DNA from: Paludisphaera rhizosphaerae
Lineage (GTDB): Bacteria; Planctomycetota; Planctomycetia; Isosphaerales; Isosphaeraceae
Length of the DNA: 64,000 bases
Reading direction: 5' to 3'
Assembly (NCBI RefSeq): GCF_011065895.1
Contig: NZ_JAALCR010000016.1
Span: forward strand, 62,001 to 126,000
A model generated the notes under the pieces. It saw only the letters and a list, made by a program, of their open reading frames with translations. It searched no databases and was not told where the DNA came from. The position numbers and the translations under genes were made by a program. Positions 1 to 64,000 of this stretch are shown piece by piece. Each line of letters opens with the position of its first letter. Within the stretch, counting starts at the first letter, position 1.

Positions 1-219
1 TTCGATGGCGTTCTGCGGCTCCCAATCCTCGACCCAGAGATTGACGCGAGCCTCCAACTCGGCCGGGTCCTCGTGCGGCAGGACCGGCCCGTTCTTCGAC
101 CGCATCCCATGCTTCAAAGCGTTCATCCGAGCCCGCGCCTTGCCGGCGTCGGACTTCGGCCCGGTCGATTTCTGCGCGTTCGCGCGATTGGCGCGGATCT
201 GAGCCTCGGTAGCGGCCAT
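1..219 (-). CDS. Conserved small protein, N-terminal part (runs off left edge)
   Basis: The minus-strand reading frame opens with MAATEAQIRANRANAQKS and continues with STGPKSDAGKARARMNALK-type sequence, then an acidic stretch (LPHEDPAELEARVNLWVEDW). The 'ANAQKSTGPK...GK...NALKHG' opening is typical of a widespread, uncharacterised family in Planctomycetes and Acidobacteria. I chose the ATG at 219 because GAGGAG lies about nine bases upstream; an in-frame ATG at 240 has no ribosome-binding site. Only the first 73 codons are inside the window, so the C-terminus and neighbours are unknown. No enzymatic function can be assigned. Confidence 0.75.
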   Translation of the reverse strand, partial: MAATEAQIRANRANAQKSTGPKSDAGKARARMNALKHGMRSKNGPVLPHEDPAELEARVNLWVEDWEPQNAIE

Positions 220-422
220 GGCGGGAGTCTCCTCGGTCATTGCGGCGGGGATGTCACCTAGGAGGGACGATCCGCACGACGAGCGAGATGATTCCGATTG
301 CCGAGACTTTTCACGCGCCGCTTCGGCCGACAAATCCGCATGTGCCGGTCGCCCTGGGTGCCGTGGCCACGCTTGCGTGGCCATGAACCGGCGTGGGAGA
401 GTTGCAAGAGCGACGGCGATCG

Positions 423-740
423 CATGGCCACGCAAGTGTCACGCGACGTCAAGTTATGCCGGCGAGTACGTCGGGTGGTTTGCCGCGATGAAGCCCGAAG
501 AGAGTGGCTCTCTCCTTGGCATCTGAGATCCGAGCGTCAAAATCGAGAAACCGGGTGGTCCGGGCGGCTCGCCCGGACGTCGCTAGCCGTGGATCGAAGA
601 CGTCCGGGCGAGCCGCCCGGACCACCCTCTCGGTCATCCCCGGAAGCCGGGCAATTGATTCCGACGTCTCTCGCGGCAAACCAACTGGCGGGTCCCCCGG
701 GAAAGCTTGACGACGCGTGACACAAGCGTGGCCATGGCAC
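423..740. repeat. Imperfect inverted repeat flanking the paired palindrome
   Basis: The plus strand at 423-488 and the reverse complement of 677-740 align over about 65 bases. Both begin ATGGCCACGC, then share GTGTCACGC, GTCAAG and GGTTTGCCGCGA, with scattered mismatches and no large gap. A shorter related palindrome (TGGCCACGC, two bases, GCGTGGCCA) is at 364-383. This gives the region the look of a dispersed fold-back element rather than a degraded gene. No target-site duplication could be recognised. Confidence 0.55.
554..626. repeat. REP/BIME-like paired palindrome
   Basis: Bases 554-580 and 600-626 are perfect reverse complements (27 bp) separated by 19 bases. Each arm is itself a hairpin: GTCCGGGC, five bases, GCCCGGAC. 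The structure is a palindrome within a palindrome, the architecture of bacterial REP sequences arranged as BIMEs. It can fold as one long stem or as two short hairpins. Whether it is a family depends on genome copy number, which is not visible here. Confidence 0.7.
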
Positions 741-803
741 CCGTGCGCAAAGGAGCACTTACGGCTGCTGATTGAGTCGAGCGAAGAGCATCCGAAGCCG
801 ACT

Positions 804-1739
804 TCACTTTGACGCCGTCGGCGCATCCAGGACGACTGCCGCGGCCAGGTCGTTGCCGAAGGTTTTGAAGTCCTTCAGTGTCCAGACGACCTTCTTGTCG
901 CGCGTGACCTCGATGAGCTGCGGGTTCTCGGGGCCGGCGTGGGTGTTGCCGAAGACGATGTTCCCGTTCGGTCGGACGGCCAGCGACGTGACCCATTGCA
1001 GACGGATGCCCGGCAGTTCGTTCTGGCCGACGCTCCAGACGACCTTGCCGGCGGGGTCGACCTCGATGACGCGGTTGCCGTTGCCTGTGGCGATCAGCGT
1101 GTTGCCGCTGGCGAGTCGGAGGGCGCCGAAGACCTCGGCGCCGTGTCCGCCGTGGCCGGAGGTTGCGGGGCGGCCGTCGAGATCAAGCTTGTACGACCAG
1201 ACGATCGAGCCGTCGGGGGCGTACTCGTTGACCGCGCCGTCGAGTTCCTGGCAGACCAGGTAGTGGCCGTTGGGGAGCTTGCGAACCAACCGCGTGTCGC
1301 GGTGGGAATTCGGCTTCTGAACCTTCAGGTCGAGCGAGTGGACGATCTCCCCCGAACGGTTCACCTCGATGATCCGCTTGTTGCCGCTCTCGGCGATCAT
1401 CGTCAGTCCGTCGTCGAGCCGCTGGACGGCGTGGACCTCGATTGGGCCGTCGTAGCCGGGCTTTGGCCTGGAGGTGTAGCTCCAGACGATCTCCTTCGCG
1501 GGGTTGAGCTCGACGACGGTCGCCGCGCCGGTGTGAGTCAGGATGTTGCCGTCGGGGAGCACCTGGAGATCATGGACCTGGCCTTTGATCGGCATCTCCC
1601 ACTCGACTTTCCCCTGGCCGTCGACGATGGACAGCCGACCTCGATCCGCGCCGAGCACCCGCCGGCCGGCGGCCTCCTGAGCGTCCGCCTGAAGGCCGAG
1701 GAGCAGTCCGGAGAGGAGGAGTGCGATTCGTGCCGGCAT
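804..1739 (-). CDS. Secreted beta-propeller (PQQ/NHL-like repeat) protein
   Basis: 311 residues. A hydrophobic signal peptide (about 1-20, ending near ADAQEA) is followed by repeating blades of the form 'vhdLqvLPDGNiLth....vvElnp.keivWsY', with LPDG/LPNG/LASG/RPNG turns and a Trp-Ser/Thr element at the end of each blade. This is a six- or seven-bladed propeller of the PQQ/NHL or arylsulfotransferase-like type, so a binding or scaffold role outside the cytoplasm is likely; no catalytic residues can be named. It starts 28 bases after the third AIM24-family gene ends and is probably the last gene of that operon. It ends at an intergenic repeat region. Confidence 0.75.
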   Translation of the reverse strand: MPARIALLLSGLLLGLQADAQEAAGRRVLGADRGRLSIVDGQGKVEWEMPIKGQVHDLQVLPDGNILTHTGAATVVELNPAKEIVWSYTSRPKPGYDGPIEVHAVQRLDDGLTMIAESGNKRIIEVNRSGEIVHSLDLKVQKPNSHRDTRLVRKLPNGHYLVCQELDGAVNEYAPDGSIVWSYKLDLDGRPATSGHGGHGAEVFGALRLASGNTLIATGNGNRVIEVDPAGKVVWSVGQNELPGIRLQWVTSLAVRPNGNIVFGNTHAGPENPQLIEVTRDKKVVWTLKDFKTFGNDLAAAVVLDAPTASK

Positions 1740-1767
1740 CGTGATTCTCGTCCGTGGGGAGGTTGGG

Positions 1768-2439
1768 TCAGTCGTCGTTCTTCTGCTTGACGGGTCGGAA
1801 GGGGTGGACCCAGTTCGCGAAGGCCTGCGGGCTTCTCGACTGGACCCAGAGGCGTCCTCGTCCTGAGAACCGGATCAAGAGTTGATCCGAGAACAGGAAG
1901 GAACGCACACGGCGGGCCCGAGTCACACGATACTGGAGCGAAGGCTCCCAGGCCACCGCGAAGCCGCTGTCGACGATGTACTCGCCGTCGACGTCGATCT
2001 CGTAGACCGCGCCGTAGGCGCCGAAGAAGAGCAGGCCGGTTCCCGAGGCATGCAGCGTGAACAGGCCCTCGCTGAACATCCCCTTGAGCCCCTGCCAGCG
2101 CGTGTCGAGCCGAACGCCCGGGGAAGAAGCCAGGTAGGCGCCTCGCTCCAGGAGCAGCTCCCCGCGAAGCTCGTAGGCGACGACGTCGCCGGCCGATCCA
2201 GGGGCGAAGGCCACGCGACCGGGGCCGTGATCGGCGGTGTAGGTGTTCTGGAAGAGGCTCTCGCCGCCCATGACTTTCCGCTTGAGGCCCGCCATCAGGC
2301 CGCCCCGGGTGGAGGTCTCAACGCGGAGGTTGGGCGTCATCCAGGCCATCGCGCCGGACTCGGCGACGACGGACTCGCCCGGCTTCAGGTCGATCTCCAG
2401 AACGCTGTAGGTCGGCTCGCAGGTGATCTCGTAATCCAT
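1768..2439 (-). CDS. AIM24 family protein (third of three tandem paralogues)
   Basis: 223 residues with the AIM24/TIGR00266 pattern: LKPGESVVAESGAMAWM near the N-terminus, GGLMAGLKR followed by GGESLF at about 45-63, and a C-terminal GRGRLWVQSR motif. The family has a trp-RNA-binding-attenuator-like beta fold; yeast Aim24 is mitochondrial and bacterial roles are unknown. A good ribosome-binding site (AAGGGGA) precedes the ATG. It lies 10 bases downstream of the second paralogue. Compared with its neighbours the segment before GRGR is shorter and lacks the FFxGEG loop. There is no signal peptide, so it is probably cytosolic. Confidence 0.85.
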   Translation of the reverse strand: MDYEITCEPTYSVLEIDLKPGESVVAESGAMAWMTPNLRVETSTRGGLMAGLKRKVMGGESLFQNTYTADHGPGRVAFAPGSAGDVVAYELRGELLLERGAYLASSPGVRLDTRWQGLKGMFSEGLFTLHASGTGLLFFGAYGAVYEIDVDGEYIVDSGFAVAWEPSLQYRVTRARRVRSFLFSDQLLIRFSGRGRLWVQSRSPQAFANWVHPFRPVKQKNDD

Positions 2440-2449
2440 CGAAGTCCCC

Positions 2450-3136
2450 TTACGAACGAGGCGACAGCATTGAGCCGACCCGACGGCCGAACGAGTCCGA
2501 GTTGTGCGACTGGACGAGCAGTCGACCGCGTCCGGTGAAGTGGAGCACGACCCCTTCGCCGGCCAGAAAAGACTGGAGCCATGACCCGCCGAGCTTCCCC
2601 GGCGAGTAGCTCAGAGTTTCCTCATAGGCGACGACATGCCCGGTGTCGACCGTCAATCCGCCCTCGACCTCGACCTCCACGATCCTTCCAAACGCCGAGA
2701 CCAGGAACGGCCCCGCGCCGGTGAGCCGGACGAACGAGAGCGACTCGCCCGTGAAGAAGCCCTTGAAGCCCTGGAACTGGGAATCGACGTCGATCGTCGA
2801 GGCCGAGCCCAGGTAGCTTCCCCCGGCGCAGAGCCAGGGGACGGAGCCGTCCATGTCGACGCGGAGGACGTCGCCCATCTGGACGGGCGCCAGGCCGACG
2901 TGCCCTGGCCGGCCGTCGGTCGTTCGGTAGGTCGAAAGGAAGAAGCTCTCGGAGGCGAGCAACCGCTTCAGGCCGCCGAGGATTCCGCCCGAACTGCGTG
3001 CGCGGGTCGTCACGTCGATGTCGACGTTGTCCGAGGCGACGTACATCGCGCCTGCTTCCGACACGAACGACTCGCCGGGCTTCAGATGAACCAGGGCCGA
3101 CGCGAAGCCTCCCTGGTCGGGGATCTCGATCTGCAT
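2450..3136 (-). CDS. AIM24 family protein (second of three tandem paralogues)
   Basis: 228 residues. Contains LKPGESFVSEAGAM, SSGGILGGLKR, ASESFF, FKGFFTGES and the C-terminal FLAGEGVVLHFTGRGRLL block, all diagnostic of AIM24/TIGR00266. It is more diverged from the other two at the N-terminus (MQIEIPDQGG) and has YVASDNVDID where they carry AWM/SWM plus a short linker, so the three copies are old duplicates rather than recent ones. It lies 24 bases after the first paralogue and 10 before the third; CGGAG precedes the start. Function unknown. Confidence 0.85.
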   Translation of the reverse strand: MQIEIPDQGGFASALVHLKPGESFVSEAGAMYVASDNVDIDVTTRARSSGGILGGLKRLLASESFFLSTYRTTDGRPGHVGLAPVQMGDVLRVDMDGSVPWLCAGGSYLGSASTIDVDSQFQGFKGFFTGESLSFVRLTGAGPFLVSAFGRIVEVEVEGGLTVDTGHVVAYEETLSYSPGKLGGSWLQSFLAGEGVVLHFTGRGRLLVQSHNSDSFGRRVGSMLSPRS

Positions 3137-3160
3137 CGGAACTCCGGGGCAGGGTCAGGG

Positions 3161-3823
3161 TCAGGAGGGGAGGAAGGGCATGATCCAGCCCGCGAGGCTG
3201 GGGACCGTCCGCGTCTGGAGAAACACCTTGCCGCGGCCTTCGAGACGAAGGACCAGACCCTCTCCCGAGAAGAAGGTCTGTTTCAGCCCCCCCATGCCGC
3301 CGACCGTGTAAGAGAGCGACGGCTCCCAGGCGACGAGGTGGCCGGTATCGACCACGAGGGCTCCGTCGACCTGACGCTCGATCACCCCGCCGTAAGCGTT
3401 GAAGAAGAGGTCGCCCATGCCGGAGCATTCCAGGAAGAACGCTCCTTCACCCGAGAAGAACGCCTTCAAACCGCCGAAGCGCGTCTGAAGTTGAACGCCC
3501 GGCGTGCAGGCGAGGAACGACCCGGCGGTCAGGATGAACGAGTCCCCTTTGAGCCGACGGTGCAGAACCGAGCCGGGCTCCGAGGGCGCGAAGGCGACGG
3601 CGCCTCGCTCGCCGTAGGCTGAGTACTCTCCGACGAAGAGCGACTCGCCGCCGACGACCCGGCGGATCGCGGCCTGGAGCAGGCCGCCGATCAATCGGCT
3701 TTGCATCTGGAGGCCGCTGGCCATCCAGCTCATCGCGCCGGCCTCGGCCAGGATCGATTCGCCAGGAGCCAGCGTGACTTCCAGGCGTCCGTAGTCGGTG
3801 TTGCCGACGACTTCGAATTCCAT
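3161..3823 (-). CDS. AIM24 family protein (first of three tandem paralogues)
   Basis: 220 residues. LAPGESILAEAGAMSWM, a Gly-rich helix (IGGLLQAAIRR), GGESLF, LKAFFSGEG, GGMGGLKQTFFSGEGLVL and GRGKVFLQTR give the complete AIM24/TIGR00266 signature, and this copy is closest to the family consensus. AGGGAG sits before the ATG. It is the first gene of a probable four-gene operon (three paralogues then the beta-propeller gene), separated from the upstream pyrophosphatase gene by a hairpin at 3885-3928. No signal peptide or membrane segment. Confidence 0.87.
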   Translation of the reverse strand: MEFEVVGNTDYGRLEVTLAPGESILAEAGAMSWMASGLQMQSRLIGGLLQAAIRRVVGGESLFVGEYSAYGERGAVAFAPSEPGSVLHRRLKGDSFILTAGSFLACTPGVQLQTRFGGLKAFFSGEGAFFLECSGMGDLFFNAYGGVIERQVDGALVVDTGHLVAWEPSLSYTVGGMGGLKQTFFSGEGLVLRLEGRGKVFLQTRTVPSLAGWIMPFLPS

Positions 3824-3884
3824 GACGCTCCCTGAAGAGAGGATCGAGCGGCGGAAACACGCAGAGTCAAACGCCGCGACTATC

Positions 3885-3928
3885 GATTCGCGTCCCTCCG
3901 CCGCTTATTGCGGAAGGGACGCGAAATC
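3885..3928 (-). terminator. Hairpin between pyrophosphatase gene and AIM24 operon
   Basis: TTCGCGTCCCT pairs perfectly with AGGGACGCGAA, and the stem extends by CCGC/GCGG with one bulged base and an eight-base loop. It starts about 24 bases past the pyrophosphatase stop codon. There is no run of T after it, so it may terminate weakly, process or protect the transcript end. Confidence 0.5.
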
Positions 3929-3951
3929 GAGTCGACGGAACCGCGACCCTC

Positions 3952-6498
<2,547 letters not shown>

Positions 6499-6683
6499 GA
6501 TTGTCTCGGGCATCCGGAACGAGATGTGGGGCCGGCGGACCCGCCCGGTCGATGGAGTCGATGGAGAGGCTCCTTCCCCCGGCTTGAGCTTGATGGTGAG
6601 ATTATGCCGCTCACGACTAGCTCGCACAAGCTTGGGAAGAGCCTCCTTTATAGATGTCTAGGACGTGGAGGTCGTTGCGTCCA

Positions 6684-9389
6684 TCAATGCCCTGGGCCGA
6701 AGAAGACAGCGTTCCAGAAGAATCGCTGCGTCGAGGGGGACATGGCCCGATAATTCGGATCGTCGGCGAATCCGACGACGTGGCCTTTTCCCAACTCCTG
6801 GTAGATCACGAGCGGTTTGCCGGCCATCAATTCGAGCGTCTCGGGCCAGCAGAATCCGCTCACAAGCGGATCCCCCGGCGCGATCGTCACGAGGTTCCTG
6901 CCGTCGGCCGGCTTCAACGGCGCCAGCGCGACGTCGGTGTTCAGCAGCGGCAGCACCTCTCGGGGCGAACCGAAGGTCACGAAGTGGTCGTCGTAGACGC
7001 TCGCGCGGAAGAACGCCCCGGGGACGGGATCGGGAGTTTCGCCCTCCACGTCGGTTCGGGGCTCGTCGGCGACCCCCGGTCGATCGCCCGACTTCCGCTC
7101 GGCCTTCGTCGCGGATTCGTCAGCCGACTTGGGCGCCGTTTTGAGGACTTTGGAGGCGAGCAGCCCTTGCGCCTTCTCCGTTCCCCAGGCGGCGGCCCCT
7201 TTCACGAGGATCAACGTTCCGCCCGCTTTCACCCATTCCTTGATTCGAGCTGTGAAGCCCTCGTTCAGGGGGCCGGGGTAGCGACCGTCCGGCAGGATCA
7301 GGACGTTGTATTTGCTGAGGTCGAGATCGCCGATCACGTTGCCGGGCACTCGCGTCACCGGGAAGCGCCAGACCTGGTCGAACAGGTACCAGGTGTGGCC
7401 AACGAAGGGCGAGGCCGGCCTGTCGACGAGCATGGCGACCTTCGGCGGCTTGACCCAGGAGATCCGGAAGCCCCCGAATCCCGTCCCGTCGTCGAGCAGG
7501 CCGCCGTCGGCGGACCTTGCTGAAAAGCCGAGGTCTCGGGAGAGTTCGCGGACGCGGGCGTGGAGACTCTCGGGGTTCTCGGCCGTCCGCAGCAGCAGCG
7601 TCCCCTTGGCGAACTTCTCCCCGCTCAGGCGCACGTCGTCGTCCAGAACGTGGACGCGGAAGCCCTCGCGGAGCAGGGCCGCCAGCGCAGACATGAAAGA
7701 GTCGTCCTCCGGCGGGATCAGGTAGCCGACCTTGGCTCGCTCAGGTCCTTCAACGCGACCCGTCGCGGCGGGGGAGTCGACGAGTTCGCTGGCGAGGCCG
7801 CCGGCCTCCTCGACGGCCAGCGACGTCAGGCCGTGGCTCATCGGGAGGGACCAGGCGGTCAGGTCGTAGATCTCGTCGCCCAGGCGCCGGCGCTTGCGGT
7901 CGAGCTGACGTTCACGAAACGATTGGCCCATGTCGAATCGGGCGTCGAGCAGGGCTCGGGCAAGTCGACCGGCCGGCTGCGCGAGCGGGACGTGGTAGCT
8001 CCCCGCCGGCGCGTTCCATTCCTTGAGTCCTGTCTCGGCGTCCTTCCGAGCCCGGACGGTCGCCGGGGCGGTCAGACGGCGAACCTCGATGCCGTTCTTC
8101 ACGAGGAGGTCGGCGACCCTCGCCGCTCGCGCAGGAGTTTCGCCCGGGAGGATCAGGTAGTCGCGGAGCGGACCCTCTCGGCCCAGCGCCACGGCGGAGG
8201 CCCGGTATTCGTAGTAGTCACTGACGAGGTCGCGGGCGTGTTCGGCGGCCGTCTCCACCGTGGAGATCCCGCTCACGTAGTGGCGTCGGACGCCGTCGTG
8301 GAAGTGCAGCTTCGTCTCATCCTCGCGGTCGACGACCAGCCCGCGCGCCCCGGCCTGTTCCCAGAGGATGCCGATGGAACCGTGGAGCGCCGGCCAGGTG
8401 GTGCCGTAGCCGGGGTAGAAGCCGTCGTAGGTCTCTCGGCTGGTGTAGAGGAACCCATAGCCGTCGAACCGCCCCGCCTGTCGCCGGCCGAAGCGGCTGA
8501 ACCAATCCCGCTGGCGGGACGTGATCAGGTCGAGGACCGGGTCGGCCGGCGGGTCGAAGTAGTATTGCTGGTTGGCCGACATCTCATGAACGTCGATCAG
8601 GACGTGAGGCTGCCACCGGAGAAAGGCGGCGATCCGGTCTCGGCTCTCCGACTGGGTTTGAAGGAACCAGTCGCGGTTCATGTCGAAGACGTAGTGGTTG
8701 TGCCTCCCCGTCGCCCACCGTTGGACGCGTTCGGCCGCGAGGGGGGAGGAATCAGGCTCGACCCCTCGGCCCTCGCGATGAAAGTTCACGAACCGATCGC
8801 GGCCGTCGGGGTTCTGCATCGGGTCGATCACGACCACGACCTTTTCCAGCAGCTTCCGCGTCGTCTCGCGACGGTCCGCCAGCAGGTGGTAGGCGGTGAC
8901 CAGCGCGGCGTCCCCGGAGGAGATCTCGTCGCCGTGAACGCCGTAGGCCATCCAGACGATCGCCGGCAGCTTCTCCAGGATCGGCCGGGCGGCGTCGCGA
9001 TCGAGCGTCCTTGGGTCGGCGAGCTTCAGGTTGTCGCCTCGAATCCCCTCGATACGCCTCATGTTCTCCGGCGACGCGACGACCAGGTAATACAGGGGGC
9101 GTCGCTCGATCGTCCGTCCGTAGGAAACGAGCTTCGCACGATCAGGCGCCGCGTCGGCAAGGGCGTGCAGGTAGCGTTCGATCTCCGAGACGCTCGAAAC
9201 GTCTCGACCGAAAGGATGACCCACGACCTTTTCCAGCGTTGGGATCTTGGGGTCGGCGTCGACCTCGGGAATGGGCAAGAGCCAGCCGGCATCGGTGGTC
9301 CCCGGCTTCGGCGGCGATTGCGCCGAGATGCGACCCGGTACGATCAGGACGAGAAGCAGTCCCACCAAGGATCGCCTGGTCAAAGTCAT
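6684..9389 (-). CDS. Secreted M14-family zinc carboxypeptidase with extra C-terminal domain
   Basis: 901 residues from the ATG at 9389 (MTLTRRSLVG, cleavable signal peptide to about residue 24); an upstream in-frame ATG would add 17 residues before the signal. The peptidase domain has the M14 zinc ligands His152 and Glu155 (GVHGDEISS), His268 (IDVHEMSA), the substrate-side NPDGRDRF and NRDW motifs, and a likely catalytic Glu344 (ILWEQAG). The C-terminal third (about 640-900) contains YNVLILPDGRYPG and WVKAGGTLILVKG, which resembles a glutamine-amidotransferase-like (ThuA-type) fold. Probably an extracytoplasmic peptidase. Its neighbours are unrelated, and there is no clear operon partner. Confidence 0.85.
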   Translation of the reverse strand: MTLTRRSLVGLLLVLIVPGRISAQSPPKPGTTDAGWLLPIPEVDADPKIPTLEKVVGHPFGRDVSSVSEIERYLHALADAAPDRAKLVSYGRTIERRPLYYLVVASPENMRRIEGIRGDNLKLADPRTLDRDAARPILEKLPAIVWMAYGVHGDEISSGDAALVTAYHLLADRRETTRKLLEKVVVVIDPMQNPDGRDRFVNFHREGRGVEPDSSPLAAERVQRWATGRHNHYVFDMNRDWFLQTQSESRDRIAAFLRWQPHVLIDVHEMSANQQYYFDPPADPVLDLITSRQRDWFSRFGRRQAGRFDGYGFLYTSRETYDGFYPGYGTTWPALHGSIGILWEQAGARGLVVDREDETKLHFHDGVRRHYVSGISTVETAAEHARDLVSDYYEYRASAVALGREGPLRDYLILPGETPARAARVADLLVKNGIEVRRLTAPATVRARKDAETGLKEWNAPAGSYHVPLAQPAGRLARALLDARFDMGQSFRERQLDRKRRRLGDEIYDLTAWSLPMSHGLTSLAVEEAGGLASELVDSPAATGRVEGPERAKVGYLIPPEDDSFMSALAALLREGFRVHVLDDDVRLSGEKFAKGTLLLRTAENPESLHARVRELSRDLGFSARSADGGLLDDGTGFGGFRISWVKPPKVAMLVDRPASPFVGHTWYLFDQVWRFPVTRVPGNVIGDLDLSKYNVLILPDGRYPGPLNEGFTARIKEWVKAGGTLILVKGAAAWGTEKAQGLLASKVLKTAPKSADESATKAERKSGDRPGVADEPRTDVEGETPDPVPGAFFRASVYDDHFVTFGSPREVLPLLNTDVALAPLKPADGRNLVTIAPGDPLVSGFCWPETLELMAGKPLVIYQELGKGHVVGFADDPNYRAMSPSTQRFFWNAVFFGPGH

Positions 9390-9491
9390 CGCGTCGAGCC
9401 CTCGATCGCCCTCATATCCTTCGCCGAAACACCGCAACAAGATTAGCTCGGTCGAGGCTTCGATGGCAAGCTGCGGAGTTTAGGGTGTTTG

Positions 9492-9532
9492 TAAAACGAA
9501 AGAAGGCCGGGGGAGGGCCCCGGCCTTCTTTC
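9492..9532 (-). terminator. Strong intrinsic terminator after the LEA-like gene
   Basis: GAAAGAAGGCCGGGG (9498-9512) pairs perfectly with the 15 bases at 9518-9532 around a five-base loop. On the minus strand it is followed by CGTTTTAC. It begins 29 bases after the stop codon of the small gene to its right, and is the best factor-independent terminator in the window. Confidence 0.85.
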
Positions 9533-9560
9533 AGCTTTCTTGTGATGCGAGCGAGGTCTG

Positions 9561-9842
9561 TCAGGACTTGCTCTGGATCGTCTCACCGGCCTCTTCAACC
9601 TTCTCGCCGGCCTTGTGCGTCTTGTCCTTGATCCACTCGCGGGCCTCGTGGGCCTTCTCGCTCGCAACCTGGCTGTATTCGTGGGCCTTCTCGCTGGCTT
9701 CGTGGCCCAGCTCAGAGGCCTTGTCGCCGACGGCGTGGCCGACCTGAGAAGCTTTATCGGAGATCTTCTGGCCGACCTCCTTGGCTTTCTCGGCGGCTTC
9801 ACGGGCGATGTCCTTGGCTTTATCGGTCATCGATTCAGACAT
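9561..9842 (-). CDS. Small LEA-like / amphipathic-repeat stress protein
   Basis: 93 residues, nearly all charged and alanine-rich amphipathic helix: repeated units such as EKAKEVGQKISDKA, ASELGHEASEKAHEY and EREWIKDKTHKAG-like segments with an 11-residue rhythm, no cysteine and almost no large hydrophobics. This is the composition of group 3 LEA proteins and of related bacterial desiccation/osmotic stress proteins. I start at the ATG at 9842 (MSESMTDKAKD), which has GGGAG five bases upstream; a longer frame to 9998 adds unrelated residues. It is a single-gene transcription unit with its own strong terminator. Confidence 0.75.
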   Translation of the reverse strand: MSESMTDKAKDIAREAAEKAKEVGQKISDKASQVGHAVGDKASELGHEASEKAHEYSQVASEKAHEAREWIKDKTHKAGEKVEEAGETIQSKS

Positions 9843-10026
9843 GATCGGCTCCCTGTTTGTGGATTGACTTCGGGGGGCCGCGTTTTTTGTGAGGGTCCAT
9901 CCGAAGAACCCAGTTGGGAAACTCGCGGCCAACGAGGTTCTTAAGACGCAAAGCCGATGCCGAAGCAAGCGACGAAAGGGAAAGCCGAGCGCCGCCAAAT
10001 CCTTTCATGGGCAGCGACCGCGGGGG

Positions 10027-10151
10027 CAATCCTGTTCAGCACGAGATTTGGGCCTCGGGAGAGGCGATAGAAACCTCGCAACTCCCCTGGTGGGAGAAGG
10101 GGGGGCAATGGCCTTCGGAGAGGCCCATGCAAGTCGTGCCGAACAGAATTG
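10027..10151. repeat. Imperfect fold-back element
   Basis: Outer arms 10027-10044 and 10134-10151 match at 16 of 18 positions as inverted repeats (CAATYCTGTTCRGCACGA). Inside them GGGCCTC...GAGAGGC and GCCTTCGGAGAGGCCC pair imperfectly, and the apex is CTCCC, CTGGT, GGGAG. The whole folds as one long hairpin of about 125 bases. It resembles a MITE or dispersed non-coding repeat. Confidence 0.5.
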
Positions 10152-10178
10152 ACCGCGGGGGTCGGGATTCTCCCGCGA

Positions 10179-10202
10179 CGTTGGGAAGCCGGCTTCCCAA
10201 CG
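10179..10202. repeat. 24-bp perfect palindrome
   Basis: CGTTGGGAAGCC followed immediately by its exact reverse complement, with no loop. It lies 211 bases before the cupin start and has no T-run, so it reads more like a protein-binding site or a repeat arm than a terminator. Confidence 0.6.
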
Positions 10203-10412
10203 AGCCGGCGGGTCATCGGCCTCATGGACTTTGCCGCGGATGAGGGCCCGCACGGCGTGAATCGGTACGGGGCGCGGCCTCGGCGCTTGCGTCGAACGGC
10301 GGCTTGACTTACAACCGATTCGGCCCCGCCGTGCGAGAGGCGGGGGCGGTTTGCGCGAGGCCTGGCGTCGGCGTTGAGTGCGCCGTCGCCGCAGACGACG
10401 AGCGAGGGTGGG

Positions 10413-11645
10413 ATGAGCGAGCAGAACGTGGCGGCGAAGACGCGCGCGGCGCTGGACGCGGGCGAGGGGATCCTGCGACTGGCGCCGACCTGGGTGCCTC
10501 GGTCCTTTCTGATGCCGGGCGCTCGGCTGAAGCTGTCGCGGGAAGACCTCTACGCATTGGGCACCCACCGCGGCGGCATCGACGAGCGCTGGTTCGGCTC
10601 GACCACGCCGGCCGCCAACGAAGGCGCGCCTCCGGACGAGGGCCTCAGCTACGTCGTCCACGACGGCGGCAAATTCACCCTCCGAGACGCCATCTCCGCC
10701 CACGGCGAGGAGATCGTCGGCAAGGACATCTGGAACAAGTACAAGCGCTGGCCGGTCTACAGCAAGTTCTTCGACAACCTCGGCCCGATCCCCCACCACA
10801 TGCACCAGTCCCAGGAGCAGGCCGAGAAGCTCGGCCTGGAGGGGAAGCCTGAGAGCTACTACTTCCCCCCGCAGCTCAACTGGACGGGGAACAACTTCCC
10901 CTACACCTTCATGGGCCTGGAGCCGGGCACCAAGAAGGAAGACGTCCGCCGCTGCCTGGAGAACTGGAACAAGGGGGACAACGGGATCCTCGACCTGTCC
11001 AAGGCCTATCGCCTCAAGCCCGGCACCGGCTGGCTCATCCCGCCCGACGTCCTCCACGCCCCCGGCTCGCTGGTGACGTATGAGCCGCAGTGGGGCTCGG
11101 ACGTCTTCGGCATGTACCAGTCGCTCGTCGAAGGACGCCGCGTGCCCTGGGAGTTGCTGGTCAAGGACGTCCCCAAGGAATACCACCAGGACCTCGACTA
11201 CCTCGTCGACCAGCTCGACTGGGAGCAGAACGTCGACCCTGAGTTCAAGGCGAACCACTATCTTGAGCCGATCGTCCGCTCGGGATCGGAGAAGGAAGGG
11301 TACGTCGACAAGTGGATCGTCTACGGGACGGTCGCCGGCAAGCAGGTCTTCAGCGCCTGCGAGCTGACCGTCATGCCCGGCCGCACGGCCACCATCAAGG
11401 ACCCCGGCGCCTACGGCCTGACCGTCGTGCAGGGGAGTGGGTTCATCGACAAGCTCGATGTCGACAGCCCCAACTTCATCCGCTTCGGCGAGGTGACCAA
11501 GGACGAGGTCTTCGTCAGCCACAAGAAGGCCGGCGAGGGCGTCACGTTCAAGAACACCGGCTCCGAGCCCTTCGTCAGCCTCCGCTACTTCGGGCCCGAC
11601 GCCCATGCCAACCTGCCCAAGATGGGCGACTACCTGAAGGTCTAA
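10413..11645 (+). CDS. Cupin-type sugar isomerase-like protein
   Basis: 410 residues from the ATG at 10413 (MSEQNVAAKT), preceded by GAGGGTGGG; a TTG at 10374 would add 13 unlikely residues. Two cupin-like halves are visible: the first has PHHMHQSQEQAEKLGL and GWLIPPDVLHAPGSL, giving His/Glu metal ligands as in mannose-6-phosphate-isomerase-like cupins; the second (about 320-400) has LTVMPGRTATIKDPG and VVQGSGFIDK. No signal peptide. It heads a plus-strand group of sugar isomerase and dehydrogenase genes, so action on a sugar or sugar acid is likely; the substrate cannot be read from sequence. Confidence 0.65.
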   Translation: MSEQNVAAKTRAALDAGEGILRLAPTWVPRSFLMPGARLKLSREDLYALGTHRGGIDERWFGSTTPAANEGAPPDEGLSYVVHDGGKFTLRDAISAHGEEIVGKDIWNKYKRWPVYSKFFDNLGPIPHHMHQSQEQAEKLGLEGKPESYYFPPQLNWTGNNFPYTFMGLEPGTKKEDVRRCLENWNKGDNGILDLSKAYRLKPGTGWLIPPDVLHAPGSLVTYEPQWGSDVFGMYQSLVEGRRVPWELLVKDVPKEYHQDLDYLVDQLDWEQNVDPEFKANHYLEPIVRSGSEKEGYVDKWIVYGTVAGKQVFSACELTVMPGRTATIKDPGAYGLTVVQGSGFIDKLDVDSPNFIRFGEVTKDEVFVSHKKAGEGVTFKNTGSEPFVSLRYFGPDAHANLPKMGDYLKV

Positions 11646-11658
11646 AGAACGGACTCCA

Positions 11659-11692
11659 GCCGGACCGGCCGCCTTCGCGCGGTCGGTCCGGC
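11659..11692 (+). terminator. Hairpin after the cupin gene
   Basis: GCCGGACCG pairs with CGGTCCGGC and the stem continues GCCGC/GCGGT to a six-base loop, 14 pairs in total. It starts 13 bases after the stop codon. No T-run follows, so termination strength is uncertain. Confidence 0.55.
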
Positions 11693-11792
11693 GCGGCGTT
11701 CGCAATCCCGTCTAGAGAGCCTCTTCCCCCGATCGAAGGTGATTCCCGAGTTGATCTGAAACGACCACCGAATGTCCCGAGGAAGCCCCGCG

Positions 11793-12398
11793 ATGGACGA
11801 CCAAGGCTGGTGCGATCCGGACGACTTCGACGACTCTGTCCGCGACGGCGTGAAGCAGGAACTCTCCCCCGGCGAGTGCCTGCTCTGGGCCGAGCGGCCG
11901 ACGCTCCCTCGGATGCGGCGCGTGCGGTTGATCCCGCTCGCTTTCGTGGTCGTGCTCACCGCTCTCTCGGGGGTATCGCTCGCGGGGATGCTGGGCGTGC
12001 TGAATCAGGCGACCATCAACCCCTGGGCCGTCGTGGCTGGATTCGGGCTCGCCCCGGCGACGATCGGGACGCTCATCATGCTGGACGCTCTCTACCGGAC
12101 CGGCTCCTGGATGTCTCGTCGCTGGACCCTGGCCCGGACGGTCTACGCGATGACCGACCAGCGCGTCATCATCGGCCGGTTCGACCCGACCGACGGCCGG
12201 CTCGACGCCTACTCGATCATCCCCGGCCTGATCGCGGATACGACTCCGTTCGAGTATCCCGACGGCACCGGCGACCTCCATTTCGAGGGTCTCGGCGCGA
12301 TCGTAAGAGGCCCGATCGGCTTCTTCGGCATCCGCCGGGTCCGTAACGTCGACCGTTTGCTGCGCGAAACGCTTATCGACCCCTTCCCCCGCTGGTGA
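11793..12398 (+). CDS. Membrane protein with bacterial PH-like domain
   Basis: 201 residues. An acidic cytosolic start (MDDQGWCDPDDFDD) and a 'LSPGECLLWAERPTLPRM' segment precede two membrane helices (about residues 46-68 and 77-99). The C-terminal part has YAMTDQRVIIGRFDPTDG followed by a beta-rich segment with FEYPDGTGDLHFEG, the pattern of bacterial PH domains (DUF304-like) placed after two helices. I chose the ATG at 11793 with GAGGA upstream; ATG 11772 has no ribosome-binding site. Function unknown; its position among sugar-metabolism genes may be incidental. Confidence 0.6.
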   Translation: MDDQGWCDPDDFDDSVRDGVKQELSPGECLLWAERPTLPRMRRVRLIPLAFVVVLTALSGVSLAGMLGVLNQATINPWAVVAGFGLAPATIGTLIMLDALYRTGSWMSRRWTLARTVYAMTDQRVIIGRFDPTDGRLDAYSIIPGLIADTTPFEYPDGTGDLHFEGLGAIVRGPIGFFGIRRVRNVDRLLRETLIDPFPRW

Positions 12399-12467
12399 CG
12401 CGACCTCGGGGCTGATTTCGAATCAAAACGCTTCCCTCTCTTCAAGCCATCGAGCCGAGGCCGTCCG

Positions 12468-13526
12468 ATGACCGCGACCCACACGCACAATTTCCCGAAG
12501 CTGCACAACGCCGCCTGGCCCGGGGTGGTCGGCAAGGGGAGCGAGGGGGGAGACCCCTGCATCGACCTCGACGTGATGCTCGACCTGACGGCCGCCGCCC
12601 AGGTCGACGGCGTCAAGTTCGACGGGTTCGACCTCTTCCTGTTCGCCCCCCACGTCGACATCGACTCAACCGACGACCAGATCAAGCAACTGGCCGAAAA
12701 GGCGTCGAAGCGTCACCTGACGATCGGCTCGGTCGTCGCGCCGGTCTGGCCGCCGACGGGGGGCGGTTCGGCGATGGACGAGGGCGAGGGCCGCAAGAAG
12801 TTCCTGGAGCAGGTCCGCAAGGGCTGTCGAATCGCCAAGAAGCTCCGCGAGCTGGGAATTCGCCCCTACGGCGTCGTCCGGCTCGACTCGGCGTGCAGCC
12901 CCGAGGCATGGTCGGCCGACCCTGACGGGAACCAGGCCAAGATCGCCGAGACCTTCCGCCAGGCCGCTGCGATCGCCAAGGATCACGGCGAGAAGCTCGC
13001 CGCCGAGGGGGAGATCTGCTGGGGAGGCATGCACTCCTGGCGCAAGATGCTCGACCTCCTGGAGCGCGTCGATCAGCCGGACGTCCTCGGCTTCCAGGCC
13101 GACATGGCCCACACGCTCCTCTACACCCTCGGCGAGAACGCCCCCGAAGACCGCATCCTCCCCAAGAACTACGACTGGCACGACAAGCACGTCCTCGACG
13201 AGGCCCTGCGGACGCTGACGGACGCCCTCCGTCCCTGGACGCTCGACTTCCACGTCGCCCAGAACGACGCGACGGTCTTCGGCTCGGGCTCGCACGACCA
13301 CACGGGCCGCCACTGCCTGGCCAACGATCCCAACGGCAAGCTGGACATCCCCCACCACGCTGGTTTCTGGCTCCGCGACGAGACCGGCCGGCCCACCCGG
13401 AAGTTCAAGCACATTTGCTGGGACGGCTGCATGTTCCCCAACGACGTCATGATGAAGCCCCAGACCTGGAACGACATCCTCGCGACCATGATCCAGGTCC
13501 GCGACGCCCACGGCTGGTCCGCCTGA
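12468..13526 (+). CDS. TIM-barrel sugar phosphate isomerase/epimerase family protein
   Basis: 352 residues. Xylose-isomerase-like barrel: candidate metal ligands appear in order in [12 protein letters not shown] (Glu), [12 protein letters not shown] (Asp), LDFHVAQND (His) and [12 protein letters not shown] (Asp). [13 protein letters not shown]-type early strands and [10 protein letters not shown] at the N-terminus also fit. GAGG precedes the ATG by seven bases. Longer than the usual 270-300 residues because of loops around 90-110 and 250-300. It is followed 54 bases later by a Gfo/Idh/MocA dehydrogenase and then a second isomerase, a trio typical of oxidation-epimerisation of inositols or rare sugars. 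The actual substrate is unknown. Confidence 0.8.
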
Positions 13527-13580
13527 GCCCGACCGAGCCGCCGATCCCTCCTGCATCCGAATATGAGAACAGGTGACGAT

Positions 13581-14729
13581 ATGTCCGAGAAGAAGCTTCT
13601 GAACATCGGCCTCGTCGGCTACGGCTTCATGGGCCGGACCCATTCCAACGCCTACAAGCGCGTCAATGATTTCTTCGACCTCCCGTATCGCCCGGTGCTG
13701 AAGGCCGTCTGCGGTCGCGACAAGACCGCCGCGCAGGCGTTCGCCGAGAACTGGGGCTATGAGTCGGTCGAGACCGACTGGCGGAAGCTGATCGAGCGCA
13801 AGGATATCGACGCGATCGACATCTGCACGCCGAACAACACCCACGCCGAGATCGCCATCGCCGCCGCCGAGGCCGGCAAGATGATCCTCTGCGAGAAGCC
13901 CCTCTCCATGGACCTCGTCCAGGGGCAGGCGATGGTCGACGCCGTCGAGAAGGCGGGCGTTGTGAACACGGTTTGGTACAACTACCGTCGCGTTCCGGCC
14001 GTGACGTTGGCCAAGCAACTCATCGACGAGGGCCGGCTCGGAAAGATCTTCCACTACCGCGCTGAGTTCCTCCAGGACTGGACGATCTCCGCCGATCTCC
14101 CCCAGGGCGGCGCGGGGCTCTGGCGTCTCGATTCGGCCGCGGCCGGCTCGGGCGTCACCGGCGACCTGCTGGCCCACTGCATCGACACGGCGCTCTGGTT
14201 GAACGGCTCGATCAACAGCGTCTCCGCCATGACCGAGACGTTCATCAAGGAGCGGAAGCACAGCCTCACGGGCAAGGTGGAGAAGGTCGGCATCGACGAC
14301 GCCTGCGCCTTCCTCTGTCGGTTCGACAACGGCTCGCTCGGCCTGTTCGAGTCGACGCGCTACGCCCGGGGTCACAAGGCCCTCTACACGTTCGAGATCA
14401 ACGGCGAGAAGGCGTCGATCAAGTGGGACCTCCACGACCTGCACCGGCTGGAGTACTTCGATCACGGCGACGACGGCATCCTCCGCGGCTGGCGGTCGAT
14501 CCACGTCACCGACGGCGACCAGCCCTACATGAAGCACTGGTGGGTCCCCGGCCTCCAGATCGGCTATGAGCACACGTTCGTGCATCAGGTGGCCGACTTC
14601 CTGGAGAACCTGGCCTCCGGCAAGTCGACCCCGCCGACGTTCCGCGATGCGCTGGCCACCCAGGCGGTCTGCGACGCCGTGCTCGACTCGGCCGACAATC
14701 GGAAGTGGGAGACCGTCGTCCCCGTTTGA
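13581..14729 (+). CDS. Gfo/Idh/MocA family NAD(P)-dependent oxidoreductase
   Basis: 382 residues. N-terminal Rossmann fold with [16 protein letters not shown], then the [18 protein letters not shown] and CEKPLSMDL motifs (catalytic Lys in EKP) of the family; the C-terminal alpha/beta domain contains [19 protein letters not shown], which includes the usual catalytic His/Asp region. No export signal, so this one is cytoplasmic, unlike the Tat-exported relative at 24152. Start at the ATG at 13581 with AGGTG upstream. Sits between two TIM-barrel isomerases in one orientation with gaps of 54 and 39 bases, so likely co-transcribed. Confidence 0.9.
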
Positions 14730-14768
14730 GGATTTGGTTGCGCGTCTCCCATCGCAAGGATCGTCGAT

Positions 14769-15617
14769 ATGAAGACCGGTATGAACCTGTTGCTGTGGAC
14801 CGACCACGTCACCGAGGCCCAGGACGGGGTGCTTGAGTCGATCAAGGCGATCGGCTTCGACTCCGTCGAGGTGCCGATCTTCAATATCGACGATCATGCA
14901 GCCTACAAACGCCTGGGAGGGCGGCTGAAATCGCTGGGGCTCTCGGCGACGGCCGTCACGGTCATGGGGGGGCCGGAGATCAACCCGATCTCGTCCGACC
15001 CCAAGGTTCGTGATGCGGCCGTCGCGTATCTCGACCGGGTGCTGGAGTGCGGCCAGCAGTTCGGCTGCGAGATCCTCTGCGGCCCGCTCCACTCCACGAT
15101 CGGTCTGTTCTCAGGCCGAGGGCCGACCGACGACGAGTTCCAGTACGGCGTCGAGACCCTTCAGAGGGTCTCCGAGAAGGCCGAGGCTCGCGGCATCCGG
15201 TTGGCCGTTGAGGCGCTGAACCGGTTCGAGTGCTACTTCCTGAACACGGCCGCCCAGACGGAGGCGTTCATCCGCGCGGTGAACCACCCGTATTGCCGGA
15301 TGATGTTCGACAGTTTCCACGCGAACATCGAGGAAAAGGACCAGGCCTCGGCGATCCGGTCGTCGGCCGAGGAGACGATCCACGTCCACGTCTCGGAGAA
15401 CGACCGCGGCACTCCGGGGACCGGCCAGGTGGCCTGGGACTCCTTTTTCGACGGCCTGAGCCAGACCAATTACGACGGCTACCTGACCATCGAGGCCTTC
15501 GGCCTCGCCCTCCCGGCGCTGGCGGCGGCGACCCGGGTCTGGCGGCCGCTCTTCCCCGACGCCGAGGGCCTTTGCCGCGACGGCCTGGCGTTCATCAAGA
15601 AGAACATAGGCCAATAA
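14769..15617 (+). CDS. Ketose 3-epimerase-like (D-tagatose/D-psicose epimerase family)
   Basis: 282 residues. The metal ligands of Pseudomonas cichorii D-tagatose 3-epimerase (Glu152, Asp185, His211, Glu246) line up with Glu148 (LAVEALNRFE), Asp181 (MMFDSFHAN), His207 (HVHVSENDRG) and Glu242 (LTIEAFG) with a constant offset of four. The ENDRGTPGTG loop is characteristic of this family. It therefore probably epimerises a free ketose or related keto-sugar at C3 (inference from family). It follows the dehydrogenase by 39 bases and is the last metabolic gene of the sugar group. Confidence 0.8.
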   Translation: MKTGMNLLLWTDHVTEAQDGVLESIKAIGFDSVEVPIFNIDDHAAYKRLGGRLKSLGLSATAVTVMGGPEINPISSDPKVRDAAVAYLDRVLECGQQFGCEILCGPLHSTIGLFSGRGPTDDEFQYGVETLQRVSEKAEARGIRLAVEALNRFECYFLNTAAQTEAFIRAVNHPYCRMMFDSFHANIEEKDQASAIRSSAEETIHVHVSENDRGTPGTGQVAWDSFFDGLSQTNYDGYLTIEAFGLALPALAAATRVWRPLFPDAEGLCRDGLAFIKKNIGQ

Positions 15618-15646
15618 GCTTGGCCGTTCACGTTCCGGGAGGCTCC

Positions 15647-16288
15647 ATGTCCGAGCGTTTCACTCGAGGTCGAGGTCTCGCCGCCGCCGCGTCCATGCTG
15701 GTCGTCGTCGCAACCGCCGGCGCGCAGCAGGCGCCCGCCACGGCTCCCGGCGCACAGGCCCCGGCCGCGGCCAAAACGCCGGCGACTCCCCAGCCTCGAC
15801 CGCATGGCCAGCCGCTCAACGTCGATCCCTCGACCGTCACCGTCGACGACGGCGACACCGTCGTGATCCACTGGCCGGGCGGCGATGTGGAGACGGTCCG
15901 CATCCTGGGCATCGACTCGCCCGAGACCCGCCACGACGAGCACAAGATTCCCTACGACCAATCTTTCGGCCAGGAGGCTCGCGCCTTCGCCCAGGGAGCC
16001 TTCGCCACGGCGACGACGATCCAGCTCGTCCGCTCGGCCACGCTCGACCCCTACGGCCGGACGCTCGGCTATCTGCTGGTCAACGGCAAGAACTACTCGG
16101 TCCTCATCGTGAAGGCGAAGCTCGCCGAGGAGACGGTCACCTTCTACGGCGACAACGGCCTCCCCGGCCTCGCCGCCGAGGTCCTCGCCACCGCCAAGGC
16201 CGCCGGCCCGATGCCGTTCGAGCCGCCCCATGTGTATCGCAAGCGGATGCGAGCGGTGTCGGAAGCGGCCCCGGCTCCGCAGCACTGA
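15647..16288 (+). CDS. Secreted thermonuclease-family (SNase-like) protein
   Basis: 213 residues from the ATG at 15647, which has CGGGAGG six bases upstream. A signal peptide (to about residue 27, TAGAQQ) is followed by a Pro/Ala-rich linker to about 55 and an SNase domain with VDDGDTVVIHWPGG, VRILGIDSPETRHDE and DPYGRTLGYLL. These supply the arginine, glutamate and second arginine expected at the staphylococcal nuclease active site. Likely a calcium-dependent extracytoplasmic nuclease, though some family members are inactive. It lies 29 bases after the epimerase gene and six before the DUF2721 gene. Confidence 0.8.
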   Translation: MSERFTRGRGLAAAASMLVVVATAGAQQAPATAPGAQAPAAAKTPATPQPRPHGQPLNVDPSTVTVDDGDTVVIHWPGGDVETVRILGIDSPETRHDEHKIPYDQSFGQEARAFAQGAFATATTIQLVRSATLDPYGRTLGYLLVNGKNYSVLIVKAKLAEETVTFYGDNGLPGLAAEVLATAKAAGPMPFEPPHVYRKRMRAVSEAAPAPQH

Positions 16289-16294
16289 TCCACC

Positions 16295-16831
16295 ATGCCC
16301 GTCGCCGTTCCCAGCACCTACGAAACGCTCTCCGCCATGATCACCCCCGCGCTGTTCATGACGGCGACGGGGTCGTTGATCATCTCGACGTCCAACCGGA
16401 TGTCTCGGATCGTCGACCGGATCCGCCAGCTCAACCAGGAGGCCGACGACCTCGGCCGCGGGGCGAAGCAGGTGGATTTCGTGGAGGAGCGGCTGGAGCA
16501 CATCTCGGTCCAGCTCGATCGCATGATCGAGCGGAGCGACACCATTCGGCTGGCGCTGACGGTGCTCTACTCGGCCCTGGCGATGTACGTGGGAACGAGC
16601 CTCACGCTGGCGCTCGACGCGCTGGCCGGCGGCTGGTTCCTCGTCGTGCCGACGACCCTGGCCATTCTGGGCGTCGGCCTGATGCTGGCCGCCTGCGTGT
16701 TGTTGATCCGCGAGGCGCGGATCGCGCTGCGGAACAACCGGCTGGAGATCCTCTTCTACCAGAAGCTCCGCAACCTCCGCGCAGCGAAACCGGCGGCGTC
16801 CTCCACGGAGGAATCGCCGCCGGCCGGTTAA
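16295..16831 (+). CDS. DUF2721 membrane protein
   Basis: 178 residues. Begins with the DUF2721 signature MITPALFMTATGSLIIST followed by SNRMSRIVDRIR, then a charged coiled segment (about 55-90) and two strongly hydrophobic helices (LALTVLYSALAMYVGTSLTL and VVPTTLAILGVGLMLAACVL), ending in a basic tail. Integral membrane protein of unknown role. Convergent with typA, 20 bases apart. Confidence 0.85.
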   Translation: MPVAVPSTYETLSAMITPALFMTATGSLIISTSNRMSRIVDRIRQLNQEADDLGRGAKQVDFVEERLEHISVQLDRMIERSDTIRLALTVLYSALAMYVGTSLTLALDALAGGWFLVVPTTLAILGVGLMLAACVLLIREARIALRNNRLEILFYQKLRNLRAAKPAASSTEESPPAG

Positions 16832-16851
16832 AAACTCCGGATCGATCGGCG

Positions 16852-18678
16852 TCAGACGCCGACCTTCTTGCCGGCGCGGCCGGACCGCTTGCGGCCTTCC
16901 TCGGTCAGCACCTTCTTGCGGAGGCGGACCTTGGTGGGGGTGATCTCGACGAGTTCGTCGGACTCGATGTATTCGAGGGCGTACTCGAGCGAGATGTCGC
17001 GGGGGGGCTTGAGCAGGATGTTCTTATCCGAGCCCGAGGCCCGCATGTTGGTCAGCTTCTTTTCCTTGCAGGGGTTGACCACCATGTCGTCGTCGCGGGC
17101 GTTCTCGGCGATGATCATGCCCTCGTAGGTGTCGTCGCCCGGGGCGACGAACATCGTCCCGCGCTGCTGGAGGTTGTCCAGCGCGAAGCCGACGACCTGC
17201 CCGCGCACCATGCTGATCATCACGCCGTTGGCCCGCGAGGGGATCTCACCCTTCAGCGGCCGGTAGTCGTGATAATTGTGGTGCATGATCGCCTCGCCCT
17301 GGGTGGCCGAAATCAGCCGGCTGCGGAGGCCGATGAGGCCGCGGGCGGGGATCAGGAACTCCAGGTGGGCGTAGGCCCCCTTGACGTCCATCTTGCTCAT
17401 CTCGCCGCGACGGCTGCCGACCAGTTCCATGACCGGCCCGATGTGGGTGTGCGGCACGTCGACGACCAGGAACTCATACGGTTCGTAGTCGACGCCGTTG
17501 ATCTTCTTGATGATGACCTCGGGCTTGCCGACCGAAAGCTCGTAGCCTTCGCGGCGCATCGTCTCGATCAGGACCGAGAGGTGCAGCAGGCCGCGGCCCG
17601 AGACGATGAACGCGTCCAGGTCCTCGGCCGGCTCGACCCGCAGCGCCACGTTGGATTCCAGCTCGCGGTCGAGCCGGTCCTTGATGTGACGGCTGGTGAG
17701 GTACTTCCCCTCGCCGGTCAGCGGGGAGTCGTTCACCGAGAAGAACATGCTCAGCGTCGGCTCGCCGACCTCGATGCGAGGCAGGGCCTCCGTGACCTCG
17801 GGCGAAGCGATCGTGTCGCCGATCTCGACCGTGGAGAGGCCGACGATCGCCACGATGTCGCCGGCCTCGGCCTCCTCGACCTCGACGCGGCCCAGCTTGT
17901 CGAACAGCAGGACGCCGGTGATCGAGCCGGGGACGACGGCCTCGCCGCGCTTCAGGAGGTTCGCCCGCTGGCCGCGCTTGACCTTGCCGGTCGAGATCCG
18001 GCCGATGGCGATTCGGCCGACGTACTCGGAGTAGTCCAGCGTGGTGCAGACCATTGAGAACGGCTTGTCGAGGTCGACCTCGGGGCCCGGCACCTTCTCA
18101 AGGATCAGGTCGAAGAGGGGCCGCATGTCGCCGGAGGTCGCCTTGGGATCGTCCGAGGCGAAGCCGGTTCGGCCGGAGGCGAAGATGTAGGAGAAGTCCG
18201 CCTGCTCCTCGTTGGCGCCCAGCTCGACGAAGGTGTCGAAGATCTCGTTGAGCACTTCCTCGGGGCGGGCGTCGGGCCGGTCGACCTTGTTGATGACCAC
18301 GATCGGCTTGATGTGGCACTCAAAGGCCTTGCGGAGGACGAACTTCGTCTGCGGCATCGGCCCTTCGAAGGCGTCGACCAGCACCAGGGCGCTGTCGGCC
18401 ATCTGCAGGGTCCGTTCGACCTCGCCGCCGAAGTCGGCGTGGCCCGGCGTGTCGATGAGGTTGATTTTGACGTCGCCGTAGTTGATGGCGATGTTCTTGG
18501 CGAGGATCGTGATCCCGCGCTCGCGTTCCAGGTCGTTCGAATCCAGGATCCGCTCGCCCTGCAACTGCGAGGCGCGAAACTGGCCGGACTGGCGGAGCAT
18601 CGAGTCCACGAGCGTCGTCTTGCCGTGGTCGACGTGCGCGATGATCGCCACGTTCCGGATGTCGTCCCGTCTCTTCAT
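16852..18678 (-). CDS. typA: Translational GTPase TypA/BipA
   Basis: 608 residues, the usual length. G domain motifs: [15 protein letters not shown] (P-loop), RGITI (switch I), [12 protein letters not shown] (G3), [12 protein letters not shown] (G4). Domain II (about 205-300) and the EF-G-like C-terminal part with the [10 protein letters not shown] and [10 protein letters not shown] blocks complete the protein. TypA binds the 70S ribosome at the EF-G site and supports growth under stress and ribosome assembly at low temperature. Single gene, with a 571-base upstream region containing a fold-back repeat. Confidence 0.97.
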
Positions 18679-18954
18679 CTTAATCTTGGCCCGGGTCCCA
18701 TGTGTCGAGGCGTATGTGCGGCCGATCCCAAATCAGAAAACGGCCGCGAGCCCAGTAGCCCACCGCCGCTCCGCCAATCCGAAGCCATCTCCGCTTCCCC
18801 CTAATGGTACGAAAATGACCCCGAATTGATCCAGAAGGAAAATGCAACCGGATTATGTGTTCAGTAGGCAGCGCGATCTCGGATCGCCGACGGCTCCGTC
18901 CCATCGAACACGACGGGCATCCCAATCGAGTTCGAGCGCAGACCGCTCGGGTTG

Positions 18955-19151
18955 CACACGGAGCGGAGGAGTCAAGGGGGACTGGCTCCGCAGCGCAGCG
19001 GAGGTGCCTGTCCCCCTTGGCTCGTCCCCCTTGGCTCCGAAGCGGCCTCGGGGATGCCCGGAGAAAGGGGACAGGCACCCGGCCGCCAGGTTGATACCAA
19101 GGGCCGAGGCGCTTTCGCCGGGAGCCAGTCCCCTTTCTCCTCCGCCGTGTG
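18955..19151. repeat. Nested fold-back repeat element
   Basis: Outer arms 18955-18989 and 19121-19151 are imperfect inverted repeats sharing CACACGG, GGAGGAG, GGGGACTGGCTCC with small indels. Inside, 19003-19018 (GGTGCCTGTCCCCCTT) pairs with 19065-19079. TCCCCCTTGGCTC is repeated directly at 19011 and 19025. The element is about 200 bases, GC-rich and has no coding potential. Confidence 0.65.
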
Positions 19152-19180
19152 CGGTCGCCGCTCTCGACGGGTGCTCGTCG

Positions 19181-19207
19181 GCAAGCCATTTGGGGCCAAT
19201 GGCTTGC
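19181..19207 (-). terminator. Hairpin downstream of the polysaccharide operon
   Basis: GCAAGCCATT pairs perfectly with AATGGCTTGC around a seven-base loop, 43 bases past the cardiolipin synthase stop codon. No T-run follows on the minus strand. Confidence 0.5.
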
Positions 19208-19249
19208 GTCTGGTGGACTTATTGCTGCGGGCTCGCGTCCCGTCATCGC

Positions 19250-20755
19250 TTACAGCAGCGGCGCGAAGAGCCGGACGACGCTTTCGACGATCTCGCGGGC
19301 GCCGCCCGGCTTGGGCTCGTAGACCGTGCAGCCGCCGGCCAGCCGCTCGATCCATCGGGCGACCTCTTCGGCCCGATCCGAGGCGAAGAGGTAGAGGGCG
19401 ACCTCGTAGTTCAGGAAGAGGCTGCGGTAGTCCATGTTCGCCGATCCGATCACGGTGAGACGATCGTCGAAGAGGACGGCCTTGGCGTGGAGCATCGTCG
19501 GCCGGTAGAGCAGCACCTCCGCGCCGGCTTCATAGAGGTCGCGGATATAGCCCTCGCGGGCGAAGTCGGTGATCGGGTGGTTGGAGCGCCTGGGGACGAT
19601 CAGGCGGACGTCCACCCCTCGGCGCGCCGCCAGAACGAGGGCCCGAACGAGCATCTCGTCGGGGACGAAGTAGGGAGTGACGATCCAGACCCGTCGACGC
19701 GCGAAGAAGATCAGCGAGAGTAAGGACTCATAAAGCGGGTCCCCCTCGACGTCGGGGCCGCTGGCGACAACCTGAACCATGGCGGAGCCCGGTTGAGGGC
19801 TTTCCGTCGTCGGAGGTTCGCCCGGAGGGTGAGGCGGTCGGCGACGACTGGCGGCGAGTTCCTCGCCCGTGGCGAACTTCCAGTCGGATCGGAAGAGCCA
19901 CTCCAGGTCGTCCACCGCCGGACCTTCGACGGCAACCGCCAGGTCTCGCCAGCGGGCGTGGTCGGGGAGCGGCCCCATGTAGGCGGCCGCCAGATTCATC
20001 CCCCCCGTGACCGCCGTCCGGCCGTCGGCGACGGCCACCTTGCGGTGGTTTCGCAGGTTGGCTCGACCCCGGAACGGGATGTGGAACATCGGCATGAAAT
20101 AGGCGACGCGGCCGCCGGCCTCGATCAACGGCGCGAGCTTTCGGCGCCGCAGCCACCAGGAGCCGACGTCGTCCAGCAAGAGGCGAACCCTCACACCGGC
20201 TTCCGCTCGGCGGGCCAGGGCCTCGATCAGGGCCTGGCCCACCTCGTCGTCGCCCAGGATGAACGTGGTCACGTACAGGGTGGAATGCGCCTCCTGGATC
20301 AGATCCATCATCCGGGCGAACGTTTCCTCGCCCGTCTCTAGAAGCTCGACGCGATTCCCCGGTTTGGCCTCCGGAACGCCGAACGACCGCAGCAACCGCT
20401 CGGTGTCGAGGTCGATCGCCGGGGCGAGTCGCTGAGCCGAGCCCGCGTAGACCGGCGCTTTGCGGGCCGCCAGCCGGCTCATCTTCCGACCGCCGAAAAT
20501 GATGTACAGCGGCACGCCGATGTAAGGGGCCAGGATCACGGCCAGCAGCCAGGCCATCGTGGTGGCCGGCGACCGCTTCTGCCGGAGCAGGTAGGCGACG
20601 AAAACGATCGCGAGCGTGAAGCCGAGCAAGGTCGTCAGCTCGGCCGAGATCCAGTAGTACGCCCTCTCCAGGACCTCGCGCAACGTTCCGGCGACCTCCG
20701 TCCAAGACGCGCCGACGGCTGCCCGCCCTTCGAGCGAACCGCCTTCACGCCTCAA
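19250..20755 (-). CDS. cls: Cardiolipin synthase (phospholipase D superfamily)
   Basis: 501 residues. Two N-terminal membrane helices (about 38-60 and 66-88, including TTMAWLLAVILAPYIGVPLY) and two PLD HKD motifs: NHRKVAVADGRTAVTGGMN and LHAKAVLFDDRLTVIGSAN. It condenses phosphatidylglycerol (or PG with PE) into cardiolipin at the inner membrane. The start is uncertain: the longest frame opens with TTG at 20755 without a ribosome-binding site, while an internal TTG at the LREVLE segment has GGAGG upstream. It begins 18 bases after the GH95 stop codon, so it may be read as the last gene of the polysaccharide operon, although its job is unrelated. Confidence 0.88.
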   Translation of the reverse strand: MRREGGSLEGRAAVGASWTEVAGTLREVLERAYYWISAELTTLLGFTLAIVFVAYLLRQKRSPATTMAWLLAVILAPYIGVPLYIIFGGRKMSRLAARKAPVYAGSAQRLAPAIDLDTERLLRSFGVPEAKPGNRVELLETGEETFARMMDLIQEAHSTLYVTTFILGDDEVGQALIEALARRAEAGVRVRLLLDDVGSWWLRRRKLAPLIEAGGRVAYFMPMFHIPFRGRANLRNHRKVAVADGRTAVTGGMNLAAAYMGPLPDHARWRDLAVAVEGPAVDDLEWLFRSDWKFATGEELAASRRRPPHPPGEPPTTESPQPGSAMVQVVASGPDVEGDPLYESLLSLIFFARRRVWIVTPYFVPDEMLVRALVLAARRGVDVRLIVPRRSNHPITDFAREGYIRDLYEAGAEVLLYRPTMLHAKAVLFDDRLTVIGSANMDYRSLFLNYEVALYLFASDRAEEVARWIERLAGGCTVYEPKPGGAREIVESVVRLFAPLL

Positions 20756-20773
20756 CGAAAGGCTACCAGCGCG

Positions 20774-23161
20774 TCAGGGCGACTTCGACAGGGCACCGGC
20801 TTCCAGCGTGCGGACCTCGCCGGGCTGGGTCGTCAGGTCGAGGACCTGATCCCGGTATCGAATCCGGCACTTCCCGCCACGGTCCGAGCGGACCACGGCG
20901 CGAGCCAGAACGCCTCCGTTCCAGGCGAGGTCGACCTCGAATCCGCCGCGGGCGCGGAGGCCCGTCACGGCGCCCTTCGGCCACGCCAAAGGCAAGGCGG
21001 GAAGCAGCTCGATCTCTCGCGAATCGGGATCGTCGGTTGGGCGGAGATGGCTCTGGAGAAGCAGTTCCGCGACGCCCCCCGTCGCGCCGAAGTTGCCGTC
21101 GACCTGGAACGGACCGCACTTGTCGAGCAGGCTCGGGAAGGTGCGGCGAGCGAGCTGGATCTCCAACTGGCGGAACGCGAAATCGCCGTCGTGGACCCGG
21201 GCCCAGAGCGGAATTCGCCAGGCGAAGCTCCAGCCGGTGTTGCCGTCGCCGCGCCAGCCGAGCAGAACCTTGGCGGCGTCGAACGACTTCAGGTCGGCCG
21301 GCGTCAGGTCCCAGCCGGGGAACAAACCCCACAACGGCGACATGTGCCGATGCTTATCGTTGGGCTTGTCCATGTCGACGATCCACTCCTGGAGCTGGCC
21401 GTGGCGGCCGACCTGATTCGGAGGGAGTCGACGCCGTACGTCCGCCAACTTGGCCATCAGGTCGGAGTCGACGCCCAGCAGGCCGGCGGCCTCGATCGTG
21501 TAACTCAGAAGTGAGCGGATGAGCTGGGCGTCCATCGTCGGCCCGTAACAGAGCGGGTCCTGCTCGGGCGAGATCGAGGGATTCGTGACGAGCCACCCCG
21601 TCCTGGGGTCGGGCACGAGGTAATCGACGAAGAAGAGCGAGGCCCCCTTCATCGCCGGGTAAGCTCGGCGAGCCAGGAACTCGCGGTCGCCCGTGTACAG
21701 ATAGCGATCCCAGAGGTGATGGCAGAGCCAGGCGCCGCCGGTCGGCCAGACGCCGTCGATGTTGTTGATCGGGGCCGTCCCGCGCCAGAGGTCGGTGTTG
21801 TGGTGCACGACCCAACCCCGCATGCCGTATTGTTCGCGAGCCGTGCGCGATCCGCTGACGATCAGGTCGTCGATCATGTCGAAGAGCGGCTCATGGCATT
21901 CGGAGAGGTTCGTCGCCTCCGCCGGCCAGTAGTTCATCTCGACGTTGATGTTGGTCGTGTACTTGCTCCCCCACGGCGGGTCCAGGAGTTCGTTCCAGAC
22001 CCCCTGGAGGTTCGCCGGTTGCGAGCCCAGTCGACTGCTGGCGATCAGCAGGTAGCGGCCGAACTGGAAGTAGAGCGCCGCGAGCGCCGGGTCGACCCGA
22101 AGCCCGATCGAGGCGCCCGATTCCGTCCCGCGAGAGGCGGGCGAGGACGCTGTCAGCGCGTTGTAATCCTTCGAGATCCGATCGACTCGACGATCGATGG
22201 GCCAGTCCGCCCGTTCGTCCCGTCCAAGATCCAGTGTCACGCGACGGAAGAGTTTCCGGTGGTCGGCCACATGGTCGGCCCGAAGCGACTCGTAGCTCTT
22301 GGACCCCAGACGAGCGAGCGTGGCCTCGCAGCGGGCCGCCGGATCGGCGGTGACGTCCTCGAAGGTCTTGAAGCTGGTGGCTGCCGACAGAACCATCGTC
22401 ACGGCGTCGGCTCCCTCGATGCTCACCCCCGAGTCGTCCACCAAACAACGTCCGCCGGCATTGAAGACCCGCAGGCGAGACTCGAACCGGAGGCCGTCGT
22501 TGCGGACATGGCCGGACATCGCGAGCGTATCGATCCCGATCGCTCGCGACTGCACAGCCTCGTGTGGGCTCGTGGTGTTGGCTTGGAAGCTCACGGCGCC
22601 CTTCCGGTCGGCCTCGATGCGAACCACGATGACCTGGTCCGGGTAGCTGGCGAAGACCTCGCGCCGGTAGGTTACGTCGCCGACTCGATAGGTCACGCGA
22701 GCGACGGCCGAGTCGAGGTCGAGTTCACGTCGATAGTCGACAGCGCCTTCATGACCGGGCGTCCGAATGTGCAGGTCGCCGAAGGGCTGGAAGGCTTCCT
22801 GGTGGATCGGGTCGCTGAGGAACGAGCCGCGGACGATGGGGGCGGCCTCCTTGTCCTTGCCCTCGAACAGCAGCCGGCGAATTTCGTCCAGGTGGCCGCG
22901 AGCGCCCGCTCGGACGTAGTCGTGAGGCTTGCCCGTCCAGAGGGTGTCCTCGTTGAACTGGATCCGATCGTCGGCGACGTTGCCGAAGACCATCGCCCCC
23001 AGGCGTCCGCAACCGATCGGCAGGGCGGTCTCCCACTGCTTGGCCGGCTCCGAGTACCAGAGGCGAAGGTCTCGGCTCGGTTCGTCCGCAAAACAGAGCA
23101 GGGGCACCGCGAGCAACAGTCCGCCGATCATCGACGCGCGGGATGCCTGGGAACGCTTCAT
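20774..23161 (-). CDS. Glycoside hydrolase family 95 (alpha-L-fucosidase / alpha-L-galactosidase)
   Basis: 795 residues with signal peptide (cleavage near LCFADE). Full GH95 architecture: N-terminal beta domain with LPIGCGRLGAMVFG and FNEDTLWTG, then the (alpha/alpha)6 barrel with TTNINVEMNYWPAE, NPSISPEQDP, HRHMSPLWGLFPG and VDGNFGATGGVAELL. By alignment with Bifidobacterium AfcA (Asn421, Asn423, Glu566, Asp766) the inverting catalytic set is Asn404, Asn406, Glu533 and Asp688. It removes alpha-1,2-L-fucose or alpha-L-galactose from glycans; which one cannot be told by reading. Transcribed after DUF6807 (gap 24 bases). Confidence 0.93.
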   Translation of the reverse strand: MKRSQASRASMIGGLLLAVPLLCFADEPSRDLRLWYSEPAKQWETALPIGCGRLGAMVFGNVADDRIQFNEDTLWTGKPHDYVRAGARGHLDEIRRLLFEGKDKEAAPIVRGSFLSDPIHQEAFQPFGDLHIRTPGHEGAVDYRRELDLDSAVARVTYRVGDVTYRREVFASYPDQVIVVRIEADRKGAVSFQANTTSPHEAVQSRAIGIDTLAMSGHVRNDGLRFESRLRVFNAGGRCLVDDSGVSIEGADAVTMVLSAATSFKTFEDVTADPAARCEATLARLGSKSYESLRADHVADHRKLFRRVTLDLGRDERADWPIDRRVDRISKDYNALTASSPASRGTESGASIGLRVDPALAALYFQFGRYLLIASSRLGSQPANLQGVWNELLDPPWGSKYTTNINVEMNYWPAEATNLSECHEPLFDMIDDLIVSGSRTAREQYGMRGWVVHHNTDLWRGTAPINNIDGVWPTGGAWLCHHLWDRYLYTGDREFLARRAYPAMKGASLFFVDYLVPDPRTGWLVTNPSISPEQDPLCYGPTMDAQLIRSLLSYTIEAAGLLGVDSDLMAKLADVRRRLPPNQVGRHGQLQEWIVDMDKPNDKHRHMSPLWGLFPGWDLTPADLKSFDAAKVLLGWRGDGNTGWSFAWRIPLWARVHDGDFAFRQLEIQLARRTFPSLLDKCGPFQVDGNFGATGGVAELLLQSHLRPTDDPDSREIELLPALPLAWPKGAVTGLRARGGFEVDLAWNGGVLARAVVRSDRGGKCRIRYRDQVLDLTTQPGEVRTLEAGALSKSP

Positions 23162-23185
23162 GAGTCGGCTCCTCGTCGCTGCATT

Positions 23186-24148
23186 TCAGGGCCTCGCCGG
23201 AGCAGGCCGCCGGGAGAGTTCTTCGAGGTACGCCCGATGGAATCCGCTCGGGTCGATCGGATCCGCGGTCGGAGAGGCGTGGAGGAAGACGCCGAAGCCC
23301 AGTTTGAACGTCTCGCCCGGCTTGACGACGACCCGGCTCTCCGGCCCCTTCGTGAGCGCCTTGCGACCGAATGGGTTGGCGACGGCCAGCCCGTAGTCGC
23401 GAACGTGGAACCAGCTCACGCGAAAATTGGCCGGGTCGGGGATCAGGCTCGCGCCCGCCCAGTGGCCGTCGACGACCCCGCTGTAGTCGCACCAGGCGGT
23501 GGCCTTGCCGCGGACGCCCTTCTCGTCGCGGTCTCCCTCGGTGTCCATGATCCGCCCGCCCCCTTTCACCGAGAGCGGTGTGGCGACGCGGAAGCCCAGG
23601 CCCATCTCCTCCTGGTCTCCGAAGACGAGATCGCCGTCGACCGCCGTGAACTCGGACTGGAGCGCGAGGAGGTAGCCGGACGACCGAGCGACGACCGTGA
23701 CGCGGCCGACCTCGCGAGCATAGATCGCCCCGCCTGAAGTACGCCGATAAACGTTGCGGACGACGAAGGAGCCCCGGCCCTCGCCGCCGGTCGGTGGTTC
23801 GACGAAAGCCTCGTGCTCGATGGGCGCCTTGTTCCGCCAGGAGTCGGACCCCGAGAGGTCGCCGAACGCCATCCAGAGGCCGGGGTGGAGGTCGGCGTGG
23901 TCGACGGGATCCTTGCCCGCGATCGGCGGATGGTTGCGCGAGAGCTGAACGCCGCCCGGGCCGAACAGGTGGCTGAAATGCGGCCGAGGGATCGTGGAGT
24001 CCTGGTAGACGTAGGTCGCCACGGGGGAGCCGTCGGCCGTGATCCGAATTCGGCCGGGCTCCTGGTGGAACTCGACGTTCGGCTCCGCCGCGCAGGCTGC
24101 GGCCGTAAGGCCAAGGACGAAGACGAGGCCGCTGACAGGTCGATTCAT
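23186..24148 (-). CDS. DUF6807 ('PmoA-like') secreted protein
   Basis: 320 residues, signal peptide to about 21 (AACAAE). Contains PVATYVYQDSTIPRPHFSHL, GPGGVQLSRNHPP and DHADLHPGLWMAFGDLSG, the conserved blocks of DUF6807 (PF14100), a beta-rich family often mislabelled 'methane oxygenase PmoA'. It is not a methane monooxygenase. Histidines in the HPP/DHADLHPG region suggest sugar or metal binding. In planctomycetes and Bacteroidetes the family recurs next to Gfo/Idh oxidoreductases and glycosidases, as here: three bases separate it from the oxidoreductase upstream. Biochemical role unknown. Confidence 0.82.
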   Translation of the reverse strand: MNRPVSGLVFVLGLTAAACAAEPNVEFHQEPGRIRITADGSPVATYVYQDSTIPRPHFSHLFGPGGVQLSRNHPPIAGKDPVDHADLHPGLWMAFGDLSGSDSWRNKAPIEHEAFVEPPTGGEGRGSFVVRNVYRRTSGGAIYAREVGRVTVVARSSGYLLALQSEFTAVDGDLVFGDQEEMGLGFRVATPLSVKGGGRIMDTEGDRDEKGVRGKATAWCDYSGVVDGHWAGASLIPDPANFRVSWFHVRDYGLAVANPFGRKALTKGPESRVVVKPGETFKLGFGVFLHASPTADPIDPSGFHRAYLEELSRRPAPARP

Positions 24149-24151
24149 CGA

Positions 24152-25456
24152 TCAGGCTCCGCGGGGGACGGCCCAGTGGCCCTGGCGGTAGGATCGGCCC
24201 AGGAGACGATCGGCCTCATCGTCGCCCTTGATCCGCTCGGTGGCCGGGTCGAACTGGATCGTGCGGCCGACGCGGGCCGCGATATTGCCGAGGTGGCAGA
24301 GGGACGTCGACCGATGGCCGGTCTCGATGTCGGCGGCCGGGGCGCGGCCTTCGCGGATGGCCGAGACGAAATCAAGCTGGTGGTCGGGGACCTTCGGAAG
24401 CTCTCCCTCGACGGGCCTCGGCTTCCCCTGACGGTCGAAGAGTTTGACGACGCCCCCCTTGCAGAGGATCATCCAGCCCTCGGTGCCGTAGAAGATATCG
24501 CCGTTTTCCTCGCCGTCAGGCTGATAGGGGGACCAGATCCGCATCTCATAGATCAGTTGACGGGGACGGCCGGAGGGCGAGGCGCCCGGGTACTCGAACA
24601 CGACGTTCTGGGTGTCGGGGAACTGCTGGTCGTCGTCGAAGAAGCACTTGGAGCCGATCGCGGCGATCCTGGCGGGATGCTCGTTCACGCCCAGGCCCCA
24701 GCGGGCGATGTCTAGCTCGTGGACGCCGTCGTTCCCCATGTCGCCGGTGCCGAAGTCGTGCCACCAGTGCCAGGTGTAATGGTGACGGTTCGCCTGGAAG
24801 GGGACGAAGGGGGCGGGGCCGACCCAGAGGTCGTAGTCGAAGCCCGGCGGCGGTTCCGACGGAGATGCACGGCCGATACTGTCGCGGCGCTGGACGTCGA
24901 ACGCCTTGGCCACGAGCACCTCGCCGATCGCCCCCTCGTGGAGCAGCCGGATCGCGCGGAGGACCATCGGATTGGATCGGCTCTGCGTGCCGAGCTGGAC
25001 CGTGCGGCCGGTGCGTCGAGCGGCCTCGACCATCAGTCGGCCTTCGCGAAGGTTGTGCGAGCAAGGCTTTTCAACGTAAACATGCTTCCCCGCGTCGACC
25101 GCGAGGATGGTCGCCGGCGCGTGCCAGTGGTCGGGGGCCGCGACGGTGACGGCGTCGATCGAGCGGTCGTTCAGAACCCGACGGAGGTCCGTGACTACCT
25201 TCGGGGTCTTGCCCGTGGCCTTGGCCACCGCCTGAGCGGCGGCCGCCGCGCGTGCCTCGTCGGGGTCGCAAACGTAGCCGACCGTCACGTTCTCCAGGGC
25301 GGCGAACTTCTTTATGAGCGACGTCCCCTGCCGCCCGCAACCGATCGCTCCCAGTGTGATCGAATCCGCCGCGCTGGCCTGGCCCGGCAACGCCGCGACG
25401 GCGGCCAGGCCCGCCACGGCCCCTCCCTGCGTCAGGAATTCTCTTCGGCTCGTCAT
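24152..25456 (-). CDS. Tat-exported Gfo/Idh/MocA family oxidoreductase
   Basis: 434 residues. The N-terminus MTSRREFLTQGGAVAGLAAV is a twin-arginine signal peptide, cleaved near QASAAD. Then GAIGCGRQGTSLI (dinucleotide-binding loop), AVTVAAPDHWHAPATI and VEKPCSHNLREGR (EKP catalytic Lys) and the C-terminal domain with WHDFGTGDMGNDGVHELDIA. Tat export implies it folds with its NAD(P) or with a bound cofactor in the cytoplasm, as in glucose-fructose oxidoreductase and the NAD-dependent glycosidase-like relatives. Redox modification or cofactor-assisted hydrolysis of a released sugar is plausible (inference). Forty-two bases downstream of the DUF5060/DUF4038 gene. Confidence 0.9.
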   Translation of the reverse strand: MTSRREFLTQGGAVAGLAAVAALPGQASAADSITLGAIGCGRQGTSLIKKFAALENVTVGYVCDPDEARAAAAAQAVAKATGKTPKVVTDLRRVLNDRSIDAVTVAAPDHWHAPATILAVDAGKHVYVEKPCSHNLREGRLMVEAARRTGRTVQLGTQSRSNPMVLRAIRLLHEGAIGEVLVAKAFDVQRRDSIGRASPSEPPPGFDYDLWVGPAPFVPFQANRHHYTWHWWHDFGTGDMGNDGVHELDIARWGLGVNEHPARIAAIGSKCFFDDDQQFPDTQNVVFEYPGASPSGRPRQLIYEMRIWSPYQPDGEENGDIFYGTEGWMILCKGGVVKLFDRQGKPRPVEGELPKVPDHQLDFVSAIREGRAPAADIETGHRSTSLCHLGNIAARVGRTIQFDPATERIKGDDEADRLLGRSYRQGHWAVPRGA

Positions 25457-25498
25457 CTTCCGTCTCCACGAGGAAAGGGGCCGGCGACTGCGATCAGG

Positions 25499-27103
25499 TT
25501 AGGGAGTCTTCGCATCCGAGACGCGTCGGAGGCGGACCGCCGTGTACGGCTTGCCGGGCAGAGGAATGCTCGGGCGTTCGGGACAGGCGAACGTATATCG
25601 ATCCGAGGGCGTGACGGTGAAGGTCCCCTCGACGGGCGTGACCGTCATGTCCCAGGCGTCGATCACGTCGACCTGGAACGTCATCGGTTCGTTCATCCGC
25701 GTGCGAGGGATCTTGAAGGGCCATACCTTGGGAGCTTCGCGGCCGAAATAGAAGAGGTAGTATTCTCCTCGCTTGCCGACGGACGGCGATCCCTGCCACT
25801 TGTCGATCGGCTCCAGGCCGTGACTCGGGCCTTCCTCGATGATCTTGCGGAGGAAGGCGATCCGAGGCGGGCTCTGGCCATGGAGGACGCCCCCCTTGGA
25901 CCACCAGATGACCTCGTCGGGACTGAGGTAGGTCTCGCCGTGGCCGACGTAAGTCCCGGCGATCGTCCCCTGCCAGAAGGCGTCGACCATCTCCTGCGCC
26001 GAGAGATGTCCCCAGCGATCGGGGAGGTTCCCCTCGTAGCAAACCTCGTCGAAGACGATGGGCTTGCGGTAGACGTCGCGGTAGAGGACGGCCCGGCCGT
26101 AGTCCTTCGTGGCCGATCCGTTCTGGATGCTCGCGTGGGTGATCCAGGGCTGCGAATGGTTGTAGATCAATGTCCCGTTATGGATCGACCGCAGGTGGTT
26201 GTACGGGTCGGCGTCTCGGACGACCATGAGCATCCGGTCCCAGTCCGACTCACGCTTCTCCTTCATGAAGTCCCACTCGTTGGCCAGGGACCACCAGACG
26301 TTGCGGTACGCGGACAGCCTCGCGACGACGTAGCGGAGATAGCGATCGTCCGCCTCCGCCGGCATGCGGTCGAAGCCCCAACGGCCTTCGTCGTAGGGAT
26401 GCAGCAGGATCACGTCGGCCTCGATGCCGAGGTCGCGGAGCCGTTCGATGCGGTCTTCCAGGTGGCGGAAGAAGTCGGGATTGAACCGAGAAAAGTCCCA
26501 GGTCTTCGGCGGGGTCCCCTCGAAAGGGTAGCGCGGAGGTTCGGCCCGGTTGTAGGTGTATGACTTGGGGAAGACGCACATCCGGATCTTGTTGAAGGGC
26601 GAGTGCGCCAGCGTCTCCAGCGTCTGCGCCTCCAGCGACTCCATCTGATGGGTCCACGCGTAGCAGGTCGTGCCGATCGGGACGTATCGAGTCCCGTCTT
26701 CATACGCGAAGTGGAATTCGTTCCGCACCCGGACTGGGCCGTGGTTCCCCGGCGAGGGAGGCATGACCTCGATACGACCCGTCTTGCCGTCGAGTTCGCG
26801 GCGGTTGCTGTGAGTTGTGTACTCCCAGACTCCTGGACGATCGGGCATGAAGCGAATCCGATAAACGCCCGCGCCGTCGTAGAAGCCCGACGCCTTGAAG
26901 GTCCGCCCCTCCTTCAAGAAGACGGCGGATAGCTCAACGTCCGTGAAGGGATTCCCCTCCGACGGCCCCTGCAGGATGATCTCGGCGACCCCCCACTGCT
27001 CCACGGCGGACGACCCCCTCGAAGGCGCCATGAAGGCGGCGAGGCAGGCCGTGAGGATGAGCCGCAAGGCTGTACGCGCTGGGGAGAGGCGTCTTAAATC
27101 CAT
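25499..27103 (-). CDS. Secreted DUF5060/DUF4038-type glycoside hydrolase
   Basis: 534 residues with signal peptide (to about 31). An N-terminal beta sandwich (DUF5060: about 33-120, GNPFTDVELSAVFLKEGRTF to the end of the PPSPGNHGPVRV linker) precedes a (beta/alpha)8 barrel (DUF4038-like) with GTTCYAWTHQ, FNKIRMCVFPKSY, WWSLANEWDFMKEK and PIVFDEVCYEGN. Glu in ANEWD and Glu in FDEVCYEG are the likely acid/base and nucleophile. The C-terminal beta domain matches DUF5605. Such proteins act on plant or algal polysaccharide side chains; the linkage is unknown. Gap 36 bases from GH127. Confidence 0.85.
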   Translation of the reverse strand: MDLRRLSPARTALRLILTACLAAFMAPSRGSSAVEQWGVAEIILQGPSEGNPFTDVELSAVFLKEGRTFKASGFYDGAGVYRIRFMPDRPGVWEYTTHSNRRELDGKTGRIEVMPPSPGNHGPVRVRNEFHFAYEDGTRYVPIGTTCYAWTHQMESLEAQTLETLAHSPFNKIRMCVFPKSYTYNRAEPPRYPFEGTPPKTWDFSRFNPDFFRHLEDRIERLRDLGIEADVILLHPYDEGRWGFDRMPAEADDRYLRYVVARLSAYRNVWWSLANEWDFMKEKRESDWDRMLMVVRDADPYNHLRSIHNGTLIYNHSQPWITHASIQNGSATKDYGRAVLYRDVYRKPIVFDEVCYEGNLPDRWGHLSAQEMVDAFWQGTIAGTYVGHGETYLSPDEVIWWSKGGVLHGQSPPRIAFLRKIIEEGPSHGLEPIDKWQGSPSVGKRGEYYLFYFGREAPKVWPFKIPRTRMNEPMTFQVDVIDAWDMTVTPVEGTFTVTPSDRYTFACPERPSIPLPGKPYTAVRLRRVSDAKTP

Positions 27104-27139
27104 GGTGGCTCGTCGAGGTCGAAGAGGTGGTCACAGTCA

Positions 27140-29227
27140 TTACGATCGGCCGAGCGGCATCCAGACGGACATCTCCGAATGGCCGCGGTTGCCCCACGCG
27201 AAATAGGGAACGAGCCGCAGGTCGAACGGTCGCTGCGGGGCGGTGGGCAATTCGCGGTAGAGCTTCCCGGACCAGTCGGGCTCGCGCCAGGCCTCGGCGT
27301 GGCCTTCCAGGACGGTCACGCCGCCCAGGAGCTTGGCGTCGTACCGAGGCTTGAAATTGACGGCCCGAGGGATGACCACGTCCTGCACGCGGACCCCTTC
27401 AGGAAGGTCGCTCGACTCGACGCAGTAGACGATCGGTCCGCGCTGGATGGCTACCTGATTGCGAGCCTCTTCGACCAGCGGGTTCGCCTCCATCAGCCGC
27501 GTGGGCATGGGGAGCGCCAACTCGACGAGGTCGCCCGGCTTCCAGGTCTGTCGGACTTCCGCGTACGAGCCGGCGAGAGGTCGCGGCTGCTCGACGCCGT
27601 TGACGCGCACCGACGCCTCGGCCGCCCAACCGGGGATGCGAAGCAGGATCGAGACCGCCTGCGCCGGGGCCTCGGCGATGGTGAGCGAGACCCGGCCGTC
27701 CCAGGGGTAGTCCGTCGTCTGCGTGAGCCGGAGCCGGCCGACTTCGAGCGTCGTGTCGAGGTTGTTGCCGCCGTAGAGGTGAACCCAAAACTGGTCCTTC
27801 GACCGTCCATAGGCGAAACCGGCCGATTCGGCGATGGTCCGAACCAGATTGGGGGGGCAGCAGAAACAACTGATGAACGGCTCGCGATGGCGATTCCAGC
27901 GCAGGTCGGCGGGCAGGGAGTCGAGCTGTCGGAGCGTGTTCGTGTAGAAGTAGCGCGTCCCTTCCAGGCTGACGCCGGCCATCGCGGCGTTCAGAAGGGT
28001 CGTCTCCATCACGTCGGCGAATCGAGCTTCGCCCGTGACCTGGAGCATCCGCTGATTCCAGAGCAAATTGCCGATCGCCGCGCAGGTCTCGTTGTGGGCC
28101 AGGCTCTGCGGAAGCTGGTAGTCTCGACCGTACGACTGGTGGACGCGGCTGATCGACTTCTGATCCTTGACCCCTTCGGGAGAGGCCCCGTCGAAGAGGG
28201 CGCCGCAGCCACCGGTGATCGCCAGCTTGTGGGTTGCGACGTCCTCCCAGACGGCCAGCAGCGGGGTGAGTAGGCTGGCGTCGCCGGTCTCGACCAGAAC
28301 GTCGGCCGCGCCCGCGTAGAGGTAATTCGCCCTCGCGGCATGGCCGGCTGCCTTGGTCTGACGGCGGAACGGGATCCGGTCCTGGTTGTCGTCGGTGCCC
28401 CCCTCGACGAGGTCGCGGGCGTCGATCAGGGCCCGAGCAAGCTCCAGATAGCGCGGGTCGCGGGTCGTCCGGTAGAGTTCGACGATCCCCATGTAGTGGG
28501 CCGGACAGACGGCGTTGCGAGCGAGTTCCCTCGTCCGGACCTTCGACACGGACACCAGATAATCCCCGGCCTTCACGGCGACGGCCAGCAGGTTGGATTT
28601 GCCCGTCGCGCGATGGTGGACGCAGGCGGCCGTCATCAGGTGGCCGAGGTTGTAGGCCTCGAAATCCAGGCTGTCGAGGAACGGCTCGGCGCTCGTGTCG
28701 CCGCTGCGCGCCCGGATCTGGACGGGGGTGTGGAGATAGCCGTCCTCGCGCTGGGCCTTGGCGACAATGCCGATCACCTCGTCGAGCCGGCGATCGAGCG
28801 ATTCGTCCCATTCTCGCGCCAGCAAGGCGGAGGCGGCCTCGATCCATTTGTAGAAATCGCCGTCGTTCCACTTGGGGCCGCGGTGTCGGCCTTCGGCGAG
28901 ACCCGCGGCGATCTTGAAGTTCTGCAGGAACTGGGTCGGCTCCGTGCCGCTCATCAATTCCCACATCGACGGGACCATCGACTCGCGGCAGACGGTGAAA
29001 CGATCGGCCCAGAAACCGCGCGTCCACGAGACCTCGCCGAGTCCGATGCTCCTCGTCTTCAGGCAGGGGCTTTGCGACGTGTCCATCAAGCCGAGGTCGC
29101 GTCGCCCTCGGCTGGTGCTCATCCACGGCGCCTGTCCCGCCGCGCGACGCAGCGAGCCGAGGCCGCCCAGGACGAGCCCCGCGCCCGAGGCGAGGAAGGA
29201 ACGGCGATCGAGTCGGAATCGGCTCAT
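27140..29227 (-). CDS. GH127 beta-L-arabinofuranosidase
   Basis: 695 residues with a Tat-type N-terminus (DRRSFLASGAGLVLGG). The zinc-thiolate active site of GH127 is complete: Glu380 and Cys382 (NETCAA) and Cys456-Cys457 (FCCPPN), matching Glu338, Cys340, Cys417 and Cys418 of Bifidobacterium HypBA1, where Cys417 is the nucleophile. The barrel is followed by beta-sandwich domains from about 480 with LLRIPGWAAEASVRVNG. Releases beta-L-arabinofuranose from glycans such as pectin side chains or hydroxyproline-rich glycoproteins. Family 127 is normally cytoplasmic; export by Tat here implies extracytoplasmic action. It lies 24 bases after the beta-helix giant. Confidence 0.93.
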   Translation of the reverse strand: MSRFRLDRRSFLASGAGLVLGGLGSLRRAAGQAPWMSTSRGRRDLGLMDTSQSPCLKTRSIGLGEVSWTRGFWADRFTVCRESMVPSMWELMSGTEPTQFLQNFKIAAGLAEGRHRGPKWNDGDFYKWIEAASALLAREWDESLDRRLDEVIGIVAKAQREDGYLHTPVQIRARSGDTSAEPFLDSLDFEAYNLGHLMTAACVHHRATGKSNLLAVAVKAGDYLVSVSKVRTRELARNAVCPAHYMGIVELYRTTRDPRYLELARALIDARDLVEGGTDDNQDRIPFRRQTKAAGHAARANYLYAGAADVLVETGDASLLTPLLAVWEDVATHKLAITGGCGALFDGASPEGVKDQKSISRVHQSYGRDYQLPQSLAHNETCAAIGNLLWNQRMLQVTGEARFADVMETTLLNAAMAGVSLEGTRYFYTNTLRQLDSLPADLRWNRHREPFISCFCCPPNLVRTIAESAGFAYGRSKDQFWVHLYGGNNLDTTLEVGRLRLTQTTDYPWDGRVSLTIAEAPAQAVSILLRIPGWAAEASVRVNGVEQPRPLAGSYAEVRQTWKPGDLVELALPMPTRLMEANPLVEEARNQVAIQRGPIVYCVESSDLPEGVRVQDVVIPRAVNFKPRYDAKLLGGVTVLEGHAEAWREPDWSGKLYRELPTAPQRPFDLRLVPYFAWGNRGHSEMSVWMPLGRS

Positions 29228-29251
29228 GAGGAGATCCGCCGTAAAGAGAAG

Positions 29252-32200
29252 TCAGGGGCCGGGCGTTTCGCCGTCCGCCGCACCGTCGGTGGTCAGCCAC
29301 AGAAGAGTCGGCCCCGCGTCGGCCGCGAGGAATTTCACGGGCCCGCCTCCGCGCACGGTCTCAGTCGACGAGTCGACGCGACCGGTCTTCGGATCGACCC
29401 GCCGGGCCGAGAAACCCGCACGCTCATGAGACAGGTCGACGACGACGGGATCACTCGCGCCAGCATACACAAGGTAATTGCGTCCGGGATCACCCAGGAT
29501 CCATTTCCGGTCGTCGGATTCGGAGCGACCGATCGGTTGCATCCGAGGGACGGCGCGGAGTAGACGGGGGTCGACGCCGATGGGAAGGGGAGCCAGCGAT
29601 CCTCCTGCCGCGAGGGTCGCCCAGCCGTCGTCGGGCGCGTCGGCGACGATGACGGCCTTCGTCGGGAAGCGGTCGCGATACTCCCGAACCGCCCGGGCGG
29701 TGGCTTCCACAGATCGTTTCTTCGTCCCCTTCCACTCGCGCTGCTGTTGCCGAGGAGCGAGGTTCTCGCCGCCCCTGGGAGCATAGAGCGAGCCGTCGGC
29801 CAGGTACCACCAGTATTTCAGCTCGATGACCGACACCAACGGCCCTCGGACCGGGTCGGCGAGGATCGCGTCCTGGACGTCCTTGGTCGCGCTCAGGCCG
29901 ATCAGGACCTTGCGGCCCGTCTCGCGCTGCCACTCGGCGACGACGTCGAACCAGAACTGCATGAAGTGCAGCGGCCCCGTGAACTCGTCGCCCGTGAGGA
30001 AGACGACGTTGGGATGCCGGCCGAGAACATCCAGGCAGTGCCGGATGTACGATCGGTGGAGTGCTCGGCGGACCGCGTGATCGACGTCGTAGAAGTGGTC
30101 GGCCATGAAGATGCGTTTGCCGCCAGCGTAGGGGGGAGGCTCCGGGAAGCCCGTGTCCTGCAGGCAGTTCGCCGGCCGCCAGGGGAAGTCAGCCCAGTGG
30201 GCTCCGGCCTCGAGAATGTTGTGCTGGAAGTAGGCCTGGTGGATGAGCACCAGTCCTTTGCGGTCGCAGTGGCCGGCGAACTCGTCGAGGCGGTTGAAAT
30301 ACCAGGGATTGAAGCGTTCCAGGTCATACTTGCTGAGCCCGTCCCAGGCCGTGCCCCGACCACTCCGCGCCCACGGCTGTTCCAGGAAAGGCGCCCAGAC
30401 GTCGCCGTCAATGCGACGGGCCATCTGGTGGTCGTCGCGGCGGCGGTCGTACCAGAGGCCCCAATGATGCTCAAGCGCCGATTTGCCCGTGCGAGTCATC
30501 AGGTCGGTCAGATCGTCGAGGTCGTCGGTGAAGCCCGGCCCCTCGCGGCCGGGGACGAATCGGGTCACGCCCACGCCGAACTCGCCGCCGCGCGTCGGCA
30601 GGGCGCTTCCGCGCCACCAGGTTGTGCCGATTCGCCCGCCGGTCAGCACGGAGTCGTCACGGGTCAGCCAACCGTTCTGAAGGGTCAGCGGTGCGACAGG
30701 CGCGGGAGGCTTCGAAGCGATCGTCGGTGAATCGTCGCGAGTCGATGAAGGGATGCCGTGTTCGGAGTGTTTCCGAGGCTCCAGCGTCTTCAGTGCGCTG
30801 GGGCCGAGCCGCTCGGCGAGTTGCGCCCGGTAGAGGCTCTCCGGCTTGACGAACTCGTTGGGTGCCTGCCACTCGCCGTCGCCGAAGAACTGGCCCCAGC
30901 AGCCGATCGCCCAGTTGTGCGCGCCCGGCGGCTTCCGGCAGGTCACCACCGAGGCCGAGCATTGCCAGAGCACGCTGTTGGCACCAGCCCATCCCGCCCC
31001 CTGGCCTTCGGTCTCGCGGTTGGTCAACGAGAGGCCGGCGCCGTCGATCTTGACGTTGTCATAGAGGACGCCCGTCGCCCAGCTTTCGACCGGGCCGCTG
31101 AAGCCGAGCGGCTCCGTTGCGGTGCATTCCACATAGGCGTTTGGCCCCGGCGTCAGAGCCCCGACGGCGAAATCATGCCTTCCCTGACTGGAGCGGCAGC
31201 GAAGGAAAAGCGTGCTCTGGCCGGACGTGATGAAGGCGTCCCGCCGTCGGCCGCCGATCTCCGAGACCGGCTCGACCGACTCGCAGTCCTGGACGGTGAC
31301 CTGTTTGGAGCCGTCGAGGATTCGGACCGTGGAGCCGGCGAAATGCGCCGCAGCCAGGTTGCGGACCCAGACGTTCTGGGCGGCGTCGATGCGGACGGCG
31401 TCCCAGGCGTGTTCCTCGTCGCGGGGGTTGCTGGGGTCGAAGGCCGATTCGCAGCGCAGATCTTCAACGCCGACCCGTTCGATTCGGCCGTCCCAGGTGT
31501 ATCGCTGGATCGTCGCCGTCCCAAGCTTGGCGTCGATCGCATCCGTCAGGGGAGCATCGAGAGTCATCACGGCCCCGTCGACGGCGGTGACGACGCGGTC
31601 TGAGAGGCCCGTCATCGCGCCGGGGCGCCAGTTCAGGGAGCCCTCATACCCCAGGGGGAATCGGTCCATCCCCAGGGCGGCGATCCACTCGGCCGTGGCG
31701 GGCCGGACGATCGCGACCGCATCGCCGACGCGAAAGCCGGAAGTACGGTCGAGCGTCAGTCGAATCGAGCCGACGGGGACGTAGGCGTCCACAACGCGGG
31801 AGGTGCCTTGCGAGTCGTACTGACGTTCGCCGCGACCCTCGATTCGGATCAACGGCCGCCGTCCGATCCCCGAGGCGACCAGGACGGTCGCCGCCCCCTC
31901 GCCTCGAAGGACGACGCCGCTCGTCGTGATCCGAAGGCTGCCGGCGACTTCATGGCGGCCGGCTCGAAGGAGAACCGCACCGCGGAATCCGAGGGAGTCT
32001 GCGGGGAGCGAGGCGATTCGATCGAGGGCGGCCTGAATTCGCGCCGTGGCGTCGCCGGGATCAGGGGCGATCACGATTCGCGTCGGCACATCGGGGATCT
32101 CGACGCCGCCGCCGCCGTATCCGGCGTGCGAGAAGTCGGGGATCCGGTCGCCTCGGTCGTCGGCCGTGTAGACGAGTTTGCCCGCCTTGTCGACGCTGAG

Positions 32201-32299
32201 ATACTGCGGCGGCGGAGGTCCGGCCGCCGTCGCAGTGCTCACCGAGACAACGACGGCTAGCAGGGCCTGCAGAGGTGCTCGTCGCGGGACCGAAATCAC
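29252..32299 (-). CDS. Giant secreted fusion: right-handed beta-helix plus DUF6298-like glycosidase-type domain
   Basis: 1015 residues, signal peptide to about 25. Residues about 35-500 form a pectate-lyase-like parallel beta-helix (DATARIQAALDRIASLPAD, GAVLLRAGRHEV, SGVVLRGEGAATVL, WDAVRIDAAQNVWVRNL). Residues about 560-990 hold an unrelated domain with WGLWYDRRRDDHQM, FNRLDEFAGHCDRKGLVLIH, VFLTGDEFTGPLHFMQFW and ELKYWWYLADGSLYAP, which looks like a TIM-barrel hydrolase (DUF6298-like). The start overlaps the stop of the upstream pectate lyase by four bases, so translation is probably coupled. Substrate unknown, but the context is pectin. Confidence 0.75.
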   Translation of the reverse strand: MISVPRRAPLQALLAVVVSVSTATAAGPPPPQYLSVDKAGKLVYTADDRGDRIPDFSHAGYGGGGVEIPDVPTRIVIAPDPGDATARIQAALDRIASLPADSLGFRGAVLLRAGRHEVAGSLRITTSGVVLRGEGAATVLVASGIGRRPLIRIEGRGERQYDSQGTSRVVDAYVPVGSIRLTLDRTSGFRVGDAVAIVRPATAEWIAALGMDRFPLGYEGSLNWRPGAMTGLSDRVVTAVDGAVMTLDAPLTDAIDAKLGTATIQRYTWDGRIERVGVEDLRCESAFDPSNPRDEEHAWDAVRIDAAQNVWVRNLAAAHFAGSTVRILDGSKQVTVQDCESVEPVSEIGGRRRDAFITSGQSTLFLRCRSSQGRHDFAVGALTPGPNAYVECTATEPLGFSGPVESWATGVLYDNVKIDGAGLSLTNRETEGQGAGWAGANSVLWQCSASVVTCRKPPGAHNWAIGCWGQFFGDGEWQAPNEFVKPESLYRAQLAERLGPSALKTLEPRKHSEHGIPSSTRDDSPTIASKPPAPVAPLTLQNGWLTRDDSVLTGGRIGTTWWRGSALPTRGGEFGVGVTRFVPGREGPGFTDDLDDLTDLMTRTGKSALEHHWGLWYDRRRDDHQMARRIDGDVWAPFLEQPWARSGRGTAWDGLSKYDLERFNPWYFNRLDEFAGHCDRKGLVLIHQAYFQHNILEAGAHWADFPWRPANCLQDTGFPEPPPYAGGKRIFMADHFYDVDHAVRRALHRSYIRHCLDVLGRHPNVVFLTGDEFTGPLHFMQFWFDVVAEWQRETGRKVLIGLSATKDVQDAILADPVRGPLVSVIELKYWWYLADGSLYAPRGGENLAPRQQQREWKGTKKRSVEATARAVREYRDRFPTKAVIVADAPDDGWATLAAGGSLAPLPIGVDPRLLRAVPRMQPIGRSESDDRKWILGDPGRNYLVYAGASDPVVVDLSHERAGFSARRVDPKTGRVDSSTETVRGGGPVKFLAADAGPTLLWLTTDGAADGETPGP

Positions 32300-33789
32300 G
32301 GCCGCGCCCCCTGGCTCGGCGAGCCGGAGCGAAGCGTGTTGCGGTTGTTCTCCGCCTTGGTGTAATCCAGGAACGTCGATGGATCGGTGCCGTTGAGGTG
32401 TTCCTCGATCGCAGTGTAGCCGTCGTGGTCGGCGTCGGAGGAGGCGTCGGCCGGATTCGTCGGGTCGAGGCCGTGCAGCCGCTCCCAGGCGTCGGGCATG
32501 CCGTCGCGATCCGTGTCTTCCGGGGTCGTGGAGGCCCGGTACTCGGGCCAGCCGCCGACGTCCGCGGGGGAGTCGATGATGCCGTCGCCGAAGGTCGGCT
32601 TGCCGCTGCGGACCGTGGCGATGACGCGCTCGTCGACGGGGTCGCGGCGCGGCAGGGTCGCACCGACGTCGGCCATCACTCGCTCATAGGCGGATTCGGC
32701 CGATTCGGTCTCGACGGCCGGCGCGGGGAACTCGGTGCGTGAGCGAGCCTCAGCCTCAGTCACCTTGGGGATGACGATCCCCTTGTCCATCCCGGCCTCG
32801 TCGAAATAGACGCCGCCGGCCCAGTTGTCGGACGTGATCGATGGGTAGCCGTCGACATAGTTCCCCTCGACGTACCAGAGGCCTCCGCCCGGGTAATCTG
32901 TGCGGGGCGAGCGGCCCTGAAGGCGGCAGATCCGGTGCCGGAGAAGCTCGTCCTTCGTCGCCGGCCCAGCCTTGTAGTAGTTGTTGACGAGGTTGACCCG
33001 AGAGCTGCCGTCGCCGCCGTCGGCCGTGCGGTGGACCCAGTTGAAAATCACGTTGTTGCGGTAGTCGAACAGGCCGTTCATGCCGATGCTCGGGTTTCGG
33101 CCCGTGTTGCTGGCGAACAGGTTGTGGTGGAAGGAGCAGGGCTGGCCGCCCCAGGTCCCGCCGAACGCGTGGTTGTATCGGTTGAGGGCCTCGCTGGAGA
33201 TCGACCACTGGATCGTGACGTGCTCCAGCGGCATCTTCTTTAATGTCGGGCCCTCTCCCTTGATCCACCGATAGAGCGAGAGGTTCTCATCAAGCCCCCA
33301 ACTCGCCGAGACGTGATCCACGATCACGTTGGCCACCGGGTAGCCCCCCAGCGCGTCGTCGCGAACCTTCAGGTTCCCTCGGCGGAACCGCATGTACCGG
33401 ATGACGACGTCGTGCGTGTTGATGTGGACGCTCTCTCCCCGGACGCAGACCCCGTCGCCGGGAGCGGTCTGGCCGGCGAGCGTCAGGTAGGGATGCGTGA
33501 TGTCGACCGGCTTTTCCAGCGTGATCAGCCCCGCGACGCCGAAGACGACCGTCCGCGGGCCCTCGGCTTCCAGCGCCTCTCGGAATGAGCCGGGGCCGGA
33601 ATCAGCCAGCGAGGAGACGACGAAGACCTTGCCCCCTCGGCCGCCGGGCGTGCCTGCCCCGGAGCCTTCCGCGCCGGGGAAGGCGGGGACCTTCGGCGTT
33701 TCGCGGGCCCCGGCCGGCGTCAGAGCGCCCCAGGCGAGGCCTGCGGCCGCGGCCGCGATTCGCAGGGGACGCGTCCCGATCGACGTCAT
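32296..33789 (-). CDS. PL1-type pectate lyase with C-terminal calcium-repeat domain
   Basis: 497 residues with signal peptide (to about 28, GARETP). The beta-helix begins with FPGAEGSGAGTPGGRGGKV and runs through ADSGPGSFREALEAEGPRTV, HPYLTLAGQTAPGDGVCVRG, VIVDHVSASWGLDENLS and FHHNLFASNTGRNP, the layout of PL1 pectate lyases; the DHVSASWGLDEN block carries calcium-binding acidic residues. The C-terminus (about 425-470) has DTDRDGMPDAWERLHGLD and SSDADHDGYTAIEEHLNG, thrombospondin-type-3/EF-like repeats. Cleaves polygalacturonate-type chains by beta-elimination outside the cytoplasm. Second gene of the operon, 58 bases after DUF1559. Confidence 0.88.
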   Translation of the reverse strand: MTSIGTRPLRIAAAAAGLAWGALTPAGARETPKVPAFPGAEGSGAGTPGGRGGKVFVVSSLADSGPGSFREALEAEGPRTVVFGVAGLITLEKPVDITHPYLTLAGQTAPGDGVCVRGESVHINTHDVVIRYMRFRRGNLKVRDDALGGYPVANVIVDHVSASWGLDENLSLYRWIKGEGPTLKKMPLEHVTIQWSISSEALNRYNHAFGGTWGGQPCSFHHNLFASNTGRNPSIGMNGLFDYRNNVIFNWVHRTADGGDGSSRVNLVNNYYKAGPATKDELLRHRICRLQGRSPRTDYPGGGLWYVEGNYVDGYPSITSDNWAGGVYFDEAGMDKGIVIPKVTEAEARSRTEFPAPAVETESAESAYERVMADVGATLPRRDPVDERVIATVRSGKPTFGDGIIDSPADVGGWPEYRASTTPEDTDRDGMPDAWERLHGLDPTNPADASSDADHDGYTAIEEHLNGTDPSTFLDYTKAENNRNTLRSGSPSQGARP

Positions 33790-33847
33790 GCGACTCTCCT
33801 TCTTGCAACACGAGGTGCTGATGGGATTTCGGGCTGGGCGGCTCGGG

Positions 33848-34828
33848 TCAATAGGCGTCGGAGGAGACGACCTCGCCCCCGTCCTTCGTGCTGAGGGCCC
33901 TCCAGGTCGTCAGGTTGACCGAATCCTTGATGAACTTCACGCTTCCGTCGCAGAAGAGGACGTTCACGCCGCCGCCGTGGTAGCTGCGGGCCGCATTGAA
34001 TTCGCGCTGGGCGCCCGAAGCCTGGAAGCAGGGAGGGGTCAGAGCCGGGCCTGGGCAGCCGCCCGAGCCGTCGAGCTGGTCGACGATCGCGGAGTTCGGG
34101 GCCGTGGCCGCAGTGAACATGTAACCGCATTTCGTGGTGCCTGACCAGACGTCGCCGCGAGCGTCCGACTTGCTCCCCGTGTCGGGGACGATCTTGATCT
34201 CGCTGGCCATCGTCGTGTTGCTGGTGCCGTCGATGATGTCGCGGATGCTGTACGGGACGATGGCGTTCGTCGTATTGTTGACCCGGAACGGGCCGCGGAT
34301 CGACGTAACGCTGTCGAAACCGTTGCCGATCACCGCAGGGGCGAACGAATCGGTCGGCGTCATGTTCTGGACGTAGTCGGAATTGCCGAAATTGACCATG
34401 TAATTGCCCTTCGCTCGATTCGGAATGGTCGCCGAATTCGAGAGCCACATCGCGCCTGCGAGCGGATCAGAGGGGCAGTTGAAGATGGAGATCTTCATCT
34501 GGATGACCGTCATGTTGAGGAGCGACGTCGACGCCTGCGACATGTTGGCGGCGTTGTAAGCCGGCACCTGTTCCAGGTAGGGGAGCAACAGGAAGACCCA
34601 GCTCTGGGCGGGGCTGTTCTTGGCGCCCCAGGGGAAATTCCCCTGCACATCATGATGGTTCATCATCCCCAGACCGATCTGCTTCAGGTTGTTCACGCAC
34701 TGAATCCGCCTCGCCGCAGACCGGGCGGCCTGAACCGCCGGCAACAGCAGAGCGATCAGCACGGCGATGATCGCGATGACGACCAGAAGCTCGATCAGCG
34801 TGAAGCCGCGAGAGCGCCGAGTGCCCAT
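33848..34828 (-). CDS. DUF1559 protein with prepilin-type N-terminus
   Basis: 326 residues. A type IV pilin-like leader (RGFTLIELLVVIAIIAVLI, cleavage before Phe) is followed by LLPAVQAARSAARR and the DUF1559 body with NNLKQIGLG, WGAKNSPAQSW, a central IIDGTSNT block and the C-terminal FCDGSVKFIKDSV and STKDGGEV motifs. This family is greatly expanded in Planctomycetes (dozens to hundreds of copies per genome) and is thought to be surface or pseudopilus-associated. GGAGGTACGT precedes the ATG. It is the first gene of the polysaccharide operon, next to the twin palindromes, so it may assist secretion or glycan capture (inference). Confidence 0.95.
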   Translation of the reverse strand: MGTRRSRGFTLIELLVVIAIIAVLIALLLPAVQAARSAARRIQCVNNLKQIGLGMMNHHDVQGNFPWGAKNSPAQSWVFLLLPYLEQVPAYNAANMSQASTSLLNMTVIQMKISIFNCPSDPLAGAMWLSNSATIPNRAKGNYMVNFGNSDYVQNMTPTDSFAPAVIGNGFDSVTSIRGPFRVNNTTNAIVPYSIRDIIDGTSNTTMASEIKIVPDTGSKSDARGDVWSGTTKCGYMFTAATAPNSAIVDQLDGSGGCPGPALTPPCFQASGAQREFNAARSYHGGGVNVLFCDGSVKFIKDSVNLTTWRALSTKDGGEVVSSDAY

Positions 34829-34956
34829 ACGTACCTCCGGGAAAGCCGAGAATCGGCCGGATCGAGGGGGGGATCAATCAGACTGACGCGGTCCCCCCTG
34901 GCACGACCTACCGGGAGAACGACGATTGATCCCAGACATGTGATGGAAGTGTAGAG

Positions 34957-35020
34957 ATCCCACTGAGACCTCAGCGGGATTTCTCTATTGCTGGTTGCGA
35001 TCCTACTGAGATCTCAGTAG
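34957..35020. promoter_or_regulatory. Two operator-like palindromes between DUF1559 operon and GntR gene
   Basis: Site 1 (34957-34980) is a 24-bp palindrome with two mismatched pairs; site 2 (35003-35020) is the perfect 18-bp palindrome CTACTGAGATCTCAGTAG. Both share the core ACTGAGA-YCTCAG and their centres are 43 bp apart (about four helical turns). They lie between divergent genes, 87-150 bases from the GntR start and 129-192 from the DUF1559 start. This is the arrangement expected for a regulator that controls both its own gene and the operon. Confidence 0.65.
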
Positions 35021-35106
35021 AATCTCAAGAAGAATTCGACGAAAATTTCTCGAAGTCAGAATGCATGTCTTGAACATCTTGATTTGAATCATAAGAGGTG
35101 GTGTCG

Positions 35107-35805
35107 ATGTCGATCAAACCCGCCACGTCCGAGGTTCTGGCCGGCGGCGCCTCGAAGGGGCCTGCACGCGGCCTCTTCAAGAGTCGGGCTTACGACGAGA
35201 TCAAAGGAATGATTCTGAGCGGCGAGTTGGCCCCGGGCGCGTTCATCGCCGAGCGGCCGCTCGCCTACCGGCTGGGGATGAGCACGACGCCGGTCCGTTC
35301 CGCCTTGCAGCGTCTGGAGATGGAGGGGCTGATCCTGATCTCGCCGCAGCAGGGGGCCGTCGTCCGGGACTTCTCGTTTCGCGAGGTGGCCGAACTCTAC
35401 GAGATCCGCATGGCGCTGGAGCCGTTCGTCGCGCGGCGGATTGCGGGGAGGTTGACCGCGGAACAGATTGAACGCGTGAACGCCAACCTGGCGGCGCAGC
35501 AGGCGAATCTCGCCCGGCGCGACATCGGTCTATGCGTTCGGCTGGACGAAGATTTCCACACGCTCTTTTCCGAGTTCCTCGACAACCGCGAGATCTGCCG
35601 TGTGATGGGAACTCTCCGCGACCGCACGCACCGGGTCTTCCACCGCGTTTTTTCGCTCAACCCCGGCCGGATGGAGGGGAGCTACAACGAGCACGTCGTC
35701 ATCGCCAAGACGATCATTGAGGGCGACGCCGAACTGGCCGCGCAACGAGTCGAAACCCATCTCGACTACGGGCGACGGGCGCTGATCGACCCCCACGGAG
35801 CCTGA
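35107..35805 (+). CDS. GntR-family transcriptional regulator (FCD/FadR type)
   Basis: 232 residues from the ATG at 35107 (AGAGG eight bases upstream; GTGs at 35098 and 35101 are too close). Winged helix: RAYDEIKGMILSGELAPG, ERPLAYRLGMSTTPVRSAL, LEMEGLILISPQQGAVV. C-terminal FCD domain: VAELYEIRMALEPFVARR, RLDEDFHTLFSEF and NEHVVIAKTI...VETHL, which provide the Asp/His metal and ligand pocket. FCD regulators usually sense sugar acids such as galacturonate or its breakdown products. Divergent from the pectin operon and adjacent to a second pectate lyase gene, so it most likely controls both. Confidence 0.92.
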   Translation: MSIKPATSEVLAGGASKGPARGLFKSRAYDEIKGMILSGELAPGAFIAERPLAYRLGMSTTPVRSALQRLEMEGLILISPQQGAVVRDFSFREVAELYEIRMALEPFVARRIAGRLTAEQIERVNANLAAQQANLARRDIGLCVRLDEDFHTLFSEFLDNREICRVMGTLRDRTHRVFHRVFSLNPGRMEGSYNEHVVIAKTIIEGDAELAAQRVETHLDYGRRALIDPHGA

Positions 35806-35835
35806 CCTAACGCAAGACAACCCGAGGACTCTCCC

Positions 35836-37992
35836 ATGTTCGCAGCGATTCCGACGGCGTGCGCTCTCATCCTGGCCGCGGCGGCCGGAGACGCTTCGAT
35901 CCGAGTCGACCTGAATCCCGACAACGGCCGGGGCGACGTCGTCACCCAGGGTCGGGAGAACTGGCCCTTCAACCCGACGCATCCGTCGCGAGAGTTCGCC
36001 GGAGTCGCCGTGGCGTTCCGGTCGCAGTCCCCCCTGGTGGTTCGCTGGTACAAACCTCTCCTCGCCTATGGCGCAACTCAGGCGTCGGACGGCGTGGCCG
36101 CATCGGGATCGCTGGAGATCGTCCTGACCGGCCTCAAGCCGGGGCCTCATACCCTGGCCACCTTCCACAATCGACTTGAGGAAGGTCCCGTCCCCAGTTA
36201 CGACGTCTCCGTCGCAGGCAAGCCGCTCGTCAACGGATTGACTCCAACGACGCGTATCCACGACGACGCCGACGCCGCCTGCGCCTTTATCGAGTTCACG
36301 GCTGGCGCCGAGCCGACCGTCGTCACGATCACGGCGAAAGGAGGCGATGGCGAGGTCATCGTGAACGGCCTTGAGATCGATTCGTCCGACCCGAACCACC
36401 GGGCGATCAAGCCGTCGCCCTTTAACGGCGACAGTCACGTGGACGCCGAGTCAGGCTCCGCTCTCTTGAGTTGGACCTCTCGCGAACCGGCCGCACGTCA
36501 TCGGATCTACTTCGGCGCCGATCGCGCGGCGGTCGAGGCCGCCGAGCCGTCGTCGCCTGAATTCCGAGGCGAATCAACGACCGCCACGTCCAGGGCCGAG
36601 GGGCTTTCCAGCCATCGTGACGCCTTCTGGCGCGTGGACGAAATCTCCCCTACCGGCGCGGTCACGCGTGGCGACGTCTGGTCGTTTCGGCCGCGTCACC
36701 TGGCGTTCCCAGGGGCTGAAGGCTACGGAAGATTCGCCCGAGGCGGTCGCGGAGGCCGGGTGATTGAGGTCGTCAACCTGGACGACTCCGGCCCCGGCTC
36801 CTTCCGCGCCGCGGCCGAAGCCCAGGGGCCGCGCACGGTGGTTTTCCGCGTCTCTGGAGTCATCCGGCTAAGGTCGGCCGTGTCCGTGCGGAACTCCTAT
36901 TTGACCGTGGCCGGTGAGACGGCGCCTGGCGACGGGATCTGTTTTCGAGGCTACATGGTGGGGACGGCTCCCAGTTCGAGCGATGTGATCATGCGTCACA
37001 TTCGGGTCCGCCCCGGGGACGAGTCCAACCACTCGGTCGATGGCATGGGACTTGGCGGCGACCACACGATCTTCGACCATTGCTCCGTCAGTTGGTCGAT
37101 CGACGAAGGGCTCGACAGCCGGTCGGCCAGGAATTCGACGTTCCAGCGCTGCATGATCTCGGAGGCTCTGAACGACTCGTTCCAGCGGCATCCGCACTCG
37201 TACGCCGGTTCGATCGGCGGGAACCTGGTCAGCTATCACCACAACCTGCTGGCCCACTGCGCGGGGAGAAACTGGTCGCTCGCGGGAGGCTACGACCAGG
37301 CGGTACGGTTCGCCGGTCACATGGACATCCGCAACAACGTCGTCTACAACTGGGAGCATCGGACGACCGACGGCGGCGCGAAGCGCGTCAACTTCGTCAA
37401 CAACTACTACAAGCCCGGCCCCGCTACTCGCGTCTTCCACCTCGTGAAGCCCGACGTGGGCTCCGAGTCCGACCGCCAGGTCTACTACATCGCCGGCAAC
37501 TTCATGGAAGGCCGACCCAGCTACGACGACGACAACTGGAAGGGCGTCACGCCCAACGGAACCGCTCCGCTCGCCGAGTTCCGCTCGGACCAGCCGTTGT
37601 TCCCCTCCTACGTCACGACGACCTCGGCCGCCGAGGCGTATCGCGACGTTCTGGCGGACGTCGGCGCGACGCATCCCCGCCAGGATTCACTCGATCGCCG
37701 CGTCATCGAAGAAACCCGCACGGGAACGGTCTCCCTTCGAGGGAGCAAAACCGGGCTCCCCGGAATCATCGACGTCCCCGGCGACGTTGGACCGTCCCCC
37801 TGGCCCGACTACCAGACCCGCGACGTTCCGGTCGACTCCGATCACGACGGTCTCCCCGATGAGTGGGAGCGGCGTCATGGGCGAAATCCCTCGTCGCCGG
37901 CCGGTGACTTCTCCGACTCCAACGCCGACCCCGACGGCGATGGTTACACCTTGCTCGAAGACTATCTCCACGAGCTGGCGTCGCAGCCTTGA
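35836..37992 (+). CDS. Multidomain PL1-type pectate lyase
   Basis: 718 residues. Signal peptide (to about 19), an N-terminal malectin-like beta domain (about 20-185, IRVDLNPDNGRGDV...VNGLEID), a fibronectin-III-like domain (about 195-285, with SALLSWTSREPAARHRIYFG and DVWSFRPR), then a beta-helix lyase from about 288 (FPGAEGYGRFARGGRGG, DDSGPGSFRAAAEAQGPRTV, DHCSVSWSIDEGLD at about 414, YHHNLLAHCAGRNW) and a calcium-repeat tail (DSDHDGLPDEWERRHG...DPDGDGYTLLEDYL). The catalytic part is a paralogue of the gene at 32296. It starts 30 bases after the GntR gene on the same strand, so the two probably share a transcript. Confidence 0.88.
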   Translation: MFAAIPTACALILAAAAGDASIRVDLNPDNGRGDVVTQGRENWPFNPTHPSREFAGVAVAFRSQSPLVVRWYKPLLAYGATQASDGVAASGSLEIVLTGLKPGPHTLATFHNRLEEGPVPSYDVSVAGKPLVNGLTPTTRIHDDADAACAFIEFTAGAEPTVVTITAKGGDGEVIVNGLEIDSSDPNHRAIKPSPFNGDSHVDAESGSALLSWTSREPAARHRIYFGADRAAVEAAEPSSPEFRGESTTATSRAEGLSSHRDAFWRVDEISPTGAVTRGDVWSFRPRHLAFPGAEGYGRFARGGRGGRVIEVVNLDDSGPGSFRAAAEAQGPRTVVFRVSGVIRLRSAVSVRNSYLTVAGETAPGDGICFRGYMVGTAPSSSDVIMRHIRVRPGDESNHSVDGMGLGGDHTIFDHCSVSWSIDEGLDSRSARNSTFQRCMISEALNDSFQRHPHSYAGSIGGNLVSYHHNLLAHCAGRNWSLAGGYDQAVRFAGHMDIRNNVVYNWEHRTTDGGAKRVNFVNNYYKPGPATRVFHLVKPDVGSESDRQVYYIAGNFMEGRPSYDDDNWKGVTPNGTAPLAEFRSDQPLFPSYVTTTSAAEAYRDVLADVGATHPRQDSLDRRVIEETRTGTVSLRGSKTGLPGIIDVPGDVGPSPWPDYQTRDVPVDSDHDGLPDEWERRHGRNPSSPAGDFSDSNADPDGDGYTLLEDYLHELASQP

Positions 37993-38015
37993 AGCAGGAT
38001 AGGGAGCCGTTGAGG

Positions 38016-38034
38016 GCCGGCGGAGCCCGCCGGC
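38016..38034 (+). terminator. Short GC hairpin after the pectate lyase gene
   Basis: GCCGGCGG, three bases, CCGCCGGC, beginning 24 bases past the stop codon. No T-run. A modest terminator candidate. Confidence 0.4.
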
Positions 38035-38048
38035 AGGGCCGTGTTGGA

Positions 38049-38075
38049 TCGGCCAGCATCAGTTGTGCTGGCCGA
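38049..38075 (-). terminator. Hairpin just downstream of the tRNA gene
   Basis: TCGGCCAGCA and TGCTGGCCGA pair perfectly around a seven-base loop, 17 bases past the 3' end of tRNA-Ala on the minus strand. It could end the tRNA transcript or the facing pectate lyase transcript; no T-run is present. Confidence 0.45.
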
Positions 38076-38091
38076 CCTGGAAGGTGGGGAG

Positions 38092-38164
38092 TGGAGACGA
38101 AGGGGATCGAACCCTCAACCTCCTGGTTGCAAACCAGGCGCTCTCCCAATTGAGCTACGTCCCC
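38092..38164 (-). tRNA. tRNA-Ala (anticodon UGC)
   Basis: On the minus strand the 73-base sequence starts GGGGACG and ends CGTCTCC plus discriminator A; the seven acceptor pairs form with one G-U. The D arm is GTAGCTCAATTGGGAGAGC, the anticodon arm is CCTGG-TTTGCAA-CCAGG with anticodon TGC, and the T arm contains GGTTCGATCC. Position-for-position this is alanine tRNA. The CCA end is not encoded. Confidence 0.95.
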
Positions 38165-38263
38165 AGCATTTGCCAGCGATTACTGATTGTACCTACCTCG
38201 GCTCGCTTGGGAAGGTGGATCACGGCCGGTCCGCGCGACTTGTCTGGGAAACCGGAGGCGGCC

Positions 38264-39202
<939 letters not shown>

Positions 39203-39227
39203 TCAAGGCCCTGGAAAGGGTCGACGG

Positions 39228-40460
39228 TCATGAATTGGTCAGCACGCTGAACACGGCGTCGAAAGCGGGCTTGGGTCGCAGGTCGCGATCCCAGAGCAGG
39301 GGGTGGTTGGTTCGACGGAAGACCGGCCAGAAGTTCAGCCAGGAGCTGCCGTCGTGGACGCCCCAGAACGTGACGCGGCTCACGACGCCCGGGTGTTTGA
39401 GGAGAACTCGGAAGAGGCGATCGTAAAACTGGGCCTGCGACGCCGCGACGTCGGGAGGCAGGCCGTTGGTGTAGGGGTCGGCTCCCCTCTGTTCACGAGC
39501 GGCGACGTCCGCCCCTCTCGTCCGACGAGGAAGCACGTCGACGTCCAACTCGCTGACGACGATCTTCACGCCCTCCGAAGCGTAGGCGGTGATCGCCCGG
39601 TCGAGCCTATCCACGGCGGTAGGGTCGTCGAGCCTGAAATGCGACTGAATGCCGACGGCGTCGAGACGGACGTTCCGGGCTTTCAACTCGCGGACCAGGC
39701 GAAGCGTTCGTTCGAGCTTCCCGGGGGTTTCGTTGCCGTAGTCGTTGTAGTAGAGTTCGGCGTCGGGATCAGCCGCGTGGGCGAATTCGAACGCCTGAGC
39801 GATATAGTCGTCGCCGATGGCCTGACGGGCCGGGGTGTCGCGAAGATACCGGCCCTCGCCGTCGTTGTCGCTGATCGCCTCGTTGACCACGTCCCACCCG
39901 ACGACCTTGCCCCGGTAGCGTCCCACGACCTTGTCGATGTGCGTCTTGAGATTCCTCAGCGCCTCGTCGCGCGGCAGCGGTTTTCCATCCGGGCCGCGGA
40001 ACATCCACGACGGCGCCTGGCTGTGCCAGCAGAGGGTATGACCGACGACCTTCTGATCGTGCTTCCGGGCGAACTCCACGATCGCGTCGGCCGCCTCGAA
40101 GTTGAACACCCCCGGCTGCGGCTGGAGCGCTCTGGGTTTGAACTCGTTCTCGGCGGTCAGAACGTCGAACTGATCGGCGATCAACTCGGACGCCCTCGGC
40201 TCGCGAAGCTGCCGCGACGAGACCGCCGTCCCGATCAGGAACCTCCCCTCCACGGCCCTTCGAAGGGACCTGGTCGTCGCTCCGCTTTCGAGGGATCCGG
40301 CCGGGGACTGGCCGTAAGCCCGTGCGGGCCCGACAAAGCTTATCAGGGCGGCGAGCAGCAGGAATGTCGCGGCACCCAGGGACGCAATGCGGCCAGGCGG
40401 TTTGCCGTCGCCGACGAACTTTCCAGGGCTCTGGTCGAGACCTGCAATCGGGCATCTCAT
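39228..40460 (-). CDS. GH10 endo-1,4-beta-xylanase
   Basis: 410 residues from the ATG at 40460 (GAGGGA nine bases upstream; GTG at 40478 is an alternative). Signal sequence around residues 28-50. The (beta/alpha)8 barrel has VVGHTLCWHSQAPSWM, GWDVVNEAISDND with acid/base Glu194, and VKIVVSELDVDV with nucleophile Glu304, plus the conserved NDYGNE and IQSHF motifs. Hydrolyses internal beta-1,4 links in xylan. The first gene of a two-gene operon with the esterase and divergent from a LacI regulator. Confidence 0.95.
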   Translation of the reverse strand: MRCPIAGLDQSPGKFVGDGKPPGRIASLGAATFLLLAALISFVGPARAYGQSPAGSLESGATTRSLRRAVEGRFLIGTAVSSRQLREPRASELIADQFDVLTAENEFKPRALQPQPGVFNFEAADAIVEFARKHDQKVVGHTLCWHSQAPSWMFRGPDGKPLPRDEALRNLKTHIDKVVGRYRGKVVGWDVVNEAISDNDGEGRYLRDTPARQAIGDDYIAQAFEFAHAADPDAELYYNDYGNETPGKLERTLRLVRELKARNVRLDAVGIQSHFRLDDPTAVDRLDRAITAYASEGVKIVVSELDVDVLPRRTRGADVAAREQRGADPYTNGLPPDVAASQAQFYDRLFRVLLKHPGVVSRVTFWGVHDGSSWLNFWPVFRRTNHPLLWDRDLRPKPAFDAVFSVLTNS

Positions 40461-40523
40461 GAAGCGTCCCTCATCCACCAGGGCCGTCGTCGACGCACCG
40501 TCGACACCCCCTGGACAGGGCTA

Positions 40524-40537
40524 GGCAATCGCTTACC
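40524..40537. promoter_or_regulatory. Candidate LacI-family operator
   Basis: GGCAATCGCTTACC has the central CG and partial two-fold symmetry (GG..AA.CG.TT.CC) of LacI/CcpA-family operators. It lies between the divergent xylanase and LacI genes, 64 bases before the xylanase start. Two pairs are mismatched, so this is a suggestion only. Confidence 0.4.
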
Positions 40538-40678
40538 ATGATGAGGAGTCTACACGCATCCTACCGCGTGTCAACGACACGGCGACACCGCGCGCGGACT
40601 CTCTCAATCGTCGCTGCTCCGTCCGTCGCCGGCCGGGCGTTCTCTTCTCGCCGTCCTGCCTCGCGTGGAGCCTGTCCT

Positions 40679-41749
40679 GTGCAACGCCGACCCACCCTCT
40701 CGGACATCGCCAGGCTTTGCGGGGTGACCGCCTCCACGGTCAGTCGGGTTCTCAACAAGAAGCCGTCGTTCTCAACCAGTCCGGAAGTTCGTCGGAAGAT
40801 CGAGGAGACCGCCGAGCAACTCGGCTACGTCCCTGACCTCGCCGCGAGGAACCTCAGCCGGCGCACGACGCGTGTGGTCGGCCTCTTCGCATCGCCGGCG
40901 ACGCACGTCTCAGAGGGTATCTACGAGCCGTTGATCGAGGGGGTTCTGGAAGCCCTGCACGCGAGCGACTACGACGTGTTCTTCGACCTGAGCGCCAGCC
41001 GGGGCCGCCGTCTCCCGTTCTGGCGATTCGACGGAGCGCTTCTGCTGCAATGCCCGCGTCCCGAGACGGTCGAGGAACTGGACCGCCGTCGCGTCCCCTA
41101 CGTCTGCGTGAACGAAACGGTTGGTTCTCCCGTCGTGCGGGTTCTCGCGGACGACGGCATGGGGATGCGGCGAGCCGTCGAGCATCTGGCGCAACTGGGG
41201 CACCGTCGACTGGCCTACGCCAACGCGCGGTCGAATTCGCTGCCCCACTACTCGATCGCCGAGCGCCATGAGACGCTTCTGGCTTGCTCCAAGGAACTCG
41301 GCGTCGACCTTGTCGGGCTTCATGATGCTCCGTTCGCCGATGCGAAGGAGTTCATCGTCTCGACCGTGGTCGACCAGGGGGCGACGGCCGTGATCACTTA
41401 CGATCATCAGATCGCCGTCGCCATCGTCGGCGCGGCGGCAGGACTGGACCTGCGGATCCCGGAGGACTTCAGCCTCCTCTGTTTCAACGACGTTTTCCCC
41501 GTCGTACTCATGCCCACGCCCCTGACGGCCGTGAGCGTGCCGGCGCGGGAGATGGGGCGGGTCAGCGGGCGTCGATTGCTTGAGAATCTGGCGATCCGCG
41601 GACCGAACGAGGCGAAAGAGATTCGACTGCCGGAAGAGCTTGTCGTCCGCCTCTCGACGGCGCCCCCCCGCCGGGAAGGCCGCGCCTTGGGCCGCAACCG
41701 GCCTGAATCCTCGAGGAGCCACCAGCGTCAGGAACTCCATACCGAGTGA
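40679..41749 (+). CDS. LacI-family transcriptional regulator
   Basis: 356 residues from the GTG at 40679, which places the HTH (RPTLSDIARLCGVTASTVSR, VLNKK, hinge EQLGYVPDLAARNLSR) at the N-terminus as usual and has GGAG eight bases upstream; the longer frame from 40538 adds 47 low-complexity residues. The sugar-binding periplasmic-binding-protein-like domain follows (VVGLFASPATH, AVEHLAQLGHRRLAYANA, GATAVITYDHQIAVAIV, PLTAVSVPAREMGRVSGRRL). It probably represses the divergent xylanase-esterase operon until xylo-oligosaccharides are present. Confidence 0.9.
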   Translation: MQRRPTLSDIARLCGVTASTVSRVLNKKPSFSTSPEVRRKIEETAEQLGYVPDLAARNLSRRTTRVVGLFASPATHVSEGIYEPLIEGVLEALHASDYDVFFDLSASRGRRLPFWRFDGALLLQCPRPETVEELDRRRVPYVCVNETVGSPVVRVLADDGMGMRRAVEHLAQLGHRRLAYANARSNSLPHYSIAERHETLLACSKELGVDLVGLHDAPFADAKEFIVSTVVDQGATAVITYDHQIAVAIVGAAAGLDLRIPEDFSLLCFNDVFPVVLMPTPLTAVSVPAREMGRVSGRRLLENLAIRGPNEAKEIRLPEELVVRLSTAPPRREGRALGRNRPESSRSHQRQELHTE

Positions 41750-41804
41750 ATCTCGGAGAGGCCGGCGCCAGGATCCGTGGTCTGCCCTTGCAACCTCAGA
41801 CGCC

Positions 41805-43682
41805 TCAGTTGGTGCGGATCCACTCCTGAACGGCGAGGGTGGCTCGGCCCCGACTGGGGAAGGGGGTGGCCTGCCAGTTGGGGAGGCCGGCCGCGGGGTT
41901 CGACATCTCGTCGATCCACTGCTTGATGAGTTGCGGCGACTGACTGACCATCGCGGCCCTTCGAAGTCGGCCGTTCGGCAACGGTTGCTCGAAGAGCACG
42001 GCGTAGTAGGGCATGGGGTCGTAGCCCTTCTGCTTCGTGAGCTTCGTCAGATACGCGTTGATCGTCTTGTCCAACTTGCCGAGGTCGGCTCCGAAGACCT
42101 CACGAAACGTTTTGACGTGATCGTCGGCCGTCCGAGGTTCGAGCGGCGCGGCGGCTCCCATGATTCGGAGGAACCGAGTGAAATCGTCGACCCGCTTCAT
42201 CGCCAGGTAATGCGTGATCGCCCAGGCGAGCGCGTATTCCGTGGGCGTCAATTCGTTGCGTCGAATCATCGCCTCGACGAGCGGCTGGCCTGGATCGCGG
42301 AAGAGCGACTTGGTCTGGACGTCCTGACCTCGCATCGAGAGCGAAACGGGGTCCTCGATTTCGCGGATCGTCGCCATGTGGAGGTTGTTGATCTGACCGA
42401 GGCCGTCCCAGGCGGCGACCCCCTTCCGCGGGGGCGCGGGCGTCGCGCAGTACTCGGCCAGGCCCTCGACCAGCCAGAGGGGCCAGTCGCTGAGGCGCGG
42501 CTGGACGCCGATGTTCTGAAGGATTTGATGGGTTCCCTCATGAGCCGTCATCTGGGGCTTGAGAAGAGCGTCGACCTCGGGACCGCTGCGCCGGCCTGAA
42601 GGAGTCTCGTAGAGGAAGATGCGGTTCGTGTAGATCTCGTAGTAGGCCTGAACGTCCGGAGCAACGGGACGGAACGCGCGGAAGTCCTCTTCCTTCTTGA
42701 AGATGACCGCCACCAGCGGAAACTCGGCCTCGTGCACGCTCATGTCGTGGTTGCGGAACGCGGCGGACAGTCGCTCGTAGAGGTCCTCAAGCAGAACGCC
42801 GTTCGACTTGGCGAACGCGTCTCCGTCGGGCTGACCTGGATCGCTCTGATAGAGGATCAGATAGTGCTTCGTCCGATGGAGCTTGAAGCCGGAAAAGGGA
42901 CCGGTGAGGAGCCGATCGCTCATCTCATCGGCGGTGAGAGGCTTGAACGGCTCGTCGGTCGGGACGAGCATCGAGGGGACGCCCAGACGGCCGTCGGGAA
43001 GCATCACGACGGTCTTGCCGTTGTGACTGCCGTGGAGCCGGGCGACGATCTGGCGGCCGTCCTCGTCTCGGAGGAGGAATCTTCGCTCCTCGGGAACGGC
43101 GAGTTTCGCCTGGAGTTCGTCGATCGCAGGCGCCCCGAAATCCGGCGGGGTCAGGAGAGCGGGGGAGGCAGCGACCTCGTCTCCCCGGGCCGGAGTCGCG
43201 ACCCCCTCCTGAGCGGAGGCCTTGGCCGAAAGTCCACCCAGGAACCATAACCCTCGGGCGAGCGGCCGAGCCTCCAAGAGGCGGCAGACGGCCTGGCCCA
43301 CCAGATTGACGCCGTTCGTCGTCGCCGCTTGCAAGAACATCGCGGCTTTCCGATCGAGCGATTCGGGGAGCCGCGGCGTGGGGGCCGATTCTCGGAAGAC
43401 CAGGGGAGGAGAGGCCGCCGCCGAGGTCGTCCAGGCGGCCGACGACCAGACCGCCGCCGGAGCGGAGATCATCATGAGCAAAGTCAGCTCAAGCAGGCCG
43501 AGCGAGCCGATGAACGCACGCCGATGCGCAGGCGCTGAACGTCGAGTTCCCTCAATCGCACCCGACGTCGGAGTCGTCAGGAGCGTCCCACAGATCGGGC
43601 AGAGGTGCTTTCGTCGCACCTCGGGACGGCGAATGCGGATGGCCTTGCCGCAGCCGCCGCAGGTCGTCACCACGGATTCCAT
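41805..43682 (-). CDS. DUF1570 metallopeptidase-like protein with N-terminal zinc ribbon
   Basis: 625 residues. The N-terminus carries a CGGCG...CPICG zinc ribbon (residues about 9-34) followed by a membrane helix (about 58-80) and a long linker. The C-terminal domain has MTAHEGTHQILQ, a variant HExxH zincin motif (HEGTH), and LVEGLAEYCATP with the downstream Glu, as in gluzincin-type DUF1570 proteins of Planctomycetes. Membrane-anchored, probably a peptidase or a degenerate one; the substrate is unknown. Between the two halves is an SH3-like motif (RQIVARLHGSHNGKTVVML). Genes on either side are not closely spaced. Confidence 0.8.
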   Translation of the reverse strand: MESVVTTCGGCGKAIRIRRPEVRRKHLCPICGTLLTTPTSGAIEGTRRSAPAHRRAFIGSLGLLELTLLMMISAPAAVWSSAAWTTSAAASPPLVFRESAPTPRLPESLDRKAAMFLQAATTNGVNLVGQAVCRLLEARPLARGLWFLGGLSAKASAQEGVATPARGDEVAASPALLTPPDFGAPAIDELQAKLAVPEERRFLLRDEDGRQIVARLHGSHNGKTVVMLPDGRLGVPSMLVPTDEPFKPLTADEMSDRLLTGPFSGFKLHRTKHYLILYQSDPGQPDGDAFAKSNGVLLEDLYERLSAAFRNHDMSVHEAEFPLVAVIFKKEEDFRAFRPVAPDVQAYYEIYTNRIFLYETPSGRRSGPEVDALLKPQMTAHEGTHQILQNIGVQPRLSDWPLWLVEGLAEYCATPAPPRKGVAAWDGLGQINNLHMATIREIEDPVSLSMRGQDVQTKSLFRDPGQPLVEAMIRRNELTPTEYALAWAITHYLAMKRVDDFTRFLRIMGAAAPLEPRTADDHVKTFREVFGADLGKLDKTINAYLTKLTKQKGYDPMPYYAVLFEQPLPNGRLRRAAMVSQSPQLIKQWIDEMSNPAAGLPNWQATPFPSRGRATLAVQEWIRTN

Positions 43683-43822
43683 GGCCGTCGCCTCTCGCGG
43701 GTCACGGAGCTAGGATTCTGAAGGAATTCGGCGAAGGGTGACTCCAGTCTACCAGCCGATGCGGCGTGCGGAAAGCGTCTCCACGGTAGAATTCGGATCT
43801 TTTCTTATTTGGCGAAACTTGG

Positions 43823-45289
43823 TCATGCCAGAATTGGCCTGACCACCTTGCCGTGGACGTCGGTGAGGCGGAAGTCGCGCCCCTGGAACTTGTAAGTCAG
43901 CCGGGTGTGGTCGATTCCCAGCAGGTGAAGGATCGTGGCGTTCAGGTCGTAGACCTCCACCGGATCCTTGACGATGTTGTAGCTGAAATCGTCGGTCTCG
44001 CCGTGGACGAGGCCCGGCTTGATCCCGCCTCCGGCCAGCCAGACGGTGAAGCAGCGGGGATGATGGTCGCGGCCGTAAGTGGTGGCGGTCAGGGCGCCCT
44101 GGCTGTAGATGGTTCGGCCGAATTCGCCTCCCCAGACGATCAGGGTGTCGTCCAGCAATCCACGCTGTTTCAGGTCGAGCAGAAGCGCCGCGGACGCCTG
44201 GTCGGTGTCGCGACACTGAGCGCGGATCTGGTTGGGAAGGTCGGTGTGCTGGTCCCATCCCATGTGATAGAGCTGGATGAAGCGGACTCCGCGCTCGGCG
44301 AGCCTTCTCGCCAGCAGGCAGTTCGCGGCGTAACTGCCAGGTCGCTGCACGTCCGGGCCGTAGAGGTCGGTCACGGACTTCGGCTCGTTGCTCAGGTCCG
44401 TCAACTCGGGGACGGACGACTGCATCCGGTAGGCCAACTCGTACTGGGCGATCCTCGTGAGCGTCTCGGGGTCTCCCGTCTCCTGGTGGTGCAGGTTGTT
44501 CAACTCGCCTAGGTCGTCGAGTTGCCGCCGCCGTAGTTGAGGCGAGAAGCCGGAGGGGTTGGCGAGGTAGAGGACCGGCTCCTTGCCGCCGCGGAGCTTC
44601 ACTCCCTGGTACCGAGTCGGAAGGAACTCGCTTCCCCAGAGGCGGTCATAGAGCGGCTGGTCGGTCCGTCCGCGCGAGAGGAGCACGACGAACGCAGGCA
44701 GGTCCTGGTTAAGGCTCCCCAAACCGTAGGCGACCCAGGCCCCCATGCTCGGCCGGCCGGCTAGCTGAGAACCCGTCTGGACGAAGGTCACGGCCGGGTC
44801 GTGGTTGATCGCCTCGGTCTGCATCGAGCGGACGATGCAGACGTCGTCCACGATCTTCGAGGTGTGCGGCAGCAACTCGCTGATCCACGCCCCGCTCTCG
44901 CCGTGCTGCGCGAAGTTGAAAATCGAAGGCGCGATCGGGAGGCTCTTCTGGCCCGAGGTCATCGTGGTGATCCGCTGACCCATGCGGATTGATTCGGGGA
45001 GTTCGATTCCCCGACGCTCACGGATGGCCGGCTTGTGGTCGAACAGATCGATCTGAGACGGGGCGCCGGACTGGAACAGGTAGATGACTCGCTTCGCCTT
45101 TGCGGGGAAGTGAGGCAGTCCGGGAAGTCCGCCCGATGGGCCAGGAGCGGCCGCTGGCTTTGCGTCCGACGCTCCCGCCGCTGTCCCCATGAGCGATGCC
45201 AGCGCCATCGATCCGAGGCCCAATCCCGATCGGCTCAGGAATAGCCGGCGGTTCATCTCCTGCGTGATCTGGAGTAGGTCCACGATCAT
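43823..45289 (-). CDS. DUF1501 protein (Tat-exported, sulfatase/alkaline-phosphatase fold)
   Basis: 488 residues. A short N-terminal helix then [20 protein letters not shown], a Tat signal; starting at 45289 reproduces the 10-12 residues normally found before the twin arginines. Conserved blocks: [79 protein letters not shown] and [11 protein letters not shown] near Gly-rich [18 protein letters not shown]. These place it in DUF1501, a distant relative of arylsulfatases without a catalytic Cys/Ser signature. In Planctomycetes it almost always follows a cytochrome-c/DUF1549/DUF1553 gene, as here (gap 13 bases). Confidence 0.93.
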
Positions 45290-45302
45290 CCTCCTTCAGT
45301 GC

Positions 45303-48300
45303 TCATTCGAGCGTGATCGTCTCGTCCAGATTGAGGACCACTCCGGCTGTGGCGGTGTAAGCCGCAAGTTCGACTGGATCCACGCCTGCGGGGACGGTTC
45401 TCTCGCCCTGACGGATGAAACCGTCGGCCGACGCCGGGTCAGCGCGAAAGGCCTCCAGATATCGAGACAGGCTGGCGAGCAGCACTCGACGCTCGGTCTG
45501 ACTCGGTTCCCGGCCCGTGGCGCGACGGAACGCGAAGGCGATGCGGTCCTCCGCCGTGGAACCTCCCTGCGAGAGCATGAGCGTGGCGAGGTTTCGAGCG
45601 GCCTCCACGTAGACGACGTCGTTGAGCAGTTCGAGGGCCTGCAACGGGGTGTTGGTTCGGGCTCGCTTCACCTGGCAGATCTCGCGGCTGGGCGCGTCGA
45701 AGGTGGACATGACCGGGTGGGGGACGGTCCGCTTTCGGTAGATGTAGAGGCTTCGACGGTAGAGCCCTTCACCCTTGTCCTGAACGTAGGGGCCTTCCCC
45801 CGCGCCTCCCGCGAGTTCCTCCCAGAGTCCAGCAGGCTGGTAGGGCTTCACGGATGGGCCTCCCATCCGGGTTGAGAGGAGCCCCGCGATCGCCAGGACG
45901 TTGTCGCGAACGGCCTCGGATCCCAGCCTGAATCGAGGGCCTCGGGCGAGCAGTCGGTTCTCCGGATCGCGCTGGATGAGCTCGGCCGGAGCCCGGGACG
46001 ACTGCCGGTAAGTGGCGCTCGTGACGATCAATCGGTGCAGGCTCTTCAGGCTCCAATCGTTGCGAACCAACTCCGTCGCCAGCCAGTCGAGGAGCATCGG
46101 GTGGGTCGGCGGCTCGCTCTGGAGGCCGAAGTTCTCGGACGACTTCACCAGGCCCTCGCCGAAGTGTCGCTGCCAGATCCGGTTCACGACGACCCGGGCG
46201 GTGAGCGGGTTCTCTGGGGCGACCAGCCATTTCGCCAGCCCCAGCCGATCTGGACCGACTCCCTCGGGGAGAGGAGGCAGGCACGAAGGGACGCCTGCGG
46301 CGAGGGGCTGTGACTTATCCGGCTGGTCGTACTGCCCGCGCTTCAGCAGGAAGAGCGGCCGGCGCTCCGACGCGTCCTCCATGATCATGACGGTTGGGAT
46401 CGATTTCTCGTATTCCGACTTCTCCGCCTTGAGCTTCGTCAGACGCTCAGAGAGCGGCGGCAGCTCGCGGTCGACGGCCGTCTGGAAATGGCGGGCGAGG
46501 ATCGCCCTGCGAGTCGCCGTCCGATCGGCTTCGGGCGTGCGGGCGATGTCGATCACGGGATGATCGTGCAGGGCGCCGACGTCGTCCGTCGAGAGCATTC
46601 GAGCGGCGAAGCGGATGTCGGCGAGTTCACCCTTGAATGGGAGGCTGGCGGTCCGTCGTCCAATCCGGAGCGGTTGGTCCGTCGCGATGGTGTTCTTGAG
46701 CGAGTCGGTTTCGACCTCAACCTCCACTGGTCGGCCGTCGATGAGAATCTTCAGGCCGGCGGCCTTCTTCGATCCGTCATAGGTGACCGCGACGTGGCTC
46801 CAGGAGGTTTTGGGAAGAGGGGCCTTCGACCTGATCTTGATCGCATCGCTCGGCCAGTTGTTGATGACGTGGACAGTGAGCCGGCCGCCGAGGATGCAGA
46901 CGTCATAGCCCCGGAATGCGGCCGATTCGTCCATCTTGCTGAGGCAGGCTCCATCGCCGAGGGGACGAACCCAGAACGCAATCGTGAACGGGCTCTCCGC
47001 TTGAAGCTCAACGCCTGGGGCGGCCTCAACGAAGGATTCGGGCTCGCCGTCGAGCGCCAGGGCTGACTTCAGAGGACCGTCGACCCAGGTCGGAACGCCT
47101 TTGCCGCGATAGGTTGAGGTGGCGGGGAGTTCTCCGTTGAGGGGGACTTGGAGCGTCCAGTCGGACGGCTCGCTCGGTGGAGCCTCGCGCCGAACATGCT
47201 CCTCCCAGGCGCCCTGACGCTCGGCGAGCTTCTTCTCGCATTCCTCGACGGCCCTCGTCGCTTCGACGAGATCGGCGTTCAGTTGCTGCTGGCGTGCTTG
47301 TTGTTCAGGCGAGGGGACGGCCACCAACGGCGGGACGTTTCCCCGGGTCTCGGTGTAGACGCCCTTCTCGTTGACGTCGTTGAAGAAGCCGAGAAACTGG
47401 TAGAACTCGCGCTGGGATACCGGGTCGTACTTGTGGTCATGACAGCGGGCGCAACCCATCGTCAGGCCAAGGAAGACGGTTGAGGTGGTTTCGACGCGGT
47501 CGATGGCGTTTTCGATTCGCCACTCCTCGTCGATCGACCCGGCCTCGGTGACGGTCCGGTTGTTGCGGTTGAATCCGGTGGCGATCTTCTGGGCGAGGCT
47601 CGGGTTCGGGAGCCTGTCGCCGGCGATCTGCTCGAGGGTGAAGCGGTCGAAGGGCATATTCGCGTTGAAGGCGGCGACGACCCAGTCTCGCCAGGGCCAC
47701 ATGGTGCGGGCGAAGTCGTTCTGATAGCCGTTCGTGTCGGCGTAGCGGGCGGCGTCGAGCCAGTCGCTGGCCATGGCTTCGCCGTATCGGGGCGATGCGA
47801 GCAACCGGTCGACGAGGCGCTCGTAGGCGTTCGGAAGTCGGTCGGCGAGGAACTCGTCGATCTCGGTGAGGGTGGGCGGCAGGCCAGTGAGGTCGAGGCT
47901 CAGGCGACGGATCAAGGTCGTCCGGTCGGCCTCGGGAGTGGGGGCGATCCCGTCCTTCTCAAGCCTCGCGAGCACGAAGCGGTCGATCGGGGTTCGGGCG
48001 CGATCAAGCTGACGGATCGAGGGCGGATCGGGGCGATGGGGGGGCTCGAAGGCCCAGTGGCGGCCCCAGGGGGCTCCCTCGTCGATCCACTTCGAGAGGG
48101 TCGCGACCTGGCCGGGCGAGAGCGTCTTGCCCGATTTCGCGGGGGGCATCTTCTCGTCGGCGTCGTCGGTCGTGAGGCGGCGAATCAACTCGCTCTCCGC
48201 CGCCTTGCCAGGCTCGACGATCGGGTCTTTTCGACGGAGAGCGCTCTCACGGACGTCCAGGCGCAGGTCGGCCTTTCGAGCGCCGGCGTCGGGACCGTGG

Positions 48301-48437
48301 CAGAGGAGGCAGTTCTCGGAGAGAATCGGCAGAACGTCGCGGCTGAAGTCGACGGCGGGCGGCTGGGCGTTCGCGATGAGATTCGCGAAGGTCAGCACCG
48401 TCCCGAAGGCGGCGACGAGTAGGCGAGGCTGAGGCAT
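45303..48437 (-). CDS. Planctomycete cytochrome c / DUF1549 / LamG / DUF1553 protein
   Basis: 1044 residues. Signal peptide (to about 24), a haem-c site (CLLCHG, Cys43-Cys46-His47) in the planctomycete cytochrome c-like domain, the DUF1549 (PSCyt2) region with DRFVLARLEKDGIAP and LDLTGLPPT, a LamG/concanavalin-like module (about 430-630, SPFTIAFWVRPLGDGA), and DUF1553 (PSD1, about 700-1000) with LAKWLVAPENPLTARVVVNR and RQSSRAPAELI. Together with DUF1501 these are the standard secreted pair of this phylum, thought to act on sulfated or complex glycans; no enzyme activity is proven. GH-rich neighbourhood is consistent. Confidence 0.93.
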   Translation of the reverse strand: MPQPRLLVAAFGTVLTFANLIANAQPPAVDFSRDVLPILSENCLLCHGPDAGARKADLRLDVRESALRRKDPIVEPGKAAESELIRRLTTDDADEKMPPAKSGKTLSPGQVATLSKWIDEGAPWGRHWAFEPPHRPDPPSIRQLDRARTPIDRFVLARLEKDGIAPTPEADRTTLIRRLSLDLTGLPPTLTEIDEFLADRLPNAYERLVDRLLASPRYGEAMASDWLDAARYADTNGYQNDFARTMWPWRDWVVAAFNANMPFDRFTLEQIAGDRLPNPSLAQKIATGFNRNNRTVTEAGSIDEEWRIENAIDRVETTSTVFLGLTMGCARCHDHKYDPVSQREFYQFLGFFNDVNEKGVYTETRGNVPPLVAVPSPEQQARQQQLNADLVEATRAVEECEKKLAERQGAWEEHVRREAPPSEPSDWTLQVPLNGELPATSTYRGKGVPTWVDGPLKSALALDGEPESFVEAAPGVELQAESPFTIAFWVRPLGDGACLSKMDESAAFRGYDVCILGGRLTVHVINNWPSDAIKIRSKAPLPKTSWSHVAVTYDGSKKAAGLKILIDGRPVEVEVETDSLKNTIATDQPLRIGRRTASLPFKGELADIRFAARMLSTDDVGALHDHPVIDIARTPEADRTATRRAILARHFQTAVDRELPPLSERLTKLKAEKSEYEKSIPTVMIMEDASERRPLFLLKRGQYDQPDKSQPLAAGVPSCLPPLPEGVGPDRLGLAKWLVAPENPLTARVVVNRIWQRHFGEGLVKSSENFGLQSEPPTHPMLLDWLATELVRNDWSLKSLHRLIVTSATYRQSSRAPAELIQRDPENRLLARGPRFRLGSEAVRDNVLAIAGLLSTRMGGPSVKPYQPAGLWEELAGGAGEGPYVQDKGEGLYRRSLYIYRKRTVPHPVMSTFDAPSREICQVKRARTNTPLQALELLNDVVYVEAARNLATLMLSQGGSTAEDRIAFAFRRATGREPSQTERRVLLASLSRYLEAFRADPASADGFIRQGERTVPAGVDPVELAAYTATAGVVLNLDETITLE

Positions 48438-48514
48438 GCGGGGAGACGCTCCTCGGGGACGGTCTCGCGTCGGTTGGCTGCACGCATCGTTTGGTTTACG
48501 TAGGTCTCATGATT

Positions 48515-49054
48515 ATGTCCGACCATTCCAACGCGAAGCAACCGCGGATCGATCCCACCGTCTTCGTCGCTCCCGGCGCCATCGTCGTGGGCAACGTTCA
48601 GATCGGCGTCGATTCCAGCGTCTGGTATCAGGCCGTGATTCGCGGCGATACGGAGTCGATCCAGATCGGAGCCTCGACCAACATCCAGGACATGACGATG
48701 ATCCATGCCGACCCGGGATTCCCCTGTACCGTCGGCGACCGGGTCACCGTCGGCCATCGGGCGATCCTTCACGGCTGCATCGTGGAGGACGGTTGTCTCA
48801 TCGGCATGGGAGCGATCCTGCTCAATGGCGCGAAGGTCGGCGCGGGGTCGGTCGTTGGAGCCGGCGCGTTGTTGCTGGAGAAGATGGAAGTCCCTCCCGG
48901 CTCCCTCGTGGTCGGTTCGCCGGCGCGAGTCCTGCGACTGATCGGCGAATCGACCCGCGATCGGATGGACAAGTCCTGGCGGCACTACTGCGAGTTGGCT
49001 CGTCGCCATCGATCGGGGGAATTCCCGCCGTTCCAGCCCGATGCGTCCTCATGA
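48515..49054 (+). CDS. Gamma-class carbonic anhydrase family protein
   Basis: 179 residues, left-handed beta-helix with hexapeptide repeats (FVAPGAIVVGNVQIGVDSSVWYQAVIRGD). The gamma-CA zinc ligands are visible: His in MIHADPGFPCTVGDRVTVGHRAILHGC (three histidines from adjacent turns) and IQDMTMIHAD. Reversible CO2 hydration or a related acyl-transfer-like binding role. The ATG at 48515 (MSDHSNA) has TAGGT nine bases upstream; in-frame ATG 48509 is an alternative. Divergent from the DUF1549 gene; its 3' end overlaps the thioesterase gene by six bases (convergent). Confidence 0.88.
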   Translation: MSDHSNAKQPRIDPTVFVAPGAIVVGNVQIGVDSSVWYQAVIRGDTESIQIGASTNIQDMTMIHADPGFPCTVGDRVTVGHRAILHGCIVEDGCLIGMGAILLNGAKVGAGSVVGAGALLLEKMEVPPGSLVVGSPARVLRLIGESTRDRMDKSWRHYCELARRHRSGEFPPFQPDASS

Positions 49055-49456
49055 TTTCGGTGGCTTCTGCTTCTTCGCGACACGTCGGGCGAAGCGTTCG
49101 ACGTCAATGACCCGGCGCTTGTGCAGGCCCTTGGCGACAGGCTCCGCCTCGTCGAACGCCTCGATCCGGAACGTAACCACCGGACCCTCGACGTGAATCA
49201 CCCGGGCGCGGCAGGTCACGCGCGAGCCGATCGGGCTCGGGGCGAGATGCTCGATCTCCACCAAGGCGCCGACGCTTCGCTCGTTCTCCAGGAGACAGGC
49301 CGAGAGCGCATCGCGGGAGACGTACTCCAGATAGGCGACCAGCCAGGGGGTCGCCAGAACCGCCGGCATCCGGTCGTCGGCGAAGTTGATGCAGTTCTCC
49401 TCCACGACCTCGACGACCATCTCGCCCGTCAGGCCGATCCGGGGCGGCTGTTTCAT
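49049..49456 (-). CDS. Hotdog-fold thioesterase family protein
   Basis: 135 residues. Single hotdog domain with ENCINFADDRMPAVLATPWLVAYLEYVSRDAL, GALVEIEHLAPSPIG and VTCRARVIHVEGPVVTFRIEAFD, the pattern of the FlK-like/thioesterase superfamily 4 group, which cleaves acyl-CoA thioesters. A basic C-terminal tail (RVAKKQKPPKS) is present. The promoter region contains a 21-bp palindrome 24-44 bases before the start (see separate entry). Its stop overlaps that of the carbonic-anhydrase gene. Confidence 0.75.
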   Translation of the reverse strand: MKQPPRIGLTGEMVVEVVEENCINFADDRMPAVLATPWLVAYLEYVSRDALSACLLENERSVGALVEIEHLAPSPIGSRVTCRARVIHVEGPVVTFRIEAFDEAEPVAKGLHKRRVIDVERFARRVAKKQKPPKS

Positions 49457-49867
49457 GGTGACTCTCCGAATGGACAGTGAATCAAGAATGATTCTTGATT
49501 GGGGGCTCGTCGTTACGATATAAGAGACTCGGCCGTGTGGCGAGGCCTTCGTCGCGGCCTCGATTGGATCGGCAGGAATCGGTGATCTCGGTCGGGAAAC
49601 ATGCGACGACCTCGCGAAAGCTCATCCCGAGATTTCCACGGCGAGTGACATCCTGCAGCCGCAAGGGCTGCGAAACCTGAATCAACGGTCATCACTGGTC
49701 GGTTCAAGGGCACGCAGCGGTGCGCTTGAAAGCGAACCAGTCTGAAGAGCGGAAGCGATGATCCGGCCGCGGGCGGCAAGGCCTCCCTCGCGAGCCCAGG
49801 GGCCCGGCGTCACTTTCCGGCGTCCCGACCTAACCTTGTCTCGGCCTCGATCTCCCGGAGTCGGTTC
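49457..49867. other. 411-bp region with operator-like palindrome and hairpins
   Basis: No gene is supported. It has an AT-rich palindrome (49480-49500) near the thioesterase start, and hairpins at about 49656-49672 (GCAGCC, five-base loop, GGCTGC) and 49695-49740, upstream of the cytochrome peroxidase gene. AT-rich GATATAAG at 49517 may belong to a promoter, but none was assigned. Confidence 0.5.
49480..49500 (-). promoter_or_regulatory. AT-rich palindrome upstream of the thioesterase gene
   Basis: AATCAAGAAT and its exact complement ATTCTTGATT are separated by one base. It is strikingly AT-rich in a GC-rich genome and begins 24 bases upstream of the start codon, where a MarR/TetR-type regulator would overlap the promoter. 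No regulator gene lies next to it. Confidence 0.6.
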
Positions 49868-51163
49868 ATGACGATGACGAGAACGCACTGGTTGTTCGTC
49901 CCCGGTCTAGTCTTGCTGTCGGGGATGGCCTGGGTTCACCAATCCATGACGGTCGCCGCCGGGGGGGCTCCGCTCGCCGCTGCGGCGCAGGACGAGCCGA
50001 ACAAGCCCGCGGACGAGGACCCCGCCAATCCCGCCGAGTTCCTCTGGCAGCGCCCCGACCCGAGCCTGATCCAGGACGAACCCCTGGCGGTGGTCGTTCC
50101 CACGGGGCTCCCTCCGTTGGCTCCCAAGACGGTCGTGCCGCTCTCCAATCCGATCACGAAGGGGAAGTACGAGCTGGGGCGGCTGCTTTACTTCGATCCT
50201 CGCATTTCGCTCGACGGCACCGTGAGCTGCGCCACCTGCCACAACCCGGACAAGGGGTGGAGCGACGGCGGGCGGACCTCCACGGGCATCGACGGTCAGC
50301 GCGGCAATCGCAACGCCCCGACCGTCTTCAACACGGCGTTCGGCAAGAACATGTTCTGGGACGGCCGCTCGCCCAGCCTTGAGGGCCAGGCGCAGGGCCC
50401 GATGGTCAACCCCGTCGAGATGGGCGAGCAGAAGCACGAAGACGTCGTCAAGCGGCTTCGGAAGATCCCCGCGTATCGCGAGGCCTTCAAGAAGGTCTTC
50501 GGCACCGATGTGACGCTCGACGGCGTGGCGAAGGCCATCGCCACCTTTGAGCGCGTCGCCGCCCTCTCGGGGAACTCGAAATTCGATCGGTACGTCACCG
50601 GCGACGTCAGCGCCCTGAACGAGAGCGAGAAGCGCGGGATGGTCCTCTTCGGCCTCCGCCTCGACCAGGACGACGAATACAAGCCCACCGTCGAGCTTCA
50701 GAAGGCCAAGTGCACGCTCTGCCACGCCGGCGCCAACTTCACGGACGAGGAGTACCATAACCTCGGAGTCGGCTGGGACGACGCCAAGAAGAAGCATGGC
50801 GACCCCGGACGCTGGGCCCCCGAACCCATCGGCCAGAAGGCCGACCTGAGCCTGGGAGCGTTCAAGACGCCGACCGTCCGCAACGTGGCCCTCAGCGGAC
50901 CCTACATGCACGATGGCAGCATGAAGACGCTCGAAGAGGTGATGGACCACTACAACAAGGGGGGCACTCCCAACCCGGCGCTCGACAAGGACATGAAGCC
51001 CCTGAATCTGACGGCCCAGGAGATCGCCGACGTCATCGCCTTCATGAAGGCCCTGACCGGCGAGGTCAAGACCACGGCCGAGTTGATTCCTGCCAAGCTC
51101 CCTCCTGGCCCTGACGGCGCCTCGCCCGATCCTCACAAGGCGCTCACGCCGCCCGCCAAGTGA
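49868..51163 (+). CDS. Di-haem cytochrome c peroxidase (MauG/CcpA family)
   Basis: 431 residues with an N-terminal signal anchor (about 8-30). Two CxxCH haem sites: CATCH at residues 121-125 and CTLCH at 282-286. Conserved surroundings include GRNAPTVFNTAFG-type sequence, MFWDGRSPSLEGQAQGPM, and KTPTVRNVALSGPYMHDGSM with the distal-side residues, all typical of bacterial di-haem peroxidases. Reduces hydrogen peroxide in the periplasm or, in MauG relatives, oxidises protein substrates. A single gene followed by a strong hairpin (51187-51220). Confidence 0.92.
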   Translation: MTMTRTHWLFVPGLVLLSGMAWVHQSMTVAAGGAPLAAAAQDEPNKPADEDPANPAEFLWQRPDPSLIQDEPLAVVVPTGLPPLAPKTVVPLSNPITKGKYELGRLLYFDPRISLDGTVSCATCHNPDKGWSDGGRTSTGIDGQRGNRNAPTVFNTAFGKNMFWDGRSPSLEGQAQGPMVNPVEMGEQKHEDVVKRLRKIPAYREAFKKVFGTDVTLDGVAKAIATFERVAALSGNSKFDRYVTGDVSALNESEKRGMVLFGLRLDQDDEYKPTVELQKAKCTLCHAGANFTDEEYHNLGVGWDDAKKKHGDPGRWAPEPIGQKADLSLGAFKTPTVRNVALSGPYMHDGSMKTLEEVMDHYNKGGTPNPALDKDMKPLNLTAQEIADVIAFMKALTGEVKTTAELIPAKLPPGPDGASPDPHKALTPPAK

Positions 51164-51186
51164 CCGGAAGGTAGGAAGGTCCGATT

Positions 51187-51220
51187 CGCCCGGCGGCCTG
51201 CTCAGGAGGGCCGCCGGGCG
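51187..51220 (+). terminator. Terminator after the cytochrome peroxidase gene
   Basis: CGCCCGGCGGCC pairs perfectly with GGCCGCCGGGCG (12 bp) around a ten-base loop and is followed by TTCTTG. It begins 24 bases after the stop codon. Confidence 0.75.
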
Positions 51221-51327
51221 TTCTTGCGCGCCGAGCTTCCCTCGGATTGCGACGGGGCGTCTGGGACGTGATACGATAAGCTCGTCCCGACCGCCTCATC
51301 CTCACTCTCGGGCCTTGAGACCCCTTC

Positions 51328-54300
51328 ATGAATCGCGAGTCCGTCTGGTCGAAAGCCCTTCCGGTCGTCTGTCTGGCAGCCCTTCTGCTGGCCTGTTTCC
51401 ATCGGGTCCTCTTCGACGACCAACAGTTCGCGTATCGTGACGCGGCGCATTTTTATTACCCGCTCTACGAGCGCGTGCAGCGCGAGTGGAACGCCGGGCG
51501 ATGGCCGCTGTGGGAGCCCGAAGAGAACGCCGGGATGCCGCTGATGGGCAATCCGACGGCCGCCGTGCTCTATCCGGGTAAGGTCGTCTACGCGATTTTC
51601 CCCTACGCCTGGGCCGCGCGGTTGTACATCGTCGCGCACGTAGCCCTGGCGTTCGGGGCGATGTTCGCTCTGATGCGATCGCTAGGGGCGAGTTGGACGG
51701 CGAGCGGCCTGAGTTCGCTGGCTTACACGTTCGGCGGGCCGATTCTCTTCCAGTACTGCAACATCATCTACCTCGTGGGGGCCGCCTGGCTGCCGTTGGG
51801 GTTCCTGGCGGTCGACCGGTACGTGCGGCGCGGATCGAGGAGATCGCTCGTGCTGCTGGCCGTTGTGCTGACGATGCAGACGCTCGGCGGCGATCCGCAG
51901 GCCTCGTATCTCCTGGGCCTCTGCTCGGTCGCCTACTCGGCCGGGGCGGCCTGGACCCACGGACGCGGGTTTCGAGGAGCAGAGGAATCTGATCGGCCCA
52001 GCCGAGGGAAGCGTCGAGCGGCCTGGCTCGTCGCGCTGGCGATCCTGTGGACCGTCGTGACGCTGGTGATGGCTCGATTCGCCCCGTCGCTCCGGCCACA
52101 CTACAACCCACCCTCTCCGACGCCCGCGCTTCTCTGGATGAGCTGGGTGCCGACACTCGTGCTGGCTCTGTGGGCCGTCGTGGCCATCGCCTACTTCTCG
52201 AGGAAGAAGCCCACGAGCGAGCGGAAGACCCTCTGGCGGCTTGTGTGCGGTCTCGGCTGCGCGGCGATCCTTGCCGGCGCCATGACGGCCGCACAACTCT
52301 TGCCGGTCGCCGAGTTCACCCAGCAAACGGTTCGTGCAGCCCAGGAAGGCCCGCACGAAATCTATCCATTCAGCGTCGAGCCCTACCGCCTGGTGGAGCT
52401 GTTCTGGCCCAACGTCTTCGGCACCTATTTCAGCGGCAACGCAAGCTGGCTCGATCGTCTTCAACTGGGCAAGGATCGAGGCAAGGTGTGGGTGCCCACC
52501 CACTACATCGGCGGAGCCGCGGTGATTCTGGCGATCGCCGCCTTCTCGTTCCGACGCGGAGATCCCGCGCGGGTTTGGTTCTCCTGGATCGTCGCCGTCA
52601 CAGTGGTGGGGAGCTTCGGCGCCTATACGAGCCCGATCTGGGCGACCCGCTTCGTCGCCGACAAGCTGAGCCCGGGAACGCCGCCCATCGGCGACCTCGA
52701 TCCGGCGAACGGCACACCGTTGCGGAAAGACGGATTCCTCCGCGACGGCGACGGCGGCGCCTACTGGGCGATGACCACGTTCCTGCCGGGATTCCGCCAG
52801 TTTCGGTTCCCCGCCAAGTTGATGACGTTCTCCGTCCTTGGCATTGCGGTCCTGGGAGGACTGGGATGGGACGACCTGACGCGAGGCCGATCGCGTCGCG
52901 TCGTCAGGCTGGCGCTCGGCCTCCTGGGCGTGTCGACGCTGTTGGCGATCGTTGTGCTTGTGGGGAGAGGGCCGATCTTGCAGTGGCTGGAAAAAGGGCC
53001 GCAGTCCAGCGCCTTCGGCCCGTTCGAGCCACAGACGGCCTACCGTGAGACGCTGACGGCGCTCGTTCAAGCGGCGCTCGCGGCGGCGGCCTTGATCGCG
53101 ATCGTCCGAACGTTCACCCGAAGGCCCGCCCTGGCTGGCGCCGCCGTGCTCGTCCTGGCGACGATCGACCTAACGCTGGCGAATCGCCGCATGATCGCCA
53201 CGGTCCCGCAGTCACTCTTCGAAACGCCCCCGGAGGTTCTGGCCCACATCGAGAAGGCCGAGAAGGAGAAGCCGGCCGACGGGCCCTTCCGCATCCACCG
53301 CTCGCCGATCTGGAACCCGCCTGGCTGGCTTACGCACTCCTCGACGGATCGCGTTCGGGACTTCATGATCTGGGAGCGCGGCACGATCCAGCCCAAGTAC
53401 GGCATCAACTACGGCGTGGAATACACGCATACGATCGGGGTCGCGGAGCTTTACGACTACGAATGGTACTTCGGCGGATTTCCCTTCTCCACGAGCCCGG
53501 AGTTCGCTCGAAGTCTGGGGATCAAGCCGGGCGAGAAGGTCGTCTACTTCCCGCGCCGGTCGTTCGACATGTGGAACACCCGATACTTCATCCTCCCTTC
53601 GTTCACGAGCGACTGGATGGACGAGGATCGCGGCTTCGCGGCCTTCGTTTTCGACTCTGAGATCATCGTCCCGCAGAAGGAGGGGCCGGACACCCCGGAG
53701 TCGACCGCCAAGGCCCGGGAGTGGGTGGAGACGAAGGATTACCAGATCCGTCGGAATCGCCGATGGTTTCCGCGGGCGTGGATCGTCCATGGCGCGGTCG
53801 AACTGCCCAAGATCACGGGGCTCACGCGGGAGGCCCGAACCGCTCCGATGATGGACATCATGTACGACGACCAGGATCCGATCTGGCGAGATCCCACGCG
53901 CGTCTCGCGCAACCCGCACGAGGTCGCCTGGATCGAAGAAGCGGACGCGATCACGCTCGCCCCGTTCACCCGTCGCACGCCCGTCAGGCCCTCGGAAAAG
54001 GTTCAGGTCGCTTATCCCGAGTCGACTCGCGTCGAACTGACGGCGACTTTGGAGACGCCGGGGATCGTCGTTCTGGCCGACGTCTACTATCCGGGCTGGA
54101 AACTCACCATCGACGGCCAGCCGGCTTCAGTCTATCGCGTGAACCGCATGATGCGCGGGGCGGCGCTTGCGGCGGGGACTCACAAGCTCGTTTATACGTA
54201 TGAACCGATGTCGTTCCGGATCGGTCTGGCGGTCACGGTCGTCGGACTGGTCGCGACGCTCGGTCTGGCCTCGCTGGCGATCCGGCGGCCTCGCACACCG

Positions 54301-54339
54301 CTCCCCTGGACTCAGGGGGGGCCGACAGAGGGAGAGTGA
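51328..54339 (+). CDS. YfhO-family multi-spanning membrane protein
   Basis: 1003 residues. About 12-13 hydrophobic helices in the first 600 residues with the YfhO pattern DAAHFYYPLYERVQREW, PLWEPEENAGMPLMGNP, AWLPLGFLAVDRY and AEFTQQTVRAA, then a large extracytoplasmic C-terminal domain (about 600-960) and a final helix (SFRIGLAVTVVGLVATLGLA). YfhO proteins are GT-C-like membrane glycosyltransferases; in Bacillus and Listeria they glycosylate lipoteichoic acid. Planctomycetes do not make LTA, so the acceptor here is unknown. Four bases before the next small gene, which is probably co-transcribed. Confidence 0.85.
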   Translation: MNRESVWSKALPVVCLAALLLACFHRVLFDDQQFAYRDAAHFYYPLYERVQREWNAGRWPLWEPEENAGMPLMGNPTAAVLYPGKVVYAIFPYAWAARLYIVAHVALAFGAMFALMRSLGASWTASGLSSLAYTFGGPILFQYCNIIYLVGAAWLPLGFLAVDRYVRRGSRRSLVLLAVVLTMQTLGGDPQASYLLGLCSVAYSAGAAWTHGRGFRGAEESDRPSRGKRRAAWLVALAILWTVVTLVMARFAPSLRPHYNPPSPTPALLWMSWVPTLVLALWAVVAIAYFSRKKPTSERKTLWRLVCGLGCAAILAGAMTAAQLLPVAEFTQQTVRAAQEGPHEIYPFSVEPYRLVELFWPNVFGTYFSGNASWLDRLQLGKDRGKVWVPTHYIGGAAVILAIAAFSFRRGDPARVWFSWIVAVTVVGSFGAYTSPIWATRFVADKLSPGTPPIGDLDPANGTPLRKDGFLRDGDGGAYWAMTTFLPGFRQFRFPAKLMTFSVLGIAVLGGLGWDDLTRGRSRRVVRLALGLLGVSTLLAIVVLVGRGPILQWLEKGPQSSAFGPFEPQTAYRETLTALVQAALAAAALIAIVRTFTRRPALAGAAVLVLATIDLTLANRRMIATVPQSLFETPPEVLAHIEKAEKEKPADGPFRIHRSPIWNPPGWLTHSSTDRVRDFMIWERGTIQPKYGINYGVEYTHTIGVAELYDYEWYFGGFPFSTSPEFARSLGIKPGEKVVYFPRRSFDMWNTRYFILPSFTSDWMDEDRGFAAFVFDSEIIVPQKEGPDTPESTAKAREWVETKDYQIRRNRRWFPRAWIVHGAVELPKITGLTREARTAPMMDIMYDDQDPIWRDPTRVSRNPHEVAWIEEADAITLAPFTRRTPVRPSEKVQVAYPESTRVELTATLETPGIVVLADVYYPGWKLTIDGQPASVYRVNRMMRGAALAAGTHKLVYTYEPMSFRIGLAVTVVGLVATLGLASLAIRRPRTPLPWTQGGPTEGE

Positions 54340-54343
54340 ACCG

Positions 54344-55039
54344 ATGATGAAGAGATCCGTTCTCCGCACCGCCGCGTTCCCGGTCGTCCTGGCCTGGGCG
54401 GGGGCAGTCCAGGGTCAGACGGCGGCGCAGCCGAAGATCCAGCCCGGCCCCAACGAGCCCGACTGGGTCGTCGTGCTGAAGGACCGCTACGGGCTTTCCA
54501 TGTTCGGCGACCTCCTCAATCCGGTCAAAACGACCGCCACGGCCACGCCAGGGCTGTTCCGCAAGGCCGGGCCGGGACCCGTGATCTACCGCCCGGTCAT
54601 CGCGCTAGGGCTTGAGACGAAGAACCGGGGCGGCTGGTATCGTCCGGCCGCCGACGCCGCGCCGGAGAAGATGGAACTCTGGTCGTACGTGTTCAAGAAC
54701 ACGACCAAGGATCTGGAGTCGGGCGCGAACCTGCCGCCGCCGATCGATTCGGCGTCGAAGATCGAATTCGAGCCGGGCGACGCGCCGTTCGGCCTCTGGA
54801 TCTCCAACGACGGCCTGAACGACGGCGGGGTGTTCTCGGAGCCGGCCCAGGTCGCCCGAGTCAACAAGCGGCTTGCGAGCCAGCCCTACAAGGCCATGAT
54901 CTACCCCTACCGCGACAAGGCCACGGGGAAGGACGTTCCCAACAGCTACCTCATCGGCTGGGAATATTCCACCAACGACGACTTCCAGGACGTCGTCTGC
55001 CGGATCGACAACGTCGTGCTCGTCGAACCGGCGAAGTGA
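54344..55039 (+). CDS. Secreted protein of unknown family, beta-rich
   Basis: 231 residues from ATG 54344 (GGGAGAG upstream), with a signal peptide ending near VQGQTA. The remainder is predicted beta-sheet with PDWVVVLKDRYGLSMFGDLL, GPGPVIYRPVIALG, FGLWISNDGLNDGGVFSEP, MIYPYRDKATG and SYLIGWEYSTNDDFQDVVCR. I do not recognise a named family; the pattern resembles extracellular adhesion or structural repeats of the DUF4114 type only loosely. It starts four bases after the YfhO gene, so the two probably form a unit. Confidence 0.65.
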   Translation: MMKRSVLRTAAFPVVLAWAGAVQGQTAAQPKIQPGPNEPDWVVVLKDRYGLSMFGDLLNPVKTTATATPGLFRKAGPGPVIYRPVIALGLETKNRGGWYRPAADAAPEKMELWSYVFKNTTKDLESGANLPPPIDSASKIEFEPGDAPFGLWISNDGLNDGGVFSEPAQVARVNKRLASQPYKAMIYPYRDKATGKDVPNSYLIGWEYSTNDDFQDVVCRIDNVVLVEPAK

Positions 55040-55046
55040 ACCGAAC

Positions 55047-55077
55047 CCCGCGCGGGCGGACGAATCGCCCGCGCGGG
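55047..55077. terminator. Bidirectional hairpin between convergent genes
   Basis: CCCGCGCGGGCG and CGCCCGCGCGGG pair perfectly (12 bp) around seven bases. It lies between the stop of the plus-strand gene (55039) and the stop of the minus-strand giant (55091), so it can serve both transcripts. Confidence 0.7.
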
Positions 55078-55090
55078 CATTGCCGGGCGA

Positions 55091-58000
55091 TCAAGGAGCC
55101 TTGGCGGCCTCGGGCTTCGCCACCTCGGCGGGGGCCGCGGGCTTGGGCGCCTCGGCCGGAGTTGGAGCCGGGGCAGGAGCCGTTGCGGCCGGTTGCACAG
55201 GTTCCGGCTTGCCGAGCTTGTCGAGGTAATACTCGATCAACGGCTTGACCGCGAGGTCGGAGGATAGCTCCAGGGCCTTGGCGAAGTGGACGGCCGCCTG
55301 TTGCGGCTCGCCCCATTCGAGGAGGCACTGGGCCGTGTCGAACTCCCAACTCGCCTGACGGCTGAGCATGGGCCCGACGGCGGCGGCTTCGTTGGTGGTC
55401 GCGACGAGATCGCCGTGCATCGAGCGAACGGCCACCCCGAGCGCCCGATTGGTGCGGTCGTAGGCCAGTCGAGGCAGAGCCTGCGTCTGCCAGAGCATCG
55501 ACGCGTACGAGTAATTGCCCATCAGCTTGTAGACCAGGCCCTGACGGAACGAGGCGATCGAGGGTTCACCCAGATTCGGATCCGCGCCGGCGGAGGGCTT
55601 GATGATCTCCAGCGACCGCTCGGGCTGGCCCGTGCTGCAGTAGAGGTCGACGAGCTGGGGCTTCACCACGGTTGGGCTCAGGTTGCTACGGTCGGCGTCC
55701 TCGAACTGGGTGATCGCCAGCCCCACCGCGCCCTGGTTGAGCGCGAACTGACCGAGTTCGATCGGCCCCGCCTGACGCTCGATCTGGAGGCTGCTCATCG
55801 CCTGCTCGATCTGGCCGATCTGCTGGTTGTACTGATCGAGGGTCGTCTGATACTGGGCGCGAGCCTCCTGATTGAGGTCGCCGGCTTTCGCGGTGTCGAA
55901 GACGGCCTGCAACTCGTCGCGGGCTAGGTCGACGAAGCCGAGCTGCGAGTAGGCGTCGAACAGGTCGAAGTGGAGAGAGATCAACTCCATCCGTTCCTGC
56001 TGAGTACGAACCGGCGGAGTGGTCTCCACGGCGTACTTCAGCGCGGTCACGACCTGACGGATCCGCTCGTTCATCAGCGTGCCGGAGGGCTTGATCGCGG
56101 CGATCCGGTCGCGGTTCTCGGGCGTCAGTTTGATGCCGGAGATCAGAGCGGCCTCTTGCTGGGCGAGGGCTCGATAGGCGATGGCGAGCAATCGATAGGC
56201 CGAGAAATCGTCCGGGTTCTGGGCGAGGGCGCCGCGGGCCTCGCGGATCGCCATCAAGCAGCGGGCCGGGTCGGGAGGAGCAGGGGTGCCGTCGGGGTTC
56301 GTCCCGCCGGCCAGCCAGCGCCGAGCGGCGTTGGTCTGAGACCGCGGCGGCGTCAGCGATCGGCTCCGGACGATGTCGTCGATGAACTCGACGGGCGTCG
56401 GCGGCCGGTCGGGCGCAGGGCTCGGGGATGCGAGCTTGTAGGCTCGCCGCTCGGGTTCGAGGCGTCGGTCGCGGAAGGTGACCACGTCCGGCTCAGCGGC
56501 GTCGGCTCGGCCGAACATCGTCACTCGTCCGTCGTCGTAGAACGGGATCCAGTTCGGGCTCTGCGAGAGCTTCTGACGGGTGTTCGGGGCCGACTCGTCG
56601 ACCATGACGGCCGAGATCTTGTACTCGTCGAGGATGGGCTTCCAGACCGCGGCGTCGTCGTCGCGGAGGGCGTTCAGAAGCGTCCGGTGCTTCTCCTGGA
56701 TCTCGGACGGGAAGAGGAGCGAGCGGCTGTCGACGAAGGTTTTACGCGTCGGGCCCGCCTTCCAGACGATGGCGTCGCCCTCGCCGAGACTCCAGTTGAA
56801 GACGTTCCCCTTGATCCCCTCGCTCGTCGCCAGGAAGTCGGCCGCCTTGAAGGAGAAATCGTCGGGGTCGAAGCCGAAGCCGAAGCGAAGATCGCCCAGA
56901 GACTTGCCGTAGCCGGTGATGGCCATGCTGGTGCAAATGAAGAGGAGCGCCAGGGTGACCAGTCGCCCGCCCGTCGACCAGGTGGTCCAACCGCTTCCCA
57001 GTCGCCCGGAGGTCCCGAACTTCCGCTGATACCACTCCTGCCCGTTGAGCGTGGCGACCGCCGCCAGCACCACCGCGAATTCGGCCGCGTAGCGGATGTA
57101 GAAGGCCCACGCGACGGCCACGACCACGAACGGCAGGAGCCGCGCCCAGGAGAATCCCTTCGCGTTCAGCACGAACGTCGCCAGCCCGCCACCGACGCAG
57201 ATGAAGTAGAAGATCATCCACAAATGCCAGACTCCGCCGTACTGCGGGGACCGGATCGTCGGCCCGAAGTACGAGAGCTGGCTGAGAGTCGGGAGGGCCT
57301 TCGACCCGCTGAAGAAGCTCGTGATCGGTTCCAGGGCGGCGGGATAGATCCAAATGTGCGAGGGGTTGAGCACCGCGACCAGGGCGCACACCGACAAGAT
57401 GACGCCTGCAAGAGCCGCTGTGATCGGCGGCGGGGCATCGGTTTCCTCGACTCGGAGACTCCTGGAAGAGGCGGGCGTTTCCCCCTTCTTGCCGTCGAGG
57501 AACCTGCCGAGGGTCGCGGCCCCGAAAATCAGCAACCCGAGGAGGAACGTCGGATCGACGTTCGCCCAGAGGAGGAACAGCGGAATCAGAGCGTACAGGG
57601 CGAATCGCGAGGAATGCTGGAAGGCCCGGAAGAGCAGGAGCACCTCGACGGCCAGGAAGAAGGTGCTCCAGGTGGTGGAGTCGACGATCGCGGGCTGGCC
57701 GATCCCCCCGAGCATCAGCCCCCCCGGCGCAACGGCCGCCCCGAGCGCCAGAGCCGTGCAGACTGCGGACCACCACAGACCGGGGCCCTTGTGACGGACC
57801 TTGATCAGGACGAAGGCCGTCGCCAGTCGGAGCAAGGCCGTCAGAGCCACCAGCGCGCCGGTGGCGACCTGTTCAGCCGAGGCTCGGTGGGCGGTCGGGT
57901 CGTCCTGGGATTCTGGAACCATCCCGTAGACCATGTCGTAGACCGCCGCCGAGACCGTCTGGAACAGCCAGGGGACGTTCACCCACCGCTTGCCTTCCTC

Positions 58001-58330
58001 CGTGTAGGAGAAGGAGTCGGTCAGGACGGGCGACCCCTGACGGATGATCTCGCGGCCCATCTGGAGATTCGACCAGAGCGGGGCGTGGTTGGTCCGGACC
58101 GCCGACGTGACGAACGCCAGCAGCAGCACGGCGCCCAGGACGTAGAGGTCGTAATAGGCGTTCCACTCGGTGACCCGCTCTGGGGTCCAGGGTTCGGGCT
58201 GCGCCTCGGGCTCATCGTCGCCCTCGGGCGTCGCGACGCCCTCTGCGTCGGATGGGACGGCTCGACGGGGATCGTCGTCGTCGCGGTGGGGCTTGCCAGA
58301 GGGGGAAGAGGAGGCGTCGGATCGTGTCAT
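55091..58330 (-). CDS. Large membrane protein with TPR-like C-terminal half
   Basis: 1079 residues. Acidic N-terminus, then about ten hydrophobic helices (roughly 65-500) with QGSPVLTDSFSYTEEGKRW and VNVPWLFQTVSAAVYD, the type seen in GT-C / oligosaccharide-transferase-like membrane proteins. Residues about 500-600 are extracytoplasmic-like (FLATSEGIKGNVFNWSLGEG, DSRSLLFPSEIQEKHR). From about 690 to 1010 repeated helical pairs (AYRLLAIAYRALAQQEAALI, FDAYSQLGFVDLARDELQAV, LVDLYCSTGQPERSLEIIK) indicate TPRs, ending in a Pro/Ala-rich tail. No enzyme activity can be named. Stops face the small secreted gene across a hairpin. Confidence 0.7.
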   Translation of the reverse strand: MTRSDASSSPSGKPHRDDDDPRRAVPSDAEGVATPEGDDEPEAQPEPWTPERVTEWNAYYDLYVLGAVLLLAFVTSAVRTNHAPLWSNLQMGREIIRQGSPVLTDSFSYTEEGKRWVNVPWLFQTVSAAVYDMVYGMVPESQDDPTAHRASAEQVATGALVALTALLRLATAFVLIKVRHKGPGLWWSAVCTALALGAAVAPGGLMLGGIGQPAIVDSTTWSTFFLAVEVLLLFRAFQHSSRFALYALIPLFLLWANVDPTFLLGLLIFGAATLGRFLDGKKGETPASSRSLRVEETDAPPPITAALAGVILSVCALVAVLNPSHIWIYPAALEPITSFFSGSKALPTLSQLSYFGPTIRSPQYGGVWHLWMIFYFICVGGGLATFVLNAKGFSWARLLPFVVVAVAWAFYIRYAAEFAVVLAAVATLNGQEWYQRKFGTSGRLGSGWTTWSTGGRLVTLALLFICTSMAITGYGKSLGDLRFGFGFDPDDFSFKAADFLATSEGIKGNVFNWSLGEGDAIVWKAGPTRKTFVDSRSLLFPSEIQEKHRTLLNALRDDDAAVWKPILDEYKISAVMVDESAPNTRQKLSQSPNWIPFYDDGRVTMFGRADAAEPDVVTFRDRRLEPERRAYKLASPSPAPDRPPTPVEFIDDIVRSRSLTPPRSQTNAARRWLAGGTNPDGTPAPPDPARCLMAIREARGALAQNPDDFSAYRLLAIAYRALAQQEAALISGIKLTPENRDRIAAIKPSGTLMNERIRQVVTALKYAVETTPPVRTQQERMELISLHFDLFDAYSQLGFVDLARDELQAVFDTAKAGDLNQEARAQYQTTLDQYNQQIGQIEQAMSSLQIERQAGPIELGQFALNQGAVGLAITQFEDADRSNLSPTVVKPQLVDLYCSTGQPERSLEIIKPSAGADPNLGEPSIASFRQGLVYKLMGNYSYASMLWQTQALPRLAYDRTNRALGVAVRSMHGDLVATTNEAAAVGPMLSRQASWEFDTAQCLLEWGEPQQAAVHFAKALELSSDLAVKPLIEYYLDKLGKPEPVQPAATAPAPAPTPAEAPKPAAPAEVAKPEAAKAP

Positions 58331-58585
58331 GAGACTCAGCCGGCAAAGGAATCCGAAAATGATGGCGAAATCGAACCCTGGTCGGGAGGCGCAGCGCGCA
58401 ATCCGATCGAGGTAGCGAAGGCTTCATGCTAGAAGCCGCCGCCGAGGGTGGTCAAGGGGGGTGGGGGGGCGGTCGTTGACTTCGAGGGGGCCGCACCTAG
58501 AATGCGTAAGTTCACGAAGGCGGCCGACGTCGACAACCCTTGCCAAGCGACGCCGCACCTCGTCACACGCCGGGATACCTCGCCG

Positions 58586-59302
58586 ATGAAGCTCCTCACC
58601 GCGATCCCCGTCCATAACGAGGAAAAGTACCTCGAAGAGGTGCTCGCCCAGGTTCTTAAATACGCCGACGACGTTCTGGTCGTCGACGACGGTTCCAAGG
58701 ACCGAACGCCTGAGCTGCTGAAGAAGTTCCCCGTCCGCGTGATTCGGCACGAGACGAACCAGGGATACGGCGCCGGCCTCAAGACGGCGTTCGCCGCGGC
58801 GCTCGAAGGGGGATACGAGGGGCTCGTCACGCTCGATTGCGACGGCCAGCATGAACCCGCGCTGATTCCCGAAATCGCCGCCGGGCTCGCCGAGGCGGAC
58901 ATCGTCTCCGGCAGCCGCTACCTCCAGGTGTTCGATCCTTCGCAGCGGCCCCCCGAAGAGCGCAGGAAAATCAACGTCGAGGTGACCCGCTGGCTGAACG
59001 AATGCCTGGGCCTCAACCTGACCGACGCCTTCTGCGGGTTCAAGGCGTACAACCGCCGCGCATTGGAGTGCTTTGACATCACCGATCTTGGGTACGCCAT
59101 GCCGCTGCAGGCGTGGGTCCAGGCGGTGAAGCACGGGCTGAAGATCGTCGAGGCGCCCGTCCCGTTGATCTACCTGGACGAATCCCGGGCGTTCGGCGGC
59201 TCCCTGGACGATTCGACCTACCGGCTGAACCATTACCGGAAGGTCTTCGCCGACGCGCTTGAGCGTGCAGGCCTGGAAGTCGCGGGGGGCTGTCGGGGAT
59301 GA
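58586..59302 (+). CDS. Family 2 glycosyltransferase (polyprenol-phosphate mannosyl/glucosyltransferase-like)
   Basis: 238 residues from the ATG at 58586 (MKLLTAIPVHNEEKYL). GT-A fold with DDVLVVDDGSKDRTPELL, NQGYGAGLKTAFAAALEG and VTLDCDGQHEPAL (metal-binding DxD-like), then IVSGSRYLQVFD and a C-terminal helix-rich part with TDAFCGFKAYNRRAL, the signature of DPM1-like enzymes that load mannose or glucose onto polyprenyl phosphate. No transmembrane helix, so peripheral. The last four bases overlap the start of the BshC-like gene (ATGA), so translation is probably coupled. Confidence 0.88.
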   Translation: MKLLTAIPVHNEEKYLEEVLAQVLKYADDVLVVDDGSKDRTPELLKKFPVRVIRHETNQGYGAGLKTAFAAALEGGYEGLVTLDCDGQHEPALIPEIAAGLAEADIVSGSRYLQVFDPSQRPPEERRKINVEVTRWLNECLGLNLTDAFCGFKAYNRRALECFDITDLGYAMPLQAWVQAVKHGLKIVEAPVPLIYLDESRAFGGSLDDSTYRLNHYRKVFADALERAGLEVAGGCRG

Positions 59303-60930
59303 AAGCCACCCGCCTGCGGGCTCCCTCTCATGACGGCGGCCTGCTGGCGGAACCTCCGCTTGATCGGGCTCCGTCGCTCGCCGAGGCCAACGTCGACCGT
59401 CTCGCTTCCTGGGATCATGATTTCCAGGGGCGGAGGGCGTCGTGGCTCCGTCCGTTCGTGCGGACTCAGGCCGTCGAGGCGGCGCGAGGGTATCTTGCGA
59501 CGATCGGCGTCGAGCCGCCGGACGTTCCCGACGAGCCGAGCGGGTTGATCGTCACTGGGCATCAGCCGGAGATGTATCACCCGGGCGTCTGGGTCAAGAA
59601 CTTCGCCGCCGCCGCGATCGCATCAAGGCGTGGGACGGCCGCGCTGAACGTCATCGTCGACGACGACATCCCCAAATCGGCGTCGATCCGCGTGCCTCAC
59701 CTGAAGGACGGTCGACTGGCCGTCGGCCGGGTGGAGTTCGACCGCTGGGACACCGAGGCCCCCTATGAGGATCTCCCCGTTCACGACGAGGAACTGTTCG
59801 CTTCCTTCGGCGAACGGGTTCGCGCAGAACTTGGGGGGCTCATCTCCGACCCTCTCATCGATGATTTCTGGCCCGAGGTCGCTCGTGAGCGCGAAAGCGG
59901 CCTGATGCTGGGGCTTCGGCTCGCGGCGGCTCGGCGGCGGATCGAGGAATCGTGGGGCGTCTCAAACCTGGAGGTTCCGTTCAGCCGCGTCTGCCAGAGC
60001 GAGGGGTTCTACTGGTTCGCCTGCCACATTTTGGCCAACCTGGCCAGGTTCCAGTCCGTTCACAACAAGGCCCTGCGCGAGTATCGAACCCTCTACGGGA
60101 TCCGGAGCAAGAATCATCCGGTCTCGGCCCTGAAAGCCGAAGGCGAGTGGTTGGAGGCGCCGTTCTGGGTCTGGCGTGCTGGCAGACCTCGCCGCCGTCC
60201 GCTGATGGTCCGGCAGGGTCCGACGAGCATGCTCCTGCGGATCGCCGACGAGGATGAGGCGTTCATCGAGCTTCCGCTCGCTCCGGATCGCGAGGCCTGC
60301 TGCGCCGTCGAGCGGCTGATGGATCTCCCCCTGACCGACGTCCGCCTGCGGACCCGCGCCCTGACGACCACCATGTTCAGTCGCTTCCTGCTGAGCGACC
60401 TGTTCATCCACGGGATCGGCGGCGCGAAGTACGACGAACTGGGAGACGCGATCGCCCATCGCTTCTTCGGCGTCGAGCCCCCCTCGTTCCTGACCCTCTC
60501 GCTGACCTCGTGGCTCGGGTTGCCTCAGACGTCCGCGTCCGCGGCCACCCTCGCGGCTCTCGATCGCGAGTCGCGGGTCCTCGAATACAATCCGGACCAG
60601 CGTCTCGGCGACGACCTCACCCCCGAACAGATCAGGCTCGTTGAGGAGAAGGCTCGTCTCATCGCCGAGGATCCCGAAACTCACCGCGCACGCAAGGATC
60701 GATTCCGGCGGATTCGGGCCATCAACGAGGCCCTTCATCCCGCTGTGGCCGAGCGATCCCAGAACCTTCGCGACGAACGTGCGACGATCGTCCGCGAGGT
60801 TGAGGAGAACCGGCTGGCCAGGAGCCGCGAATACGCCGTCGTGCTCCACTCCAGTGAGCGATTGCGACAGGTGATGATGGGAGTCGTCGAGACGCTCGTC
60901 GAGCCTGTTGCGGAACCTTCGGATTCCTGA
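59299..60930 (+). CDS. BshC-like protein (possible bacillithiol-type cysteine-adding enzyme)
   Basis: 543 residues, close to the usual BshC length. A Rossmann-like N-terminal part contains SGLIVTGHQPEMYHPGVWVK, which resembles the GHQP/GQQP nucleotide loop of BshC, then ALNVIVDDDIPKSASIRVP. The C-terminal region has LLSDLFIHGIGGAKYDELGD and a long coiled coil with EEKARLIAEDPETHRARKDR. BshC joins cysteine to GlcN-malate to make bacillithiol; no bshA or bshB is in this window. Confidence is limited because planctomycete homologues are diverged. The start codon overlaps the GT2 stop codon. Confidence 0.5.
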   Translation: MKATRLRAPSHDGGLLAEPPLDRAPSLAEANVDRLASWDHDFQGRRASWLRPFVRTQAVEAARGYLATIGVEPPDVPDEPSGLIVTGHQPEMYHPGVWVKNFAAAAIASRRGTAALNVIVDDDIPKSASIRVPHLKDGRLAVGRVEFDRWDTEAPYEDLPVHDEELFASFGERVRAELGGLISDPLIDDFWPEVARERESGLMLGLRLAAARRRIEESWGVSNLEVPFSRVCQSEGFYWFACHILANLARFQSVHNKALREYRTLYGIRSKNHPVSALKAEGEWLEAPFWVWRAGRPRRRPLMVRQGPTSMLLRIADEDEAFIELPLAPDREACCAVERLMDLPLTDVRLRTRALTTTMFSRFLLSDLFIHGIGGAKYDELGDAIAHRFFGVEPPSFLTLSLTSWLGLPQTSASAATLAALDRESRVLEYNPDQRLGDDLTPEQIRLVEEKARLIAEDPETHRARKDRFRRIRAINEALHPAVAERSQNLRDERATIVREVEENRLARSREYAVVLHSSERLRQVMMGVVETLVEPVAEPSDS

Positions 60931-60954
60931 CGACGGCGTGGGGCTGCCCTGGCC

Positions 60955-61848
60955 TCACGGCTTGAGATAACGAGTCAGGAAAGCCTCAGCGGCCTCGTGT
61001 TCTGCGCGGCCGAAACCGACGCCATGGCCGCCTCCCTTCACGGTGCGGAACTCGACCGGGACACCGGCCGCCTGGAGGGCGTCGACCAGGAGGACGCTCT
61101 GACCGTGTGGGACCAGGGGGTCGTGGTCGCCGTGCACGACGAGGAATGGGGGCGTCTGCTTCGAGACGTAGGTGATCGGGTTGGCCTTCGCGGCCTTCTC
61201 CTTCTCCTGCTGGATGGGGCCGCCGAGCAAACGCGATTCGGGCGAACCAGGCGAATCGTGCTCCATGCTCTTGGGAAGGGCCTTTGACTGCTCGGTCATC
61301 TTCGTGAAATCGGTCGGGCCGAAGAAGTCGACGACGCAGCTCACATGGCTGGAAACGTCCAGGTTCCCGCCGACGTCGAAAGTCTTCGTCCCTCCCGTCG
61401 TCCCGAGCATCGCGACGAAGTATCCGCCCGCCGACGAGCCCCACGCGCCGAAACGCTCTGGATCGATGCCATATTCCTTTGCGTGCTTCCGCAGCCATCG
61501 GACGGCCGCCTTGCAGTCCTCGACCGGCGCGGGGAAGATCGCGTCCTGGGAGAATCGATAGCCCAGGCTGGCGACGGCAAAGCCTTTCTGAAGCAACGCG
61601 AGCGCCGGATTGCCTCCCCGTTTATCGCCGGCCATGAACGCCCCACCGTGAATCCAGATCACGAGGGGCTTCGGCCCGTCCCCCGGCGGGATGAACAGGT
61701 CGAGCTTCTGACGGAGGTGGCCGTTCTCGACGTACGCGGCGTCCCAGACGGCCCGAGTCCCTTCGGGGGCCTGCCTTGGGAGCGGCGGATCTTCGGCGGC
61801 GAAAGCGGCCAGGGCCAACGTGCAGGGGATCGCCAGAAACAGGGACAT
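60955..61848 (-). CDS. Secreted alpha/beta-hydrolase (BD-FAE / carboxylesterase-like)
   Basis: 297 residues with a signal peptide (to about 18, AAFAAE). LVIWIHGGAFMAGDKRGG (oxyanion HGG), FGAWGSSAGGYFVAMLG (nucleophile Ser), VVHGDHDPLVPHGQS (acid Asp) and GGGHGVGFG (base His) give a complete triad of the HGG-type esterases, including bifunctional xylan-esterase-like (BD-FAE) members. Probably removes acetyl or other acyl groups from a carbohydrate or small ester. Convergent with the BshC-like gene, 24 bases apart. Confidence 0.88.
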   Translation of the reverse strand: MSLFLAIPCTLALAAFAAEDPPLPRQAPEGTRAVWDAAYVENGHLRQKLDLFIPPGDGPKPLVIWIHGGAFMAGDKRGGNPALALLQKGFAVASLGYRFSQDAIFPAPVEDCKAAVRWLRKHAKEYGIDPERFGAWGSSAGGYFVAMLGTTGGTKTFDVGGNLDVSSHVSCVVDFFGPTDFTKMTEQSKALPKSMEHDSPGSPESRLLGGPIQQEKEKAAKANPITYVSKQTPPFLVVHGDHDPLVPHGQSVLLVDALQAAGVPVEFRTVKGGGHGVGFGRAEHEAAEAFLTRYLKP

Positions 61849-61917
61849 CAGAGCCTCCTCGATCGATGTCGAGCCGGACCTGGAAGCGCCGACCTCGCGA
61901 AGTCCGGCCTCGTCCGG

Positions 61918-61923
61918 TATACT
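61918..61923 (+). promoter_or_regulatory. Possible -10 element for pyrG
   Basis: TATACT, one of the closest -10 matches in the window, lies 45 bases before the pyrG start. The expected -35 region is weak, so only the -10 hexamer is called. The CCCCCC run at 61934 follows and could serve start-site or stuttering control, which is not demonstrated. Confidence 0.4.
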
Positions 61924-61968
61924 AGGCTTTTACCCCCCCTGTACAGTCTCACCCATCAAGGTTAGGCG

Positions 61969-63621
61969 ATGGCCAAGCACATCTTCGTGACGGGCGGAGT
62001 GGTCAGCTCGCTCGGCAAGGGGCTCACCTGCGCGTCGATCGGGATGATCCTGGAGCAACGCGGGCTGCGGGTGCGGCTCCAAAAATTCGATCCCTATATC
62101 AACGTCGATCCGGGCACGATGAGCCCGTATCAGCACGGCGAGGTCTACGTCCTCGACGACGGTTCCGAGACCGATCTCGACCTCGGCCACTACGAGCGGT
62201 TCACCCACGCCAAGCTCACCAAAGACTGCAACTACACGACCGGCAAGATCTACCTCTCCGTCATCCAGAAGGAGCGGGAAGGTCGGTACTACGAGGGGAA
62301 GACCGTGCAGGTCATCCCTCACGTCACCGATGAGATCAAGGCGGCCGTCCACCAGATGGCGACCGACGACGTCGACGTCGTCATCACCGAGATCGGCGGC
62401 ACCGTCGGCGACATCGAAAGCCTGCCGTTCCTGGAGGCGATCCGTCAGTTCGCCCTCGACGTCGGCCGCGAGAACTGCGTCTACATCCACCTGACGCTGG
62501 TTCCATATCTCAAGGCCGCCGCCGAACTGAAGACGAAGCCGACCCAGCACTCCGTCGGCGCGCTCCGACAGATCGGCATCCAGCCCGACATCCTGATCTG
62601 CCGAACCGAGCACCCGATCCCCGGCGACGAGAAGGACAAGATCGCCCTCTTCTGCAACATCGAGAAGAAGGCCGTCATCGAGGAGCGCGATCGCCAGTAC
62701 AGCATCTATGAGGTGCCGCTCAGCCTGGTGCAGAACGGCCTCGACAACCTGCTGGTCAAGCGGCTCGGTCTGAAGGCCAGCCCGATCGACCTGACCGTCT
62801 GGTCCGACATGGTCGAGCGGCTGGTGCACCCGAAGCACGAGGTCCGGATCGGCGTCGTCGGCAAGTACATGAAGCATCGCGACGCGTACAAGTCCGTGTA
62901 CGAGTCGCTCGACCACGCTGGCATCGCCCACCGGGCGCGGGTGTCGGTCGTCCGGATCGAGGCCGAGGAAGTCAGCGCCCGCGGAGCCGACGCCCTGCTG
63001 GGCGGCATCGACGGCTTGCTCGTCCCCGGCGGCTTCGGCATGCGGGGGATCGAGGGGAAGATCGAAGCCATCCGCTACGCTCGCACGCGGGGCATCCCGT
63101 TCTTCGGGATCTGCCTGGGGATGCAGTGCGCGGTGATCGAGTATTCCCGCAGCGTGCTCGGACTCGAGGACGCCAACAGCACTGAGTTCGAGAAGGACTG
63201 CGAGCACCCGGTCATCGCACTGATGGAAGAGCAACTCGCCGTCACCAAGCGCGGCGGGACGATGCGGCTGGGGGCCTGGCCGTGTGCGCTGGAGCCGAAC
63301 TCGCTGGCTCGCAAGGCGTACGGCCAGGAGCAGATCTCCGAGCGGCACCGGCACCGATACGAGTTCAACAACGCCTATCGCGAGCCGCTGGAAAAGGCCG
63401 GCCTGACCGCCTCGGGCAAGAGTCCGGACGGCCAGATCGTCGAGATCGTCGAGATGGCCGATCATCCCTGGTTCGTCGCCGTCCAGTTCCATCCCGAATT
63501 CCAGTCCAAGCCGACCGATCCCCATCCCCTTTTCCGCGACTTCATTGGCGCGGCGCTTCAGCGCCGTGAGGCGGGTCGGACGGCCGCGGACGGTGCCGCC
63601 GCAAAGGCGGCGACCCCATGA
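61969..63621 (+). CDS. pyrG: CTP synthase (glutamine hydrolysing)
   Basis: 550 residues. N-terminal synthase domain: [17 protein letters not shown] (ATP loop), [40 protein letters not shown] and [21 protein letters not shown]-terminal class I glutamine amidotransferase: [23 protein letters not shown] with nucleophile Cys382, and [13 protein letters not shown] with His and Glu. Converts UTP, ATP and glutamine to CTP. Stop codon overlaps the ATG of a nagA-like gene (ATGA), so the next gene is probably translated by coupling. Confidence 0.98.
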
Positions 63622-64000
63622 TCGTCACCGCACGAGATTGGAACGATGGCCGTTGGATCGAGGTCGAGGTCGTCGACGGGGCGATCGCCCGGGTCGAAGC
63701 CCTCGATCCCGCGCGGCCGGCTTCCCCGGACGACCCCTTCATCGCGCCGGCGTTCTGGGACATTCAGACGAACGGTCGCTGGGGCCATTCGTTCTCCAGC
63801 TCCGACCTGACCGTCGAACAGGTCGTCGACATCGTCCGCGCCCAGCGGAACCTCGGCGCGGGGCGGATCTGCCCGACGCTCATCACGGCGCCGCCTGAGC
63901 ACACGCTGCACGGGCTGCGGACGATCGCCCAGGCGTGCGACGAGAATCCCGACGTCGACCGCATGGTGGTCGGGATTCACCTGGAAGGGCCGTTCCTCTC
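63618..64000 (+). CDS. N-acetylglucosamine-6-phosphate deacetylase-like, N-terminal part (runs off right edge)
   Basis: The first 127 codons are present. [19 protein letters not shown] corresponds to the first metal-region motif of NagA in which both histidines of the classical HxH are replaced (as in the E. coli-type mono-metal enzyme), and [12 protein letters not shown] carries the metal-binding Glu. NagA removes the acetyl group of GlcNAc-6-P in amino-sugar recycling. The start ATG at 63618 overlaps the pyrG stop codon. The rest of the gene, including the downstream His ligands, lies outside the window. Confidence 0.7.

Follow-up and report, generated by a model that had tools for sequence, protein, structure and literature searches.

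The consensus operator of GntR regulators is NyGTNxACNy and that of the FadR subfamily is TKGT/ACMA; NanR and BioR are published exceptions to the GT...AC rule (PMC4494728). Both the FadR subfamily, with E. coli FadR, and the regulator described here belong to the same winged-helix family, and the comparative data set of that subfamily does not list Planctomycetota among its taxa (PMC4494728). In Agrobacterium fabrum the VanR-type FCD repressor Atu1419 has one palindrome between its own -35 and -10 elements and a second one in the divergent region, an arrangement also predicted for the present locus. The operator of Atu1419, ATGTATACAT with GT...AC, is different, as is the spacing of its sites, which lie 190 bp apart and are looped; Arg45 of this protein reads the guanine of GT and Arg86 contacts citrate (PMC7797058). 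A comparable layout is also known from E. coli acrR/acrAB, where the autorepressor AcrR shuts two divergent overlapping promoters, those of its own gene and of its target (PMC12825309), as is proposed here. The acrR/acrAB promoters share one -10 element, whereas two full predicted promoters surround one palindrome at the present locus, and AcrR is of the TetR family, whereas the present regulator is of the GntR/FCD type. On the enzyme side, BT1003 is the member characterised as an aceric acid hydrolase in the enzyme family that the GH127 protein of the present operon resembles (PMC10850190). Relatives of the regulator also occur in apionate and isoapionate clusters (OiaK, OiaX, ApnL), whereas the operon studied here is one for polymer breakdown.

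Here we describe a candidate pair of regulator and operator for the breakdown of pectin in planctomycetes, found in a 64-kb window (the whole stretch of DNA analysed). Two palindromes in the window are very probably operators of the adjacent GntR/FCD regulator, through which it would repress both itself and the divergent pectin operon. The operator departs from the GntR rule, yet it is kept over several phyla, and the pair points to sugar acids of rhamnogalacturonan-II as the effector class.

Two palindromes in the divergent intergenic region

The start of the DUF1559 gene (34828, minus strand) and the ATG of the GntR/FCD gene (35107) are separated by 278 bp, and this gap holds both palindromes (Table 1). 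The initial annotation had described twin palindromes with a common core in the divergent gap, one of them perfect over 18 bp and with centres 43 bp apart, and this description was confirmed in the sequence. In the dyad of site 1, 10 of 12 pairs match, the exceptions being the central and the seventh pair; in site 2, 11 of 12 pairs match and the perfect 18-bp palindrome spans 35003-35020. The centres lie at 34968.5 (site 1) and 35011.5 (site 2), exactly 43 bp apart, and the midpoint of the gap (34967.5) is close to the position of site 1. A single 18-bp palindrome is weak evidence, because the window has four perfect ones where base composition would lead one to expect about 0.6, and a lone palindrome, at four per window, was therefore rejected as evidence. 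Sites 1 and 2 are also direct repeats of 33 nt with 76% identity, and this near-repeat of the whole block is a stronger sign than a lone perfect palindrome.

Table 1. Position of the predicted regulatory elements and of the genes at the regulator locus
Feature	Position	Strand	Basis
DUF6807 protein, last operon gene examined	23186..24148	-	PF14100 2.7e-38
Gfo/Idh/MocA-type oxidoreductase, Tat-signal match	24152..25456	-	profile matches
Apiosidase-like (DUF5060/PF13204/DUF5605) protein	25499..27103	-	domain matches
GH127, aceric-acid-hydrolase type (putative rhamnogalacturonan-II marker)	27140..29227	-	NF049879 943 bits, cut-off 950
DUF6298 protein	29252..32299	-	PF19815 2.2e-179
Pectate-lyase-like protein	32296..33789	-	PDB 9buj pectate lyase 2e-51; NCBIfam PelZ 9.4e-37
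DUF1559 prepilin-like, first gene of divergent operon	33848..34828	-	Pfam PF07596 5.5e-50
Site 1 (auxiliary operator, predicted), ATCCCACTGAGACCTCAGCGGGAT	34957-34980		sequence
-35 hexamer TTGCGA, predicted rightward (regulator) promoter	34995..35000	+	consensus match; peak geometry over 46 operators
Site 2 (main operator, predicted), ATCCTACTGAGATCTCAGTAGAAT	35000-35023		sequence; conservation upstream of orthologues
-10 hexamer TAGGAT, predicted leftward promoter, 17-bp spacer	35000..35005	-	consensus match only
-10 hexamer TAGAAT, predicted rightward promoter, 17-bp spacer	35018..35023	+	consensus match
-35 hexamer TTGAGA, predicted leftward (operon) promoter	35023..35028	-	consensus match
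GntR/FCD regulator, 232 aa	35107..35805	+	Pfam GntR PF00392 6.4e-16, FCD PF07729 6.9e-27
Secreted pectate-lyase-like beta-helix protein, 30 bp behind regulator	35836..37992	+	PDB 9buj 1.1e-46; PelZ 1.1e-29

The genome of 8.05 Mb, in which the window lies on contig C16, was searched with the pattern YACTGAGAYCTCAGYR. With 0 mismatches the pattern was found at three places, namely sites 1 and 2 and C7:187448. No third copy had been noticed in the window when it was first read, and the genome search likewise found only sites 1 and 2 there. A random scatter of the motif through the genome, raised in the initial annotation as a possible objection, was not seen; the three exact places all lie upstream of two sister regulators. 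With up to three mismatches the genome total of 182 falls under the 273 of the reversed control, so that this genome shows no broader set of background sites. A wider regulon in the same genome was rejected, since the places with two mismatches are nearly all intragenic and the counts stay below the control.

A second GntR/FCD gene, whose product is 80% identical to the window regulator over 225 residues, follows the copy at C7:187448, with about 90 bp between this copy and the conserved part of the gene. The window regulator and the C7 paralogue should both bind the same sites. Seven FCD genes are present in the genome, and the motif is absent upstream of those unrelated FCD genes whose upstream DNA was inspected. 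In five other species of the genus no match of comparable strength to the regulator or the paralogue was found, a distribution that suggests either that the gene was acquired and then duplicated or that other species lost it. The paralogue (L025:6678-7433, G000:C7) has one operator copy and no pectin genes alongside. Its operator is immediately preceded by a long inverted repeat, GGTTCTGAGATT...AATCTCAGAACC, with a T-rich stretch behind it; this repeat, which reuses the words CTGAGAT/ATCTCAG, probably terminates the gene upstream.

Conservation of the site with the regulator

Of 397 Planctomycetia genomes, 42 had a match to the regulator with an E-value up to 1e-25. Twenty exact copies of the 14-mer core ACTGAGATCTCAGT were counted in the same 397 genomes, spread over 18 of them; 19 of these copies lie at the locus of a regulator orthologue and the remaining one lies inside a coding region. 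At the genome level, the association of ACTGAGATCTCAGT with the regulator is highly significant (Fisher p = 1.4e-17). A search with two close paralogues as query gave no relative, and a second one with an alignment of 12 members gave 141. Relatives in named records were mostly from Planctomycetota, and further ones were from Bacillota, Deinococcota, Actinomycetota, Chloroflexota and Verrucomicrobiota. Within 420 bp upstream of 99 relatives, a site was found in 20, 35 and 49 cases with at most 0, 1 and 2 mismatches, respectively, while a control of 60 shuffled palindromes gave averages of 0 (1 mismatch) and 0.08 (2 mismatches). When two variant cores were counted as well, 61 of the 99 relatives had a site. 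No site could be recognised in the scanned 420 bp of the other 38, of which some are later genes of an operon with the site before the operon. The site is thus kept upstream of the paralogue and of the orthologues, which bears out the earlier assignment of the palindromes to the adjacent GntR/FCD regulator.

A second locus with two sites at the 43-bp spacing was not found; the relatives have a single promoter operator, and some have an extra operator copy before another gene. The two-site spacing was therefore rejected as a conserved feature, and because this arrangement is not conserved, the role of site 1 has to be read from the window locus alone. By every comparative measure the feature is real and functional.

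Promoter geometry and proposed mode of repression

Upstream regions of 46 planctomycete loci were aligned on the palindrome and scored for TTGACA-17-TATAAT. The hexamer match peaked with the palindrome inside the 17-bp spacer, at 7.46 of 12 as against a mean of 3.15 over all offsets. The predicted promoters of the window score 9 of 12 on each strand, and because site 2 and its flanks are nearly symmetric, the spacer of the leftward one is occupied by this site as well. A better symmetric pair was observed in genome G177, with 10 of 12 on both strands. Leftward scores with and without a divergent gene were 6.2 and 5.1, respectively (p = 0.03), a modest contrast. Site 1 falls within the predicted leftward transcript, some 25 bp past its start, and precedes the rightward promoter. 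The distance of 43 bp corresponds to about 4.1 helical turns, so that the two sites are in phase and on the same face of the helix. Control of both the regulator and the pectin operon, as it had been put forward at first, agrees with these positions, as predicted promoters of both coincide with the sites and the operon is a pectinolytic one.

Site 2, in the 17-bp spacers of the predicted promoters of regulator and operon, would be the main operator. Because it fills both spacers, a single dimer on this site should keep RNA polymerase off in either direction and so halt the two transcripts. As an auxiliary operator, site 1 would act mainly leftward and strengthen repression of the operon, most likely as a road-block or through cooperative side-by-side binding. 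Release of the repressor would follow when a carboxylated sugar, probably set free from rhamnogalacturonan-II, binds to the FCD domain. This scheme draws on comparison of sequences, i.e. on the sites, which are linked almost only to this regulator clade and lie in predicted promoters, and on the second sites before homologous targets; from it we infer that the regulator binds and that it represses rather than activates. The switch would be of an ordinary kind; its operator sequence is unusual, its predicted two-way promoter compact and its ligand plausibly of a new class.

Repression might also be brought about by looping rather than occlusion, if a tetramer bridged both sites in the way proposed for Atu1419, which is tetrameric, binds two palindromes and forms a 190-bp loop seen by electron microscopy (PMC7797058). 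Looping had been among the suggestions of the initial annotation, and two in-phase sites 43 bp apart would accord with a bridge of this kind. A distance of 43 bp is, however, far under that in Atu1419 and short for a DNA loop, the spacing was found at no other locus, and occlusion needs no more than the one site within the promoter that most relatives have. Looping over 43 bp thus found no support and is considered unlikely. The regulator might instead activate, remodelling the promoter from the spacer in the manner of MerR without any repression; the location of the site exactly between -35 and -10 would suit this. No remodelling is needed, however, because the spacer already has the optimal length of 17 bp, and an FCD regulator with a site in the same position, Atu1419, represses (PMC7797058). 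Activation therefore appears quite improbable.

The palindromes are self-complementary and intergenic, as would be expected of RNA hairpins acting as attenuator or terminator in the leaders. There is very little room for this reading, given that both predicted starts lie downstream of site 2, that the position of this site relative to the promoter hexamers is fixed across genera, that neither site has a T-run behind it and that conservation of the site tracks the clade of the regulator protein. Although perfect 18-bp palindromes are not rare in the GC-rich window, where four were found, a repeat element or a chance pair of palindromes with no regulatory function is hardly credible; the genome has three copies only, all of them upstream of two sister regulators, and chance is already contradicted by conservation throughout the class and across phyla.

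Probable target genes and substrate

Seven genes of the leftward operon were examined, with gaps between genes of -4 to 58 bp. In comparison with the 943 bits of the GH127 protein in the window, other GH127 matches in 45 genomes of the family reached at most 497 bits on the aceric acid hydrolase model. GH127 homologues linked to the same regulator clade occur in at least four other genomes, G073, G082, G186 and G315, and scored 840-959 bits there, with 959 in G082. Aceric acid is regarded as specific to rhamnogalacturonan-II, and apiose is one of the constituents of this pectin domain. Together with the scores of the aceric-acid-hydrolase-type GH127 proteins, this suggests that the substrate of the operon is probably rhamnogalacturonan-II rather than plain polygalacturonate.

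In 1.14 Mb of regulator neighbourhoods, 16 further sites were found (at most 1 mismatch, variant ACTTAGATCTAAGT included). None of these was intragenic and most were located 15-100 bp before a start. Genes with such second sites in other genomes were DUF1559-like (G315) or DUF6298/beta-helix-like (L199, an uncultured Pirellula, in which the likeness to DUF6298 was judged from the N-terminal sequence), i.e. of the same kinds as in the window operon. Others were Sde182-type and TonB-receptor genes (L184) and a sulfatase-like gene (G136), and in Bacillota genes of the OiaX-type RuBisCO-like protein or the OiaK-type kinase. The commonest neighbours of the regulator in planctomycetes were DUF1501/PSD1 pairs. 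Past the pectin genes, the window contains an esterase, a GH10 protein, a LacI-type regulator and an apparent DUF1501/PSD1 pair (38264-48437).

The regulator protein and its likely effector

The regulator consists of an N-terminal GntR winged helix and a C-terminal FCD domain, as in other members of the GntR/FCD group. The NCBIfam cut-offs of the named FCD equivalogs (PhnR, NanR, LldR, PdhR, UxuR, FadR) were not reached, the best score being 107.8 bits against a cut-off of 271.5 for PhnR. The FCD metal residues D147, H151, H196 and H218, and also Arg101, are invariant in 12 relatives. By sequence alignment only, the four residues correspond to the metal site of Atu1419 and Arg101 to its Arg86, so that the residues of the zinc and carboxylate pocket are alike in the two proteins. 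Because the metal-site residues and the citrate-contacting arginine are conserved in this alignment, the effector is likely to be a carboxylate.

Regulator relatives in Bacillota and in some planctomycetes lie in or beside OiaK/OiaX/ApnL-type genes, all of which score under the equivalog cut-offs. OiaX was modestly enriched in genomes with the regulator (5 of 42, versus 10 of 355; p = 0.014). These neighbours and the link to aceric acid suggest a branched sugar acid as effector. The window genome has no OiaX, and its operon is without the OiaK, OiaX or ApnL neighbours that would mark an apionate regulator. Sensing of uronates such as galacturonate, the effector favoured at the outset, was not supported; the marker enzyme points to rhamnogalacturonan-II and relatives are found at apionate/isoapionate genes. 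The regulator of Bacillota is a candidate apionate repressor. In Ammoniphilus, Shouchella and Gracilibacillus (Bacillota), the variant ACTTAGATCTAAGT was observed before OiaX-like or OiaK-like genes, with the regulator inside the operon. The variant site lies 3592 bp upstream of the regulator in L196 and 1393 bp upstream in L225.

A probable operator of non-canonical sequence

Boxes of the GntR type, GT...AC, were sought in the core of the window sites and were absent; the core is CTGAGATCTCAG, i.e. GAGATCTC, whereas a sister clade does show CTGGTATACCAG. By its protein the regulator is thus a GntR/FCD member, and its operator is non-canonical. Alignment with the E. coli FadR site, AACTGGT...ACCAGTT, showed a common outer ACTG...CAGT, while the centre is AG/CT at the window site as opposed to the GT/AC boxes of the FadR subfamily. 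The base-reading Arg45 of Atu1419 is replaced by Lys in most relatives of the window clade and by Thr in the window proteins. A text search of the open literature for the core TGAGATCTCA returned no title or abstract on a GntR operator.

A sister clade has His or Gln at position 64 and sites CTGGTATACCAG or CTGGCATGCCAG, with the cores GGTATACC or GGCATGCC. Genome G008 contains one regulator of each kind, each with matching sites. In a tree calculated without the DNA-binding columns, a single clade (93/61 support) unites the proteins with His or Gln at position 64; the change of helix and site therefore counts as a single event, which does not pin it statistically to the residue. Residue 64 is not claimed as a proven specificity switch, as several other columns change alongside. 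It is conceivable, though we put this forward only tentatively, that an FCD clade spanning several phyla and responding to aceric acid, apionate and related branched sugar acids of rhamnogalacturonan-II left GT...AC for GAGATCTC, and that one clade within it moved to GGTATACC/GGCATGCC as position 64 of the recognition helix went from Arg/Lys to His/Gln, so that even G008 alone would hold orthogonal operators. Because the centre of the site changes with the recognition helix in the sister clade, the DNA-reading code of FCD/FadR regulators could be tested with a few point mutants. An asymmetric site, CTGGCATTCCAG, was observed in G354 and G230 (L128, L129), where helix position 64 is Gln.
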